Shown: one piece after another, positions 1 to 64,000 of the stretch
How positions within the stretch are numbered: position 1 is the stretch's first letter
Layout: every line of letters starts with the position of its first letter
DNA from: Arthrobacter sp. M2012083
GTDB taxonomy: Bacteria; Actinomycetota; Actinomycetes; Actinomycetales; Micrococcaceae
Length of the DNA: 64,000 nucleotides
Assembly: GCF_000281065.1 (NCBI RefSeq)
Contig: NZ_AKKK01000025.1
Location: forward strand, 62,001 to 126,000
Direction: 5' to 3'
The notes under the pieces: model-generated
Told to the model about the DNA's origin: nothing
Seen by the model: the letters and a program-made list of their open reading frames with translations, nothing else
Databases searched by the model: none
Program-made: the position numbers and the translations under genes

Positions 1-226
1 GCGCAACACCAAGGACGGCTTCGTCAAGATCATCGCCCGCAAGGGATCCGGCACCGTGATCGGCGGCGTAGTGGTTGGGCCGAACGCGTCCGAGCTCATC
101 TTCCCGATCTCCGTAGCTGTAACCCAGAAGCTCCACGTGGACGACGTCGCCAGCGCATTCACCGTGTACCCATCGCTGACAGGTTCCATCTCGGAGGCCG
201 CACGGCGCCTGCACGTGCACATGTAG
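1..226 (+). CDS. lpdA: C-terminal end of an LpdA-like NAD(P)H-quinone dehydrogenase (partial)
   Basis: The frame is open from the window edge and ends with TAG at 224-226, giving about 74 residues. They match the dimerisation domain of the pyridine nucleotide-disulphide oxidoreductase family. The end reads FTVYPSLTGSISEAARRL. True lipoamide dehydrogenases carry a catalytic HP dyad (HAHPT) at this place. The YPSLTGS form is typical of the actinobacterial LpdA group (Mycobacterium Rv3303c), which reduces quinones and lacks lipoamide activity. The FAD and NAD domains lie outside the window, so the identification rests on this C-terminal signature alone. Mercuric reductase or another family member is less likely. 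Confidence 0.72.
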   Translation, partial: RNTKDGFVKIIARKGSGTVIGGVVVGPNASELIFPISVAVTQKLHVDDVASAFTVYPSLTGSISEAARRLHVHM

Positions 227-410
227 CTTCACGCTGACCAGCGTGGTGCCCGTTTCGATGGCCCGCTGCGCAGTAGACGATTCCTACCGTCTAGTGTGCA
301 GCGAGCCGTAGAGACGGGCTCCGCCGTCTGCCTACATCCATCGGAACACCGAGGGCCGCCATGCACGCACCAGAACCTGGCCCCCGAATCGGAGCGAGAG
401 CTAAGCGGCG
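227..410. other. Convergent intergenic gap
   Basis: This 184-base gap separates the lpdA-like gene (plus) from the nitrate operon (minus), which converge here. A weak inverted repeat, TAGACG at 274-279 and CGTCTA at 288-293, could contribute to termination. It has no T-tract and I do not call it a terminator. No open frame with a ribosome site was seen. Confidence 0.5.
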
Positions 411-1973
411 TCAGGCGGCAGCCGCTTGGAAATGTTTTTCGATGATCCCCTTGATGTCCCCATGGCATCCTCCGCAGCCTGTGCCGGCGCGCGTGGCCTT
501 GGAAACCTCGCCCACCGTGCTGCAGCCTTCCACCACGGAATCCTCGATGCTGGCCGCGCTCACCCCGGCGCAGCGGCACACCGTTCTTTGGGGGTCGTTG
601 CTCGTGGCGCCGGCATCCAACTGGTCGGGTCCGTCCAGGCGGAGCAGCAAGGACCGGTCTGCGGGCAGCTCCGAGGAACGCTCGAAGAGCACCACCAGCT
701 CGGCGGCTGTCCGGGGCATACCTACGGCCACCAAGCCTTCCAGCACTCCGCCCCGGGTTGTCATCTTCACGTAGCGGCCGTGTTCGGGATCGGCCCACTG
801 TGAAATTTGCCTGCGGGCACGCCCTGACGCGGCACCGGCTTCCAGCAACTCCTCGTCCCAAGGATCGGCCTGGTTGTCGCCCGCCACGGCCAGGTTGATG
901 CCGCGTGCCTTCAGGACAACCACCCCGGGCTTCTCCTGGGGCAGCGCTTCCAGGGCATCTGCGGCGGCCTGGCCATCCCGCGCCAGCACCATGAGGTATT
1001 CGGCCAACCACTCAGCCTGACGCCAGCCCGGACCCACCAGCCCGGAGGGACCTGCGGCCGTTCGGCAGTCAACGCAGGCGGCGTCGGGGCAGCGCACTTC
1101 AGCACAGTCGCCGATCGCGAACATGTGGGGTTCGTGATAGGTCCGGAGGTGGTGGTCCACGAGGATCCCTGTCGCAACAGGCAAGCCACAGCCTTCCGCT
1201 AATTCAATGCGGGGGCGCACACCACAGGACAGAACCAGCAGGTCGCCGTCGATCGCCGAGCCGTCATCCAACAGCAAAGCCGAGAAGCTGCCGCCCGGTC
1301 CTGCCGTCTCCACACCAGTAGAACGTGCATTGCCTGCCACCCGGACACCGCCGGCCCGCAGGCTGTTGATGAGGACGGATCCACTGCCGCGGTCAATGCT
1401 CCTGCCGAGGGGGAAAGGCCCATTGTGGACCACAGTTGCTTGAGCGCCCTCTTCCGAGGCAGCCAAGGCGGTTTCCAGGCCAAGTACGCCGCCACCCAGC
1501 ACCACCACACGCTTTCCGTCGGCCACCGCCGCCCGCAGCACGGCGGCATCCTGTAGATCGCGCAAAGCAGTGACGCCGGCCGGAAGCACCGGCCGGGAAG
1601 GATCCGGGTTGAGCCCGGTGAGGTTCGGAATGACGGGCCGGGACCCGGTGGCGAACACCAGCCGGTCATAGTGCTCGGTGCTGTCATCGGACAGAACTAT
1701 ATTTTGGCGGGCGCGGTCGATCCTTTTGACCTTGACGCCCAGACGCACTTCCACGCCGTCGGCTTCCAACTCGGACGCATCAGCCATCGCGAGAGCCTCC
1801 GGCGTGGTGCGGCCAACGCCCAGTTCAGCAACCATCACGCGGTTGTACGCTGCTTCGGTTTCCTGGCCGACCACCAATAATTGCACCAGCCCCGAGCGGA
1901 CGGCTGGGAGCAGTTCGTCAATGAGCCGTGCTGCAACGGGCCCGAATCCAACAACAACAATGCGCTCGCTCAT
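411..1973 (-). CDS. nasB: NirB/NasB-like FAD-dependent oxidoreductase, electron-transfer subunit of assimilatory nitrate reductase
   Basis: This 520-residue flavoprotein probably passes electrons from NAD(P)H to the nitrate reductase encoded just upstream. The N-terminus MSERIVVVGFGPVAARL carries a Rossmann motif (G9-x-G11) for FAD, and VLGGGVLGLE near residue 157 is the NAD(P)H-binding motif. The C-terminus holds a BFD-like [2Fe-2S] domain with Cys466, Cys468, Cys500 and Cys503 (CRC ... CGGC), as in NirB and Bacillus NasB. The siroheme/sulfite-reductase-like half of NirB is absent, so it cannot reduce nitrite itself. The ATG at 1973 overlaps the nasC stop in an ATGA (1970-1973), showing translational coupling. 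The frame stays open further upstream, but that stretch lies inside nasC and has no protein-like character. The symbol is by analogy to Bacillus. Confidence 0.85.
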   Translation of the reverse strand: MSERIVVVGFGPVAARLIDELLPAVRSGLVQLLVVGQETEAAYNRVMVAELGVGRTTPEALAMADASELEADGVEVRLGVKVKRIDRARQNIVLSDDSTEHYDRLVFATGSRPVIPNLTGLNPDPSRPVLPAGVTALRDLQDAAVLRAAVADGKRVVVLGGGVLGLETALAASEEGAQATVVHNGPFPLGRSIDRGSGSVLINSLRAGGVRVAGNARSTGVETAGPGGSFSALLLDDGSAIDGDLLVLSCGVRPRIELAEGCGLPVATGILVDHHLRTYHEPHMFAIGDCAEVRCPDAACVDCRTAAGPSGLVGPGWRQAEWLAEYLMVLARDGQAAADALEALPQEKPGVVVLKARGINLAVAGDNQADPWDEELLEAGAASGRARRQISQWADPEHGRYVKMTTRGGVLEGLVAVGMPRTAAELVVLFERSSELPADRSLLLRLDGPDQLDAGATSNDPQRTVCRCAGVSAASIEDSVVEGCSTVGEVSKATRAGTGCGGCHGDIKGIIEKHFQAAAA

Positions 1974-4156
1974 GATGCCTCCTTGACGTGCAGTGGCAGC
2001 CGCGTTCCAGCTGGAACCCGTTCCTGGGTGGAGACTGCCTTCCGGACCCATACCCGGCTGGTCTTGAACTCCGGCATGCCGGAAATGGGATCTGTGGCCG
2101 CCTCCGTGAGGCGGTTGGCGTTTTCCTGGCCAGGGAAGTGGAACGGCAGGAAGACGGTGTCCGGGCGGACCGAGTTGCTGAGCTCGGCACGGCAAAGCAC
2201 TTCACCGCGCTCATTTGTCACGGTGGCGTAGTCGCCGTCGGCAATGCCGCGTGAAGCCGCCGTACCCGGGTGAATGAGGAGCCGGGCCTGGGGCTGCGAT
2301 GCCAGGAGCTCGCTCACGCGTCGGGTCTGCGCGCCGGATTGGTAGTGCTCCAGGAGCCGGCCGGTTGCCAGAGCCAGAGAATCGTCCGCGAACGAACGAA
2401 CGGCCCGCTTGGACGGCGTCACCGGAACCATGACTGCCCGGCCATCAGCATGGGCAAACCCGTCGGCGAAGAGTCGCGGTGTCCCGGTGCTTCCCACGGG
2501 GTAGGGCCAGTAAGCAGCTTCGCCCCGGTCCAGCATGGCGTAATCGATGCCCGAGTAGTCGGCCAGGCCACCGGCGGAAGCCAAGCGAAGCTCTTCGAAA
2601 ACGGTCTGGGGATCATCGCTGAACGTAGAAGGTGCCTCAAGCATCTCGGCAAGCCGGGCCATGAGCCACAACTCGCTGCGAACGCCCGGGGGAGGAGTCA
2701 GCGCGCGGCGGCGCCGGATCACCCGGCCTTCCAGATTGGTGAGCGTGCCTTCTTCCTCGGCCCATTGGGTCACAGGCAGAACCAGGTCGGCTTCAGCTGC
2801 GGTCTCGGACATGAAGAAGTCGCAGACCACCAGGAAGTCCAGGCTGCGGAGGCCTTGGATCACTGCGTTGGTATCGGGTGCCGACACCACCACGTTGGCG
2901 CCGTGCACAAAAAGGCAGCGGACGCCGTCGTGCTTTCCGAGTGACTTAAGAAGTTCGACGGCGGGGAGGCCGGGTCCGGGGATCAGTGACTCGTCGATGC
3001 CCCACACGCCGGCGACGTGCGCGCGGGCCGCGGGATCGGTGATCTTGCGGTAGCCGGGAAGCTGGTCGGCCTTCTGGCCGTGTTCGCGGCCGCCTTGGCC
3101 GTTGCCCTGGCCGGTCAGCGTGCCGTAGCCGCTGCGGGCCGAGCCAGGCAGGCCCAGGAGGAGGCTCAGGTTGATCGCCGCGGTGGCGGTGTCCGTCCCG
3201 TCCACATGCTGTTCCACACCGCGGCCGCTGAGGATATAGCTGCCGCCGTCGCGGGCTCCCTGCGCCAAGCGGCGGGCGGTTTCGCGGATCAGGGTGGCGG
3301 GTACGCCGGTGATGGACTGCACGCGCTCGGGCCAGAACGCATTGAGGCTCCGGACTACGGAGGCATAGCCCTTGGTGTTTGCCTCGATGTAGCCGGTGTC
3401 GGCCAGTCCTTCGTGGACCACCACATGGCTGATGCCCAAAAGGAGGGCCAAGTCTGTGCCGGGCGTCGGCTGCAAGTGGAGGCCACCGCCGTCGGACGTG
3501 AACGCCGCAGTAGCCGAGCGGCGGGGGTCCACCACGATCAGCCCACCGGCGTCCCGTGCGCCCTGCAGGTGCTGGACGAACGGAGGCATGGTCTCGGCAA
3601 CGTTGGAACCGAGCATAAGGATGACGGACGCGGTGTCCAGGTCCGTAACAGGGAAGGGGAGGCCGCGGTCCACGCCGAACGCCCGGTTGCCCGCAGCTGC
3701 GGCTGACGACATGCAGAAGCGGCCGTTGTAGTCGATCCGCGAGGTGCGCAGGGCCAGCCGCGCGAACTTGCCCAACAAATACGCCTTCTCGTTGGTGAGG
3801 CCGCCGCCTCCAAAGACACCTACGGCGTCATTCCCGTACTGCTGCTGGGTGTCCTTGACGGCAGCAGTGATGAGCATGAGTGCCTGGTCCCAGGAGATGG
3901 GTTGGTGCACCCCGTCGGAACCTTTGAGCATCGGCTCGGTGACGCGGCCGTTGTGACGCAACAACGACGCCGATGTCCAGCCTTTGCGGCACAGCCCGCC
4001 CCGGTTGGTGGGGAAGTCGCGCCCGGATACTTCCAGGGGCGGGGCGGGTGCTGCCTCCGGCGCGGGCACTGCCCCGGCTGCAGTGGCAGCCGGGGTCAGC
4101 GTCATGGCGCACTGGAGCGCGCAGTACGGGCAGTGGGTATCGGCGCCGTTGGGCAT
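1970..4156 (-). CDS. nasC: Assimilatory nitrate reductase catalytic subunit (molybdopterin oxidoreductase)
   Basis: This 728-residue cytoplasmic enzyme of the Mo-bisMGD family reduces nitrate to nitrite. The N-terminus has the [4Fe-4S] signature THCPYCALQC with Cys9, Cys12 and Cys16, closed by Cys56 in GGLCRKGW. An Ala/Pro-rich stretch (about residues 22-42) lies between Cys16 and Cys56. Downstream are typical cofactor-binding stretches such as GGGGLTNEKAY and VGVFGG, and a C-terminal molydopterin dinucleotide-binding domain with LATGRLLEHY and FLPFHFPGQENANRL. The length and the lack of a Tat signal fit assimilatory NasC/NasA rather than periplasmic NapA. It sits directly after the transporter (stop 4157-4159 against start 4156) and overlaps nasB. 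No nirBD genes for the next step lie in the window. Confidence 0.9.
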   Translation of the reverse strand: MPNGADTHCPYCALQCAMTLTPAATAAGAVPAPEAAPAPPLEVSGRDFPTNRGGLCRKGWTSASLLRHNGRVTEPMLKGSDGVHQPISWDQALMLITAAVKDTQQQYGNDAVGVFGGGGLTNEKAYLLGKFARLALRTSRIDYNGRFCMSSAAAAGNRAFGVDRGLPFPVTDLDTASVILMLGSNVAETMPPFVQHLQGARDAGGLIVVDPRRSATAAFTSDGGGLHLQPTPGTDLALLLGISHVVVHEGLADTGYIEANTKGYASVVRSLNAFWPERVQSITGVPATLIRETARRLAQGARDGGSYILSGRGVEQHVDGTDTATAAINLSLLLGLPGSARSGYGTLTGQGNGQGGREHGQKADQLPGYRKITDPAARAHVAGVWGIDESLIPGPGLPAVELLKSLGKHDGVRCLFVHGANVVVSAPDTNAVIQGLRSLDFLVVCDFFMSETAAEADLVLPVTQWAEEEGTLTNLEGRVIRRRRALTPPPGVRSELWLMARLAEMLEAPSTFSDDPQTVFEELRLASAGGLADYSGIDYAMLDRGEAAYWPYPVGSTGTPRLFADGFAHADGRAVMVPVTPSKRAVRSFADDSLALATGRLLEHYQSGAQTRRVSELLASQPQARLLIHPGTAASRGIADGDYATVTNERGEVLCRAELSNSVRPDTVFLPFHFPGQENANRLTEAATDPISGMPEFKTSRVWVRKAVSTQERVPAGTRLPLHVKEAS

Positions 4157-5569
4157 CTAGATGTGTCCGATCGTGTTGCGCTTCCGGGCGGGGCGGATGT
4201 AGCAGACCCAGCAGACGGTGAGCATGAGGACATAGGTTCCAACGAATCCGTAGAACGCCGGGGTGTAGGAGCCGCTGGCCGTGTTGGAAGCATTGAGCAC
4301 CTGTGGAATCACGAACCCGCCGTAGGCGCCGATCGCGGAGATCAGGCCCAGTGAGGAAGAAGCGAGTCGTGCGGTGCTGGCGCTCGAAGCGCCTGCGCGG
4401 GCTGCCCGGCTGGATGTAGCGAAGATGACGGGGATCATGCGGTACGTCGCACCGTTTCCGAAACCGCTGGCCAGGAAGAGCAGCAGGAACAAGGTGAGGA
4501 AGAGCCAGAAGTTCTTCAGGGGCAGCGTCCAGATCATGGTCAACGTGATGACGGCCATGGAAGCGAACGAGGCGATGGTCATCCGGGCGCCGCCCATGCG
4601 GTCTGCCATGCGTCCGCCGTAGGGGCGGGCCAGGGAACCGACCAGCGGGCCGAGGAAGGCCAGCGAGAGTGCCACCGCGCCGACATGGATGGAGGAGAAG
4701 TCCGGGAAGTAGTCCTTGATCAGTTTGGGGAAGACGCCCGCGAAGCCGATGAATGAGCCGAACGTACCGATGTAGAGGAATGCCATGATCCACAGGTGCG
4801 GTTCCTTGAGGGCAGCCAGGGAACCAGCCACATCACCCTTGGCGCTGGTGAGGTTGTTCATGTACTTGTAGGCGCCGAAGGCGGCGATGATGATCAACGG
4901 GATCCAGATGATGCCTGCCATCGGCAGGTTGACGGTCCCGGCAGCCAGCAGCGTGATGGCGATGGGGACAACAAGCTGTGCGACGGCGGCACCGAGGTTG
5001 CCGCCGGCAGCGTTCAGGCCCAGCGCCCAACCCTTTTCACGGGCAGGGTAGAAGAAGGTGATGTTGGCCATCGAACTGGCGAAGTTGCCGCCACCGAAAC
5101 CGGCGAGTGCGGCCATGAGGAGCATGATTCCGAAGGGCGTCTCCGGGTTGGAGACACAGATGGCGAGGCCCGTGGTGGGGATCAGCAGGAGCAACGCCGA
5201 GACGATGGTCCAGTTCCGGCCACCGAACTTGGGAACCATGAAGGTGTAGGGGATACGGAGAGTAGCGCCTACGAGGCTGGGGATGGAGATGAGCCAGAAG
5301 ATCTGGTTGGTATCGAACTGGAAGCCGGCTGCGGGGAGCTGGACCACCACGATGGACCACAGCTGCCAGACGACGAATCCGAGGAATTCGGCGAAGATCG
5401 ACCAGTAGAGATTGCGCTTGGCGATGGACCGGCCTTCGGCTTCCCACTGGCCCTTGTCCTCGGCATCCCAGTTGGCAATCCAGCGGCCGGGGCGGTGTTC
5501 AAGGGCGGGGGCTGCGGTGGCAGTGGACTGGACGGGGGCCAGTTCATCTGCGGAGCGGTCAACAGTCAC
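4157..5569 (-). CDS. narK: Nitrate/nitrite MFS transporter (NarK/NasA type)
   Basis: This 470-residue polytopic membrane protein of the nitrate-nitrite porter branch of the MFS imports nitrate for the reductase encoded downstream. The nitrate signature is clear in GFGGGNFASSMANITFFYP, with a second Gly-rich segment LGLNAAGGNLGAAVAQ. Hydrophobic segments along the chain account for about 12 helices after a cytoplasmic N-terminus of about 55 residues. The GTG start at 5569 is chosen because AAGGAGG lies a few bases upstream; the frame is open further upstream, but that stretch (RPRNARNLPWNN...) is not protein-like. It is the first gene of a narK-nasC-nasB operon with no gap to nasC. Nitrogen control is likely, but no clear GlnR box could be established. 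Confidence 0.92.
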   Translation of the reverse strand: MTVDRSADELAPVQSTATAAPALEHRPGRWIANWDAEDKGQWEAEGRSIAKRNLYWSIFAEFLGFVVWQLWSIVVVQLPAAGFQFDTNQIFWLISIPSLVGATLRIPYTFMVPKFGGRNWTIVSALLLLIPTTGLAICVSNPETPFGIMLLMAALAGFGGGNFASSMANITFFYPAREKGWALGLNAAGGNLGAAVAQLVVPIAITLLAAGTVNLPMAGIIWIPLIIIAAFGAYKYMNNLTSAKGDVAGSLAALKEPHLWIMAFLYIGTFGSFIGFAGVFPKLIKDYFPDFSSIHVGAVALSLAFLGPLVGSLARPYGGRMADRMGGARMTIASFASMAVITLTMIWTLPLKNFWLFLTLFLLLFLASGFGNGATYRMIPVIFATSSRAARAGASSASTARLASSSLGLISAIGAYGGFVIPQVLNASNTASGSYTPAFYGFVGTYVLMLTVCWVCYIRPARKRNTIGHI

Positions 5570-5864
5570 GGAAGTGCCTCCTTGGTGGGGGACGTTGTTA
5601 TTCCAAGGTAGGTTTCGCGCATTTCGAGGACGGGCGCCGTTTGTAAACGTGCTGTGACATTTCCCTATCGGCGGGGTCACCGGCGCGTGAGGCGATGGTG
5701 AGGTAATGTGGCGCGGACCACAAGATGAGATTTTCCTGCGCGTCCGCATGGTGGACTTTGTTGTCCATTCAATGGACGGCGGAAACTATTATTGAACTCT
5801 TGAATAATCCTTCGCCGGGTGGCCTCCTGGAGACCCGGCCGGCGTGAAAGAAAGCTGCAAATAC
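5570..5864. promoter_or_regulatory. Divergent promoter region between narK operon and MHS permease
   Basis: About 295 bases with no gene separate two divergent transcription units. A perfect 15-bp palindrome lies at 5763-5777 (GTCCATT C AATGGAC), about 87-101 bases before the permease ATG. An AT-rich imperfect palindrome lies at 5788-5808 (ATTATT ... AATAAT). Both sit nearer the permease and could bind its regulator. Toward narK, GTCAC and TTTAC half-sites around 5640-5660 on the minus strand loosely recall actinobacterial GlnR sites, but the match is too weak to call. Confidence 0.45.
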
Positions 5865-7274
5865 ATGTCTTCCACTGCACCATCCAAGGAAGGCGAGTCC
5901 ACTAAGCCAGTGAACTCGCGGGGCAAGGTGATCTTCGCGAGCCTGATCGGCACGACGATCGAGTTCTACGACTTCTACGCCTATGCCACCGCGTCGGTAC
6001 TCGTCTTCCCGAAGCTCTTCTTCCCGGACGCCACTGACATCAACGCGCTGCTCAGTGCGTTCGCCATCTTCGGCGTTGCCTTCTTCGCGCGGCCCATCGG
6101 TGCCGTGGTCTTCGGCCACTTCGGTGACAAGATCGGCCGTAAGGGCACCCTGGTCGCATCGCTGCTGACCATGGGTATCGCAACCTTCCTCATAGGCCTC
6201 CTGCCCACGGCCTCCATGCCGGGATGGGCCATCCTGGCTCCGATCATGCTGGTCATCCTGCGCTTCTTCCAGGGCCTGGCCCTCGGTGGAGAATGGTCGG
6301 GCGCAGCGTTGCTGGCCACTGAGAACGCGCCCGAGGGAAAGCGGGCCATCTACGGAACGTTCCCGCAGTTGGGCGCACCCATCGGCTTCATCATCGCCAA
6401 CGTCATCTTCATCTGGATGAACGTGTCCCTGAGCGCCGAAGAATTCCTCGCCTGGGGCTGGCGGGTTCCGTTCCTCCTCAGCGCGGTCCTGGTCATCGTG
6501 GGCCTCTACGTCCGATTGAAGCTGGTGGAGAGCGCGTCCTTCACCAAGGTGATCGAGCAGGAAAAGGTGCAGAAGCTGCCCCTCGCGGCCACGCTGAAGA
6601 GCCACTGGCGCCCCGTGGTGGCCGGTACGTTCATCATGTTCGCCACTTATGTCCTCTTCTACATCATGACTACGTTCACGCTGTCCTATGGCACCAAGCC
6701 CACTTTGGCCGGCGCCCAGGCAGCGGCTGAGAAGGCCGGTACGCCCATGACCCCCGAGCAGGTCGCGGCGTTCGTCCCTGGCCTGGGCATCACCCGGTCC
6801 GACTTCCTCTGGATGCTGATCATCGGCGTCGTGTTCTTCGGGATCTTCACGGTGGTCTCCGGACCACTCGCTGAGAAGTGGGGCCGACGCAAGTTCCTGC
6901 TGGGCGTCACTGCCGGTATTTTCGTCTTCGGTGCGCTTTGGTTCACCATGTTCGGACCCGGCCAGGCAGCGGCCATGGTCGGCCTCATTGTGGGCTTCAC
7001 CCTCATGGGCCTGACCTTCGGTCCCATGGCGGCCATCCTTCCCGAGCTGTTCCCGGCCAACGTCCGTTACACGGGGTCGGCAGTGGCGTACAACCTGTCC
7101 TCCATGATCGGAGCCGCTCCCGCCTCGTTCGTGGCCATTGCCCTCTGGTCTGCAGCCAACGGCAGCACCTGGCTGGTTGGCGCCTACATGGCCGCTGCCG
7201 CTGTGGTCACCTTCGTGGCGCTTTGGCTGACGCGCGAAACCAAGGACATGGACTACGAGAACAACGTGGCCTAA
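5865..7274 (+). CDS. MFS permease of the metabolite:H+ symporter (MHS) family
   Basis: This 469-residue inner-membrane symporter probably imports an organic acid or compatible solute with protons. Family marks are the N-terminal IGTTIEFYDFYAY, FARPIGAVVFGHFGDKIGRK (MFS loop 2-3 motif) and RFFQGLALGGEWSGA. These are typical of ProP, ShiA, KgtP and relatives; the substrate cannot be told. About 12 helices are present, with a longer periplasmic loop (about residues 280-310) between helices 7 and 8. The start is uncertain: ATG at 5865 has an AAAGAAAG upstream, while an in-frame GTG at 5844 has GGAGA ten bases upstream and would add seven residues. It stands alone, followed by a strong terminator, and is convergent with the carboxylase gene. 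Confidence 0.88.
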   Translation: MSSTAPSKEGESTKPVNSRGKVIFASLIGTTIEFYDFYAYATASVLVFPKLFFPDATDINALLSAFAIFGVAFFARPIGAVVFGHFGDKIGRKGTLVASLLTMGIATFLIGLLPTASMPGWAILAPIMLVILRFFQGLALGGEWSGAALLATENAPEGKRAIYGTFPQLGAPIGFIIANVIFIWMNVSLSAEEFLAWGWRVPFLLSAVLVIVGLYVRLKLVESASFTKVIEQEKVQKLPLAATLKSHWRPVVAGTFIMFATYVLFYIMTTFTLSYGTKPTLAGAQAAAEKAGTPMTPEQVAAFVPGLGITRSDFLWMLIIGVVFFGIFTVVSGPLAEKWGRRKFLLGVTAGIFVFGALWFTMFGPGQAAAMVGLIVGFTLMGLTFGPMAAILPELFPANVRYTGSAVAYNLSSMIGAAPASFVAIALWSAANGSTWLVGAYMAAAAVVTFVALWLTRETKDMDYENNVA

Positions 7275-7284
7275 GCAGCCCAAT

Positions 7285-7332
7285 AACGACGTCGGCCCCG
7301 CACCAAACAAACGGTGCGGGGCCGGCGTCGTT
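7285..7332. terminator. Bidirectional terminator hairpin between MHS permease and accA
   Basis: A 20-bp stem (7285-7304 against 7313-7332) with one G-T wobble and an 8-base loop (AAACAAAC) lies between the stops of two convergent genes (7274 and 7348). The arms are flanked by AA/TT. It can serve both strands. Confidence 0.85.
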
Positions 7333-7347
7333 AAGAGGTTCTTGGAG

Positions 7348-9162
7348 TTAGTCCTCGATGGTGGCGATGACTGCACCTGCGGCGACGGTCTCGCCTGCGG
7401 TGGCAGCGAGGCCGCGCACCGTACCGGCCTTGTGGGCGGTCAGCGGCTGTTCCATCTTCATGGCTTCCAGGACCACGATCAGGTCGCCTTCAGCCACGAC
7501 GTCGCCTTCAGAAGCTGCCACCTTGACGATGGTGCCCTGCATGGGGGACGTCAGCGCATCGCCGCCCGCAGCCGCAGCCGTTGCACCAGCTGAACGGGAG
7601 CGCTTCTTGGACTTGCCGGACTTGGTGCCCGAACCGCTGGAAACCGTAGCGATGCTGCCGCCCAGGCCGGATGGCAGGACGACCTCAAGCCGCTTGCCAC
7701 CAACCTCGACGACGACGCGCTGGCGGTCACCGGCGTCGGACGTTTCAGCACCCGCGCCGTGGGCAGACCAGGCCGGGATGCTGTTCACGAACTCGGTCTC
7801 GATCCAGCGGGTGTGAACCTTGAAGGGTCCTTCCGCCGGTGCAAAATCGGGATCGGTGACTACTGCGAGGTCGAAGGGGATGACGGTTGGGATGCCCTCA
7901 ACCACCATCTCCTCCAACGCGCGGCGCGAACGCTGGAGGGCTTGCTCGCGGGTGGCGCCCGTGATGATCAGCTTGGAGAGCATGGAGTCGAAGTTGCCAC
8001 TGATGACGTCGCCCTGCTCAATGCCGGAATCGATCCGGACGCCGGGGCCCGTCGGGTTCTTCAGTGTGCTGATGGTGCCGGGGGCGGGCATGAAGTTGCG
8101 GCCCGGGTCCTCGCCGGTGATGCGGAACTCGAAGGAGTGGCCGCGGACCTCGGGGTCGTCATAACCAAGTGCTTCGCCGCGGGCGATGCGGAACTGCTCG
8201 CGGACGAGGTCGATTCCCGTGACTTCTTCGGACACGCAGTGCTCCACCTGCAGGCGGGTGTTGACCTCGAGGAAGGAGATGGTGCCGTCCTGGCCCACCA
8301 GGAACTCGCAGGTGCCGGCGCCGAGGTAGTTGGCTTCCTTCAGGATGGCTTTGGAGGACTCGTAGAGGCGCTTGTTCTGCTCTTCGCTGAGGTACGGAGC
8401 AGGGGCTTCCTCAACAAGTTTCTGGTTGCGGCGCTGCAGCGAGCAGTCACGGGTGGAAACCACCACAACGTTGCCGAAAGCATCGGCCAGGCACTGGGTT
8501 TCGACGTGGCGCGGAGCATCGAGGAAACGCTCAATGAAGCATTCGCCGCGGCCGAAGGCGGCCACCGCTTCACGGACGGCTGATTCGTAGAGCTCCGGGA
8601 TCTCTTCCATGGTGCGGGCGACCTTGATGCCGCGTCCACCACCGCCGAAGGCAGCCTTAATGGCGATAGGCAGGCCAAATTCCTCGGCGAACTTCAGGAT
8701 TTCGTCGGCGGATTCCACGGGGTCAGCGGTGCCGGGGACGAGGGGTGCGCCTACTTTTTCGGCGATGTGGCGGGCCTGGACCTTGTCACCCAGGGCCGAG
8801 ATGGCTTCGGGGGAGGGGCCGATCCACGTGATACCGGCGTCGATGACCTTGGCCGCGAATTCGGCGTTCTCGGCCAGGAAGCCATAGCCGGGGTGGATGC
8901 CATCGGCGCCTGACTGCTTGGCGACGTCGATGATCTTGTCCATCACCAGGTACGACTCGGCAGCAGTGTTGCCGCCCAAGGCGTAAGCTTCGTCGGCGAG
9001 GCGGACATGGAGGGCGTCACGGTCGGGCTCGGCGTAAACGGCTACGGAGGCGATGCCTTCGTCCCGGGCGGCTCGGATGATGCGGACCGCGATTTCGCCG
9101 CGGTTGGCAATCAAGACCTTGGTGAGAGGGCTGGAAATGGGCTGCGCCGGGTTAGCTGACAA
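7348..9162 (-). CDS. accA3: Acyl-CoA carboxylase alpha subunit (biotin carboxylase plus biotin carrier)
   Basis: This protein carboxylates its own biotin with ATP and bicarbonate and passes CO2 to a beta subunit (AccD, encoded at 17608) to make malonyl-CoA or methylmalonyl-CoA. The domain order over 604 residues is: biotin carboxylase N-lobe ([17 protein letters not shown], near residue 15), ATP-grasp with the glycine loop [13 protein letters not shown], the carboxylase C-domain, an Ala/Ser/Lys linker, and a biotinyl domain with EAMKMEQPL, whose Lys569 carries biotin. The start is the TTG at 9160-9162: GAAGGAG lies 8 bases upstream and the protein then begins LSANPAQP. The frame is open to 9219 but no better start is seen. 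It is monocistronic, with a palindrome upstream that recurs before accD. Confidence 0.93.
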
Positions 9163-9254
9163 GTTGTTGACTCCTTCTGTCCTTGAGGAGCCTAGCGTGA
9201 TTGTGAGGGTTCCGCCCATATTGATGGGGGATTCCGTGTGTGAGGCGATGTTCC

Positions 9255-9273
9255 TTTGTAGGGTTGCTACAAA
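9255..9273. promoter_or_regulatory. Perfect palindrome upstream of accA3 (shared with accD)
   Basis: TTTGTAG (9255-9261), 5-base spacer, CTACAAA (9267-9273) form a perfect inverted repeat between the maf stop and the accA3 start. On the minus strand the core reads TGTAGCAACCCTACA. The accD upstream region carries TGTAGAAACCCTACA at 19323-19337, identical in 14 of 15 positions. This suggests one regulator for both carboxylase subunits, for example a TetR-type lipid regulator or a biotin regulator. The regulator's identity is inference. Confidence 0.6.
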
Positions 9274-9279
9274 CCGCCT

Positions 9280-9951
9280 CTACTGGCTCTTCGCGTCCCA
9301 CAGCTCCGTAATGCCCACGTTCGCATGGACCAGCAGGTCCCGGAGGGTGGAAATGGAAAGCCCGACGACGGCGTGCGGGTCGCCGTCCACCTTACGGATG
9401 AAGGCCCCACCCAAACCGTCGATGGTGAACGAGCCGGCGCAGTGAAGGGGTTCTCCGGTGGCGATGTAGGCGTCGATGTCCTGGGTACTCATGTGGGCGA
9501 AGTGGACCTCAGCGCTCGATACCGCTCCCACGGTGGCGCCCGTGCCTTCGGGAGTTTCATCTGCGTCTGCCTCTTCGTCCGCGTCAGCGGCGGTGTCCCG
9601 GCAATCAACCAGCCAGTGGCCGGTGTGGAGCACTCCCTGTGAGCCGCTCATCCGCAGCATCCGCTCCCGGGCGACCTCTGCGGTGTAGGGCTTGCCATGG
9701 GACTCGCCGTCGAACTCGAAAACCGAATCGCATCCGATCACCAAGGCACCTTCAGCTTCGGGGAGGGCGGCAACGGCCTCGGCCTTGGCACGGGCCAGCA
9801 AGAGCGCGGTGTCGTGGGCGTCCGTCACTCCGTACTTTGCCTGGACCGCATCTTCGTCGACGTCCGAAACCAGGACGTCGTGCTGAATTCCGGCTTCCGT
9901 GAGCAGTTTGGTGCGGGCGGGGGACTGGGAGGCAAGGATCAATCGGGTCAC
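9280..9951 (-). CDS. maf: Maf family nucleotide pyrophosphatase
   Basis: This 223-residue cytoplasmic protein probably hydrolyses non-canonical nucleoside triphosphates (house-cleaning); Maf proteins were also linked to septum control. The N-terminal signature LILASQSPARTKLL and the following VSDVDEDAV are typical, as is GCDSVFEFDG further in (catalytic Asp) and FTIDGLGGAFIRKVDGDPHAVVGLS near the end. An acidic low-complexity insert around residues 119-135 (DTAADADEEADADETPEG) is not part of the usual fold and makes it longer than the typical 190-200 residues. In many actinobacteria maf neighbours acyl-CoA carboxylase genes, as here. Confidence 0.9.
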   Translation of the reverse strand: MTRLILASQSPARTKLLTEAGIQHDVLVSDVDEDAVQAKYGVTDAHDTALLLARAKAEAVAALPEAEGALVIGCDSVFEFDGESHGKPYTAEVARERMLRMSGSQGVLHTGHWLVDCRDTAADADEEADADETPEGTGATVGAVSSAEVHFAHMSTQDIDAYIATGEPLHCAGSFTIDGLGGAFIRKVDGDPHAVVGLSISTLRDLLVHANVGITELWDAKSQ

Positions 9952-9971
9952 GGTCCCAGCCTAGTACGGCC

Positions 9972-10076
9972 CTCGCTCACGTCCCGCGTGCTTAAACCGA
10001 ACGCTCGCTCACGTCCCGCGTGTTTAAACCGAACGCTCGCTCACGTCCCGCGTGCTTAAACCGAACGCTCGCTCAC
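9972..10076. repeat. 32-bp tandem direct repeat, three copies plus a partial fourth
   Basis: CTCGCTCAC recurs at 9972, 10004, 10036 and 10068, a strict 32-bp period. The unit continues GTCCCGCGTGCTTAAACCGAACG. The first three copies are nearly identical (C/T change at one position in copy 2). The fourth keeps only the first part and runs into the hairpin at 10062-10104. It lies in the gap between maf and the MmpL gene. There are no spacers, so it is not a CRISPR. Confidence 0.85.
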
Positions 10077-10104
10077 TTGCCTCAAGCAAGGGAGCGAGCG
10101 TTCG
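10062..10104 (-). terminator. Strong hairpin downstream of the MmpL gene
   Basis: A 13-bp perfect stem CGAACGCTCGCTC (10062-10074) / GAGCGAGCGTTCG (10092-10104) is extended, after one A-G mismatch, by a 5-bp stem CTTGC/GCAAG around the loop CTCAA. It lies 28 bases past the MmpL stop. It has no long T-tract. The left arm is also part of the 32-bp tandem repeat, so the repeats may be duplicated half-hairpins. Confidence 0.6.
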
Positions 10105-10132
10105 TGAATATTGGCTGTTAGATGAGAGACCG

Positions 10133-12658
10133 TTAGTGGACGAGTTCCTCGGCGTCGGCCTTACGGCGATCACTGCGGTCCAGTTTGGCGCCTTCCACAT
10201 CCACATCCGGGAGGATCCGTTCCAGCCACTTGGGCAGCCACCAGGCCTTCTCACCCAGAAGGTACATCACGGCCGGAACAATCGTCATGCGGACCACGAA
10301 GGCATCAATCAGCACACCGAATGCCATGGCGAAGCCGAGGGGCCTGACCATGGTGAGGTGGCTGAAGATGAAGCCGGAGAACACGCTGACCATGATGATC
10401 GCGGCTGCGGTGACCACTGCTGCGGCGTGGCTGAATCCTGAGCGGACCGCGTGCTTGGCGGACTCACCGTGCATGAAGGACTCCCGCATCCCGGAGGTGA
10501 TGAACACCTGGTAGTCCATCGCCAGGCCGAACAGCACGCCGATCAGGATGATGGGCAGGAAGCTGAGCACAGCACCCGGATTGGCGACGTCGAAGATCCC
10601 TCCCAGCCAGCCCCACTGGTACACGGCAACCACGGCGCCGAAAGCAGCGGCGAGGGAGAGCAGGAATCCGCCTGTTGCCAGCAGGGGCACCACGATGGAG
10701 CGGAACACCAGCAGCAACAGCAGCAGTGAAAGCCCGACGACGATTGCCAGGTAGGGCGGCAAGGCGGCGCCCAGCTTGTTGGAGACGTCGATGTTGCCTG
10801 CGGTTTGGCCCGTTAGGCCGATCGTTACGTCCAGGTCGTCGTGAATTGCGGAGCCCTTGGCGCGGAGATCGGACACCACCTGCACGGTGCCGGCGCTGGC
10901 GGGACCCTCCTTCGGTATGACCTGGAAGACGGCAGTACGGCGGTCTTCGCTCAAGGCAACGGGCACAGCGGCAATCACGTTCTCTACGCTGCGGAGCTGG
11001 TCCGCGACGTCGAATTGCTTGTTCTTGGCGTCGTTCTCGCTGAGACCGTCGGGGAATTCGCCCACGACGACGATCGGTCCGGTCACGCCTTCGCCGAAGC
11101 TGCTGCGCGTGAGGTCGTAGGCCTTGAAGGCTTGCGAATCCACCGGCTCGGAGCCGCCGTCGGGAAGTGCCAGTCGCAGTTGCGATGCGGGCAACGCCAA
11201 GGCGCCCAGCAGCACGACGCTTGCCACGAGGGCAGCCCACGGGTGACGTGTGACCATGCCGCCCCAGCCCCCGCTGCTGCGCTTCTCCTCGCGTTCGCGG
11301 TCCGCGGCTTCGTGGCCGGGCTCGGCGTTGTGCTTGGCAGCTTTGGCCCAAGCGCGCTTGGAAATGAGTCGGCGGCCGATCAGGGCCAGGACAGCGGGCG
11401 TCAGGGTCAAAGCTACGACGACGGCTACGCCGACTGTCGCCGCGGCCGCAACACCCATCACAGCGAGGAAGGGCAACCCGGGAACCACCAGGGCGGCGAG
11501 GGCGATGATGACCGTGAGGCCGGCGAATAGCACGGCGTTACCGGAGGTTCCGGTGGCCAAGGCCGCGGATTCCTCCGCGTCCATACCGGACAGGAGCTGC
11601 GTGCGGTGGCGGTTGACGATGAAGAGGGAGTAGTCAATGCCAACAGCGAGTCCGAGCATCAGGGCAAGCATGGGGGAGATGGAGCTCATGTCGATCACGC
11701 TGGTGAGGGCGAACGTTCCACCGACGCCCACGGCAACGCCGATCAAGGCCATCAAAAGAGGCAGGCCAGCCGCGATAAGAGTGCCGAGCATCAGAATCAG
11801 GACAAGGGCAGCCACTGCGACGCCCACGATTTCTGCAATGCCGAAGATCTCAGAGACGTCCTCGGTGATTTCCTTGCTGGCGTAAGCCGTGACGCCGGCG
11901 GAAGAGACTCCGTGGACAATCTCCTGGACTTCCTCGCGGACAGCGGGGTCAACGGCGTTGATGGAGGTCTTGAACTGGACCTGCGCGATTGCAGCTCTGT
12001 TGTCGCTGGAGACAAAACGCATGCCCTTAGAGGCCTCAAGCTGTCGCTTGCCGAGGGCCAGTGCGGCGGCGCCGTCGGCCGCTTCCTTGGTTCCGGCGTC
12101 GAGCTTTTCCTTTCCTGCGGCGAGTTCGGCTCGCTGCGGAGCCAGCTGCGCTTCAATCTGTGCCGGACTGAGGCCGGCCGCTGCCAGTTGCTGCTCAGCC
12201 CCTGCGAGCTGGGTTTCGCCGGCAGCCAACTGGGCGCGGGCGGCGTCCAGCTGGGTTTGGCCCTCGGCAGCCTTGGCTTCGCCGGCGGCAATGTCCGCTG
12301 CGGCCTTGTCCAGCTGCTCCTGCGTGGTGAAGGGGTTTACCGTGCCCTGAACGTCCGGCATGGCTTCAAGCTTGGTGAGCGCGGCGGCAACCGCGTCCTT
12401 CTTGGCTTGGTCGAAGCCGGTATCTCCGGCATCGAAAACCACGCTGGCCGAGCCGCCGGACGAATCGGGCAGGGCCTCTTTGAGCTTGTCCGCCATCTGC
12501 TGGGTTTCGGTGCCCGGGATGGTGAAGTTGTTGGACATGGTGCCGTGGAACGCTGCGGCCGAGCCGCCTACTGCCACCATGACGGCCAGCCATATGGAGA
12601 TGACCAGCCAGCGGCGGCGATACGAAAATTTGCCGAGACGGTAGAGGAACGAGGCCAT
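10133..12658 (-). CDS. MmpL/RND-family membrane exporter
   Basis: This 841-residue inner-membrane transporter of the MMPL branch of RND pumps probably uses the proton gradient to export a lipophilic or toxic compound. It begins MASFLYRLGKFSYRRRW with helix 1 at about residues 18-38. Two repeated halves follow, each with an external domain and a cluster of helices; GIDYSLFIVNRHRTQL and AMDYQVFITSGMRESF are the paired helix-4 motifs. The first external domain holds an Ala/Gln-rich helical segment (about residues 120-215) with repeated AxxQLxAGExxL heptads, predicted to be a coiled-coil hairpin. It starts one base after the tetR stop (TGA-C-ATG), so both are one operon under TetR control. The substrate is unknown. 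Confidence 0.9.
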   Translation of the reverse strand: MASFLYRLGKFSYRRRWLVISIWLAVMVAVGGSAAAFHGTMSNNFTIPGTETQQMADKLKEALPDSSGGSASVVFDAGDTGFDQAKKDAVAAALTKLEAMPDVQGTVNPFTTQEQLDKAAADIAAGEAKAAEGQTQLDAARAQLAAGETQLAGAEQQLAAAGLSPAQIEAQLAPQRAELAAGKEKLDAGTKEAADGAAALALGKRQLEASKGMRFVSSDNRAAIAQVQFKTSINAVDPAVREEVQEIVHGVSSAGVTAYASKEITEDVSEIFGIAEIVGVAVAALVLILMLGTLIAAGLPLLMALIGVAVGVGGTFALTSVIDMSSISPMLALMLGLAVGIDYSLFIVNRHRTQLLSGMDAEESAALATGTSGNAVLFAGLTVIIALAALVVPGLPFLAVMGVAAAATVGVAVVVALTLTPAVLALIGRRLISKRAWAKAAKHNAEPGHEAADREREEKRSSGGWGGMVTRHPWAALVASVVLLGALALPASQLRLALPDGGSEPVDSQAFKAYDLTRSSFGEGVTGPIVVVGEFPDGLSENDAKNKQFDVADQLRSVENVIAAVPVALSEDRRTAVFQVIPKEGPASAGTVQVVSDLRAKGSAIHDDLDVTIGLTGQTAGNIDVSNKLGAALPPYLAIVVGLSLLLLLLVFRSIVVPLLATGGFLLSLAAAFGAVVAVYQWGWLGGIFDVANPGAVLSFLPIILIGVLFGLAMDYQVFITSGMRESFMHGESAKHAVRSGFSHAAAVVTAAAIIMVSVFSGFIFSHLTMVRPLGFAMAFGVLIDAFVVRMTIVPAVMYLLGEKAWWLPKWLERILPDVDVEGAKLDRSDRRKADAEELVH

Positions 12659-12659
12659 G

Positions 12660-13385
12660 TCAGAACCGATCTTTGGTGGTTGAAACGGAAGGTGAGGCTG
12701 CTGGGCCGTGTAGGGAAGCGTCCGACGGCGGCGCGAAGCCGGCGCCGAGAAGGCCCATCGCATCGATGAGGTGCTGGCGGAGGACGGCAAGGGATGTGGG
12801 GGAAAGGTCCGGTCCGTGTTCGGCGAACCAGACGGTCATTGCCGCTTTGCCGCAGGAAATAACGGAACCTGCGAGGGCGTGAAGGTAGAGCTCACTGATT
12901 CCAGTGCCGAGCCTGCCGCGCGCGGCGTCAATGATTTGCTCGGTGCAGTGCTCCCAGGCTTCAAGTTCGGAGCGGGCCAGCTGGCGGTTGTCTTGGGTCA
13001 AGCTGAACAATTCGGCCATGGGTGCAACGGACATGGGATCGGCCAGCGCCATGAGGGCGGCCTGCGCGGATTCGAGGATAGACTCGTCCGCCGGCCGCAA
13101 CCGGAACTGCTCCAACGCGTGGTCCATAAAGCCGTCGGCGACGGAGGCCAGGGCAGCTTCGAGGCTGGGAAAGTAGTTGAAAAAGGTTCGCCGTGAGACG
13201 CCCGCGCTGGCGGCGATGTCTTCCACGGTGAAATTACCGGACCCGTTGCTGCGCAAAAGGTCCAAGGCTGCGGAGGCGATGGAGCTGCGGGTGGCCGCCT
13301 TGTTGAGTTCGCGCCGTGACGGGGTAGCGGGCTCAGCAGTGGTGGACACCTCCGCAGCGGCTTCCTGGCTACTGGTTTGGGTCAC
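12660..13385 (-). CDS. TetR-family transcriptional regulator of the MmpL operon
   Basis: This 241-residue DNA-binding protein has a TetR helix-turn-helix at about residues 35-75 (TRSSIASAALDLL ... FTVEDIAASAGVSRRTFFNYF). It is followed by an all-helical ligand domain of ordinary TetR length and a Ser/Pro tail. An Ala/Ser/Thr-rich leader of about 22 residues precedes the fold. The GTG start at 13385 lacks a ribosome site; a palindromic operator ends two bases upstream, so translation may be leaderless or start at a later GTG (residue 13). Adjacency to the pump implies that it represses its own operon and is released by a pump substrate. Confidence 0.88.
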   Translation of the reverse strand: MTQTSSQEAAAEVSTTAEPATPSRRELNKAATRSSIASAALDLLRSNGSGNFTVEDIAASAGVSRRTFFNYFPSLEAALASVADGFMDHALEQFRLRPADESILESAQAALMALADPMSVAPMAELFSLTQDNRQLARSELEAWEHCTEQIIDAARGRLGTGISELYLHALAGSVISCGKAAMTVWFAEHGPDLSPTSLAVLRQHLIDAMGLLGAGFAPPSDASLHGPAASPSVSTTKDRF

Positions 13386-13387
13386 AT

Positions 13388-13412
13388 ACTTACACTAAGT
13401 GCAAGTTTGCAC
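13388..13412 (-). promoter_or_regulatory. Overlapping palindromes, probable TetR operator
   Basis: 13388-13406 is a 19-bp palindrome with one mismatch (ACTTRCACT-x-AGTGYAAGT type), and 13399-13412 is GTGCAA-GT-TTGCAC. They overlap and sit directly before the tetR GTG. Such sites are typical for autoregulated TetR-pump operons. Which of the two is bound cannot be told. Confidence 0.65.
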
Positions 13413-13445
13413 TCTGCGCAATTTGAGCCGAGCGGCATACGAAGA

Positions 13446-13507
13446 GTCCCGCCCTGGTTCGTCATGCCCACCGTTGAATGGCGAGGCGGAGCGAACCAGG
13501 GCGGGAC
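13446..13507 (-). terminator. Terminator hairpin downstream of the UPF0145 gene
   Basis: A perfect 16-bp stem, GTCCCGCCCTGGTTCG (13446-13461) with its complement at 13492-13507, encloses a 30-base loop. It lies 15 bases after the UPF0145 stop and upstream of tetR. Confidence 0.7.
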
Positions 13508-13521
13508 CCGGAAGGGTGGGG

Positions 13522-13962
13522 CTAGAACTGTGTTGGGGGCACCGGTGGAGCGGGGGGAGTCGGCTGACTCTGCTGGGATGACTGTTGGGCTGCGGTCTTG
13601 GTCAGGTAGATCGACTGGCCCGTTGCTCCCGGCTCACCCTCACCCAGCGGCAGCACATACACGGCGGTTCCGTAGGCACACACTTCGGTCCAGTTGGTGC
13701 CCATTTCCGAGGTGTCGAAGCGCATGGCCACAATAGCGTTGGCGCCACGCTGCTGCGCCTCGTTGACCATGCGTGCCATGACTTCCTGGCGGCTTTCGTA
13801 GAGGGCCTTGGTCATTTCGGGCAGCTCGCCGCCGCCAAGGGAGCGGAAGCCGGCGAGCATCTGGGACCCGATATCGCGTGAACGGACAGTGAGGCCCATG
13901 ACTTCGCCAAAGACGGCGTCGATCCGGTGGCCTGGGATTTCGTTGGAGGTGACGATCAACAT
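13522..13962 (-). CDS. UPF0145/YbjQ family protein
   Basis: This 146-residue small cytoplasmic protein begins MLIVTSNEIPGHRIDAVFGEV and contains LTVRSRDIG and ESRQEVMARMVNEAQQRGANAIVAMRFD, the hallmarks of the YbjQ (UPF0145) family. Family structures are pentameric and were described as putative heavy-metal-binding; the function is not known. The core ends near residue 110. The last 35 residues are a Gln/Ser/Pro tail (QQSSQQSQPTPPAPPVPP) that is an addition to the family fold. It is monocistronic, bounded by hairpins on both sides. Confidence 0.85.
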   Translation of the reverse strand: MLIVTSNEIPGHRIDAVFGEVMGLTVRSRDIGSQMLAGFRSLGGGELPEMTKALYESRQEVMARMVNEAQQRGANAIVAMRFDTSEMGTNWTEVCAYGTAVYVLPLGEGEPGATGQSIYLTKTAAQQSSQQSQPTPPAPPVPPTQF

Positions 13963-13999
13963 GGTCCGAGCCTATCCAGACTTTCGCCCTTAAACGGGG

Positions 14000-14031
14000 A
14001 AATCCCCCGGGGAGAACTCCCCGGGGGATTT
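14000..14031 (-). terminator. Rho-independent terminator after the dicarboxylate symporter
   Basis: A 15-bp perfect stem, AAATCCCCCGGGGAG (14000-14014) against 14017-14031, has a minimal loop and ends in TTT on either strand. It lies 26 bases past the symporter stop, before the UPF0145 gene. Confidence 0.85.
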
Positions 14032-14056
14032 GTGCCTTTGCAAAAGCGGCTAAGTC

Positions 14057-15490
14057 CTAGGCCTTTGAATCGGCCAATTCGCGCTCGTTGCCTTCAGCGG
14101 CTGCCTTATCGGCGGCAAACTCGTCCGCGAACGCTGCACCGTTGCGGGGTGCGTTATAGAGGGATTCGTCCAGGATGCCCTGGCGCTTGGCCACGATGGC
14201 CGGGACCAGCGCCTGGCCCGCGACGTTGACGGCGGTGCGGCCCATGTCCAGGATCGGATCGATCGCCAGCAGGAGGCCGACGCCGGCAAGCGGGAGACCC
14301 AGCGTGGACAGGGTCAGCGTAAGCATGACGACGGCGCCGGTGGTGCCTGCCGTAGCAGCGGAACCGAGGACGGAGACCAGTACGATCAGCAGGTACTGGC
14401 TGAAGTCCAGGTTGATGCCGAAGAACTGTGCCACGAAGATCGCTGCGATGGCCGGGTAGATCGCTGCGCAGCCGTCCATCTTGGTGGTGGCACCCAGCGG
14501 GACAGCGAAGGAAGCGTAACCGGAAGGGACGCCCAGGTTCCGCTCGGTGACGCGCTGCGTGAGCGGAAGCGTGCCGATCGAGGAGCGGGAGACGAACGCC
14601 AGCTGGACGGCCGGCCAAACACCGGAGAAGTACTGCTTGACGGACAGCCCGTGGACGCGGACCAAAATGGGGTAGAGGACGAAGAGCACCAGCGCCAGGC
14701 CAATGTAGATGGCGGCCGTGAACTTGCCCAAGGAGCCGATGGTGTCCCAGCCGTAGATGGCCACGGCGTTACCGATCAGGCCGATGGTCCCCAGCGGGGC
14801 GATGCGGATGATCCACCACAGGACCTTCTGGATGACTGCCAATGCGGAAGCGTTGAAGGTCAGGAAAGCTTCGGCCTGCTTGCCCACCTTGAGGGCGGCA
14901 ACGCCGATGGCGATCGCGATCACCAGGATCTGCAGCACATTGAAGTTGACGGCTGTGCTGACTGTGGTGGCAGCGTTGGCGCTCTCGGTGACCGTGGAGC
15001 TGGCGCCGAGCCCAAGGAAGTTCTTGGGGAACAAACCAATCAGGAAGGCCCACCAGTCACCGGTCTTGCCGGCGTACTTTGCCTCTTCGGTGATGCCCGT
15101 TGCGGCGCCAGGTTGCAGGAGCACGCCGAGCCCAATGCCGATCAGCACCGAGACCAGTGAGGTGATGGCGAACCACAGCAGAGTGTTCCACGCCAGTCGC
15201 GCAGCGTTGGACACCTGGCGCAGGTTCGCAATGGAGCTCACCACGGCGGTGAAAATCAAGGGAACGACGGCGGTCTGCAGCAACGATACGTAGCTGGTGC
15301 CAATCGTCTGGAGAGTAGCGCCGAGGCCGTTGGGAGCAGCTTTGGTGCTGCCCGTGTACTTGGCGATGAGGCCCAGAATAAGGCCGACGATGAGGGCTGC
15401 GATGATCTGGACGCCGAAGGATCCGGCCCACTTGGGGAGCCGGAAGCCGGTCTTGCCAGCTGCTAGGGGGGTGTTGGTTGAGGTGCTCAC
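14057..15490 (-). CDS. Dicarboxylate/amino acid:cation symporter (DAACS/GltP-DctA family)
   Basis: This 477-residue polytopic transporter couples uptake of a dicarboxylate or acidic amino acid to protons or sodium. It shows the DAACS hairpin-loop motif in a variant form, SRSSIGTLPLT, where SSSxxTLP is usual, then GATTKMDGCAAIYPAIAAIF and the C-terminal substrate region ATAGTTGAVVMLTLTLSTLGLPLAG. About eight helices and two re-entrant loops fit the family. The start is taken as GTG 15490 (VSTSTNTPLAAGK); an in-frame TTG at 15514 is less likely, and neither has a strong ribosome site. It is a single gene with its own terminator. Confidence 0.88.
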   Translation of the reverse strand: MSTSTNTPLAAGKTGFRLPKWAGSFGVQIIAALIVGLILGLIAKYTGSTKAAPNGLGATLQTIGTSYVSLLQTAVVPLIFTAVVSSIANLRQVSNAARLAWNTLLWFAITSLVSVLIGIGLGVLLQPGAATGITEEAKYAGKTGDWWAFLIGLFPKNFLGLGASSTVTESANAATTVSTAVNFNVLQILVIAIAIGVAALKVGKQAEAFLTFNASALAVIQKVLWWIIRIAPLGTIGLIGNAVAIYGWDTIGSLGKFTAAIYIGLALVLFVLYPILVRVHGLSVKQYFSGVWPAVQLAFVSRSSIGTLPLTQRVTERNLGVPSGYASFAVPLGATTKMDGCAAIYPAIAAIFVAQFFGINLDFSQYLLIVLVSVLGSAATAGTTGAVVMLTLTLSTLGLPLAGVGLLLAIDPILDMGRTAVNVAGQALVPAIVAKRQGILDESLYNAPRNGAAFADEFAADKAAAEGNERELADSKA

Positions 15491-15562
15491 CGGAACACGG
15501 TAGGTGCATCGCAAATAACATAGCGAACGGACGTTGAGAAATGTTACGCAGCTATGAAGTTA

Positions 15563-15599
15563 TTCCCGCCCGGGGCGTGGCGTGCGTCTCGGGCGGGAA
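15563..15599 (-). terminator. Hairpin downstream of the DUF885 gene
   Basis: A 10-bp stem, TTCCCGCCCG (15563-15572) with CGGGCGGGAA (15590-15599), lies seven bases after the DUF885 stop. A short GTTTTTG precedes it on the transcribed strand. It also lies near the symporter start, so an attenuator role is possible but less likely. Confidence 0.55.
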
Positions 15600-15605
15600 C
15601 AAAAA

Positions 15606-17288
15606 CTATCCCAACAGCGCCCGGCGCAGTACGTCCAAGCCAACCGAGCCGATGTTCAATGCCTTGCTATGGAAGGACTTGAGCTCGAAGCCTTCGCGGG
15701 ATTCAAGCTCTGCACGAATTTGCTCCCACAAGCGCTGGCCCACTTTGTAGGACGGGGCCTGGCCCGGCCAGCCGAGGTAGCGGGTGAATTCGAACTGGAG
15801 CTGGCCTTCGCTGATGTCCAGGTTGGCTTTGAGGAAGTCGAAGCCCTTCTCAGGAGTCCACGTCCCCGTTCCCCAGCGCTCCGGAACGGGTAGTTCCAAG
15901 TGGACGCCTATGTCGAATACCACGCGGGCAGCACGCATGCGCTGGCCGTCGAGCATGCCCATGTGGTCGCCCGGGTCCTTGAGGTAGCCCAGTTCAAGCA
16001 TGAGCTGCTCGGCGTAGAGTGCCCAGCCTTCTCCGTGTCCGGACACCCAGCAAACATTCCGACGCCAGTTGTTGAGGACTTCGCGGCGATACGTGGCGGT
16101 GGCTACCTGGAGGTGGTGGCCGGGAACACCTTCGTGGAACACTGTGGTTGTTTCGGACCAGGTGGTAAAAGTGTCTTCGCCTGCCGGCACGGACCACCAC
16201 ATGCGGCCGGGCCTTGAGAAATCGTCGGAAGGGCCGGTGTAATAAATGCCGCCCTCATCGGTGGGCGCGATCATGCATTCGAGGGTTTTCATGACGTCAG
16301 GGATGTCGAAGTGAACGTCGGCGAGCTCAGAGACTGCACGGTCGGAGAGCTCCTGCATCCAGGCTTTCAAGGCCTCCGTGCCCTTGATCTGCCGGGCGGG
16401 ATCGTTATTGAGAATGCTCTTGGCTTCTTCAATGGAGGCGCCCGGTTTGATGTGGCCGGCAACCTTCTCCTGCTCGCTGATCAGCCGCTCGAGCTCTTGG
16501 ACGCCCCAGGCGTACGTTTCTTCCAGATCGACTTCGGCGCCGATAAACGAACGGGAAGCCAAGGCGTATCGTTCCCGGCCCACAGCGTCCTTCTCAGGGG
16601 CTACGGGAAGGAGCTCGTCCCGAAGGAAGTCGCCCAAGGCGCTGTACGCAGAACGCGCGCCCGCAGTCCCGGCGTCGAGCTTTGACTGAACGTCCGCAGG
16701 CAGCGGTTGTCCACCAAGGGAAGCGGATGAAGCCAGCTTGGCAAAGAAGCCGTCCTCTGAGGCGTATCGGCCGGTCTGTTCAATGACGATCCGCACTTGG
16801 CGGGCGGCGGCTACTTTTCCGGCGGCAGCAGCCGAGCGAAGTGATGCAATATAGCCCTCGATCGCACCGGGAACGTTCGCAGCACGGCCGGCAATGTGCT
16901 CCCACTGTTCCACCGTGTCCGTGGGCATGAGGTCGAAGATGGCGCGAATGTCCTGGGCGGGGGAGGCGATGTTGTTGAGCTCGGCCGCATCCCAGCCGGA
17001 CTCGTGGATCTCCAGGTCCAAGCCGAGCCGCTCGCGCATGGCGTCGAGGGTGACGGCGTCCACATCATCGGAAGGCTCAAGGCCTGCCAGGGCATCCAAG
17101 GCTAGCCTTGTAGCCTCCGCATGGGCCTCAGCCCCGGCAGGCGAGTAGTCCTGATATTCCGTTTCGTGTCCCGGCAATCCCAGCGTGGTGGCGAAGCTGG
17201 GATTGAGTTCGATCAGCTTGTCTGTGTACGCGTCAGCGACGGCATCGATGGCGGACTTCGGGCGTACGGGAGTGTTTGCAGTAGTCAC
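15606..17288 (-). CDS. DUF885 family protein, predicted zinc peptidase
   Basis: This 560-residue cytoplasmic protein begins MTTANTPVRPKSAIDAVADAY, with the family's N-terminal phrase LIELNPSFATTLGLPGHE. The hallmark is VFHEGVPGHHLQVATATY, the HExxPGHH motif of DUF885, which resembles a gluzincin metal site. This suggests a peptidase, but activity is not established for most members. Further family stretches are GEGWALYAEQLMLELGY and GWPGQAPSYKVGQRLW. The start is a GTG at 17288. The gene is alone; no partner gene hints at a substrate. Confidence 0.85.
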   Translation of the reverse strand: MTTANTPVRPKSAIDAVADAYTDKLIELNPSFATTLGLPGHETEYQDYSPAGAEAHAEATRLALDALAGLEPSDDVDAVTLDAMRERLGLDLEIHESGWDAAELNNIASPAQDIRAIFDLMPTDTVEQWEHIAGRAANVPGAIEGYIASLRSAAAAGKVAAARQVRIVIEQTGRYASEDGFFAKLASSASLGGQPLPADVQSKLDAGTAGARSAYSALGDFLRDELLPVAPEKDAVGRERYALASRSFIGAEVDLEETYAWGVQELERLISEQEKVAGHIKPGASIEEAKSILNNDPARQIKGTEALKAWMQELSDRAVSELADVHFDIPDVMKTLECMIAPTDEGGIYYTGPSDDFSRPGRMWWSVPAGEDTFTTWSETTTVFHEGVPGHHLQVATATYRREVLNNWRRNVCWVSGHGEGWALYAEQLMLELGYLKDPGDHMGMLDGQRMRAARVVFDIGVHLELPVPERWGTGTWTPEKGFDFLKANLDISEGQLQFEFTRYLGWPGQAPSYKVGQRLWEQIRAELESREGFELKSFHSKALNIGSVGLDVLRRALLG

Positions 17289-17353
17289 CCACAGAGCCTA
17301 TCCGCGACAACGCTTACGTGAAAGGGTTGTTGAACTTTCTGCGGAGGGGTGAA

Positions 17354-17611
17354 TTAACCCCGGCTGCGCTTCCAAGCGCCCGGACCCGGTGTGGGGTCCA
17401 GGCGGAGTTGTTGGCGCCGCACCCAGTGACGGATGTTCGGCTTGGACGAGGCCGCTTCCTGCCGGACTCCCAGCGAAACCACGACGGCGGCAAGTGCCGC
17501 GAGCTCTTCGGCTGTCGGTTCGCCCTTGACCACCGAGAACTTCGGTTCGGCAGGCGGTTCGGCAGATGCTCCGTCGGGCGCCGAATCGGCGCGATGCTTG
17601 GGAGCCGTCAC
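17354..17611 (-). CDS. accE: Acyl-CoA carboxylase epsilon subunit
   Basis: This 85-residue protein stabilises and activates the alpha/beta complex of actinobacterial acyl-CoA carboxylases. It begins [14 protein letters not shown], and the core reads [20 protein letters not shown], the conserved AccE phrase. It ends in a basic tail with W, RRQQLR and [10 protein letters not shown]. The start ATG overlaps the accD stop in ATGA (17608-17611), so accD and accE are translated as a pair. A carboxylase with an epsilon subunit is characteristic of actinobacteria (AccD5/PccB group). Confidence 0.9.
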
Positions 17612-19191
17612 AGCGGAATGTTTCCGTGCTTCTTGGTGGGCAGGCTCGCGCGCTTGTCGCGGAGGGCCCGGAGTCCGCGGATGATCTGCAGGCGGGTGTC
17701 CGACGGAGCAATAACTGCGTCGACATAGCCCAGCTGTGCTGCCTGGTAAGGGTTGAGCAGTTCTTCCTCGTAGCCCTGGATGATCTCGGCGCGCTTGGCC
17801 TCCACGTCGCCGCCGGCTTCGGCCACGGCAGCGAGATCGCGACGGTAAAGGATGTTCACTGCCCCCTGGGCGCCCATGACGCCGATCTGCGCAGTGGGCC
17901 AGGCGAGGTTGAGGTCTGCGCCCAACTTCTTGGAGCCCATCACGATGTACGCGCCACCATAGGCCTTGCGGGTGATGACGGTGAGCTTGGGAACTGTTGC
18001 TTCGGCGTAGGCGTACAGGAGCTTGGCTCCACGGCGGATGATGCCTTGGAACTCCTGGTCCTTTCCGGGGAGGAAGCCGGGAACGTCAACCAGCGTGATG
18101 ATCGGGATATTGAAAGCGTCGCAATGGCGGACGAACCGGGCAGCCTTCTCCGAGGCAGAGATATCGAGCGTGCCCGCGAACTGCATGGGCTGGTTGGCCA
18201 CGATGCCGACGGTGTGTCCCTCAACGCGGCCGTAGCCGATCATCACGTTGGGAGCGTAGAGCGACTGCATTTCCAGGAAGTGGGCGTCGTCCACAATCTG
18301 TTCGATGACCTTGCGCATGTCGTATGGCTGGTTGGCGGAATCGGGGATCAGTCCGTCCAGCGCGTGGTCGTCGTCGTTCAGGTCCAGTTCCTGGTCGTGC
18401 TCCACCACGGGGGCCTCGGACAGGTTGTTGGAGGGGAGGAAGTCCAAAAGTTCGCGGACGAATTCAATCGCGTCGGCTTCGTCGGAAGCCAAGTAGGTGG
18501 AGGTGCCGGTGGTGGCGTTGTGCTGCCGCGCGCCACCGAGGGTTTCCATGTCCACGTCCTCACCGGTGACTGTCTTGATGACGTCAGGCCCGGTGATGAA
18601 CATGTGCGACGTCTTGTCCACCATGACCACGTAATCGGTCAATGCGGGCGAGTAGGCGGCGCCGCCAGCGCAGGGGCCCATGATCAGGGAGATCTGGGGG
18701 ACCACGCCGGAAGCGTGGACGTTGTTGCGGAAGATGTCCGCGAACATCGCCAGCGAAGCGACGCCTTCCTGGATTCGTGCGCCGCCGCCGTCGTTGATCC
18801 CGACCACCGGGCAACCGTTGCGGAGGGCGAATTCCTGGACCTTGACGATCTTTTCGCCGTTGACCTGGCTGAGTGAGCCGCCGTAGACGCTGAAGTCCTG
18901 GCTGTAGATGGCGATGAGGCGGCCATCCACGGTTCCATATCCGGAGACCACGCCGTCACCCAGCGGCTTTTTCTTTTCCATGCCGAAAGCGGTGGAGCGG
19001 TGGACTGCGAGGGCGTCGAACTCGACGAACGATCCGGGGTCGACCAAGAGGTCTATGCGTTCGCGGGCGGTGTTCTTGCCGCGAGCGTGCTGCTTTTCGA
19101 TTGCTTCCGGGCCGGAAGGCTGTTCTGCACGGGCCTGGCGGTCGCGGAAGTCGGCAATCTTTCCCGCTGTCGTTGTCAGATCGTGGCTCAT
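17608..19191 (-). CDS. accD5: Acyl-CoA (propionyl/acetyl-CoA) carboxylase beta subunit
   Basis: This 527-residue carboxyltransferase moves CO2 from biotin on the alpha subunit (encoded at 7348) to propionyl- or acetyl-CoA. The two crotonase-like halves are complete. The N-half has [43 protein letters not shown] and [17 protein letters not shown]. The C-half has [25 protein letters not shown] and [20 protein letters not shown]. The ATG at 19191 is chosen over the TTG three bases upstream because GGAGA lies six bases before it. It couples to accE by ATGA. Substrate choice (C2, C3 or C4) cannot be read from the sequence. Confidence 0.93.
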
Positions 19192-19322
19192 CAAGTGTCT
19201 CCGGCTCTGTAGCTGATATTCGCTGGCGCAATCCCGGCACGGACAAGTAGCTGACTTAAGTAGCTTCCGTACAAAGAACAGGCCCCGCAGGCCAGTCTAG
19301 TGACGCCTTTGCCGCGAACCGC

Positions 19323-19337
19323 TGTAGAAACCCTACA
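19323..19337. promoter_or_regulatory. TGTAG-N5-CTACA palindrome upstream of accD
   Basis: TGTAG (19323-19327), AAACC, CTACA (19333-19337) lies 132 bases before the accD ATG, in the divergent gap with the SDR gene. It matches the accA3 site in 14 of 15 positions including the asymmetric spacer AACC. Shared arms and spacer in two unlinked promoters argue for a real operator. Confidence 0.6.
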
Positions 19338-19367
19338 ATTTTCCGCGTCCAAGCCAAAGCCACCGCT

Positions 19368-19401
19368 ATGTTACCCGCCAGTAACATGCTTGGGTTAGAG
19401 T
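19368..19401 (+). promoter_or_regulatory. Operator-like palindrome and possible leaderless promoter of the SDR gene
   Basis: ATGTTAC (19368-19374), CCGCCA, GTAACAT (19381-19387) is a perfect 7-6-7 inverted repeat. TAGAGT at 19396-19401 fits a TANNNT -10 box and ends six bases before the SDR ATG, which has no ribosome site. Together this suggests leaderless transcription with a repressor site over the -35 region. Confidence 0.5.
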
Positions 19402-19407
19402 GTCCCC

Positions 19408-20298
19408 ATGACTTCAAGCAACGGCGCTTCCTCCGCCTCAACAGAGGGTCAAACGCAACGCACCAGCCCCTACGTGGCCACCGCTTCGCTCAAGGGCAGG
19501 ACCATCCTTTTGTCCGGCGGCAGCCGTGGCATCGGCCTGGCCATCGCCACCCGTGCGGCGCGCGACGGCGCCAACATTGTGCTCATGGCCAAGACCGGCG
19601 ATCCCCACCCCAAGCTGGAAGGAACGGTTTTTAGCGCAGCAGATCAGTTGGTCGAAGCTGGCGGCCAGGCGCTGCCGCTCGTCGGGGACGTCCGCAATGA
19701 TGACGACGTCGCCGCCGCGGTCGCCGCCGCCGTCGAGCGTTTCGGTGGAATCGACGTCGTGGTTAACAACGCCTCGGCGATCGACCTTTCCCGTACCGAC
19801 GCCGTGGACATGAAGCGCTACGACCTCATGCAGGACATCAATGTCCGGGGCACGTTCCTGCTGTCCAAGCTGGCACTGCCTGCTCTGCGGGAATCCAACC
19901 ACGGCCACATCCTCACCTTGTCTCCGCCCCTCAACCTGGACCCGAAATGGGCCGGAATGCACTTGGCCTACACCATGGCCAAGTACGGGATGAGCCTCAC
20001 CACCTTGGGGCTCGCCGAAGAGTTGAAGGACGACGGCGTCTCGGTCAACTCGCTCTGGCCATGCACCTTGATCGATACGGCCGCGATCCGGAACATGCCC
20101 GGTGGGCAGCAAATCGTGCAGGCGGCCCGCGGACCGGAGATCATGGCCGATGCCGCGCACGCCGTGCTGACCGGTTCGGGTGCCACCGGGAATTTCTATA
20201 CAGACGAAGAAGTGCTGCGCGCTGCCGGCGTTTCGGATTTCACTCCATACAGCCTCGGCGCACCCGAAGACCGCTTGGTGCCGGACATCTTCCTTTAA
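19408..20298 (+). CDS. SDR-family oxidoreductase (HSDL2-like)
   Basis: This 296-residue NAD(P)-dependent dehydrogenase of the short-chain family has the cofactor motif LSGGSRGIGLAIA near residue 35, NNAS near residue 119, and the catalytic YTMAK (Y-x-x-x-K). The catalytic Ser position is within LTLSPPLN. The insertion after strand 2 (AKTGDPHPKLEGTVFSAADQL) and PCTLIDTAAI resemble the N-terminal part of human HSDL2 and its bacterial homologues, which lack the SCP2 domain. Acyl or fatty-alcohol substrates are inferred from this likeness and from the divergent accD. An unstructured Ser/Thr/Gln leader of about 27 residues precedes the fold. Confidence 0.87.
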   Translation: MTSSNGASSASTEGQTQRTSPYVATASLKGRTILLSGGSRGIGLAIATRAARDGANIVLMAKTGDPHPKLEGTVFSAADQLVEAGGQALPLVGDVRNDDDVAAAVAAAVERFGGIDVVVNNASAIDLSRTDAVDMKRYDLMQDINVRGTFLLSKLALPALRESNHGHILTLSPPLNLDPKWAGMHLAYTMAKYGMSLTTLGLAEELKDDGVSVNSLWPCTLIDTAAIRNMPGGQQIVQAARGPEIMADAAHAVLTGSGATGNFYTDEEVLRAAGVSDFTPYSLGAPEDRLVPDIFL

Positions 20299-20365
20299 GG
20301 GGATTCATAGCCGTTTTTCAGCGCAGCCATCATCCGGGGACGTCGCAACTGGATAGGATTCAGCT

Positions 20366-21316
20366 ATGGATGCCGAACAGCCAGAGAGCAGCGAACCCCA
20401 GGTCATGTCCGGAGAGGTCGCGTCCGGGCAGTCCCGTTCCTCTGTGGATCGTAGGGCATTGGACCGTGATGCTCTGCTCCAGCCGGACTTCTTGTCGGCT
20501 ACCGGCATCTCCCAGCTGAAGATTGTCGATTCCACGGGATCCACCAACCAGGACCTCGTGAGGGCCGTGACGGTGGAACCGAAAAAGTGGGCCGACCTTT
20601 CCGTGTTGACCGCCGAACACCAGACGGCGGCGCGCGGACGGCTTGACCGCCACTGGGAATCACCCGAGCGGTCCGCAGTGTCCGTCTCCATGGTGCTGCG
20701 CCCCGTCACGGCAGAAGGCATGCCGGTTCCGACGCAGAGCTACTCCTGGCTTTCGCTGCTGGCCGCGGTCGCTTTGCGGGAAGCCCTGCAGGAAACGGCC
20801 GGCATCACCGCGGAGATCAAATGGCCCAATGACGTGCTGGTTAACGGGCGGAAGGTGGCTGGCATCCTGGCCCAGATGACTCCGCTGGGCGACGGCTCCG
20901 TTCCGGCCGTCATCCTGGGCGTTGGCCTCAACGTGTCCTTGGCCGAGGAGGAACTTCCGGTTCCCACGGCTACGTCGCTTGCCCTGGAAGGGGCCACGAC
21001 GACGGACCGCACTGCGCTGCTGAAGAGCTACCTTTCCCGCTTCGCCAGGTTGTACCGCAGTTTCTGCAACTCGGAGGGGGACCCTGCAGCCGGCTTGGTA
21101 GGTGGCCCGTCGCTGCATAAACGTGTTGAGTCTGCCATGGTGACGTTGGGCCGCGAAGTGCGGGCGCACTTGCCCGGGGACCACGAACTCGTGGGGCACG
21201 CCTCGCGCTTGGATGAGCACGGCTCATTGCTGGTGGTGGATCACGGCGGCAGGGAGCACGTAGTGACAGCCGGGGACGTGGTGCACTTGCGCGCCACAGA
21301 AAGCGGTTATGCGTAA
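20366..21316 (+). CDS. birA: Biotin-[acetyl-CoA-carboxylase] ligase
   Basis: This 316-residue enzyme activates biotin to biotinyl-AMP and attaches it to the carboxylase biotinyl lysine (here AccA3 Lys569). Motifs: STNQDL, the biotinyl-AMP loop ARGRLDRHWESP (a variant of GRGRxxRxW), IKWPNDVLVNGRKVAGIL, and ILGVGLNV. The C-terminal SH3-like domain is present (GREVRAHLPGDHE). There is no N-terminal winged helix, so it is a monofunctional ligase and not the regulator of the shared acc palindrome. An N-terminal tail of about 40 residues is polar. Its stop overlaps the next gene's start by 8 bases. Confidence 0.93.
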   Translation: MDAEQPESSEPQVMSGEVASGQSRSSVDRRALDRDALLQPDFLSATGISQLKIVDSTGSTNQDLVRAVTVEPKKWADLSVLTAEHQTAARGRLDRHWESPERSAVSVSMVLRPVTAEGMPVPTQSYSWLSLLAAVALREALQETAGITAEIKWPNDVLVNGRKVAGILAQMTPLGDGSVPAVILGVGLNVSLAEEELPVPTATSLALEGATTTDRTALLKSYLSRFARLYRSFCNSEGDPAAGLVGGPSLHKRVESAMVTLGREVRAHLPGDHELVGHASRLDEHGSLLVVDHGGREHVVTAGDVVHLRATESGYA

Positions 21317-21902
21317 AGAGCTACTTCCGGGGGAGCAGGTCATCACGATCACGCGCCAACAGGGCCGTTCACTCTTTTTCCCGGTGCTGGCGTTCATCGT
21401 GGTTCCCGCGCTCACGGGTTTTGCTTGTGCCTGGATCGTCAGGGAAAACCCCCAGCGCCTGGCGCCGTTCATCACTGCCGAATGGACGCCCTGGCTCGTA
21501 GGCACTGTAGTTGTGCTCGCGGCGTGGTTCCTCGCCGCGTACAGCATGAGGCGCGTCTTGCGGTGGCGGTCGATCAGGTACATCCTGACGAGCAGGCGTG
21601 TACTTGCCAAGAACGGAATGTTTCGGCGGAGTGATTGGCAGGTGTCGCTGATGGCCGTCCGCAACGTGGGTGTCCAGCAGAACATGATCCAACGGGCATT
21701 GCACTCAGGGAATATATCCTTGGATACCGGGCACTCCGGAATAGCCGTCCTGGCCGATGTTCCCGAAGTCGGGAAGTTCCGGGGATTCATTCTTGACGCG
21801 ATGGACGAACTCCCGCAAGGTGAGGTTTTTGAGGGTGAAGTACTGAGGGATTTTGAAGAATTGCCATGGGAGTTGAGAGAAGGTGGAAGAGATGAGCGTT
21901 GA
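21309..21902 (+). CDS. PH-domain (bPH2/YdbS-like) membrane protein
   Basis: This 197-residue protein starts MRKELLPGEQVITITRQQ. It has two transmembrane segments (about residues 22-45 and 60-82) followed by a bacterial PH-like domain: RWRSIRYILTSRRVLAKNGMF and WQVSLMAVRNVGVQQNMIQRAL. This fits the bPH2 family, small membrane proteins of unknown function that are common in actinobacteria. The start lies inside the end of birA (overlap 21309-21316) and the stop overlaps the cyclase start, so birA, this gene and the cyclase form one transcription unit. Confidence 0.82.
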   Translation: MRKELLPGEQVITITRQQGRSLFFPVLAFIVVPALTGFACAWIVRENPQRLAPFITAEWTPWLVGTVVVLAAWFLAAYSMRRVLRWRSIRYILTSRRVLAKNGMFRRSDWQVSLMAVRNVGVQQNMIQRALHSGNISLDTGHSGIAVLADVPEVGKFRGFILDAMDELPQGEVFEGEVLRDFEELPWELREGGRDER

Positions 21903-23070
21903 GGATCAGCAGTCCGGCGAGGACCTGGACCAGGAGTTCGACGCCGTACCGGAACCTTCCGTGGACGAGGAGACTGAGGTCGGGCCTGCTCCGGCGTCGG
22001 TGCAAACAGGTCCGCCCACTGGTGTGATGTCCGCGGAGCGCCTGGCTATTAAAGCGCTTGAGGCGAAACTCCTGGGCGGAGAACGCAAGCTCCGGCGTCG
22101 TGAAGTTGCTGCCGGTGCGGGCGTGTCCATCCTTTCGGCACGCAAGATCTGGCGCGCACTGGGATTCCCTAACTTTGGGGACGAGGACGTCGCGTTCACT
22201 GAACGCGACCAAGCTGCCCTGTCCAGGATCCTGGACTTGGTCCGTGCAGGACTCCTGACAGAGGACGCCGCGATCTCCGTTACCCGGTCCATCGGCCAAA
22301 TGACGGACCGCATGGTGGTGTGGCAAATCGAAGCCTTGGTGGAGGACATGGTTTCCGAACAGGGAATCCCTGATGCCGTGGCCCGCAAGCAGTTGGTAGG
22401 GCAACTGCCTGCCTTGGTTGATTCGCTCGAAGAGATCCTGGTGTACTCCTACCGCCGCCAGCTCAACGCCGGCGTTCAGCGGCTTGCCGTTCGGGCGGAG
22501 GCCGGGTTGCAGGCCAGCGAGGAGGGCCGCGAGGGCGACGAAGACGATTCGCCGTTGCCCTTGGCCCGTGCCGTGGGATTCGCTGACCTTGTCTCTTACA
22601 CCAGCCTGTCGCGCCGCATGAACGAGAAAACGCTCGCCCAGCTGGTGCAGCGCTTTGAGAACAAATGCGCCGAGATCATTTCCGTCGGTGGCGGGCGACT
22701 GGTCAAGACCGTGGGTGACGAAGTCCTGTACATCGCTGAAACCCCGGCCGCCGGAGCCGAGATTTCCTTGGCGTTGGCGCAAGCCTTCACGGAGGACGAG
22801 ATCCTGCCGCAGTGCCGTGTATCCATGGTGTGGGGCCGCATTCTTTCCAGGCTCGGCGATATCTACGGGCCCACCGTCAACCTTGCCGCACGGCTGACCA
22901 CCCTGGCGCAGCCCGGGACTGTCCTTGTGGACGCCATGACCGCCGCTGCCCTTGGACAGGACGACCGCTTTGTCCTGATTCCCCAGAAGTCGGAGAACGT
23001 CCGTGGTTTCGGCGAGATCCATCCCGTGATGCTCGCCCGCGGACGAGGCAAGGGTTTGGTGCTCGACTAA
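21892..23070 (+). CDS. Class III adenylate cyclase with N-terminal regulatory domain (Rv1264-like)
   Basis: This 392-residue soluble cyclase makes cAMP from ATP. Residues about 45-215 form a helical regulatory domain resembling the autoinhibitory, pH-responsive domain of Mycobacterium Rv1264 (LRRREVAAGAGVSILSARKIWRALGF). The catalytic domain follows. Metal-binding Asp232 (GFADLVSYT) and Asp276 (VGDEVLY), substrate-specifying Lys272 and Asp323, and transition-state residues Asn330 and Arg334 (GDIYGPTVNLAARL) are all present. It should therefore be active as an adenylate rather than guanylate cyclase. The acidic first 45 residues look disordered. ATG 21892 has GGTGGAAGAG before it and overlaps the preceding stop. 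Confidence 0.88.
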   Translation: MSVEDQQSGEDLDQEFDAVPEPSVDEETEVGPAPASVQTGPPTGVMSAERLAIKALEAKLLGGERKLRRREVAAGAGVSILSARKIWRALGFPNFGDEDVAFTERDQAALSRILDLVRAGLLTEDAAISVTRSIGQMTDRMVVWQIEALVEDMVSEQGIPDAVARKQLVGQLPALVDSLEEILVYSYRRQLNAGVQRLAVRAEAGLQASEEGREGDEDDSPLPLARAVGFADLVSYTSLSRRMNEKTLAQLVQRFENKCAEIISVGGGRLVKTVGDEVLYIAETPAAGAEISLALAQAFTEDEILPQCRVSMVWGRILSRLGDIYGPTVNLAARLTTLAQPGTVLVDAMTAAALGQDDRFVLIPQKSENVRGFGEIHPVMLARGRGKGLVLD

Positions 23071-23109
23071 GCCACTGCCAACTGTGCCCTCTGAGAACTA
23101 CGTCACGAC

Positions 23110-23143
23110 TTAGCAAAACGATGGATTAACCCGGTAGTCTTAG
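23110..23143 (+). promoter_or_regulatory. Putative promoter of the first giant surface-protein gene
   Basis: TAGTCT (23135-23140) fits a TANNNT -10 box, with TTAGCA (23110-23115) as a weak -35 at 19 bases. The nine bases TAGTCTTAG (23135-23143) recur exactly at 29479-29487 before the second giant gene. The 147-base gap 23071-23217 holds nothing else recognisable. Confidence 0.4.
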
Positions 23144-23217
23144 CGGTGTTTGTGTCGTGGATGGCCGAAGGTTCGGTGCCGGCTGCCTAGTGCTGGCTAA
23201 CGTGTGGGGGAATGTGG

Positions 23218-26200
23218 ATGGCTCTGCCTGACGGGTCCGGGAACCGCCGTGCCAAGAATCGCCGGCGGAAGGTCATCGCGGCAACCGCATTTTCTGTTGC
23301 TGCTGCAGTCCTGGTGACCGGCGCGATCCTCTACCCGGGCTTCAGAACCACCGAAGTTGACCTCAATGATGGCGGCGTCTGGGTGGTCAGCAAGTCCAAG
23401 AATGCCGCTGGACGGCTCAACTACCCTTCCAAGTCCTTGGACGGTGCCGTGACACCGGCCAGCAAGGACTTCGATATCCTCCAGCAAGCCGGTGACGTCT
23501 TCATAGATGACTCCGATGGCGCCACTATCAACCCGGTCAGCGCGGCGAACATGCGGCTGGGCGGAGACCAGAAGCTACCTGGCTCTGCTGATGTAAGTTT
23601 TGGCCACAAAGTGCTGGCTGTCACCGACCCTTCAAAGGGTAAGGTCTGGGCACTGTCGCCCGGCTCAGTGGGCGGCTTCAGCGATGAGTCAGAGCCACTG
23701 TTCGAGCAATCGCCCGGAATTGTTTCGGTGGTGGGTACGGACGACACCATTCACACCGTGGATCCGGAGTCCGGCAGCGTGACCGCCACCAAGGTGGACG
23801 CCAACGGCAGGTCAGTGGATTCGCAGGCCCGCAAGGATGATGCACTCAAGGGCGCAGGAGACCTGCAACTCACCGCAGTGGGTGACAGGGCCGTGGTCCT
23901 CAATGAAGCTACCGGAAACATTGTTCTCCCGGGCGGGGCAACCGTTCACCTGGATGACGCCCGCGATGCAAAGCTCCAGCAAAGCGGACCAGCCGCGGAT
24001 TTCGTGGCCATCGCCACCACCAAAGCGCTCCTGCTTCAGCCGTTGGACGGTGGGACAGCCAAAACCGTCCGGCTCGACGGCGAAGGCATTCCCGCGGCCC
24101 CCGTGCAGTTGGGCACCTGCACTTACGGAGCATGGTCCGGTGCCAACAAGTACATCCGCGAATGCAGCAGCGAAGCTGACAACCGCCGCGCCGACGTTCC
24201 CAAGGCGAGTGCGTCGCCGTCGTACGTTTTCCGGGTCAACCGCGACCTCGTGGTCCTGAACGACGTCAATTCCGGCAACGTGTGGATGGTCAACCAGAAC
24301 ATGCAGTTGGTCAATAACTGGGACGACGTCATCCCGCCCCAGCAAACATCGGACGACGCCGACAAGGACTCCGCTGACGAAGTCCAGCAGACGGTCCTTC
24401 CGGACCGAAGCAAACCGAACACCCCGCCCGTGGCCAAGCCGGACGCCTTTGGCGTGCGCGCCGGGAAGACGACCCTCCTGCCGGTTTTGGACAACGACGC
24501 CGATTCCGACGGCGATGTCCTCACGGTCTCCGCTGACCAGGCCGTGAGGTCGGGGGCGTTGGCGCCCGTCTACGGCGGGACGGGTTTCCAGATTTCCGTC
24601 CCTGCGGAGCAATCCGGCACTGAGACTTTCAAGTACTCCGTGGACGATGGCCGTGGCGGTACCGGGGCAGCGAACGTTGACCTTCGGATAGTCCCTCCCG
24701 GCGAGAACAATGCACCCCAGCAGAAGCCCAACAGGAACAATGCCCTGGTGGTGCAATCCGGAAAGATCGCCAACCAGTACATCCTCAGTGACTGGATAGA
24801 TCCCGACGGTGATGACATCTTCGCGGTGGCTGCCGGCAGCAGCGACCCCGCCGACCAAGTGCGCATCAGGCCGGACGGACTGCTGACGTTCCAGGATTCC
24901 GGAGCCGGGCCCGGCAAGAAGACCATTTCCGTGACGATCTCCGACGGCACCCTGACCACAGAGGGGCGCATCAGTGTGGATGTTCGGGCTCCGGGCGCTC
25001 TGCCTCCGATCGCCAACGCCGATCACGTGGTGGCTGTGGCAGGCCAGGACACGGTGATCGCCCCGCTCAAAAACGATACTGATCCGCAAGGCGGGACTCT
25101 CCGGCTGGCACAGGCCCAGCCGGACGAACAGGCCACCGCCGTCATAGGTCCTGACCAGCAGACGTTTACCTTCAACTCCACGACTGTGGGCCCGCACTAC
25201 GTCACCTATATGGTCACCAACGGCCCGGCAAGTGCCCAGCAGTTGGTGCGTGTCGACGTAGTGTCCGGCAATAATGACGGCGCCCCCGTCGCGGTTCGCG
25301 ACATCGCGCTTCTGCCCAGCGGCGGCAGCACCGTGGTGGACGTGCTGGGCAATGACTCGGACCCGGCCGGCGGTGTACTGGTTGTCCAATCGGTCACTGC
25401 GGAGGACGGCCTGCCGGTCACGGTGGCGGTCCTGGACCATTCGGTGGTCAAGGTCACCGACATCCACGCGACCGGACAATTGTCCCTGAAGTACACGATT
25501 TCGAACGGTAAGGCGTCGGCCACGGGAGACATCTCAGTGCAGGTGGTGCCGGCGCCGAGCAAGCTGCAGGCTCCGCAGGCCAAACCCGACGAAGTGTCGG
25601 TTCGCGTCGGCGACGTTGTGACCATCCCTGTCCTGGAGAACGATTCGGACCCCAACGGCGGAGAGCTCACCCTTGATCCCGCACTGGCGCAACAGCCCGA
25701 CGCAGCGGATGGCAGGACCTTCATCGCGGGCAATTTCCTGCGCTTCATCGCAGGCGAGGTTCCCAAGACCGTCTATGCCATTTATAAGGTAAGCAACGCG
25801 TCAGGCCAGATCGATTCGCAGCAAGTCACTATCCGTATCCGGGCCAGGGACGACGCCACGAACTCCCGCCCCGAGCCGCGAAACCTGACCGCACGTGTGG
25901 TGGCGGGCATGACCGTCAAGATCCCCGTACCGTTGGACGGCATTGATGCCGACGGCGACTCGGTGCAGCTCATTGGCGTCGACAAAGCGCCCGCACTTGG
26001 CACAGCCGTGGTGCGGGATGGCTACATGGAATTCACTGCCGCCGCCAATTCTGCCGGGACTGACACGTTCAGCTATCGCGTTCGAGACCGCATTGGAGCC
26101 GAAAACACCGGCACCGTGATTGTGGGAATCGCACCGGCGGAGGCGAACAACCAGAAACCCATTGCCGTAGACGATGCAATTGATGTCCGGCCAGGTCGTC

Positions 26201-29200
26201 GTATTGCAGTGGATGCGTTGAAAAACGACTCGGATCCCGACGGCGATCCCCTTGGCCTGGTGAATTCCTTCGAAGCCAATCCGGAACTGCAGGTTGAGGC
26301 TGCCACCGGCAAGATCCTGTTGACGGCCCCCGGCGTTGCCGGGACCGAGAGCGTCAGCTACCGGATCCAGGACGACAAAAAGGCTGAAGCCAGCGCTGTG
26401 GTCAGGGTTCAAACAAGCCCGACGGCGGCCCTCCACGTTCCGATTGCCGTAGACGACCGCATCACGCTGGCTGAGACGCTGGGCAAGACCGCTGTCGACG
26501 TCCCGGTACTGAAGAATGACTCTGATCCGGACGGCGTTGCGGAAGACCTGACCATCACATTGCCGGATGCGAATCCGAACGCACGGGTAGGGACTGCCGG
26601 CAACGTGGTGGTGACACTCACGCCGCAGGACCAGCTGATTCCGTACACTGTGACGGACATGGACGGGCAGTCAGCCACAGCCGTGATGTGGGTCCCCGGC
26701 CAAGGGCTGCAATATCCAACTCTTTCCAAGACCGAGCCTGTTGAGGTCATGTCCGGGAAGGAAGTCACTCTTTCGCTCCAGGAATACGTCCGTGTGCGGG
26801 AAGGCCGCCAGCCCCGGCTTACGGTGGCGGACAAGATCCGTGTCCAGGGAGCCGATCCAAACAACGTCATTTCCGGCGATGGAAATGCGCTGCGGTATGC
26901 AGCGCAGACGGACTACGTCGGCCCTGGATCCATCACCTTCGAGGTGACTGACGGATCCGGTCCGGACGACTCGCAAGGGCTCAAGTCCACGTTGACCATC
27001 ATCACCAAGGTGATCCCGGACCCTAACGCGAACCACGTCCCCACCTTCAGCGGCGCTTCGATCGAGGCACCCAAGGGTGAAACCACCGAGCTGGAATTGG
27101 CAAACCTCGCCAAGGACGTGGACGAGCGGGATCAGGGAAACTTGAAATTCGAGCTCGACGGACAACAGCCGGCGGGCTTCCAAACCAAGGTGGAGGGAAG
27201 CGTCCTCAAAGTCACCCCGGACCTCTCCGTGAACCCAGGTGCAGTGGGCTCCTTCCCGCTGAAGGTCACGGACGGGCGCTCCGACGCTGTTCGCGCGACG
27301 GTGACCGGTACCGTAGTGTCCTCCAACAGGCCTCGTCCTACAGCCAACGACGACGCTGTTGAGAAAGCCAACGCGGGACGCTCCGAAACCGTCAATGTGC
27401 TGGCCAACGATTTCAACCCCTTTAATGACTCACCACTGACCATCGAGAGCGCCGCAGTGGAAACGGGCTCCGCGGCTGGTCAGCCGACCGTTTCAGGCGA
27501 TGCGGTCACGGTGACTCCTGCGGACGGTTTCAAGGGCGTCATGGTGGTGCGGTACACGGTGCTGGATAAGACCAAGGACCCCTCGAGGCAGGCTGTCGGC
27601 CGTGTCCGGATCACGGTCCGCGACAAGCCCGATGCTCCGTCGGCACCCGTAGCTACCGATGTCCGGAGCCGTACCGCAGTGCTCAAGTGGGCGCCGCCGT
27701 CGGACAATGGCGCAGCCATCACCAAGTACACGGTCAAGGCAGCCGGTTTTGAACAGGTGTGCCCGACCACCACCTGCACGCTCTCAGGACTGACCAACAA
27801 TGTGAAGTACGTTTTCACGGTGTTCGCCACCAATGAGGTGGGGGATTCGCCGGCGTCAATCGCGTCCAACGAGATCCGCCCGGATGAGAAGCCGTCGCCG
27901 CCGGACGCCCCCACGGTCAAAGCCGGGGACAAAAACATGGCTATGACATGGACCCCCGCGAAGACTGAGGGCTCACCTGTGAAGCACTACAACCTTGAGA
28001 TCTCTCCGCCCCCGGCCAACGGCATTGCCGTCAAGAACGAGGTCACCGGCCTGAGCTACACGTGGCCCGGACTCAGCAATGGCGTGAAATACAAGGTCCG
28101 TGCCCAGGCCGTCAACGAGCTCGGTCCGTCGGACTGGGGAATGTACTCCCTTGAGGACAACCCCGCTGGCCTTCCGGCGGCCCCGGCTGCACCCACCACC
28201 GCTGTGGTGGAGTCCGTGGGAACTAGTAACCAGATCCGCGCGGATTGGGCCGAACCGGACATCAATGGTGATCCCATCAAGACGTACTACGTCACCATGA
28301 GTGGTGGAAACGGCGTTCCCCAGACCCAAACAGTCCCGGGGAACGTCCGGTCAGCCACCTTCACCGCCCAGAACGCAGAAGCCGGCTACACGTTCACTGT
28401 GCAAGCTGAGAACAAGGCCGGGAAGGGTGGCGTCAGTGCCGCCTCGGCCCCGCGCCGTGCCACAGGCAAGCTAGGCACCGTTAACAACGTCACTGTGACG
28501 CCGGCAAATACCGGGGGAGCGGGCCGGGCCGTCACCATCAACTTTGCCGTTCTTGACGACAAGCAACGAAACGGATCCACGCAGAGCGAAGTCAGCTACC
28601 GCTACCTGGCGAGTACCGGCCAGTCCGGTCCCATCACGCCCGGGCAAACGGTGGGTGGTTTCGCCAATGGGCAGGCTACCTCCATCACGGTCACGGCCGT
28701 GTCCTCAGTGGCGCCGAGTTCCAATGCCAGCGCACCGGCAACCACCACGCCGTATGGTTCGCCCGGTACGCCGTCCGCTTCAGGTGCAAACGGCGGCCAG
28801 AACCAGACCACGTTGACGCTGAATTGGTCCTCGCCGTCCACAAACAGCAACGACGTCGCGGTCACGAAGATCAGGATCACCGGCGGTGGAACTGATACCG
28901 GGTGGATCAACGAGTCAGCCTCCGGCAGCCGTGTAGTCAACACCGGTGGCTACAACCAGACCCGCACCATTGAGGTCCAGACGTTCAACTCCATAGGCCA
29001 GGGCGGAGGCGTGGCTACCGCGAGTGCTCAGAGTGGGCCGCAGAAGACGTCCTGGGATGCGACCTTGCCGTCCGGCAGCTTCCGTACGTGCACGGACACC
29101 GCGCCATCCGGTCAGACGTCCTGGGACCCCAACACTCCGGGGCACCGCTGCGATGGCGTGGTCTATGGAGCCCCATGGCAGTACGAGTCCAATGGCACAT

Positions 29201-29352
29201 TCACGGTTAACTGTTACATCAACCGCAGCACCCCGTACTTGAACTATGCGGCCTGGTACCGCCTGACCAGCGGCGCTAACGCAGGCCGTTTCATCGCCCA
29301 AGGCAACACCACCTTGGGAGACCCCGGACCCCATCAGATTCCGCAATGCTGA
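23218..29352 (+). CDS. Giant membrane-anchored surface protein 1: propeller-like, Ig/cadherin-like and FN3 repeats
   Basis: This 2044-residue protein has a basic cytoplasmic N-terminus (RRAKNRRRK) and one membrane helix (about residues 19-41), so most of it lies outside. Residues about 45-360 show repeated short beta motifs ([28 protein letters not shown]) like a propeller. From about 400 to 1470 come some nine Ig/cadherin-like modules, each opened by an Asp-rich motif such as VLDNDADSDGD or [10 protein letters not shown] that could bind calcium. Five FN3-like modules follow (about 1470-1940). The end (about 1957-2044) has four Cys and a WYRLTSGANAGRF stretch recalling SH3-type wall-binding domains. 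ATG 23218 is preferred over 23212 because GGGGG lies seven bases before it. No sortase motif. It is a close paralogue of the next gene. Confidence 0.85.
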   Translation: MALPDGSGNRRAKNRRRKVIAATAFSVAAAVLVTGAILYPGFRTTEVDLNDGGVWVVSKSKNAAGRLNYPSKSLDGAVTPASKDFDILQQAGDVFIDDSDGATINPVSAANMRLGGDQKLPGSADVSFGHKVLAVTDPSKGKVWALSPGSVGGFSDESEPLFEQSPGIVSVVGTDDTIHTVDPESGSVTATKVDANGRSVDSQARKDDALKGAGDLQLTAVGDRAVVLNEATGNIVLPGGATVHLDDARDAKLQQSGPAADFVAIATTKALLLQPLDGGTAKTVRLDGEGIPAAPVQLGTCTYGAWSGANKYIRECSSEADNRRADVPKASASPSYVFRVNRDLVVLNDVNSGNVWMVNQNMQLVNNWDDVIPPQQTSDDADKDSADEVQQTVLPDRSKPNTPPVAKPDAFGVRAGKTTLLPVLDNDADSDGDVLTVSADQAVRSGALAPVYGGTGFQISVPAEQSGTETFKYSVDDGRGGTGAANVDLRIVPPGENNAPQQKPNRNNALVVQSGKIANQYILSDWIDPDGDDIFAVAAGSSDPADQVRIRPDGLLTFQDSGAGPGKKTISVTISDGTLTTEGRISVDVRAPGALPPIANADHVVAVAGQDTVIAPLKNDTDPQGGTLRLAQAQPDEQATAVIGPDQQTFTFNSTTVGPHYVTYMVTNGPASAQQLVRVDVVSGNNDGAPVAVRDIALLPSGGSTVVDVLGNDSDPAGGVLVVQSVTAEDGLPVTVAVLDHSVVKVTDIHATGQLSLKYTISNGKASATGDISVQVVPAPSKLQAPQAKPDEVSVRVGDVVTIPVLENDSDPNGGELTLDPALAQQPDAADGRTFIAGNFLRFIAGEVPKTVYAIYKVSNASGQIDSQQVTIRIRARDDATNSRPEPRNLTARVVAGMTVKIPVPLDGIDADGDSVQLIGVDKAPALGTAVVRDGYMEFTAAANSAGTDTFSYRVRDRIGAENTGTVIVGIAPAEANNQKPIAVDDAIDVRPGRRIAVDALKNDSDPDGDPLGLVNSFEANPELQVEAATGKILLTAPGVAGTESVSYRIQDDKKAEASAVVRVQTSPTAALHVPIAVDDRITLAETLGKTAVDVPVLKNDSDPDGVAEDLTITLPDANPNARVGTAGNVVVTLTPQDQLIPYTVTDMDGQSATAVMWVPGQGLQYPTLSKTEPVEVMSGKEVTLSLQEYVRVREGRQPRLTVADKIRVQGADPNNVISGDGNALRYAAQTDYVGPGSITFEVTDGSGPDDSQGLKSTLTIITKVIPDPNANHVPTFSGASIEAPKGETTELELANLAKDVDERDQGNLKFELDGQQPAGFQTKVEGSVLKVTPDLSVNPGAVGSFPLKVTDGRSDAVRATVTGTVVSSNRPRPTANDDAVEKANAGRSETVNVLANDFNPFNDSPLTIESAAVETGSAAGQPTVSGDAVTVTPADGFKGVMVVRYTVLDKTKDPSRQAVGRVRITVRDKPDAPSAPVATDVRSRTAVLKWAPPSDNGAAITKYTVKAAGFEQVCPTTTCTLSGLTNNVKYVFTVFATNEVGDSPASIASNEIRPDEKPSPPDAPTVKAGDKNMAMTWTPAKTEGSPVKHYNLEISPPPANGIAVKNEVTGLSYTWPGLSNGVKYKVRAQAVNELGPSDWGMYSLEDNPAGLPAAPAAPTTAVVESVGTSNQIRADWAEPDINGDPIKTYYVTMSGGNGVPQTQTVPGNVRSATFTAQNAEAGYTFTVQAENKAGKGGVSAASAPRRATGKLGTVNNVTVTPANTGGAGRAVTINFAVLDDKQRNGSTQSEVSYRYLASTGQSGPITPGQTVGGFANGQATSITVTAVSSVAPSSNASAPATTTPYGSPGTPSASGANGGQNQTTLTLNWSSPSTNSNDVAVTKIRITGGGTDTGWINESASGSRVVNTGGYNQTRTIEVQTFNSIGQGGGVATASAQSGPQKTSWDATLPSGSFRTCTDTAPSGQTSWDPNTPGHRCDGVVYGAPWQYESNGTFTVNCYINRSTPYLNYAAWYRLTSGANAGRFIAQGNTTLGDPGPHQIPQC

Positions 29353-29362
29353 GTCAATCGAC

Positions 29363-29400
29363 GCCGGGGCGCTGGATAGTTGTCCCCATCGCGCCCCGGC
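29363..29400 (+). terminator. Hairpin after giant gene 1
   Basis: A perfect 10-bp GC stem GCCGGGGCGC (29363-29372) / GCGCCCCGGC (29391-29400) with an 18-base loop begins ten bases after the stop. There is no T-tract. It suggests that giant gene 1 ends its own transcript. Confidence 0.6.
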
Positions 29401-29453
29401 CCAAGGGGACAGTACGCTGTCAAAGCCAATGGATAGCCCGGTCTCGGGTTTCC

Positions 29454-29487
29454 TTGGCCGGCCGTGGGGCGCGTGGGATAGTCTTAG
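29454..29487 (+). promoter_or_regulatory. Putative promoter of the second giant gene and downstream operon
   Basis: TTGGCC (29454-29459) and TAGTCT (29479-29484), 19 bases apart, form a plausible promoter. TAGTCTTAG is identical to the element before giant gene 1. The rest of the 250-base gap to 29602 shows no gene. Confidence 0.4.
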
Positions 29488-29602
29488 GGACTGAAATTTC
29501 CGCCGCCGTATGGGGGTACTGCGAAATGTACGGCCGCCGGCATCTGCCGGTTGGCTTGGAAGCCACTGGGGGGCGGCTGAACACAAAGGGAATTCTGGGG
29601 CT

Positions 29603-32600
29603 GTGACAACTTTCTTCGGCAAGCTGGGGCTGAAAAAGCGTCAAAACAAGAAGTTCATAGCGGGGACTGCCGCCACAGCGGCGGGCGCTTTGCTGATCAC
29701 CGGGGCGATTCTGTACCCGGGGTTCAAGACCACCGAGGTGGACTTGAATGACGGCGGCGTGTGGGTCGTGAGCAAAACCAAGAACGCCGTAGGCCGGTTG
29801 AACTATCCCTCCCGCGTCCTTGATGGTGCCGTCACTCCCGCTACCACCACGTTTGATGTGCTGCAGCATGACGGCAACGTCTTCGTGGACGACGAATCCG
29901 GTTCCACCATCAACCAGGTGTCGGCCGCAAACCTGAAGCTCGGTGGCGATAAGCAGCTACCGTCGTCGTCGCAAGTCAGCTACGGGTCCACCGTGCTCTC
30001 GGTGACCGATCCGGCCCGGGGCAAAGTCTGGGCACTGTCTCCCTCCACCGTCAACGGCTTCGACGAAGAAGGAACCGAACCCGTACTGACTGGTTCCCCG
30101 GGCATGGTCTCTGCCGTGGGATCCGACAACCGGATCTACACAGCAGATCCGGGTAAGGGCGAAATCATCGTCACCACGGTGGACGCCAACGGTGAACGGA
30201 CCGACTCGCAGGTCAGCAAGGTGGACGAGCTCAAGGGCGCCGGCGACCTTCAACTGGCCGTGGTGGGCGACAAGCCTGTGATCCTTGACGCTGCTTCCGG
30301 CAACCTCTTCCTGCCGGGCGGCCGCAAGCTGCAACTTCAGGATGCCCGCGAAGCCAAGCTCCAGCAGAACAGTGAAGACAGCAACTACGTCGCCATTGCC
30401 ACACAGAAGGCCCTGCTGAAGCAGCCCTTGGACGGGTCCACGGCCGCAACCGTGAATGCTGACGGGGAAGGTGTCCCCGCGGCTCCGGTTCAGGTCAGCA
30501 AGTGTGTTCACTCAGCGTGGTCCGGCGCCAACAAGTACGTCCGGGACTGCGACAATGACGCCGACGACAAGAAGAACGACGTCCCCAAAGCCAGTGCCTC
30601 CCCAAGCTACGTTTTCCGTGTGAACCGGGACCTGGTTGTCCTCAACGACGTGAACTCGGGCAGCGTGTGGCTGGTCAACCAGAACATGCAGCTGGTGAAC
30701 AACTGGGACGACGTAGTCCCGCCTAAAAACCAGTCCGATGACCAGGACCAGGAGTCCGCGGACAACAACACCATCAATGTCCTCCCGGACCGCACCAAGC
30801 CCAACCGTCCGCCCGAAACCAAACCGGACGAGTTCGGTGTCCGGCCGGGCCGGACTTCCATCCTGAGCGTGCTGGACAACGATTCAGATCCCGACGGCGA
30901 TGTCCTCACCGCGTCGGTGGGCGCCAACGGCCCCAAGATGGGTGCGCTGGAAAACATCTACGGAGGATCCGCCTTCCAGATCAAGGTCCCGGCAGATGCG
31001 AAACCGGGCACGGAAGTCTTCGACTATAACGCCGCCGATGGCCGCGACTTGTCCGCCGGTGGCAAGGTCACACTGCGGGTGGTAGCCCCTGAAGAGAACA
31101 AACCGCCCTTCTTCAAACGAGGCGAGCCCACCACAATGCTGGTGGAGCAGGGCAAGTCGGTCAGCCAGAACATCCTGACCGACTGGATGGACCCCGATGG
31201 CGACGACCTCGTCCTGTTGGATGCAAAGTCTGACAACGACCAGGACCAAGTGAAGGTACGCCGCGACGGCCTCCTGACGTACCAGGACTCCGGCGCAGCA
31301 CCGGGCAAGAAGAACGTCACCATCACAGTGTGGGACGGCAGGGCCACTACTACCGGCCGCATCGTGGTCAACGTCCAGCCGCCGGGTGCCCTCGCACCCG
31401 TGGTCAACGCTGACCACGTCACCGCAGTGGTGGGCCAGGACCTGGTCATCGCACCGCTGAAAAATGATGTGGACCCCAACGGTGGCGCCCTGCGTGTCGC
31501 CCATGTTGAGGCTGCGGGCCCTGCTGAGCTCGGCCCGGTCACTGACGGCGGTACGTTCACCTTCCGGAGCACCACACCCGGTCCGATCTACTTGACGTAC
31601 ATCGCCAGCAACGGCCCCCAGAGCAGCCAAGGGCTGATCCGTGTGGACGTTGAGTCCGGCAAGGATGCCGGAGCTCCCGTCGCAGTCCACGACGTCGCAC
31701 TGCTCCCGGTGGGCGGCAGTGTGCTGGTTGATCCGCTGGCCAACGACTCCGATCCTTCCGGTGGCGTGCTGGTCCTCCAATCCGTCACCGTCCCCGACGG
31801 CTCATCGGCATCCGTGAGCGTGATCGACCACAGTGTCCTTCGCGTTACGGACGTCCTCGGCGCCAAGGAACCGTTCGTCTTCAGCTACACCATGTCCAAC
31901 GGCCGCGCCTCAGCTACCGGCACGGTGGGCGTTGTCCCGGTGCCGGCTCCCGCCGTCGTCGAGGCTCCCCAGCCTAAACCCGACGAAGTCAACGTCCGCG
32001 TGAACGACGTCGTGACCATTCCGGTCCTGGACAATGACACGCACCCGCAGGGTGAGGAACTGTCCGTGGATCCGGTGCTGGCGCAGAGCATCCCTGAAGA
32101 GGACGGCAAAGCGTTCATTTCCGAGAAGACCCTGCGCTTTATTGCCGGACCGACGCCCAAAACCGTACGTGCCATCTACAACGCAGTGGATCCGCAGGGT
32201 CAGAAGAGCGCCGCGGCAGTCACCATTCACATCCTTCCGCTGGAAGGTACCCAGAATTCGCGTCCGCAACCGCAAAACCTGACGGCACGCGTTGTGGCGG
32301 GCGGCAGCGTCCGGATCCCGGTTCCGCTGGACGGCATAGACCCCGACGGCGATTCGGTACAGCTCACCGGCATCGACAGCACACCCACCATGGGAACCGC
32401 GACGGCGGGCAGCAGCTTCATCGACTTCGTGGCCGCCGGTGACGGCGCGGGTACCGATACGTTCCGGTACAAGGTGATCGACCGCCAAGGCGCGGTCAAC
32501 ACCGGAACGGTGACGGTGGGCGTCGCGCCCCGCGGCGAGGACAACCAGAAACCTGCTCCCGTCGATGATGAAGTCAAGGTCCGCCCTGGCCGCCAGATCG

Positions 32601-35600
32601 CCGTGGACGCGACCGCGAACGACACGGACCCCGATGGTGACATCATCCGAATCCTGACGGACAGCATCGAAGCCGACGCAGGTCTTGATGCCAAGGTCAG
32701 CAAGACCAGCGGACGGATTCTGGTAACCGCTCCCGCCGCCGAGGGCACCGTCAACGTTCGTTATTCCGTTGCCGACGACCGCGATGCCGTAGGACAGGCC
32801 AGTATCCGGGTGGTAGTCCAGAACGATCTACCGCTGCAGGCGCCGATTGCCCGAGACGACCGCGTGACCTCGGCACAAACACTTGGTAAAACTGCCGTGG
32901 ATGTTCCCGTCCTGAAGAACGACGAAGATCCGGACGGCGTGGGGGAGAACCTCAAGGTCGCTACCGGTCTGGAAACCGCGCGTCCCGGTCCCGAGGGCAA
33001 CGTCATTGTTGACCTCACCGAGCAGCCGCAACTGGTGCCCTACACCGTGGAGGACGTGGACGGACAAAAGTCCACGGCCATCATTTGGGTTCCCGGTATT
33101 GGCCAGCAGGTTCCTACGCTCGCCAAGGACGAGGTAGTGGAGCTTGTCTCAGGCCAGTCCGTCACGGTAAATCTCGCGGAGTGGGTCAAAGTCCGTGAAG
33201 GGCGCACACCACGCCTGACCCAGACCGACCGCATCAAGCTCATCGGTGCCGACGGCAGCGATCCCGTAGCCAACGGTGGCACTGCCCTGAAATACACGGC
33301 AGGTGCTGAGTATGTTGGCCCCGGCTCCATCAGCTTCGAAGTCACTGATGGAACAGGTCCGGACGATCCCAACGGTCTGAAGTCGACGCTCAGCATCCGA
33401 ACCAAAGTGCTGCCCGACCCCAACAAGAACAACCCGCCGGTTCTGCTGGGCAGCGACGTGGAAGTTCCCAAGGGCGACTCTGCCAGCCTGGACCTGGAGA
33501 AGCTGACGTCGGATCCGGACCAGGATGACGTGCAGAACATGGGCTACGAGCTGGTGGGCGCAGCCCAGGGCGGCTTCAAGGTGAATGTGGAGGGCAAGAC
33601 GCTCAAGGTCTCTGCGGATGATTCCGTGCAGATTGGGCAGTCGGGCACCGTCCAGGTGAAAGCAAAGGACCGCCGCGGGCTCGAAGCTGTGGCAACGTAC
33701 AAGCTGTCCCTGTCGGCCTCCAACCGGCCAAAACCCGTGGCAAACGACGACTCTGAACCCGAGGCGCAATCCGGGAAGCCTGTGACGGTCAACGTGTTGG
33801 CCAACGATTCGAATCCGTTCCCGGAAACTCCGTTGAAGATCGTCTCAGCCGTCACGGAAACGGGCCAGGGAACGGCTGAAGCCGGCGGGGACAGCGTGAC
33901 CGTCACACCCGCAGGCGGATTCACCGGAACCATGGTGGTTGCGTACACCGTGGAAGATAAGACCGGCGAGATCTCCCGATATGCCACTGCCCGCATCCGT
34001 TTGACGGTCAAGGACAAGCCGGCAGCACCAACCACGCCGCTGGCGCAGTCCGTGGGCGACCAAACTGCCTTGCTCACATGGAACGCGCCCGCTGACCGTG
34101 GTTCGGCTATCACCAAGTACACGGTGTACGGGGAGAACGGCTTTAAGCAGGACTGCCCCGCGAATACCTGTACGTTGACCGGCCTGACCAACAATGTGAA
34201 GTACCACTTTGCCGTCACTGCCACGAATGCGATCAACGAATCCGAGCGGTCACCGGTGTCGGCCGAGGTCCGTCCGGACGTCAAGCCCGACACGCCGATT
34301 GCACCCACGCTGAAGTTCGGCGACAAGCAGCTGTCCGTGGCGTGGGTTCCTCCCGCAAGCAAGGGCTCGCCCATCAAGTCCTACGACCTTGAGATCTCGC
34401 CTGCGCCTGCGGGCCAGAACCCGCAGATCCAAAACCTCACGGCCAACAGCCATGTTTGGAGCGGTCTGACCAATGGCGTGGCCTACAAGGTCCGGGTCCT
34501 GGCCAGGAATGACGCCAAGGAGCCCTCGGAATGGAGTACCTACTCTGCTGCCGAAACTCCTGCAGGAGTGCCGGTGGCCCCTGCGGCTCCTTCAGTTGCG
34601 GGAGCCGGTTCCGTGGGTACGCAGAGCCAGTTGCAGGTTAGCTGGGCGGCGCCGAATAACAACGGTGACGCGGTGTCCGCCTACACCTTGACCACGTACA
34701 TGGGCGGCGCCGTCGTAGCTACGCAATCTGTGGGGGCTACCTCGCAGAACGTCACCGTGGCGAACTCCGAAGCGGACTACACATTCACGGTGTCAGCCAC
34801 AAACAAGGCCGGCGTCAGCGGTGTCAGCCAACAGTCGGCCCCAATCCGGGCTGCAGGCAAGCCCGGGATGGTGGGGAGTGGATCCGTAAAAGCGACCGGC
34901 GACTCTGGTCGGCTCGAGGTTGCCTTCACGCCGCTTACTGCAGCCGAGCGGAACGGCTCGCAGGACAACGAGATTACTTACCGCTGGCAGACCGCTCATG
35001 GTTCCGGGCAGATTGCCCGCGGAGGCGGAATCATCGGTGGGCAGCCCAATGGAACCGACGTGGTAGTAAATATCATCGCCACTTCGGTGAAGAACGGCAT
35101 GGCCGGCGATGCGAAGGCGATCGGCACAGGTAACCCCTATGCGCCCCCGAACGCGCCGAATGTCTCGGGCGGAAAGTCCGCCAAGGGCGACGGCCAGGTG
35201 CACTGGAATTGGAATCCGCCGAACATGAACGGCCGCGCCCTCGACCACTACGAGGTCAATCTCGACGGCGGCGGCTGGACCAGCGTTGGCAAGGCAACGA
35301 GCTTCGACGCCTCAGGTGGCGGGTGGGACAAGACGAGGAAGCTCAACGTCCGGGCCTTCACAGTAGTGGCTGGCGCACATAGCGGCCAAGTCAACGCGAC
35401 GAGTGGCGACGACCCCACGCCACCGCCGCCCCCACCGCCTCCATCCACAACGATCCAGGCGCACAACAACACATGCCCGGGTAAACCGAATCAGCCGGAC
35501 ACCTACAACCCAAGCGGGCCGACGTGTGGAGTTGGCTGGGTCTCCCGCTCTGAAGGACGCCTGAAGATTGACTGCACAAAGAACATTTACGGCGGGAGCA

Positions 35601-35695
35601 CCAAGTGGTATCGAGTCACGGAGGGAAGCCACCCTGGATGGTTCGTCAAGGCCATCACCGTGGACCGCTTTGGCAATGAGCCCGGCGGCTGCTGA
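29603..35695 (+). CDS. Giant membrane-anchored surface protein 2, paralogue of protein 1
   Basis: This 2030-residue protein has the same plan as protein 1: basic start (LKKRQNKK), one membrane helix (about residues 21-41), a propeller-like region, about nine Asp-rich Ig/cadherin-like modules ([22 protein letters not shown]), FN3 modules, and a Cys-containing C-terminal domain with [13 protein letters not shown]. The first 60 external residues are almost identical to protein 1 ([16 protein letters not shown]). It differs by a polyproline linker ([12 protein letters not shown]) before the last domain. GTG 29603 is chosen because similarity to protein 1 begins just after it; an ATG at 29510 in frame has no ribosome site. 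It leads the moxR-to-essC gene run with only 61 bases to moxR. Confidence 0.83.
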
Positions 35696-35756
35696 TGCTC
35701 CGTCAGGCCGATCAACAACTCCATTCGCACACCTACACAAGGAACAGGATCAACCG

Positions 35757-36728
35757 ATGACCATGACAAACGAGCAGGCCGCGTGGTTTGCAGAAACGTT
35801 CGAGAAGCTCGTTGCCAACGTGGGCAAGGCCGTGTTGGGCAAGGAACACGTCATCCGGCTGACGTTCACGGCCATGATGGCCGAAGGCCATGTCCTGTTT
35901 GAAGACGCGCCGGGCACGGGTAAGACCTCCCTTGCCCGCGCCTTGGCCGCGACGGTCCAGGGTTCGCATAACCGTATCCAGTTCACGCCTGACCTCCTGC
36001 CGTCTGACGTGACGGGTGTGACCATCTACGACCAAAAGACCCAGAAGTTCGAGTTCCACAAGGGCCCGGTCTTCAACAACATCGTCCTGGCTGACGAGAT
36101 CAACCGTGCCTCCCCGAAGACGCAGTCCGCTTTGTTGGAAGTCATGGAGGAATCCCGGGTGACCGTGGACGGCACCACGTACGAGGCAGGCCGACCGTTC
36201 ATGGTCCTGGCTACCCAGAACCCCATCGAACAGGCAGGCACCTACCGCCTCCCCGAGGCCCAGCTCGACCGCTTCCTGATTAAGACCTCCATCGGCTACC
36301 CGGACCACGCTTCCACCGTCCGGTTGCTGGGCGGCGCGAACTTGAAGGACCGTTCGAAGGACCTCAGCGCGTTGATCACCACCCAGGCCGTAGCGGACAT
36401 GGCGGACCTGGCAGCCACCACCCACGTGGACACCGCGGTGCTGGAGTACATTTCCCGCCTCTGCGAAGAGACCCGCAATGCCTCCGAAACGCGGCTTGGT
36501 GTTTCTGTTCGTGGCGCTTTGGCCATGGTCCGCGCTGCGAAGGTGTGGGCGGCCAGCCAAGGCCGCAACTTCGTGCTGCCGGACGACATCAAGGAGCTCG
36601 CACCCGTGGTGTGGACGCACCGTTTGGTGATGGACCCCGAAGCCGAATTCTCCGGCGCAACGCCAGAGGTGGTACTCAACCGCGTCCTCGCCGACGTCGC
36701 CGCCCCGCAGCAACGCGCGAGCGCATAA
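35757..36728 (+). CDS. MoxR-family AAA+ ATPase
   Basis: This 323-residue cytoplasmic chaperone-type ATPase of the MoxR group is thought to help assemble or activate partner proteins, often with DUF58 or VWA proteins. Walker A is DAPGTGKTSLARAL, Walker B NIVLADEINRASPKTQSALLEVMEE, followed by sensor 1 in LATQNPIEQAGTYRLPEAQLDRF, all typical. The C-terminal lid (ETRLGVSVRGALAMVRAAKVWA) is complete. ATG 35757 follows AAGGAACAGGAT; a second ATG two codons later is possible. The adjacent genes encode DUF58 and transglutaminase-like proteins, a trio widespread in bacteria, here embedded in the surface-protein/EssC locus. Confidence 0.93.
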   Translation: MTMTNEQAAWFAETFEKLVANVGKAVLGKEHVIRLTFTAMMAEGHVLFEDAPGTGKTSLARALAATVQGSHNRIQFTPDLLPSDVTGVTIYDQKTQKFEFHKGPVFNNIVLADEINRASPKTQSALLEVMEESRVTVDGTTYEAGRPFMVLATQNPIEQAGTYRLPEAQLDRFLIKTSIGYPDHASTVRLLGGANLKDRSKDLSALITTQAVADMADLAATTHVDTAVLEYISRLCEETRNASETRLGVSVRGALAMVRAAKVWAASQGRNFVLPDDIKELAPVVWTHRLVMDPEAEFSGATPEVVLNRVLADVAAPQQRASA

Positions 36729-36771
36729 GCACAACTCCCTACCGCACCCCAGCTCGAACAAAGGCCCAGAC

Positions 36772-38175
36772 ATGTCCTCCAGCACACCCCTGAACAGGGC
36801 TGCTGACTCGTTCAAGCGCGTTACGTCCGCTCTCGGCGGCAAGATGCGTTCCTTGCGCGGCCCTGGCGACGTGCCGGGCACGCGCCCCGGCCGGTCAAGC
36901 CAGCGCGGCAAAACCAGCAAGCTCCACCCCGCAGCCGTTTGGTCGGAAGCAGCCGGAACTGCGGGCGACTTCCTTGCGCCGGGGTGGGCAAAGGTCAGGG
37001 CTGTCTGGCTGAGGTTCGTCTGGCCCGTCCTGGCAGTGGTGAGCCTGCTCGGCTGGGTAGTCTTGGCTGCCTCGATCGGGCTCTGGTGGGCGGGACAGGC
37101 GTGGGGTTGGCAGGAAGCCACGTCAGCTGCCATGGTGGCGTTCCTGCTGTTCCTCCTTGCCATCGGCTTCATTGTGGGCCGCTCGGCCTATGGAGTGGTT
37201 CTGGACCTTGCCCGCACAAGGGTGGCTGTGGGGGATGACGCCGTGGGCAGCATTGCCGTGTCCAACGTGTCCACGAGGCCGTTGTTGCCTGCAGCGTTGG
37301 AGCTGCCGGTGGGTTCCAACACTGCCGTTTTCCATTTGCCCCGCATGAAGCCGGCACAGGTGCACGAGGATCTCTTCACCATCCCTACAGCGCGGCGTGC
37401 AGTAATTGTTGTGGGTCCGGTCCGATCTGTTCGCGCCGACCCCCTCCACTTGCTGCGTCGTCGCGTGATGTGGACCGATCCGGTGGACCTGTTCGTCCAT
37501 CCCCGGACCGTGTCCCTGGGCAGCTCGGCGGCCGGCTTTATCCGCGACCTTGAAGGCATGCCCACTACGGAACTTTCCAGCGCGGATGTCTCCTTCCATG
37601 CGTTGCGCGATTACGTTCCCGGGGACGATCGGCGCCACATCCACTGGAAGACCACAGCCCGCACCAACAAGCTCATGGTTCGCCAGTTCGAGGAGACCCG
37701 GCGCGCACACCTGGCCATCTCGCTCTCCATCAATACAGACGAGTATGACTCCGAGCCCGAGTTCGAAATGGCCATATCTGTGGCTGCTTCCATTGGCAGG
37801 CAGGCCATTCGTGAGCAGCGTGAGCTGGACGTCCTGACCCAAAAGGGGCCGCTCCGCTGCGAAACCGGCCGGAACCTGCTTGACGATATGACCCGCATTG
37901 TCGGGGCACCCATGCGGAAGACCGCCGTCGACCTCGCCCGCACCCTTTCGGATACAGTCCCCAACGCCTCCGTGGTGTTTTTCGTCGTGGGGAGCCATGT
38001 GACTGCCACCCAACTGCGCTCGGCGGCCTCGTCCGTTCCCCCCGGCGTGCGGAGCCTGGCGGTCCGTGTCCAACCCGGAGCGGCGCCGTCGAGGGCCAAC
38101 ATCGCGGACCTGACGGTCCTCACGGTTGGCGACCTGGACGATCTCGCCATAGTTCTTCGAAAGGCGGCAGCATGA
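36772..38175 (+). CDS. DUF58 domain membrane protein
   Basis: This 467-residue protein has a basic Ser/Arg-rich cytoplasmic start (about 70 residues), two transmembrane helices (about 82-140: WPVLAVVSLLGWVVLAASIGL and AAMVAFLLFLLAIGFIVG), then an external-type beta region and a DUF58 domain. The DUF58 core DYVPGDDRRHIHWKTTAR is intact and leads into a von Willebrand A-like half. DUF58 proteins regularly partner MoxR ATPases, and the function of the pair is generally unknown. The stop overlaps the next start in ATGA (38172-38175), so it is made together with the transglutaminase-like protein. Confidence 0.9.
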   Translation: MSSSTPLNRAADSFKRVTSALGGKMRSLRGPGDVPGTRPGRSSQRGKTSKLHPAAVWSEAAGTAGDFLAPGWAKVRAVWLRFVWPVLAVVSLLGWVVLAASIGLWWAGQAWGWQEATSAAMVAFLLFLLAIGFIVGRSAYGVVLDLARTRVAVGDDAVGSIAVSNVSTRPLLPAALELPVGSNTAVFHLPRMKPAQVHEDLFTIPTARRAVIVVGPVRSVRADPLHLLRRRVMWTDPVDLFVHPRTVSLGSSAAGFIRDLEGMPTTELSSADVSFHALRDYVPGDDRRHIHWKTTARTNKLMVRQFEETRRAHLAISLSINTDEYDSEPEFEMAISVAASIGRQAIREQRELDVLTQKGPLRCETGRNLLDDMTRIVGAPMRKTAVDLARTLSDTVPNASVVFFVVGSHVTATQLRSAASSVPPGVRSLAVRVQPGAAPSRANIADLTVLTVGDLDDLAIVLRKAAA

Positions 38176-40655
38176 GCACCGCTCCCAATCTCCGCGTGCG
38201 TCCCCGTGCAGCCAAGGGAACCCGGTCGGCCGCCCGCGGCACCGGAGAATCGATATTCGACGACGGCAGGCCACTATGGCACTTCGCCGTTGACTGCGGA
38301 GCGCTCCTGGTGCTCCTGTTCCTTGGCGTCCTCGGTTTCACGCTGAGCTTCGGGGGAGACGCCCGCTTCCTCATCGCAGGTCTGGGCGGTGTGCTGCTGG
38401 GGCTGGGCATCGCTGTCCTCAACGTGCACTTCCGCCTGGGACTGCTCATCACCACTGCCGTGACCTTCGGCGCCTACATGGTGTTTGGCTCGGCATTGGC
38501 CGTGCCGGATTCGACCGTCTTCGGGTTCCTCCCCAGCCTCGACTCCTTGCGTACACTCCTGCTGGGCATCGTGTTTGCGTGGAAGGACATGCTGACCGTT
38601 GGCGTTCCGGTGGGGACGGCGAACGGGATGCTCATTGTGCCGTTCCTCAGTTCACTGTTGACCGCGCTGGCAGCAGGCCTGCTTACGTGGCGTTTGAAGA
38701 GCCCGTACTGGCCGTTGTTGCCGGTGCTGGTCCTTTTCGTCACGGGAATCGCCTTCAGTACCAGCGCGGGCTTCCTTAACGTGGAGCGCGGCGTCTCGCT
38801 GACCATTGTGTCCATCGTGTGGGCGACGTTCCGCCGTGACGTGCTTAGGCGGAACAGCACCAAGACCGTTTCGGCCAATAGGCCGGGCTCCGACGCCGCT
38901 ACAGCCCGCCGTGGCCAGCTCCGCCGCCTGGGGACTGCTGCAGCCGTGATCGCTGTTGCGGTGGGCGTCACCGCAATTGCCTCGCCGTTGGTCACCGCCA
39001 GCGATGACCGAAAGGTGCTCCGCAACACGATCGTTCCGCCGTTTGACCCCCGGGACTACATCACGCCGCTGGCCAGCTTCCGCAGCTTCGTCAAGGATGA
39101 GAAGGACAGCACGCTGTTTACGGTCAAGGGGCTGCCGAAAGATGCCCGCGTACGGCTGGCTGCACTGGATGCGTTCAACGGCCTGAACTACACCATGGAT
39201 CCCAACAGCTCCGGCAACTTCAGCAAAGTGGGCGATGCCCGTTCGCTGAACACCTTGGCTGATTCCGGGAGCCCGGTGGAGGGCACCAACTACACGCTGG
39301 ACATCACCGTGGAGGACTACCAGGGCTACTTTGTCCCGGGTGGCCGGCACACCACGGGCATGAGTTTTGCGGACACTTCCGGAGCCGCTGCCGGCCTCTA
39401 CTTCAACGCCGGCACGGACACGGCCGTAACCACCAAGGGCCTGGCCAAGGGCGACAACTACACCGTGCAGGTCTCGGACCCCGGGACGCTGGAGCACGGC
39501 CAGCTCACGCAGTACGACTTCGCCAAGCTCACGCTGCCCGAGGCGGAGGAAGTGCCGCCCATCGTGGCTTCCCAAGCGAACCAGCTTTCCGCGGATGCCC
39601 CGACGGCCATTGACCGCGTCCGGCAGATTGAGGCGCACTTCCAGAAGAGCGGCGCTTTCAGCAACGGCCTGGTGGCGGAAGGACAGCTCCCGAGCCTTCC
39701 CGGCCACAGTGCTGCGCGCGTCCGCAACATGCTCTCGGCCAAGCAGATGCTGGGGGACGACGAGCAATACGCTGTGTCCATGTCCCTCATGCTCCGCCAC
39801 CTTGGCATTCCTTCCCGGGTGGTCATGGGGTTCTATCCCGACCCCAAGAGCCCTGAAAATGGCGCCGGCGATATCAAGATCACGGGTAAGGACGTCCACG
39901 CTTGGGTTGAGGTGGCGTTTGACCGCGTGGGATGGGTTGCTTTTGATCCCACCCCGCCCAAGGACAATGTGCCCATCCCGCCCGACCCGGAAAACAAGTC
40001 CAAGCCCAAACCGCAGGTGCTGCAGCCACCGCCCCCGCCGCAGGAACCCGCGGACCTGCCACCGGATTCCACCCCGGACGCCCTGGACGCTGACGAGAAG
40101 AAGAACAACCCTTGGCTCTTCTGGGGGCCGCTGCTGGCGGCCATCGGTGTGGCGCTGATTCCGCTGGGGATCCTTGCCTTGCCGCTGCTGCTGATCCTCC
40201 TGCTGAAATCACGACGCCGGAAGGCGCGTTTCCGTGACGGCCACCCCGCCCAGCGGGTCGGCGGAGGATGGAACGAAGTGCTGAGCCTGGTCACTGACAT
40301 GGGTGCCTCGATTGACACCAAGTCCACAAGGCGTGAATCGGCTACGGTCATCGCGGATGCCTTCCCCACCACCGGGACTACCACCACCATGCTTGCCCAC
40401 CGGGCCGATGCTGCCGTCTTCGGTGCCGGTCAGCCCAGCGAGGAGGAGGTCAAGGAGTACTGGGAGATCGTTGACACATCGCTGACGGACATCACAGGAA
40501 GCGTCGGTTTCTGGAAACGACAGCAGGCACGGTTCTCACCGCGGTCCTTGCTGTCCGATGGCCGCGCTGCCCTTCGCCGCCGGCAACAGACGCCAGGAGA
40601 CCCGGCCAAGCCCCGCTTCACGTTGCCGTTCAAGAAGGACACCACCGATGAGTAA
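38172..40655 (+). CDS. Transglutaminase-like membrane protein lacking the catalytic cysteine
   Basis: This 827-residue protein has an N-terminal block of about six helices (residues 35-290) as in the DUF3488/TgpA family. An external part with the transglutaminase-like fold comes next, then a proline-rich linker (PPPPPQEPADLPPDSTP), another helix (about 652-680), and a cytoplasmic tail of about 145 residues. In active members the nucleophile lies in a GxCEQFA motif; here it reads GDDEQYAVSMSLMLRHLGIP, with Asp530 in place of Cys. The His (KDVHAWVEV) and Asp (FDPTPP) are kept. It is probably a non-catalytic binding domain. Its stop overlaps the next gene by eight bases. Confidence 0.88.
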   Translation: MSTAPNLRVRPRAAKGTRSAARGTGESIFDDGRPLWHFAVDCGALLVLLFLGVLGFTLSFGGDARFLIAGLGGVLLGLGIAVLNVHFRLGLLITTAVTFGAYMVFGSALAVPDSTVFGFLPSLDSLRTLLLGIVFAWKDMLTVGVPVGTANGMLIVPFLSSLLTALAAGLLTWRLKSPYWPLLPVLVLFVTGIAFSTSAGFLNVERGVSLTIVSIVWATFRRDVLRRNSTKTVSANRPGSDAATARRGQLRRLGTAAAVIAVAVGVTAIASPLVTASDDRKVLRNTIVPPFDPRDYITPLASFRSFVKDEKDSTLFTVKGLPKDARVRLAALDAFNGLNYTMDPNSSGNFSKVGDARSLNTLADSGSPVEGTNYTLDITVEDYQGYFVPGGRHTTGMSFADTSGAAAGLYFNAGTDTAVTTKGLAKGDNYTVQVSDPGTLEHGQLTQYDFAKLTLPEAEEVPPIVASQANQLSADAPTAIDRVRQIEAHFQKSGAFSNGLVAEGQLPSLPGHSAARVRNMLSAKQMLGDDEQYAVSMSLMLRHLGIPSRVVMGFYPDPKSPENGAGDIKITGKDVHAWVEVAFDRVGWVAFDPTPPKDNVPIPPDPENKSKPKPQVLQPPPPPQEPADLPPDSTPDALDADEKKNNPWLFWGPLLAAIGVALIPLGILALPLLLILLLKSRRRKARFRDGHPAQRVGGGWNEVLSLVTDMGASIDTKSTRRESATVIADAFPTTGTTTTMLAHRADAAVFGAGQPSEEEVKEYWEIVDTSLTDITGSVGFWKRQQARFSPRSLLSDGRAALRRRQQTPGDPAKPRFTLPFKKDTTDE

Positions 40656-42198
40656 TGAGTCAGAGCTCTGCCCGGCTTGCCGGCAGGGGGTACGTCCTGG
40701 CGCGACGTTCTGCACGCAGTGCGGTTCACCGCTGAACAACCGTGGTGCCCGCAGGGAGGGCAACATCAACCACGCACAGAAAGCAGCTTTGGAGTTCGCC
40801 AACCGGCAGGGCTTCGCCGATCCCGGTAGTATCTCGGTAGTGTCGGCGCCGGCTTCGCCGATGCAGCAGGGATCAAAGACCATGCCGGACCGAAGGCCGG
40901 GGCCAGGGGGAGGGACCACTATGACCACCAAACTCGAGTTGGTGCCCGCCTCTGCCGGGAAGCGCCTGGGCGCGGCTGTGCTGGACTGGTTGGGTCCCGT
41001 CGCCGTGCTTGCCACCACGTTCGCGATTGGAATTGCCGGCATCACTCAAACCCGCAGGAACGGCTTCATTGTCTATGACACGGGGCTCCTGGTTCTCTTG
41101 GGCAGCATCGGCCTGGGTGTGACCGTTGTTTACACTTTTGTCCTCCTCGGAATTGAGGCAAAGTCCGGTAACACCATCGGCAACCAGCTCATGGGCATCC
41201 GCAGTTCGGACTCCGATGGCTACGCGCCCGGCGCTGGAGTGGTTTTCGTTCGCGGGATCCTTACTGGCGGGCTCCTGCTGCTGGGGTCCATCGTTGCCGT
41301 CATCCTGTCAGCTCTGGGACACATCGGGCTGGTTCTGTGGATCGCCCTGCCCCTGATGTTCCTCGGCGTTGTCTGGGCTTTCCTTGTAGTTATCTCCAAC
41401 GCCTGGGACGCCAACGGCAAGCTGCGGGGCTGGCATGACAAAGCTGCAAAGTCCTTGGTGTTCGACGTGAACGCGGGCCGGAATCCGGTGACCACGGGAG
41501 GCATCCAAGGCCCCTACAGCTTCGCGCCGATGGATCTCCCGCCGGTTCAGCCCGTCGCTTCCCCGGTCCCCTCCGGGTTTGGCCAGGGCGCCCGTCCGGG
41601 TGCGAGTCCGCTGCCAGCACCGGCGCAGGCGTCTCCTGCGACACCCGCTGTGCAGCCTTCCCATGATCCGAACCAGTGGCGCCCACCCACGGCGCCCTTC
41701 ACGCCGGCGCCCCGCACACCAGCACCACCGAGCGGGTCGACAGCACCGAGCACCTTAGCGTCATCGAGCCCCGCCACGGTTGCGCCGCAGCAGGCACCCG
41801 CGGCCGCCGACCATCCGGACGACGACGTGGAGCGGACCCAGATGCGCCCCGGGGCAGCCCGTGCCCAAGCCGTCTTGCGGATTCGGATCGACGATGGCCA
41901 GGATATCCAGTTGGGCGGGTCAGTCCTCCTGGGCCGCAACCCGGCGCCGCAGCCCGGGGAAACCGTGGAACAATTGCTGCCCGTGTCAGACCCCGGCCGG
42001 TCCATCTCCAAAACACATTTACATTTGCGCGTTGATGGCGACGGTGTCTGGGTCACGGACCGTAACTCCACCAACGGCAGCGCTGTCACCACCCCCGACA
42101 GCATCCAGACCAGGCTCCACCCGGGCGAAGCGAGCTTTGTCCGTCCCGGTTCCACCGTTCACTTTGGGGACCGTTCCTTCCACCTAGGACAAGCATGA
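40648..42198 (+). CDS. Zinc-ribbon, RDD membrane and FHA domain protein
   Basis: This 516-residue protein joins three parts. Residues 8-25 are a zinc ribbon (CPAC ... CTQC). About 90-285 is an RDD-family membrane region with four helices (GKRLGAAVLDWLGPVAV, NQLMGIRSSDSDGYAPG). After a Pro/Ala-rich linker, about 415-515 is an FHA domain with GR, SISKTHLHL and NSTNGS, the residues that bind phosphothreonine. It thus can recruit a phosphorylated partner, presumably a target of the kinase encoded at 44988, to the membrane. ATG 40648 has AAGGA upstream and lies within the end of the preceding gene. A TQMR site before the FHA domain could itself be phosphorylated; this is inference. Confidence 0.88.
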   Translation: MSNESELCPACRQGVRPGATFCTQCGSPLNNRGARREGNINHAQKAALEFANRQGFADPGSISVVSAPASPMQQGSKTMPDRRPGPGGGTTMTTKLELVPASAGKRLGAAVLDWLGPVAVLATTFAIGIAGITQTRRNGFIVYDTGLLVLLGSIGLGVTVVYTFVLLGIEAKSGNTIGNQLMGIRSSDSDGYAPGAGVVFVRGILTGGLLLLGSIVAVILSALGHIGLVLWIALPLMFLGVVWAFLVVISNAWDANGKLRGWHDKAAKSLVFDVNAGRNPVTTGGIQGPYSFAPMDLPPVQPVASPVPSGFGQGARPGASPLPAPAQASPATPAVQPSHDPNQWRPPTAPFTPAPRTPAPPSGSTAPSTLASSSPATVAPQQAPAAADHPDDDVERTQMRPGAARAQAVLRIRIDDGQDIQLGGSVLLGRNPAPQPGETVEQLLPVSDPGRSISKTHLHLRVDGDGVWVTDRNSTNGSAVTTPDSIQTRLHPGEASFVRPGSTVHFGDRSFHLGQA

Positions 42199-43121
42199 AT
42201 TCACAGCCGGCCACACCCGCCAACGCCGAAGCGGGTCCCGCCGCAGGCGGATCCTCTTTTCGGCTCAGCTACGGGTACGGAACGGACCGCGGGCTTCGCC
42301 GCGAACTGAACGAAGATTCGTTCATTGCTTCTGACCCCGTCTTCGCCGTTGCCGACGGCATGGGCGGGCATGAGGCAGGCGAGATCGCCAGCGGCATGTG
42401 CGTCAGGGCTTTGGGCGGCGCCCCTGAATTGTCCGCCGGCGTGCGCACCGCTTCAGCGGCCGACCTTCAGTCCTGCCTGCTCAAGGCCGATGCTGCCATC
42501 CGCAACGCAACCGGAGCCCGCGCCGGGACCACGCTGTCCGGCGTCGTGGTGGTGGAGCAGATGGGCCTGCCCTACTGGCTGGTCATGAACATCGGCGATT
42601 CCAGGACTTACCGCCTCAGCCAAGGGGAGTTTGCGCAGGTAAGCGTCGACCACTCCGAGGTGCAGGAACTGGTGGATTCCGGGGATATCACAGCGGAGCA
42701 GGCCACCGTCCACCCGCGCCGCCACGTGGTGACCCGCGCCCTGGGTACCGGCGACGAAACCGAGGCCGATTTCTGGTTGCTTCCCATCCAGGAAGGTGAC
42801 CGGATCATGATCTGCTCAGACGGTCTCAACGGGGAACTGGGCGATGACCACATGTTCCGCATCCTCAGCACTGTTGCCCATCCGCAGGACGCCGTGGACG
42901 CACTGATTCAGGCTGCCCTGAGAAGCGGCGGCAGGGACAACGTCACCGTCATCGTCGTTGACGCCAAGAACGTCTTGAACGACGCCGGCATCGCCACCAC
43001 TGCGCCGCGCCCCGAGGTCGCGTCCGAGGTTGAAGAAGATACCCTTCCCCGGGCCTGGGTGAACGGCACCGACGACGTCGCAGGGGCTGGGCAGGAGGAA
43101 GGCGTCGATGGCAAGCAATAA
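42195..43121 (+). CDS. PP2C-family protein serine/threonine phosphatase
   Basis: This 308-residue soluble phosphatase carries all PP2C motifs: the metal-binding NEDSFIASDPVFAVADGMGGHEAGEIAS near the start, NIGDSRTYRL, CSDGLNGELGDD and GGRDNVTVIVVD. It should reverse phosphorylation by the kinase encoded two genes later. Unlike mycobacterial PstP it has no transmembrane or external part; the last 45 residues are acidic and unstructured. It starts in an ATGA overlap with the RDD/FHA gene and overlaps the next gene by 14 bases, so the phosphatase, FHA proteins and kinase are co-translated. Confidence 0.93.
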   Translation: MNSQPATPANAEAGPAAGGSSFRLSYGYGTDRGLRRELNEDSFIASDPVFAVADGMGGHEAGEIASGMCVRALGGAPELSAGVRTASAADLQSCLLKADAAIRNATGARAGTTLSGVVVVEQMGLPYWLVMNIGDSRTYRLSQGEFAQVSVDHSEVQELVDSGDITAEQATVHPRRHVVTRALGTGDETEADFWLLPIQEGDRIMICSDGLNGELGDDHMFRILSTVAHPQDAVDALIQAALRSGGRDNVTVIVVDAKNVLNDAGIATTAPRPEVASEVEEDTLPRAWVNGTDDVAGAGQEEGVDGKQ

Positions 43122-44991
43122 CCATCTTTCGCTGACCCGCTATCAGCAGGGTGACTGGTTCGGGGTGGTGCGGAGCGGAACCGTGGTGCTCCTCGGCCCG
43201 GATACACCACACGCACTGATCGACACTGTGTGGGAGTTGCTGGCATCCGCGCCCGAGGCCCACGAAGTCCTGCATGAGGTGACGGATGCCTTTGGTGTTT
43301 CCCTCAGCCGGATCCCGCCTTTCGGAATCATCGACTCGAAGGACGCACTGAGAGTGTTCCTCCGCGGAGACCTCGAACTTATGGTGCAGACGGCCGGTGG
43401 CGAGGAACGCCTCACGGGGCGTGACGTCACCACGTGGACGGAGAGACGCCTCGCGGACGCCACCTCTTACAGCGTCCGGATAGGGAACAAGCCTGCCCCG
43501 TCCGCGGGAATTCCGACGACGGGTGAAGGCGCTCCGTTCAAAGGCTCGCCCTTGAACGGCTCGCCCTTGAACGGCTCGCCTTTGAACAGTCTTCCGCTGG
43601 GAGAGGGTGTGGTGCTCCTGGCCTCGCTCGACGCCGAGGGCCATGCTGCAGGGCAGGCAGTCAGCAAACCTGAAGTCCGGCCCGCGACGGTGTCAGACGA
43701 AACCATGATCGGCTACACGGAAGCGGACCTTGGCCTGACGATCGCACCCGGTCACATGGTTCCCGCCAGCGAGTCGTCCTCCGACGTGTTGGCCGCTCCC
43801 GAGTCAATGGCCCAGAAGCCTGCTGCGGACGTGCCAGCTAACCAGGAAGCGGAAGCGCCGGAGGATCCGCTGACCGACGAAGCGCCGCACCACGATGAGT
43901 TGGCGGCGCCGGAGCAGTCGGCCGCGCTCGAAGAACCGGAGCTGGAACCAGCCAGCCAGGCGGATTCGGACGCATCCGGGGAACCCGTCCACACGAGTAC
44001 CACGGATCCAATACTTCCGTCGCTGGAAAACACCACAAACTACGATCACCTGTGGGACAAGACGGTGATGCGCAACATTGAGGACGCTGCAGTCCGCACG
44101 GACGAAGGATCCGACGACCACGACTCGCCCGCGTCAGCTACACCGGTCGCCCCGCCAGCCATGGAACCGCTTTCGCCGGCGCCGGAGGGCCCGTCTCCAA
44201 CCCCGCCAGCCATGGAACCGCTGACGCCGGCGCCGGAGAGCCCGTCTCCAACCCCGCCAGCCGAAGCAGCAAGCGGGCTGATTGACTCCGTCCCGTGGCT
44301 GCGCAGCGGTTCCTCCACGCCTCAGCCGGACAGCGACCAGCAATCAGTTCCGCCCGGGCCCGTAGCCGATCCTGCGGCCCAAGTACCGGCCGCCTGGTCG
44401 TCGGCTCCAGCGGCCATGGCCGCGGACGAGGACTCTGACCATGACGGACAGACCATCATGAAGAGCAGCCTCCCCACTGAGGATTCCGGCGCAAAAGCTC
44501 TTGTTGGCCGCGCGGAAACGTCGGCCGTCAACGGGCCGAGCGTTCTGGCACGGATGTGCTCCCAAGGGCACGCCAATCCACCCACGTACCCGCAGTGTTC
44601 GGTGTGCGGTGTTGCCGTTTCCGGCGACGCCATCCACGTCCCACGTCCGAGGCTGGGTAGGATGCGGCTCTCTACAGGTGAGTTGATTGACCTTGACCAG
44701 TCGCTCATCATCGGCCGCCAGCCGTCGGTTTCCCGGGTGCAAGGCGGCACCATGCCGCGTCTGGTCCAAGTGGACAGCCCCGGTGGGGACATTTCCCGCT
44801 CCCACGTCGAGGTCCGGCTAGAAGGTTGGCACGTCATGCTGTGCGACCTGAAGGCAACCAACGGCACCGTACTCATCAGGGAAGGCCAGGCACCCCGCCG
44901 GCTTGCCCAAAACGAAATGGCCATCCTGCTGGACGGCGACATCGCCGAGCTGGGCGACAACATTTCATTGCGTTTCGAGGAGATTCTTTGA
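43108..44991 (+). CDS. FHA-domain scaffold protein with low-complexity middle and zinc ribbon
   Basis: This 627-residue cytoplasmic protein begins with a folded domain of about 115 residues (LTRYQQGDWFGVVRSGTVVLLGP...) that I do not recognise. A long acidic, Pro/Ser/Ala-rich middle (about 130-470) follows, with two internal tandem repeats. Next come a short zinc ribbon (CSQGHANPPTYPQCSVCG) and a C-terminal FHA domain with GRQPS, ISRSHVEV and KATNGT. No membrane segment is seen. The DNA repeats vary the linker length and are prone to slippage. GGAGGAAGG before the ATG is a strong ribosome site, and the start lies inside the phosphatase gene. It probably binds a phosphorylated partner as a scaffold. 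Confidence 0.83.
   Translation: MASNNHLSLTRYQQGDWFGVVRSGTVVLLGPDTPHALIDTVWELLASAPEAHEVLHEVTDAFGVSLSRIPPFGIIDSKDALRVFLRGDLELMVQTAGGEERLTGRDVTTWTERRLADATSYSVRIGNKPAPSAGIPTTGEGAPFKGSPLNGSPLNGSPLNSLPLGEGVVLLASLDAEGHAAGQAVSKPEVRPATVSDETMIGYTEADLGLTIAPGHMVPASESSSDVLAAPESMAQKPAADVPANQEAEAPEDPLTDEAPHHDELAAPEQSAALEEPELEPASQADSDASGEPVHTSTTDPILPSLENTTNYDHLWDKTVMRNIEDAAVRTDEGSDDHDSPASATPVAPPAMEPLSPAPEGPSPTPPAMEPLTPAPESPSPTPPAEAASGLIDSVPWLRSGSSTPQPDSDQQSVPPGPVADPAAQVPAAWSSAPAAMAADEDSDHDGQTIMKSSLPTEDSGAKALVGRAETSAVNGPSVLARMCSQGHANPPTYPQCSVCGVAVSGDAIHVPRPRLGRMRLSTGELIDLDQSLIIGRQPSVSRVQGGTMPRLVQVDSPGGDISRSHVEVRLEGWHVMLCDLKATNGTVLIREGQAPRRLAQNEMAILLDGDIAELGDNISLRFEEIL
43543..43587 (+). repeat. 15-bp tandem repeat inside the FHA scaffold gene
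   Basis: GGCTCGCCCTTGAAC occurs three times in direct succession (43543, 43558, 43573), preceded by a diverged copy at 43528-43542. It encodes repeated GSPLN. The reading frame is kept at any copy number. Confidence 0.85.
44152..44262 (+). repeat. 51-bp tandem repeat inside the FHA scaffold gene
   Basis: CCGCCAGCC recurs at 44152, 44203 and 44254: two full 51-bp units and the start of a third. Each encodes PPAMEPL(S/T)PAPE(G/S)PSPT. The length is a multiple of three. Confidence 0.85.
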
Positions 44992-46748
44992 GTTCCAAGA
45001 GGCCCCCTGCGCCGCCTCCACCCATCCCGGGTTTCAAGTACATCAGCCTGCTCGGCTCCGGTGGCTTCTCGGATGTCTACCTTTACGAGCAGGATCGACC
45101 CCGCCGAAAAGTAGCGGTCAAGGTGCTGTTGTCCGATTTGAAGACCGAAGGGGCCCGCCGCCGCTTCGAGTCTGAAGCGAACCTTATGGCGCAGTTGTCG
45201 TCGCACCCTTACATCGTGACCATTTTCGAAGCCGAGATCACTGAGAACGGACACTCGTACCTCGCCATGGAGTACTGCTCCCGGCCGAGCCTCGACGTCC
45301 GTTATCGTCGCCAGCGATTCAGCGTGGACGAGGTCCTGGCCGTCGGGATCCAGGTGGCTTCCGCCGTCGAGACCGCTCACCGGGCCGGCATTGTGCACCG
45401 GGACATCAAGCCAGCCAACATCCTGGTCACCGACTACAACCGGCCTGCCCTGACTGACTTTGGCATCTCCGGCACCATCGGCGCCGACACCGAGGACGAC
45501 GCCGGCATGTCCATCCCGTGGTCTCCGCCGGAGCAGTTCCGCGGAGGTGCCGTCGACGGTGTTCCTGTGGATATTTGGGCCTTGGGCGCAACGCTGTACA
45601 CCCTGCTGGCGGGTCGTTCGCCGTTTGTCCTTCCGGGACAGGACAACTCCCAGCGGGAACTGATCTCGCGCATCACCAACGCACCCCTGCCCAGGCTGGG
45701 CCGTGCCGACGTTCCGGAGTCCCTGGAACTCGTCCTGGCTACGTCCATGGCCAAGTCAGCGGAATCCCGTTATTCATCAGCACATGCTTTCGCGCTGGCA
45801 CTCCAACGGATCCAGGCTGAATTGAACCTGTCCGTCACGCCGTTCGAGGTTCTCGAAGAACCCGGCCACGGTGACGACCAGCACCCGGACGACAACTTCG
45901 AGGAAACCCGGGTCCGGAGCATTGCCTCGATCGATCCCGACGCCTCGGGAACCGCCACCACAGGGTCAGCGCCCACTTTCCCGGCGCGAACCTTCCCGTC
46001 CACCGTTCCAGGCTCCACCCAACAGCCGACACAACAACCGGCCCAGCCCACCAACCCTCCGCAAACGGTCCCGTCCCACACCGGGCCGTCGGCCCCGCCG
46101 CAGTTCCACGCGCCTGCGTCGGGATACGCCGCGCCGGGATCGTACACAGCCCCCGGCAGCCAAAACGCTCCCGCCGAGCCTGACACGGCAGAGTCCACAG
46201 TGTTGCGTGGCTGGCAGCCTTCACGTCCCCAGGACGATCTTGGCGCAACGGTCAGTCGTGCCAACGCTACCTCCGGTGCATCGCCGGTCACGCAGGAGGA
46301 CGCTCCGCCTGCAGACCACAGCAAGCGCAACCTCTGGCTGGCCGCCAGCGGCGCTGCAGTGCTGGTAGTGGCCATTGTGGTGGGCGTGGTGTTGGGCGCG
46401 CAGGCGCAGCCCAAAGTGGCGCCCACGGAAACGACAAGCAAGCAGCCGGCTGACGCTCTGGGGGATGGCGGCGTTCCGGAGGTTGCGGGAATGTCTGCGG
46501 CGCGGGACACCAAGGACCGGAATATCGTCGTCTTCTCCTGGACGAACCCCCAGCCGCTGCCCGGAGACACGTTCAAGTGGCGCGTCAAGTCGGCAAAATC
46601 CGAAGGTGTCTATGAGACCACGTCCACTGGAAAGGCGTTCCTCGGCGCGCTGGCTGATCCACCCATCTGCGTGCAAGCAATTATTGTCCGGGCTGACGGC
46701 AGTGCCTCACCCGGCGGGCCGGATTCCATCGCCTGCCTGGACGAGTAA
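44988..46748 (+). CDS. Membrane serine/threonine protein kinase with external FN3-like domain
   Basis: This 586-residue PknB-type kinase has a Gly loop GSGGFSDVY, Lys45 in VAVKVL, catalytic HRDIKPANIL (Asp139), DFGIS (Asp157) and SPPEQ in place of APE. A long Pro/Thr/Gln-rich linker (about 290-440) leads to one helix (about 448-472) and an external domain of about 110 residues. That domain resembles a single FN3 module (NIVVFSWTNPQPLPGDTFKWRV) with two Cys near its end. PASTA repeats of cell-wall-sensing PknB are absent. The start is the TTG at 44988, four bases into the previous stop (TTGA) with GAGGAG upstream; no ATG or GTG in frame would keep the Gly loop. It likely phosphorylates the FHA partners here. 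Confidence 0.9.
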   Translation: MSSKRPPAPPPPIPGFKYISLLGSGGFSDVYLYEQDRPRRKVAVKVLLSDLKTEGARRRFESEANLMAQLSSHPYIVTIFEAEITENGHSYLAMEYCSRPSLDVRYRRQRFSVDEVLAVGIQVASAVETAHRAGIVHRDIKPANILVTDYNRPALTDFGISGTIGADTEDDAGMSIPWSPPEQFRGGAVDGVPVDIWALGATLYTLLAGRSPFVLPGQDNSQRELISRITNAPLPRLGRADVPESLELVLATSMAKSAESRYSSAHAFALALQRIQAELNLSVTPFEVLEEPGHGDDQHPDDNFEETRVRSIASIDPDASGTATTGSAPTFPARTFPSTVPGSTQQPTQQPAQPTNPPQTVPSHTGPSAPPQFHAPASGYAAPGSYTAPGSQNAPAEPDTAESTVLRGWQPSRPQDDLGATVSRANATSGASPVTQEDAPPADHSKRNLWLAASGAAVLVVAIVVGVVLGAQAQPKVAPTETTSKQPADALGDGGVPEVAGMSAARDTKDRNIVVFSWTNPQPLPGDTFKWRVKSAKSEGVYETTSTGKAFLGALADPPICVQAIIVRADGSASPGGPDSIACLDE

Positions 46749-46793
46749 CCGGCACATGAGACTTACTTACCGCCGACTGAGGAGGCACAGATC

Positions 46794-47498
46794 ATGGGGG
46801 ATCTAGCAATAGATTTCTGTGGGGAATGGTACGAACCATCCGACGAGGACATCTTCGATATTGGACGCGAAGGTGACCTGGAAGTGGACGATAACCCCTA
46901 TCTGCACCGACGCTTCCTGCAGATCGCCCGCTACGACGGCATGTGGTGGCTCAGCAACGTTGGCAGCATGTTGTCCGCCACCATTGCTGACGGTTCCGGA
47001 GGTATGCAGGCCTGGCTTGCGCCCGGGGCGAGGATCCCGCTGGTCTTCAGCCACACCAACGTGATTTTCACAGCCGGACCTACCACCTACGAATTCGCCG
47101 TGCACTTGAAGACGCCGTCCTTCCGGCACGAAGCACGCGACGACGACCAAGCGGGAGACACCACGATCGGACCTGTGGTCTTCACCGATTCGCAAAAGGC
47201 GCTCATCGTCGCCTTGGCCGAACCCATGTTGCGGCGCGACGGCACCGGCTTCAGTGCCATTCCGTCATCAGCCGAAGCTGCGAAGCGACTGGGCTGGGCC
47301 CTGACCCGTTTCAACCGCAAGCTGGATAACGTCTGCGACAAGCTGGACCGGGTAGGCGTAGTTGGACTGCGCGGCGGGGTCGGAAAACTCGCCACCAACC
47401 GCCGGGCGCGCTTGGTGGAACACGCCGTGACGTCACATTTGGTGACACCGGCTGACCTGCACCTCCTTGAAAAAATGAGTGGAGTCGACGAAGGATGA
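46794..47498 (+). CDS. Protein with FHA-like N-terminus and winged-helix C-terminus
   Basis: This 234-residue soluble protein is not assignable to a named family by eye. Residues about 5-105 read as a beta-sandwich like FHA (WWLSNVGSMLSATIADGSG ... WLAPGARIPLVF) but lack the Arg/Ser/His phosphothreonine set. Residues about 125-205 look like a winged helix (FTDSQKALIVALAEPMLRR, AAKRLGWALTRFNRKLDNV, VVGLRGGVGKL). It could be a DNA-binding regulator of the locus or an adaptor for the ATPase. AGGAGG precedes the ATG, and the stop overlaps essC in ATGA, so it is made with the ATPase. Confidence 0.72.
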   Translation: MGDLAIDFCGEWYEPSDEDIFDIGREGDLEVDDNPYLHRRFLQIARYDGMWWLSNVGSMLSATIADGSGGMQAWLAPGARIPLVFSHTNVIFTAGPTTYEFAVHLKTPSFRHEARDDDQAGDTTIGPVVFTDSQKALIVALAEPMLRRDGTGFSAIPSSAEAAKRLGWALTRFNRKLDNVCDKLDRVGVVGLRGGVGKLATNRRARLVEHAVTSHLVTPADLHLLEKMSGVDEG

Positions 47499-50400
47499 AG
47501 TTCCGCCTGACCTTGCGGCGTGACCCTGCGGAAGCAAAGGACCTCGCCGTAACGGTGGATGGTCGTGCCACCGTGGCTGATATTGCCACCGAACTTTGGG
47601 CTGCCGACCCCGCACGAAAGGGGACCGAACCGCCGTCGAACCTGTCCATCAGCGTGGACGAGGCTTTCGTGGGCGGCGGGCTCTCCGGGCACGTCCTGCG
47701 GCCCACGGACAACCTGCTGGAGTCCGGGCTGCGGCCAGGCTCCAAGGTTTCACTCGCGCAGGTCAGCGAGCAGTTTGCATCCAACGGGCACGCCAACGGC
47801 AATGGCAGGGGACCGGCGGCGGCGACGTTGCGCGTGATGTCAGGGCCCGACGTCGGACGCGAATTTTCACTGCCTTTCGGCACCAGTTACATCGGCCGGG
47901 ACCGGGACGCCGACATCCGTTTGTCGGACCCGCTGACGTCCAAGCGCCATGCGCGGATCACGGTGGGCGAAACCGTGGAAATCGTGGACACGAACTCCGC
48001 CAACGGCCTCCTCATGGATGGGCTGCCGGTAACCCGGGCAACGCTCGAATCCTCTGACACCGTCACTTTGGGCGATACTTCCGTAGGCGTCGTTGCCCTG
48101 TCCCGAAACCACAGCGGTGGTCCGTCGTCGCCGCTGGTGGATTTCAACCGCTCGCCGCGCGTGCTGCCCAGGTTCGAGTCGCCCAAGCGCGTGCCTCCTG
48201 CGGGGCCGAAGCGCCCGGAACACCAGCCCTTCCCTTACATCATGCTGATCGCGCCGCTCCTGATGGGCGGCGTGCTCTTCGCTTTCACGCAGAACCTGCT
48301 CTCCGTGATTTTCATGGCGATGATGCCGCTGTTCATTGTCGGGCACTACGTGGACCACAAAATGCAGAGCAAGCGGCAGGCCAAGGAAGGCCACAAACAG
48401 TTCAAAGCCGCCATGCTGGCCTTCCGCGAAGACATCGACAAGCAGCAGAACATTGAGCGCGCTGTGCGGCTCCAGGAAGCGCCGTCCGTGAGCGACACCG
48501 TGGACGCGATCTACAAACTCGGGCCCCTTCTTTGGACGCACCGCCCGGAGCATCAGCACTTCCTGGGGGTTCGCTTCGGACTGGGCTCCGCACCATCGCG
48601 CATCCAGTTCGACGAACCGGGCGCCAATGAAACTGAACCGCAGTACATGCGGGAAATTCAGGAGTGCCTGCAGCAGGTCCGAGTCATTGAAGGCGTTCCC
48701 ATCGTGTCGCAGCTGCGCACTTCGGGTTCCTTTGGCGTGGCGGGGGACCGCAGCGTGGTGGACGACGTGGCCCGCGGCATGGTGCTCCAGTTGGTGGGAC
48801 TCCATTCACCGGCCGAAGTTGTCCTCACGGCACTGACCTCGGCCCGTTCCCGTGAGCGCTGGGACTGGCTGCAGTGGCTCCCGCACGTCGGTTCAGGCCA
48901 CAGCCCCATATCCGGCGATCACCTCGCGGCCGGCCCCGGTGCCGGTGCCGCCTTGTTGTCCCGGCTCGAAAACCTCGTGGAAGAGCGCGAATCCGTGGCC
49001 AAGGAGCCTGGCCCGCATCCGCGGCCCGGACTTAAGAACGAGCATGAAGAAGTTCCTGGTCCCGTGGTTCCGGCCGTCCTGGTGATCGTTGAAGACGACG
49101 CCCCCGTGGACCGCGGCCGCCTCACGCGGCTGGTGGAACGCGGCCCTGACTACGGCGTACACGTTATGTGGGTGGCGGCCAACGTACAGTCACTTCCCGC
49201 GGCATGCCGTGACTTCCTCTCGGTGGACGGCGATCATGGCACCACTACTGGCCAGGTCCGCTTGGGTCGCCACACGTACCCGGTGAGCTGCGAAAGCCTT
49301 GACGCGGGCCTCGCCAGCCAGTTGGCGCGCATGATGTCGCCGCTGGTGGATGTTGGAAACCCGCTCGACGACGACTCCGACCTCCCGCGCGCCGTCTCCT
49401 ACGCCACGCTGATCGGCAAGGAACTGATGGACAATCCACAGGCCGTGGCCGAGCGTTGGCAGGAGAACAACTCTGTCCACGCCACGGCCGTGCCCAACCG
49501 GAAGGACAACGGCAGCCTCCGTGCGCTGGTTGGTTCCAAGGGTGTGGAGCCGTTCTACCTCGACCTCAAGAACGAAGGTCCGCACGCACTGGTCGGCGGA
49601 ACCACGGGTGCCGGTAAATCCGAGTTCCTCCAGTCCTGGGTGATGGGCATGGCGGCCGCCTACAGCCCGGACCGTGTCAGCTTCCTGTTCGTGGACTACA
49701 AAGGCGGCGCCGCATTCGCCGACTGCCTGCACTTGCCGCACACCGTTGGCCTGGTGACCGACTTGTCCCCGCACCTGGTTCGCCGTGCACTGACATCCCT
49801 TCGGGCAGAGCTCCACTACCGCGAACGTCTCCTGAACCGTAAGAAAGCCAAAGACCTCCTGGCGCTGCAACGCGAAGCCGATCCCGAGGCGCCCCCGTAC
49901 CTCATCATCATCGTGGACGAATTTGCGGCGCTGGCTACCGAAGTTCCCGAGTTCGTTGACGGTGTAGTGGACGTCGCTGCCCGTGGCCGGTCCTTGGGCC
50001 TGCACTTGATCCTGGCCACGCAACGGCCTGCCGGCGTCATCAAAGACAACCTGCGGGCCAACACCAACCTCCGCGTTGCCTTGCGCATGGCCGACGAAGT
50101 GGACGCGACAGATATCCTGGGCGTTCCGACGGCGGCATACTTTGATCCGTCCATTCCCGGCCGCGGCGCCGCGAAGACCGGCCCCGGCCGTATCCAGGGC
50201 TTCCAGACCGGGTACGCCGGCGGTTGGACGACGGAAAAGCCGCAGCGGCCCCGGATCGACATCGTAGAGATGGCGTTCGGGTCCGGGCCCACCTGGGAAC
50301 CACCCTTGGTGTCGCAGGTTGAAGAAGAACCGGCCGGACCGAACGACATCGCCAGGATGACCGGGAACATCATCCGGGCAGCTGACGTCCTGTCCATCGA

Positions 50401-51949
50401 GCCTCCCCGGAAGCCATGGCTCAACGAACTCGCCACTACCTACGATTTCTCCAAGCTCCCCAACCCGCGGACCGATGAGCGGCTCCTGCTCGGCGTGGCA
50501 GATGACCCCGCCCACCAGGACCAGCCCACAGTGTTCTACGAGCCTGACAAGGACGGCAATATGGCCGTCTACGGCACGGGCGGATCCGGTAAGTCGGCGG
50601 CGCTGCGCGGGATTGCGATCGCCGCGGCTGTCACGCCACGTGGTGGGCCGGTCCACATCTATGGCATTGACTGCGGTTCCTCGGGACTCAAGATGCTCGA
50701 TGGGCTTCCGCACGTTGGCGAAATCATCAACGGCGACGACGTGGAGCGCGTTGGGCGGTTGCTGCGGTGGCTCAAGGAAGTGGCGGACGACAGGGCAGCA
50801 CGGTTCGCTGAGGTCCGCGCCTCCACCATCGTCGAATACCGGCAGCTGGCCAACCGCCCGGAGGAGAAGCGCATCTTCATCCTGGTGGACGGTATGTCTT
50901 CCTTCCGTGAATCCTACGAGTACAGCAACTTGTCTGCGCTGTGGGACATTTTCCTTACTCTGGCCACCGACGGCCGTCCGTTGGGCATCCACCTGGTAGT
51001 CAGCGGTGACCGCACAAACTCTGTTCCGGCGTCGCTCCTTGCCTCCATCCAGAAGCGGCTGGTCCTGCGTCTCAGCTCCGAAGACGACTACATGACCCTC
51101 GACGTCCCCAAGGATGTCCTCAACGCAGCATCGCCTCCCGGGCGTGGCCTGCTGGACGGGCTGGAAGTTCAGCTCGCCGTACTGGGAGGGAACTCGAACC
51201 TCGCGCTCCAGGCCCGGGAAGTGGCCAAGCTCAGCCAGGCGATGCTGCGCCAGGGCCTCGAGCAAGCACCGCAGATCCAGCGGCTTCCGGAGCTTGTGGA
51301 CCTGGACATCCTGCCCACCGGTGCCCCGGACAACCCAGTGATAGGTGTCGACGACGAAACGCTGGGTTCGGCGGCCATCGCAGCCAAGGGATCACTTCTG
51401 CTGGCTGGCCCTCCAGGCGCCGGACGCACAGTCGCCCTGGTCACCTTGGCCTACGCCTTGCGGCGTTCCAACCCGCGCACTGACTTGATCTACATCGGTT
51501 CCCGGCGTTCCGCCGTGGCATCACTGAACATCTGGAGCAGGTCGTTGGTGGGGCCGGACGAGGTCTCGGACGTAGTGGATGACCTGATCGACAAAGCCTC
51601 GGACAACCCTGGCACCATGGCCATCTTCATTGAAGGCCTCACCGAGTTCACGGATACCTTGGCCGAATCCGGCGTGGGACGTTTGGTTACGGCCGCGATT
51701 AAGGCCGATCAGTGGGTGGTGGGTGAATCCGAGACCTCCACCTGGTCCCAGGCGTGGTCCCTTGCCCAGCCGTTCAAATCCGGACGCCGCGGGCTTTTGC
51801 TCAACCCGGGAGATGTGGAAGGCGACAGCCTCCTTAACACCTCGTTGGGCCGTATCAGCAAGGACTTCATCCCGGGCCGCGGATACATCGTGGGACGTGG
51901 AAAGGTACGCAAGCTCCAGATCGCCATGCCGCCTGAAAACCGTAGCTAG
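47495..51949 (+). CDS. EssC/EccC-like FtsK/SpoIIIE ATPase with ubiquitin-like and FHA domains
   Basis: This 1484-residue membrane motor resembles the core ATPase of type VII secretion. Order: a ubiquitin-like (YukD-type) domain (about 1-92); an FHA domain (about 110-195: YIGRDRDADIRLSD, SKRHARI, NSANG); two helices (about 246-290); then three FtsK-like ATPase domains. Walker A of domain 1 is GGTTGAGKSEF (Lys708) with Walker B YLIIIVDEFAAL. Domain 2 has GTGGSGKSAAL (Lys1033). Domain 3 has GPPGAGRT, with Arg1311 in place of Lys, so it is likely degenerate. The N-terminal FHA recalls Firmicute EssC rather than mycobacterial EccC. The substrate is unknown. ATGA overlap with the previous gene. Confidence 0.9.
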   Translation: MKFRLTLRRDPAEAKDLAVTVDGRATVADIATELWAADPARKGTEPPSNLSISVDEAFVGGGLSGHVLRPTDNLLESGLRPGSKVSLAQVSEQFASNGHANGNGRGPAAATLRVMSGPDVGREFSLPFGTSYIGRDRDADIRLSDPLTSKRHARITVGETVEIVDTNSANGLLMDGLPVTRATLESSDTVTLGDTSVGVVALSRNHSGGPSSPLVDFNRSPRVLPRFESPKRVPPAGPKRPEHQPFPYIMLIAPLLMGGVLFAFTQNLLSVIFMAMMPLFIVGHYVDHKMQSKRQAKEGHKQFKAAMLAFREDIDKQQNIERAVRLQEAPSVSDTVDAIYKLGPLLWTHRPEHQHFLGVRFGLGSAPSRIQFDEPGANETEPQYMREIQECLQQVRVIEGVPIVSQLRTSGSFGVAGDRSVVDDVARGMVLQLVGLHSPAEVVLTALTSARSRERWDWLQWLPHVGSGHSPISGDHLAAGPGAGAALLSRLENLVEERESVAKEPGPHPRPGLKNEHEEVPGPVVPAVLVIVEDDAPVDRGRLTRLVERGPDYGVHVMWVAANVQSLPAACRDFLSVDGDHGTTTGQVRLGRHTYPVSCESLDAGLASQLARMMSPLVDVGNPLDDDSDLPRAVSYATLIGKELMDNPQAVAERWQENNSVHATAVPNRKDNGSLRALVGSKGVEPFYLDLKNEGPHALVGGTTGAGKSEFLQSWVMGMAAAYSPDRVSFLFVDYKGGAAFADCLHLPHTVGLVTDLSPHLVRRALTSLRAELHYRERLLNRKKAKDLLALQREADPEAPPYLIIIVDEFAALATEVPEFVDGVVDVAARGRSLGLHLILATQRPAGVIKDNLRANTNLRVALRMADEVDATDILGVPTAAYFDPSIPGRGAAKTGPGRIQGFQTGYAGGWTTEKPQRPRIDIVEMAFGSGPTWEPPLVSQVEEEPAGPNDIARMTGNIIRAADVLSIEPPRKPWLNELATTYDFSKLPNPRTDERLLLGVADDPAHQDQPTVFYEPDKDGNMAVYGTGGSGKSAALRGIAIAAAVTPRGGPVHIYGIDCGSSGLKMLDGLPHVGEIINGDDVERVGRLLRWLKEVADDRAARFAEVRASTIVEYRQLANRPEEKRIFILVDGMSSFRESYEYSNLSALWDIFLTLATDGRPLGIHLVVSGDRTNSVPASLLASIQKRLVLRLSSEDDYMTLDVPKDVLNAASPPGRGLLDGLEVQLAVLGGNSNLALQAREVAKLSQAMLRQGLEQAPQIQRLPELVDLDILPTGAPDNPVIGVDDETLGSAAIAAKGSLLLAGPPGAGRTVALVTLAYALRRSNPRTDLIYIGSRRSAVASLNIWSRSLVGPDEVSDVVDDLIDKASDNPGTMAIFIEGLTEFTDTLAESGVGRLVTAAIKADQWVVGESETSTWSQAWSLAQPFKSGRRGLLLNPGDVEGDSLLNTSLGRISKDFIPGRGYIVGRGKVRKLQIAMPPENRS

Positions 51950-51961
51950 GAGGCTACCGCC

Positions 51962-52597
51962 ATGCGACACCCCGTAGTTCCAGCCGTGGTATTGGCTGGT
52001 GGATTGCTGTTTGCGCCCGCCGCAGCCGCACACGCTGCACCGTGCGATGGGAAGATCCTCTGCGTACCCTCGGAGGCACCCACGGAACCGGAACCCACGC
52101 AGCCTGGGCTCGCTCCGGAAACGGACAAGATCCCATCATCCAAACCGGAGCCGACCCGGGTCAGGGAGCCGGAGGTTGCTCCTGCGCCTGCCCCGCCGGT
52201 TCAAGCCCCGCCGATTCAAACACCGGTGCAAGCCCCGCAGCCTGTTCAGATTCCGCAACAACCCGCGGTGACCCAGTTCGTCACCGTCGCGCCCCAGGCG
52301 ACCGGTGCGGGGTCGGACTCGTCCGAACCCACCGCAACCTCTGGTACGACGCCGGCGCCGGCAACGCCGTCGTCCTCTCCTTCCTCTGGCTCCGCAAGCG
52401 CAAGCCCGGGCAAGTCCTCCAACTGGGACACGCCGGTGGATAAGGGCAAGGAGACGGAAGCGGCCGCACTGGCTTCGAGCTCATTTTCGGGTCCCAACGT
52501 GATCGGCCTGTTCGGCATCCTGGGGGCCGTCCTGGTGGTTGGCCTGGGAGGGCTGGCATTCGCGTTATGGAGCAAGAACCGGCTGTCGTCCCACTAG
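51962..52597 (+). CDS. Small exported Pro-rich protein with C-terminal membrane anchor
   Basis: This 211-residue protein has a signal peptide (residues 1-25, cleavage likely after AHA), a mature start with two close Cys (Cys28 and Cys34 in APCDGKILCV), and a Pro/Gln/Ala/Ser-rich stalk (PAPPVQAPPIQTPVQAPQPV). It ends with one transmembrane helix (about 181-203) and a short NRLSSH tail. It is thus a type I membrane protein with a low-complexity external part. No sortase motif and no family match by eye. It follows essC by 12 bases with AGGAGG before the ATG, so it belongs to the locus and may be an accessory or small surface component. Confidence 0.8.
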   Translation: MRHPVVPAVVLAGGLLFAPAAAAHAAPCDGKILCVPSEAPTEPEPTQPGLAPETDKIPSSKPEPTRVREPEVAPAPAPPVQAPPIQTPVQAPQPVQIPQQPAVTQFVTVAPQATGAGSDSSEPTATSGTTPAPATPSSSPSSGSASASPGKSSNWDTPVDKGKETEAAALASSSFSGPNVIGLFGILGAVLVVGLGGLAFALWSKNRLSSH

Positions 52598-55764
<3,167 letters not shown>

Positions 55765-55788
55765 CTGTTAGCCAGTGACCATCAGCCA

Positions 55789-56997
55789 GTGATCAAAGCA
55801 CTCGCCATCGCCAACTACCGTTCCATCCGGGATCTTGCCATCGAGTTGCATGGCCTGGACATCGTGACCGGTGCCAACGGTTGTGGGAAGTCCTCCCTCT
55901 ACCGGGCACTTCGGCTGCTCGCCGAATGCGCCGGCGGTGACTCCGGAAACGTGGTGGGATCCCTGGCCCGGGACGGCGGGTTGGCCTCCACGCTGTGGGC
56001 TGGGCCCGAGTCCATCAGCGAGGCCATGCGTCGTGGCGAAGTTCCCGTCCAAGGGACGGTTCGTCGGGAATCGGTGAACCTGAAACTGGGCTACTCCAGT
56101 GACGACTTCGGGTATCTGGTGGACCTGGGCATGCCGGCATCCAGCGGAGCCGGTTTTGACCCGGAAACCGGCCGTTCGCGGCCCTCGGCCTTTAGCTTGG
56201 ATCCGGAGATCAAACGGGAACAGATTTTCTCAGGCCCCGTAGCACGGCCCGGTTCGCTGCTGGTGGACCGCAAGGGGAGCCTCGCCAAGTTGCGCGGAGC
56301 GGATGGTGAGTGGACCGAACTGTCCCGGCGCTTGGACACCTTCCAGAGCATGCTGACAGAGGTATCGGACCAGGACCGTGCCCCGGAAGTCCTGCGGGTC
56401 CGTGACTCGGTTCGATCATGGCGGTTCTACGATCATTTTCGCACTGATGCCGAAGCTCCAGCGCGTCAGGCGCAGCTCGGAACACGTACGCCCGTGCTGC
56501 ATCACAGCGGCAAGGATCTCGCCGCTGCCCTCCAAACGCTGCGCGAGGTGGGCTTCGAACGGGAGTTGGATGCCGCCGTCGACCACGCCTTTCCCGGAAG
56601 CCGGCTGGAGATCGCCGTCAGCGACGGCCGATTCAGCGTGGAGTTGCGCCAGCCGGGCATGCTGCGGCCCATGAAAGCAGCCGAACTTTCGGACGGAACG
56701 CTGCGCTTCCTCCTGCTCACCGCTGCATTGTTGACACCGCGGCCCCCGGAGCTCATGGTCCTCAACGAACCTGAGACAAGCCTTCACGTTGACCTGATGC
56801 CGGCACTGGCCGGACTGATTGTCCAGGCCAGTGCCAACAGCCAGATGATCGTGGTAACCCATTCCGAGGCCTTGCTCAAAGCACTACGGGACAGCGGAGC
56901 CGCCCACGAGCACGAGCTCTATAAGGACCTTGGCGAGACACGGATCAAGGGTCTGGGACCGCTGGAAGGGCCGTTGTGGAGCTGGCCCAAGCGTTGA
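55789..56997 (+). CDS. AAA ATPase of the OLD/RecF-like (AAA15/21) type
   Basis: This 402-residue protein has an ABC-type head: Walker A TGANGCGKSSLYRALRLL near residue 25, an ABC-signature-like LSDGTLRFLLLTAAL, and Walker B LMVLNEPETSLH followed by the switch His in IVVTHSEALLKAL. There is no TOPRIM nuclease domain after the head, so it is not a full OLD nuclease. Similar stand-alone ATPases are common and of unknown function. The GTG start at 55789 has no ribosome site, and 24 bases separate it from the previous gene. No nuclease or toxin partner is next to it; the gene downstream is convergent. Confidence 0.82.
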   Translation: MIKALAIANYRSIRDLAIELHGLDIVTGANGCGKSSLYRALRLLAECAGGDSGNVVGSLARDGGLASTLWAGPESISEAMRRGEVPVQGTVRRESVNLKLGYSSDDFGYLVDLGMPASSGAGFDPETGRSRPSAFSLDPEIKREQIFSGPVARPGSLLVDRKGSLAKLRGADGEWTELSRRLDTFQSMLTEVSDQDRAPEVLRVRDSVRSWRFYDHFRTDAEAPARQAQLGTRTPVLHHSGKDLAAALQTLREVGFERELDAAVDHAFPGSRLEIAVSDGRFSVELRQPGMLRPMKAAELSDGTLRFLLLTAALLTPRPPELMVLNEPETSLHVDLMPALAGLIVQASANSQMIVVTHSEALLKALRDSGAAHEHELYKDLGETRIKGLGPLEGPLWSWPKR

Positions 56998-57012
56998 GAA
57001 GTTACGGCCGGT

Positions 57013-58380
57013 TCAGAACGCAGAGCCAATGGACGTGAGCTCCTGCGCGGCGCTCCCGGCGTAGCGGTTCTCCGGACGTGCGAGCCCGTAGTGTCCCCGG
57101 AGTGTGGACGCCGTGTATTCGGTCCGGAAGAGCCCACGCCTTTGCAGGATGGGCACCACGTGGTCCACGAAGACGTCCAGGCCGGAAGGAAGCACGGGTG
57201 GCATGATGTTGAACCCATCAGCGGCGCCGGCGTGGAACCAGTCCTGGATGGCATCGGCCACCTGCTCGGGGGTGCCGGAGAAGGTCCGGTGACCGCGTCC
57301 GCCGCCCAAGCGCCCAATCAGCTGCCGTACAGTGAGCTGTTCGCGCCTGGCCAACTCCACGATCAGCGTGTAGCGGCTCTTCGCTCCCTCGATCTCATCC
57401 TCTGAGGGCAGGTCGGCAGGCAGCTGTCGGTCCAGCGGAAGGTCCTCCGGAGCTAAGCGGAGTGTCTTGGCCAGCTGCTCCCGTGCATATTCGGGCTTGA
57501 TGAGTTGGTCCAGTTCACGCTCGAGTTTGACGGCTTCCGCCTCGGTGGATCCGATCACCGGAACGATTCCCGGCAGGATCTTGATGCCCTGCGGATCGCG
57601 TCCGGCAGCCGCCGTGCGTGCTTTCAGGTCGGAGTAGAAGGCTTGGGCGTCGGCCAGCGTTTGATGTGCTGTGAAGACGGCTTCCGCGTACCGTGCCGCC
57701 AGGTTCTTGCCGTTCTCCGAGGACCCCGCCTGCACGATCAGTGGGTGGCCTTGCGGGGAGCGGGGGACGTTCAGTGGCCCGCGGACGCGGAAGTGCTTCC
57801 CTTCGTGGTCGATGGTGCGGATCTTGGTGTCGTCACCCCAGACGCCGTCGGCTTTGTCCGCCGGAATGGCGTCGTCTTCCCAGCTGTCCCAGAGTTTTTG
57901 GGCCACATCAATGAACTCGGCGGCCCGTTCGTAGCGGACTGCGTGTGCCGGCTGGTCATCCACGCCGAAGTTCCGGGCAGCATCGGGCCCGGCCGTGGTG
58001 ACAACGTTCCAGCCGGCGCGGCCTCCGCTGACCCAGTCAACGGAGGCGAAGCGGCGGGCAAGGTTGAAAGGATCGTTGTAGGTGGTGGACGCGGTAGCGA
58101 TCAGGCCAATCTTTTGGGTCACTGCGGCGAGGGCCGTCAGCAGCACGGTGGGCTCCAACTTCCCGGCCGGGCGCCTGCCAACTTCCCCGAACAGGACGGG
58201 GGAGTCCGCGAAGAAGATGGAGTCCAATTTTCCTCGTTCGGCTGTGCGTGCAAGATGCTGGTAGTGCTCCACTTTGGTAGGGGCAAGCGGATCGCTTTCA
58301 GGGAGACGCCACGATGCTTCGTGATGCCCGGTGCTCATGAGGAACGCGTTGAGGTGCAGTTGGCGGTCTGGCGGGGTCAT
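57013..58380 (-). CDS. FMN-dependent monooxygenase of the NtaA/SnaA/DszA (SoxA) family
   Basis: This 455-residue luciferase-like flavin monooxygenase needs reduced FMN from a separate reductase, which is not in the window. Family marks: the N-terminal LNAFLMSTGHHEASWRLPESD, FFADSPVLFG, ASTTYNDPFNLARRFASVDWVSGGRAGWNVVTT, and LIVQAGSSENGKNLAARYAEAVF. Members oxidise nitrilotriacetate, dibenzothiophene sulfone, sulfides or similar compounds, often in sulfur scavenging; the substrate here is unknown. AGGAG is well placed before the ATG at 58380. A Cys-rich short reading frame lies upstream and may be a leader peptide. Confidence 0.88.
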   Translation of the reverse strand: MTPPDRQLHLNAFLMSTGHHEASWRLPESDPLAPTKVEHYQHLARTAERGKLDSIFFADSPVLFGEVGRRPAGKLEPTVLLTALAAVTQKIGLIATASTTYNDPFNLARRFASVDWVSGGRAGWNVVTTAGPDAARNFGVDDQPAHAVRYERAAEFIDVAQKLWDSWEDDAIPADKADGVWGDDTKIRTIDHEGKHFRVRGPLNVPRSPQGHPLIVQAGSSENGKNLAARYAEAVFTAHQTLADAQAFYSDLKARTAAAGRDPQGIKILPGIVPVIGSTEAEAVKLERELDQLIKPEYAREQLAKTLRLAPEDLPLDRQLPADLPSEDEIEGAKSRYTLIVELARREQLTVRQLIGRLGGGRGHRTFSGTPEQVADAIQDWFHAGAADGFNIMPPVLPSGLDVFVDHVVPILQRRGLFRTEYTASTLRGHYGLARPENRYAGSAAQELTSIGSAF

Positions 58381-58493
58381 GGTTTCTCCTCGGAGTCAGG
58401 ACAGGTTGGGGCCGATGTGTGGCAACTCAAACACGGGTCCCAAGACCTTTGCCAGCAGCCCGACATCTGCCCGCAACAGCACGAAACCGGGGT

Positions 58494-58625
58494 TCACGGC
58501 GCGCAACGCGGCTCAATTGGACGCCACGGGAGGCAACACAAAATGGCACACCAGCGGCGGCGCAGGCGAACAGCGCACCTCAACCACCCGGCGTCGTGCG
58601 TTCCGTCCGTGATTGATAGTTCCAT
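58494..58625 (-). CDS. Possible Cys-rich leader peptide upstream of the monooxygenase
   Basis: A 43-codon frame begins ATG at 58625 and ends TGA at 58494-58496. It encodes five Cys (positions 17, 26, 30, 31 and 41), four Trp and an Arg run (VRLRRRWCAILCC). Short Cys-containing leader peptides occur before sulfur-metabolism genes in actinobacteria. No clear ribosome site is seen, and 113 bases separate it from the monooxygenase start. It may be chance. The whole 300-base gap 58381-58680 otherwise holds only the promoters of two divergent genes. Confidence 0.35.
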   Translation of the reverse strand: MELSITDGTHDAGWLRCAVRLRRRWCAILCCLPWRPIEPRCAP

Positions 58626-58680
58626 CACGGAAAGGGGCATTTAGCGCAGTTTGTGCTTGAAGCGCGACTACCATTGGTAG

Positions 58681-59193
58681 GTGCTTTCGCCGATTACCGT
58701 CCGTCCCGCCCTGCCCGAAGACTACGACGCCGTTGCCCGCATTACGCAGGATTCCTACGTCACCGCGGGGTACTACGGCGACGCCGATCACCCGTACCTG
58801 CAGAAGCTTCAGGACGTGGCCGGACGCGCTGAGCACGCAGAGATCCTGGTGGCGGAGCGCAACGGCGAGGTCATTGGCTCTGTGACGGCAGCACCTGCAG
58901 GTGGCGGCTTTTCTGACATCGGCCTGGAGGACGAACTGGAACTCCGTACCCTGGTGGTGGATCCGGCAGTCCAGCGCTCGGGGGCGGGCCGCGCCTTGGT
59001 GCAGGCCGTGGTTGACCAGGCCAAGGCCATGGACGGTATCAACGCCGTGTCGCTGACTACTGGCGCCACGTGGGAAAGCGCCAACGCTCTTTATGCGCGA
59101 ACAGGTTTTGGCCGCGTTCCGCATCGCGACTGGTTCGTTCCCGGCACCGACATAAAGCTGTTCGTTTACCGGCTGGACCTCCCGCAGTCATAA
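58681..59193 (+). CDS. GNAT family N-acetyltransferase
   Basis: This 170-residue protein transfers an acetyl group from acetyl-CoA to an amine that is not identified. It begins ITVRPALPEDYDAVARI. Motif A is LRTLVVDPAVQRSGAGRALVQAVV with the acetyl-CoA pyrophosphate loop (Q-R-S-G-A-G-R-A). Motif B is ANALYARTGFGRV. The length covers one GNAT domain. The start is the GTG at 58681; no ribosome site precedes it, so leaderless translation is possible. It is followed after 58 bases by ridA. Confidence 0.88.
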   Translation: MLSPITVRPALPEDYDAVARITQDSYVTAGYYGDADHPYLQKLQDVAGRAEHAEILVAERNGEVIGSVTAAPAGGGFSDIGLEDELELRTLVVDPAVQRSGAGRALVQAVVDQAKAMDGINAVSLTTGATWESANALYARTGFGRVPHRDWFVPGTDIKLFVYRLDLPQS

Positions 59194-59251
59194 AGTTTCC
59201 TTCGTAAACGCCGGTCACCGGACCGTGCGAAAACGACAGGAAAGGCGCGGC

Positions 59252-59632
59252 ATGCGCAAGACATTCGGCACGGGTTCGGTCTGGGAACAGACGCTGGGTT
59301 ACTCCCGCGCAGTCCAGGTGGACAACACACTTTTTATCTCTGCCACGGCCGCATCCGGGCCTGACGGCATTGTTGGCGATGACTTCTACTCGCAGACCAA
59401 GTACATCCTGGAGAAGCTCGGCGCTGTGCTCCAAGACGCCGGGTTCTCGTACGAGGACGTCGTCCAGTCCAAGCTGTACCTGACGGATATCAGTAAGTGG
59501 GAAGACGCCGGCCGCGCGCACGGCGAGGTTTTCGGCGAGATTCGTCCCACGCTTGCCCTGGTACACGTCCTGCCGTTCCTCGACCCCCGGATGCTGGTGG
59601 AGATCGAGCTTGTGGCGCAGAAGTCCGCGTAA
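59252..59632 (+). CDS. ridA: RidA family protein (enamine/imine deaminase)
   Basis: This 126-residue protein of the YjgF/YER057c/UK114 family hydrolyses reactive enamine/imine intermediates or has a related role. It shows YSRAVQVDNTLFISATAA at the start, KYILEKLGAVLQDAGFSYEDVVQSKLYLTDI in the centre, and the ligand-binding Arg in LDPRMLVEIELVA at the end. The ATG at 59252 is preferred because AGGAAAGG lies upstream; the frame opens at a GTG (59225) nine codons earlier. It is probably co-transcribed with the GNAT gene, and ends before a bidirectional terminator. It could belong to a RidA subfamily other than archetypal RidA. Confidence 0.87.
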   Translation: MRKTFGTGSVWEQTLGYSRAVQVDNTLFISATAASGPDGIVGDDFYSQTKYILEKLGAVLQDAGFSYEDVVQSKLYLTDISKWEDAGRAHGEVFGEIRPTLALVHVLPFLDPRMLVEIELVAQKSA

Positions 59633-59659
59633 GCCACCTACCGCACCCACAGAGTCGCC

Positions 59660-59713
59660 TTTGTGCGCGTTTTGAAAGCGCCACTTCAAGACCGCACACA
59701 GGACGCGCACAAA
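59660..59713. terminator. Bidirectional terminator between ridA and the response regulator
   Basis: A perfect 11-bp stem TTTGTGCGCGT (59660-59670) / ACGCGCACAAA (59703-59713) encloses a second small stem TTGAA/TTCAA. It sits between two convergent genes. Confidence 0.7.
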
Positions 59714-59727
59714 TGCGGCTGCTTGGG

Positions 59728-60387
59728 TCAGGCCGGGACGCCGTAGCGGTGTTCGGGGCGGCCTGTGCTTCCGTAGCGCAATTGGATCTCGACGGCGCCA
59801 TCGTCCGCCAGGGAGGACAGGTACCTTTGCGCTGTGGCCCGGGAAACGCCCACCCGCTCAGCAACCTCGGCAGCCGAATATTGCTCACCGGGAAGCAACG
59901 ATTCCAGGACCGCCGCCTCCGTAGCGGACCGCGGCTTGGCTGACGGTGTGACGTCGCCCGGGATCAGGGATCGCTTTGCTCGTTCAATGGTGGTCTGGTC
60001 AACGGCTGTTTGCTGCCCCAGGATCCGGCGATACCGGGCGTAGGACCGGAGCTGTTGGGATAGGGACTCGGCACTGAACGGCTTCAGCATGTAACCCAAG
60101 GCGCCGCGCCGTAGTGCGACCTTGATGGATTGCGCGTCCGAGGCAGCAGTAAGCATGATCGCATCCACGTCCAGCTGGCCCAGCAGGTCCAGACCGGAGC
60201 CGTCGGGCAAATACACGTCCAGCAGCACCAGATCGGGACGCAGGCTGTGGATCGCTTGCAGCGCTTGGGAAACCGACCCCGCCGGAGCCAAGGCCGTGAA
60301 GCCGGCCACGGAATCCACATAGGCCGCATGGAGTCTTGCCACGTGGAAGTCGTCGTCCACGATCAATACCCGCAAATCCTCAGCCAT
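59728..60387 (-). CDS. citB: Response regulator of the CitB/DcuR/DpiA type
   Basis: This 219-residue transcription factor has a receiver domain (residues 5-120) with acidic pocket Asp11-Asp13, phosphoacceptor Asp57 (LVLLDVYLPDG), Thr80 and Lys102 (YMLKPF). The C-terminal helix-turn-helix (about 160-205: YSAAEVAERVGVSRATAQRYLSSL) and the linker fit the CitB family that controls C4-dicarboxylate or citrate uptake. It is encoded after the sensor kinase with an 8-base overlap (60380-60387). The likely target is the divergent CitMHS transporter gene at 62279. The symbol is by analogy. Confidence 0.88.
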   Translation of the reverse strand: MAEDLRVLIVDDDFHVARLHAAYVDSVAGFTALAPAGSVSQALQAIHSLRPDLVLLDVYLPDGSGLDLLGQLDVDAIMLTAASDAQSIKVALRRGALGYMLKPFSAESLSQQLRSYARYRRILGQQTAVDQTTIERAKRSLIPGDVTPSAKPRSATEAAVLESLLPGEQYSAAEVAERVGVSRATAQRYLSSLADDGAVEIQLRYGSTGRPEHRYGVPA

Positions 60388-62104
60388 TGCTGTCCTCCCT
60401 CAACGTTGAGTCGGCCCCTGTGCCCGCTTGCTCCGCGGAATCCATGACGCCGGGGATGGTGGCCATGAACACTGCGCCCGGACCGCTGTGGCTGCCGGGG
60501 TCCAGGACGCGAACATCACCGCCGCGCCGCCGCGCAAGCTGCCGCACCAGCGCCAGCCCCAAACCTTGTCCAGCCCCCGAGCGTACCGGTTGTTCCGACG
60601 TCGTAAATCCTTCGGCGAAAACCTCCTCCGGCTGCAGGCTTCCCAAACCGTCGCCTGAATCACCCACCACGATGTGCAGGGTCCCGCCGTTGTGGGTGAC
60701 ATCGTCCAGCAGTTCAACTTCCACCCAACGGTCCGCTGAAGAGCCGGCGACGGCGGCGCTCACGGCGTTGTCTATCAGGTTGCCGAGCACTGTGGTGACG
60801 TCCTGCGGGTCGGCCACGTGTCCACGGACCAGTGTTTCGGGTCCGATGCGGAGGGCCACGCCGCGCTCCGAAGCCTCCACACTTTTCGCGCCAACAAACG
60901 CCTGCAAATACGTGTCCTGGAGCAGTTCGGCCTGCTCCACGGGGAACTTCAGCGGACCGGTGGCCGAGATCCGGGCCAAGTACTCCGTGGCGGCTTCGTG
61001 CTGGCCGATGCTCATGAACCCGGCAATGGTGTGCAGCTGGTTGGCGAATTCGTGGCGCTGGGCGCGGAGGGCTGTAGACATGGTCCCCACGGCGTCGAGC
61101 TGGCGGGTGAGCTGCTGCAATTCCGTGCGGTCACGCACCATGACCACCCAGCCAAGGTCCTCCTGCCGGTGCCAGGCTTTGCGCGCGCTGGCCACCAGAA
61201 CGCGGCCGCCCGCCACGATTTCCACGGCCTCGGCGTCGCGGGCTGCCGGTTTCGTCAGCTGCTTAAGCTGTTCCGGCACGGCAGTGGTTGCCCAGTCCTG
61301 CCCGGTGGCATCGGGCATGTCCAAGAGTCGTGCAGCGGCAGCGTTGAACACAGAGATACGTCCGTCCGCGGCGATGCCGATCACGCCATCATCCACACCT
61401 TGGAGAACCGCCACCTGATCGTGGACCAAGATGCTGATTTCCTCCGGTTCCAGTCCGAGGGTGAGCCGCTGCAGCCTGCGCCGGAGAAGGAAGGACGCCA
61501 TAGCACCGGCCAGTAGTGCGCCGCCAGCGGTGAGCGCAATGGGGATGATGTCGCGGGCCAGGCTCTTGCTGAGCGACTCCACGGAATAGCCAACGCTGAC
61601 CTCGCCCACGATGGCGCCGGAGCTTTCCGGCGCGTATACCGGCACCTTGGCTCCGGCCGAGGGACCCAGCGTTCCCGTGTTCCGGGTGGTTATTTCCTTC
61701 CCGCCCAGTGCCACGGTGGGGTCAGTGCTGACGCGTTCACCCAACCGTGCCGTCTCCGGGTGGGCCAGCCTTAGTCCCGTTTCATCGGTAATCACCACGA
61801 ACAATGCTCCGGTCCGAACTCGCACCGCTTCGGCCGCGGCTTGAAGCGTGCCGCCGGCGAGGACGTCCGGGGGAGGTGTTCCCTCTTCTTTGCTGATGGC
61901 TTGGACCCCGGACCTGATATCAGGGTCCGCTGCCACCGTCCTGGCAAGGGTGAGTGCTTGGTTTTCGGCTTCGGTGCCAATACGTTCGTACACCAGCCAA
62001 GCGTGGACTGTGCCGCTGAGCAGGACCACCAGCAGGACAACCCCCAACTGGAGGAGGAGGGTTTGGGTGGAGAAACGCATGCTGACCCGGCTGTTGCGCG
62101 GCAC
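60380..62104 (-). CDS. citA: Sensor histidine kinase of the CitA/DcuS/DpiB type
   Basis: This 574-residue membrane sensor detects an external carboxylate, probably citrate. Two helices (about 18-38 and 185-207) enclose a periplasmic PDC/PAS-like domain (ALTLARTVAADPDIRSGVQ ... VFVVITDETGLRLAHPE type). A cytoplasmic PAS domain (VLQGVDDGVIGIAADGRISVFN), the H-box RAQRHEFANQLHTIAGF and an HATPase domain (NLIDNAVSAA, GDSGDGLG, GAGQGLGLALV) follow. This HEFxNxLH H-box is characteristic of CitA/DcuS. GTG 62104 is chosen because AAAGGAG lies five bases upstream. It is divergent from the transporter, with 174 bases between. Confidence 0.9.
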   Translation of the reverse strand: MPRNSRVSMRFSTQTLLLQLGVVLLVVLLSGTVHAWLVYERIGTEAENQALTLARTVAADPDIRSGVQAISKEEGTPPPDVLAGGTLQAAAEAVRVRTGALFVVITDETGLRLAHPETARLGERVSTDPTVALGGKEITTRNTGTLGPSAGAKVPVYAPESSGAIVGEVSVGYSVESLSKSLARDIIPIALTAGGALLAGAMASFLLRRRLQRLTLGLEPEEISILVHDQVAVLQGVDDGVIGIAADGRISVFNAAAARLLDMPDATGQDWATTAVPEQLKQLTKPAARDAEAVEIVAGGRVLVASARKAWHRQEDLGWVVMVRDRTELQQLTRQLDAVGTMSTALRAQRHEFANQLHTIAGFMSIGQHEAATEYLARISATGPLKFPVEQAELLQDTYLQAFVGAKSVEASERGVALRIGPETLVRGHVADPQDVTTVLGNLIDNAVSAAVAGSSADRWVEVELLDDVTHNGGTLHIVVGDSGDGLGSLQPEEVFAEGFTTSEQPVRSGAGQGLGLALVRQLARRRGGDVRVLDPGSHSGPGAVFMATIPGVMDSAEQAGTGADSTLREDSNG

Positions 62105-62172
62105 CTTTGCTCCTTTCCTCCTGATCCATTGAATCACTGAGCACAATGCGCAAAACGTTCGCAACGAGCAGT

Positions 62173-62188
62173 ATTCCCAACAATTCCC
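62173..62188. promoter_or_regulatory. Direct repeat in the citA-CitMHS divergent region
   Basis: ATTCCC occurs at 62173-62178 and 62183-62188, one helical turn apart (10 bp), in the middle of the 174-base divergent gap. Response regulators often bind such tandem half-sites. Candidate CitB site, by position only. Confidence 0.35.
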
Positions 62189-62278
62189 GGAAACCCCTGC
62201 CCGTGACGTCCGCCACCCTATCGTCTGTAGTGCGCATCACACCGACGTGGCGCCATTCACAGTAGTAAGGAGCCGGCC

Positions 62279-63775
62279 GTGCTGGTTTTGCTTGGATTCG
62301 CAATGATTGCGGTATTCATGGTCCTGATCATGACCAAAAAATTGACGCCAGTACTGGCGCTGATCATCGTCCCCACCGTCTTCGGCCTTTTCGCCGGAGC
62401 GGGCCTCGGCATCGGCGACATGGTGATGGACTCCATGAAGTCCATGACGTCCACGGCCGCGCTCCTCATGTTCGCCATCATCTACTTCGGCCTGATGATC
62501 GACGTCGGACTGTTTGACCCCCTGGTGAAGTTCATCCTGCGCAAGCTGGGCAACGACCCCGCAAAGGTTGTCCTCGGCACCGCCATCCTTGCAGCGGCAG
62601 TCTCCCTGGACGGCGACGGCTCCACTACCTTCATCCTCACCACGGCTGCCATGCTCCCGGTATACCTGCGTCTCAAGATGAGCCCGGTAGTCCTCACCTG
62701 TGTGGCCGGCCTCGCCAACGGCACCATGAACATCCTGCCTTGGGGCGGCCCTACAGCCCGGGCAGCCACCGCGCTCAAGCTTGATGTGAACGACGTCTTC
62801 GTGCCCATGGTGCCTTCACTGATCGTCGGCCTCATGGTGGTCATGGTCTTCGCGTGGCTGCTCGGCCTCCAGGAACGCAACCGCCTCCGCACCACTGCCC
62901 CCGAGATCTGGGGCGATGTCGCCGATCCTTCGGAAGCGTTCGACGGCGGCACGGGCCGCGGCGGTTTGCTTGCCGCCGGTTCGGGTTCAGGATTTGGCGC
63001 TGGTCGCTTCGGCTTTGGCCGCACCGGCGCAACCGCAGGCAAGCCGGGCACCGGCGGAGGTTCCGGCGTCGCGGTTCTTGAAGACCCGGCCACGCTGGTG
63101 GACGATCACGACACCGCCATGGCTGACACTGCCCTTGACCCCAACCGCTCAACGCTGCGACCCAAGCTGTTCTGGTTCAACCTGGGCCTGACCGTCGCGG
63201 TCATGGTGGTCCTGGTGGCCAACATCGTTCCGCTGCCGTTCGTCTTCATGGTCGGCTCCGCGATCGCCCTGCTGGTCAACTTCCCCAAGGTCAAGGACCA
63301 AGGCGCACAGCTGATCGCCCACGCGCCGTCCATCGTGGCCGTCGTCAGCATGGTCATGGCGGCCGCGGTCCTCACCGGTGTCCTCAACGGCACGGGCATG
63401 GTCAAAGCAATGTCGGAGTGGCTGGTCCAGATTATTCCCGCCGAGATGGGCCCGTTCATGGCAGTCATCACCGGCCTCCTCAGCATCCCGATGACGTTCT
63501 TCATGAGCAACGACGCCTTCTACTTCGGGGTCCTGCCAGTCCTTTCCGAAACCGCCGCGCACTACGGCGTGGATGCAGTGGACATGGCCCGCGCCTCCAT
63601 CACCGGGCAGCCCTTCCACCTGCAGAGCCCCCTGGTTCCTGCGATCCTGCTGCTGGTTTCCCTCGCCAAGGTGGACTTGGGCGACCACCACAAGAAGGTC
63701 CTCTGGCGCACGGCCGTGATCTCGGTAGTAATGCTCGGAGTCGGAATGCTGACCGGAGCAATCGGCATCGGCTGA
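62279..63775 (+). CDS. citM: CitMHS family citrate-metal:proton symporter
   Basis: This 498-residue polytopic transporter takes up citrate complexed with a divalent metal. It matches CitM/CitN of Bacillus: MLVLLGFAMIAVFMVLIMTKKLTPVLALI at the start, SLDGDGSTTFILTTAAMLP, LANGTMNILPWGGPTARAA, and SNDAFYFGVLPVL near the end. The central cytoplasmic loop (about 210-290) is long and Gly-rich (GSGSGFGAGRFGFGRTG), unlike the short charged loop usual there. GTG 62279 follows AAGGAG by six bases. Divergence from a CitA/CitB pair supports citrate-induced expression. Whether Mg or Ca citrate is taken up cannot be told. Confidence 0.92.
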   Translation: MLVLLGFAMIAVFMVLIMTKKLTPVLALIIVPTVFGLFAGAGLGIGDMVMDSMKSMTSTAALLMFAIIYFGLMIDVGLFDPLVKFILRKLGNDPAKVVLGTAILAAAVSLDGDGSTTFILTTAAMLPVYLRLKMSPVVLTCVAGLANGTMNILPWGGPTARAATALKLDVNDVFVPMVPSLIVGLMVVMVFAWLLGLQERNRLRTTAPEIWGDVADPSEAFDGGTGRGGLLAAGSGSGFGAGRFGFGRTGATAGKPGTGGGSGVAVLEDPATLVDDHDTAMADTALDPNRSTLRPKLFWFNLGLTVAVMVVLVANIVPLPFVFMVGSAIALLVNFPKVKDQGAQLIAHAPSIVAVVSMVMAAAVLTGVLNGTGMVKAMSEWLVQIIPAEMGPFMAVITGLLSIPMTFFMSNDAFYFGVLPVLSETAAHYGVDAVDMARASITGQPFHLQSPLVPAILLLVSLAKVDLGDHHKKVLWRTAVISVVMLGVGMLTGAIGIG

Positions 63776-63793
63776 CCTGCCCCTAACCCCAAT

Positions 63794-63835
63794 GAGACAG
63801 TAGAGCGCGAATGGTCCGCTCTGCTGTCTCGTTTT
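63794..63835 (+). terminator. Rho-independent terminator after the CitMHS gene
   Basis: A 14-bp stem with one wobble, GAGACAGTAGAGCG (63794-63807) with 63817-63830, is followed by GTTTT (63831-63835). It begins 18 bases after the stop. Confidence 0.85.
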
Positions 63836-64000
63836 GCGTTGATGTGCGGGACAAGGTGCGAAAGCCGGGAGGCATCCGGAAGCGTGCGTCTAAGCGAGGA
63901 ACGAGCGAGCACGCGGAGGATGGCTCCCGGGTGTAGCGTCTGACCGGCACACACAAGCCAAGTAGACTGGTTCGGAAAACCATTTGAACTTTGCAGGGGA
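63836..64000. other. Window-end intergenic sequence
   Basis: The last 165 bases contain no supported gene. TAGACT at 63964-63969 fits a TANNNT -10 box pointing out of the window on the plus strand, so a gene may start beyond the edge. Confidence 0.35.

Follow-up and report, generated by a model that had tools for sequence, protein, structure and literature searches.

Likely repeated gene conversion of a membrane-proximal segment in an old tandem pair of giant envelope-protein genes of Arthrobacter and its relatives

Results

The gene pair and its downstream cluster

The stretch of DNA analyzed here, a 64,000-nucleotide window from the genome of Arthrobacter sp. M2012083, contains two adjacent open reading frames on the plus strand, gene A at 23212-29352 (2046 codons) and gene B at 29510-35695 (2061 codons in its longest form), which were the only two copies found in a search of their own genome. 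Gene A encodes a giant Ig/FN3 surface protein anchored at its N-terminus and falls in the A-type clade of the stalk trees; B is its paralogue, of the type shared with the 15 single-copy loci of the genus used here. A GTG at 29603, chosen by eye, is the probable start of B, and the in-frame starts at 23218 and 29603 match the lengths of 2044 and 2030 residues given in the original prediction. The equal domain order claimed for the two genes was also found, with nine Big_9 and three fn3 stretches recognized by Pfam in each.

By eye, both proteins begin with a basic stretch followed by a hydrophobic segment, and the N-terminal domain should therefore sit outside, adjoining the membrane. In A this membrane-proximal domain, possibly a beta-propeller to judge from weak structure matches, covers residues 45-377 (23344-24342) and is the segment found converted in relatives by the conversion scan and the trees; the equivalent segment of B, delimited by the same scan and trees, lies at approximately 29726-30727. 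Next come the stalks of Ig-like (Big_9) repeats assigned by Pfam (A, residues 411-1470, 24442-27621; B, approximately 30830-34012), which follow the A/B orthology, and the FN3 regions defined by Pfam and trees (A, residues 1471-1755, 27622-28476; B, approximately 34013-34867). By tip typing, the outer tip of A (29047-29349) is one of four types among A copies, and the polyproline linker and outer tip of B (35408-35692), located also by PPP count, belong to one of five types among B copies. Pfam gave no match in the N-terminal domain of A or B or in the last 303 residues of A, and in the B tail nothing but a sub-threshold fn3 match at its edge. The outer tip may be SH3b-like, going by motif patterns. 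Upstream of A, the open reading frames at 21224-21790, 21787-23022 and 17566-18876 had no Pfam match at E 0.1.

Downstream on the same strand, Pfam identified a MoxR-type AAA ATPase (35568-36728, true start probably further in), a DUF58 protein (36772-38175) and a TgpA-like membrane transglutaminase (38172-40655) whose ectodomain was placed at residues 278-646 from hydropathy. Domain matches then pointed to an RDD/zinc-ribbon/FHA membrane protein (40558-42198), a PP2C-type phosphatase (42195-43121), an FHA-domain protein (43108-44991) and a Ser/Thr protein kinase with one transmembrane-like segment (44826-46748, true start probably near 44976). An open reading frame for a 234-aa protein without a Pfam match (46794-47498), in which FHA-like and winged-helix parts were seen by eye only, is followed by an EssC/EccC-like protein with FHA and FtsK/SpoIIIE ATPase domain matches (47495-51949); the latter scored 540 bits against TIGR03928, below the cut-off of 778.4. 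All nine genes from MoxR through the EssC-like ATPase were present in the window and in 37/37 other tandem genomes. The next open reading frame encodes a 211-aa proline-rich protein with a C-terminal hydrophobic segment by eye (51962-52597), for which a tblastn match was found in three of the 13 downstream regions compared, one of them ending before its place. A genome search for WXG100 proteins had two hits, located on C6 and C3, and none on the cluster's contig, C25; the one at G000:C6:12467-12721, away from the cluster, was the only match in the genome over the cut-off. Also away from the cluster, a second FtsK-like ATPase (G000:C13:63445-65262) scored 266 bits against the EssC model. Further along the window, an AAA_21-type ATPase gene (55789-56997) follows ligA and a gene for an inositol phosphatase.

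Divergence within the window pair

When the A and B proteins were aligned (2014 positions), the overall identity was 53.5%. Per 100-column block, the first 400 columns gave 56-77%, the Ig part 49-61% except for one block at 42%, the FN3 part 47-58% and the last 293 columns 22-34%; over the last ~290 residues identity was 25%. Uniform divergence, which the original prediction had named as its refutation, was thus not seen (56-77% in the N-terminal blocks versus 22-34% in the last 293 columns), and these block identities, together with the trees of relatives, support the predicted duplication with differing outer ends and a more similar membrane-proximal part. The further claim that the N-terminal external regions are almost identical was too strong, since residues 33-335 were only 64% identical in protein sequence and 44% identical at third codon positions, and dS was about 1.4 for residues 45-372. 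Strong conservation between A and B was confined to two short stretches, residues 33-60 (25/28) and 336-385 (42/50). The 16-residue motif reported as common to both proteins is indeed shared, and falls within a stretch well conserved across genera. The polyproline linker was confirmed in B; PPP occurred within the last 140 residues in 38/40 B copies and 1/40 A copies at tandem loci of the genus, so that the linker marks the B type and was not gained recently.

The dS of the window pair was 1.40 for residues 45-372 and 1.47 for the Ig part, saturated in every region, and third-position identity was 0.44 (residues 33-335) and 0.42 (residues 411-900), respectively. Recent conversion was considered for this pair and is ruled out by this saturation; in the window genome it was sought by dS and third-position identity and not found. 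The dN was 0.265 for residues 45-372 compared to 0.406 for Ig. Such values would be expected if no conversion had taken place and the membrane-proximal part evolved slowly through constraint, by docking on one machine, while the outer parts diverged: dN is lower at the N-terminus with dS similar and saturated, some N-terminal domain positions are invariant across genera, and in the 13 genomes of the window's own clade N-terminal omega was low (medians 0.047 and 0.032).

Relatives sampled and age of the duplication

Using the N-terminal domain as query, matches were found in 65/81 genomes of the genus and 30/61 of the family (own genome in both), and with the alignment of the domain as query, in 50/99 genomes sampled from the order. 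Forty pairs of the genus were gathered, the window included; two loci with one broken copy each (L058 and L060) were removed, leaving 38, and the pair statistics excluded genomes whose copies were fragmentary or dispersed. Tree counts given over 40 genomes refer to these 38 plus two of the sister genus. At L060 (G064:C1:1305376-1307865), A is interrupted by ~1.4 kb of other DNA near query residue 324, equal to A residue about 364 and within the convertible segment. At L058 (G032:C1:1452981-1454059, a single-contig genome), the N-terminal region of B contains a stop and reads as two open frames. The gap between A and B is about 1.8 kb at L061 (G005:C11), compared to a few hundred bases elsewhere.

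Seven drafts (G077, G052, G069, G020, G030, G043 and G124) had partial matches only, several at contig starts, and these fell near A residues 41-80 or 262-400, a pattern that the collapse of two near-identical N-terminal segments in assembly would produce. A missing copy in a draft is therefore unsafe as evidence of absence. All 15 single-copy loci of the genus that were used carried a B-type stalk (15/15), some of these genomes being drafts in which the absence of A is uncertain. Five genomes of the genus (L095-L099 and L102) had a dispersed copy elsewhere, with about 46-48% identity to A, and these copies comprised two locus types in the stalk tree; the dispersed-copy locus L181 (G026) was followed by DUF58, TgpA and kinase matches. 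Tandem pairs of the A/B-type gene also occurred in other genera of the family (L073, L074, L075 and L077), and in the full-length tree the two copies were sister to each other in L073, L075 and L077.

In full-length and Ig trees, copy 1 of the genus pairs belonged to an A clade and copy 2 to a B clade, and each clade was joined by the corresponding copy of the sister genus. Because the A and B stalk clades are common to both genera, the duplication is older than the genus, and the trees indicate that it predates the split of the genus from its sister genus. The same clades stand against the idea that each species duplicated the gene recently and independently, with no conversion, which has next to no probability in our judgment even though some other genera have younger tandem pairs of their own (L073, L075 and L077). 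Within the genus, independent duplication was ruled out, as no sister pair occurred in the Ig or FN3 trees.

Conversion of the membrane-proximal segment in relatives

In 24/38 genus pairs, nucleotide identity between A and B was 87-100% over residues 33-335 compared to 56-69% over residues 411-1470, and dS was 0-0.31 at the N-terminus compared to 0.54-1.82 in the Ig part. The A and B copies of one genome were sisters in the N-terminal tree in 21/40 genomes and in the Ig and FN3 trees in 0/40 each. In 22 of the 40 genomes, N-terminal trees with a single A clade were rejected (p-AU 8e-06), and no fewer than 12 label changes were forced. Outside the window clade, the closest B to A was that of the same genome in 24/25 genomes for the N-terminus and 1/25 for Ig. 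N-terminal identity was 0.960 within genomes versus 0.805 otherwise, and the observed same-genome mean was reached in 0/5000 permutations. The corresponding Ig excess was very small, 0.624 versus 0.623 (95 of 5000 permutations), and in the window clade 0.598 versus 0.596 (16 of 5000 permutations); it was taken as shared base composition and is far below the N-terminal effect.

In named strains, identity was 0.87 or above at 23 of the 40 tandem loci, 0.775 at one and 0.65-0.69 at 16, in a set that overlaps the genome sample and is not independent of it. The 13 best-matching named loci (Paenarthrobacter or Arthrobacter) were all in the 0.65-0.69 group. Short-read assembly might conceivably have pasted one N-terminus into both genes, and several drafts do show fragmentary segment matches at contig starts; ten converted genomes assembled as single contigs, with nucleotide identities of 0.89-1.00, rule out such an artefact, and four single-contig pairs at 0.89-0.94 are similar yet not identical, leaving this explanation a negligible chance.

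The A domains of converting genomes were nested among B domains in the trees, so the usual direction of conversion is B into A. In a scoring scan, whose 3' limit is pulled toward the conserved stretch 336-377, the best-scoring block ended at residues 373-377 in each of the 25 genomes scanned outside the window clade and started at residues 1-43 in 23/25. The exceptions among the 25 were L059, with a shorter tract, and L061, with the conserved stretch only. These tandem paralogues thus have one segment more alike within a genome than between orthologues while the rest follows orthology, which is the pattern of segmental concerted evolution, and we conclude from alignments and trees that the membrane-proximal likeness of the paralogues in most relatives examined reflects overwriting by segmental gene conversion.

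These results weigh heavily against constraint without conversion. Trees group the domain by genome, and dS of 0-0.31 refutes that explanation for 24/38 genomes. Moreover, orthologues diverge at residues 61-335 as much as in the Ig stalk or more, with a conservation of 0.735 versus 0.785 and 0.742 between A copies and 0.793 versus 0.879 and 0.819 between B copies, and the membrane-proximal part is therefore not fixed as originally proposed. In converting lineages, omega was higher at the N-terminus (0.21-0.22) than in Ig (0.08-0.09). The omega of MoxR, DUF58 and TgpA was also higher in non-window genomes, in pairs that are not independent, so the N-terminal rise is partly a clade effect. On balance, constraint acting without conversion is improbable.

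A reading with a considerable chance, though somewhat under one half, is that the conversion, though real, is passive and uninformative on function, the segment having stayed convertible just because it was still sufficiently similar when the stalk passed the homology limit. The tracts lie between two conserved stretches that are potential homology arms, recombination between species also affects other parts of the genes, and the window clade, where nucleotide identity is about 66%, lacks recent conversion. The linker at residues 386-410 argues the other way: although beside the tract, it stays paralogue-specific in the genus, with an identity of 0.59 between A and B versus 0.90 and 0.95 for copies of one type. 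This hints that selection affects the places in which conversion persists.

The clade of the window

The 13 genomes of the window clade, the window among them, were unconverted, with nucleotide identity of 0.63-0.67, and their own B was the closest B in just 2/13. For the N-terminus, a grouping of the A copies of this clade's genus with the sister-genus A was rejected (p 0.0002, or 0.0028 without residues 45-99). For Ig the same grouping was fully supported, and a genus A+B group was rejected (p 6e-07). The genus A+B clade in the N-terminal trees had modest support (86/83 and 79/88), with long branches and program warnings. Since dS is saturated everywhere in the window pair, synonymous sites cannot separate old conversion from selection. 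With less certainty than for the converting relatives, the N-terminal trees of the window clade may reflect an older homogenization, and the residual N-terminal similarity of the window pair fits older conversion plus selection.

Loss of A, tip exchange and stalk transfer

If the near-identical segments recombine, the resulting deletion should join an A leader to a B stalk. This arrangement was found in three of the 15 single-copy loci (L083, L091 and L101), whose leaders and upstream DNA scored 288-357 bits to A compared to 101-115 to B; L083 and L101 were sisters in the Ig tree, so one or two events may be represented. The other loci had B-type leaders (12/15), and such loop-out can account for only some losses of A.

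Among 55 B copies the last ~105 residues sorted into five tip types, and among 40 A copies into four. On an Ig tree that is itself affected by stalk transfer, tip type required 13 changes for B (54 rows) and seven for A (39 rows), compared to minima of four and three and shuffled means of 24.4 and 14.8, respectively. The outer tips thus belong to discrete types that are exchanged. Compared with those of L024, the stalks of the window reached 97-100% identity in the 150-base blocks of 24405-28754 and 30702-33701, while the coding blocks of neighbouring genes were mostly 80-95% identical, and the B tips were of different type. This comparison indicates that both stalks were recently transferred between species, separately from the tips.

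Fold of the domain and a candidate partner

The model of the N-terminal domain had a mean pLDDT of 54, and many of the Foldseek matches listed were propellers by title, with TM of about 0.3; a profile search gave a match to virginiamycin B lyase (E 0.05). A beta-propeller fold is tentatively suggested by this model. The tail model was good (pLDDT 84.5), and the matches listed for it fell mostly at residues 50-238, the FN3 part.

In the search for a partner, N-terminal distances were compared with those of 13 other regions, controlled for Ig_B, MoxR and EssC. In 25 genomes outside the window clade, the TgpA ectodomain ranked first for both A and B (0.82 and 0.59). Without L061, its values were 0.40 and 0.47, tied with FN3_B (0.40 and 0.43). 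With all 38 genomes, DUF58 led for A (0.59 versus 0.49) and the TgpA ectodomain for B (0.39 versus 0.36). In the 13 window-clade genomes the TgpA ectodomain gave -0.01 and 0.08, and RDD/FHA (A) and the cytoplasmic part of the kinase (B) led. The TgpA ectodomain may be the best candidate for a shared partner, as a lead only.

Discussion

The A/B cluster resembles two described systems, and each comparison has mismatching features. As in the PFNA cluster described for Bifidobacterium (PMC8430577), fn3, MoxR, DUF58 and transglutaminase genes follow one another on the same strand, and PP2C, FHA and kinase genes occur in both when gene content and order are compared. The kinase comes first there, before fn3, whereas here it lies downstream at 44826-46748, and here there are two fn3-type genes and extra FHA and EssC-like genes (PMC8430577). 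With T7SSd, as described in PMC11217815, the cluster shares an FHA-bearing EssC-like ATPase, a Ser/Thr kinase and a giant Ig-domain protein. In contrast, WXG100 is part of T7SSd and none was matched on the contig here, and TsdI has a signal peptide and a C-terminal membrane helix, whereas the hydrophobic segment of A and B is N-terminal by eye (PMC11217815). TsdH of T7SSd is a single-pass protein; the 211-aa protein here has one C-terminal hydrophobic segment.

Segmental conversion of A and B is of the same kind as that in three other tandem or paired systems. In Leptospira, ligA and ligB are described as tandem giant Ig-domain surface genes with a nearly identical 5' part and a unique remainder, for which gene conversion was proposed (PMC7821625). 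In the present case the shared part is non-Ig and adjoins the membrane, the organism is a soil actinobacterium, and the effect was traced by trees over dozens of species. Segmental concerted evolution is reported for babA and babB of Helicobacter pylori, with one segment alike within strains and another between them (PMC3960876); these differ in being outer-membrane adhesins with a 3' segment and a link to adhesion switching. The tandem mammalian paralogues TLR1 and TLR6 had ~300 residues homogenized repeatedly with conserved limits, and shared partners were offered as explanation (PMC2077338); they are eukaryotic receptors with known partners, whereas the partner here is a lead only. The A/B pair is notable for the breadth of the effect, the recurrence of its limits and the setting of the genes. 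Among the matches listed in a literature search of incomplete coverage, there was no publication on the A/B pair or on conversion in PFNA-type genes.

We consider it likely that A and B stem from an old tandem duplication and that a ~1-kb membrane-proximal segment was repeatedly converted while the stalks remained distinct and the tips were swapped, the event in the window clade being old. The ancestral gene would have encoded a giant envelope protein anchored at its N-terminus, with a membrane helix, a propeller-like domain, an Ig/FN3 stalk and an exchangeable tip. Its tandem duplication would have given A and B before the genus and its sister genus separated, and homologous recombination would then have copied the ~1-kb segment between the genes repeatedly, mainly from B into A. 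The expected outcome is a segment near-identical within a genome and different between species, on stalks that were not homogenized and with swapped tips, as in most relatives examined. In the window clade, the last conversion would be old, and the N-terminal similarity would be the residue of ancient conversion plus purifying selection on the two short stretches. The sequences show how old the duplication is, that relatives underwent conversion, with its limits and usual direction, and that stalk and tip are mosaic. An older conversion behind the window pair is less sure.

Because conversion is limited to one domain, the docking on one machine suggested by the original prediction is plausible. 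The domain might dock both proteins on a shared partner from the cluster; the stalk would then cross the wall and the tip make the contacts. In a more specific proposal, which we regard as speculative and rather unlikely to hold as a whole, the two proteins form a surface system that docks through the membrane-proximal domain, and this domain must match a fast-changing cluster partner, most likely the TgpA transglutaminase ectodomain; conversion would keep both interfaces the same while stalks and tips specialize, in an uncharacterized PFNA/T7SSd-like envelope machine of soil Actinomycetota.

For practical purposes, the N-terminus of these proteins is a misleading basis for trees and orthology calls, and breaks or collapse may occur in short-read assemblies at the N-terminal segments of A and B. 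No job of the PFNA/T7SSd-like cluster in these soil bacteria was found described in the literature searched. The pair amounts to a natural experiment in which dozens of species have had one domain reset while its neighbours were unaltered, and the reset domain points to the part of a giant envelope protein whose function is shared, with a testable partner named.
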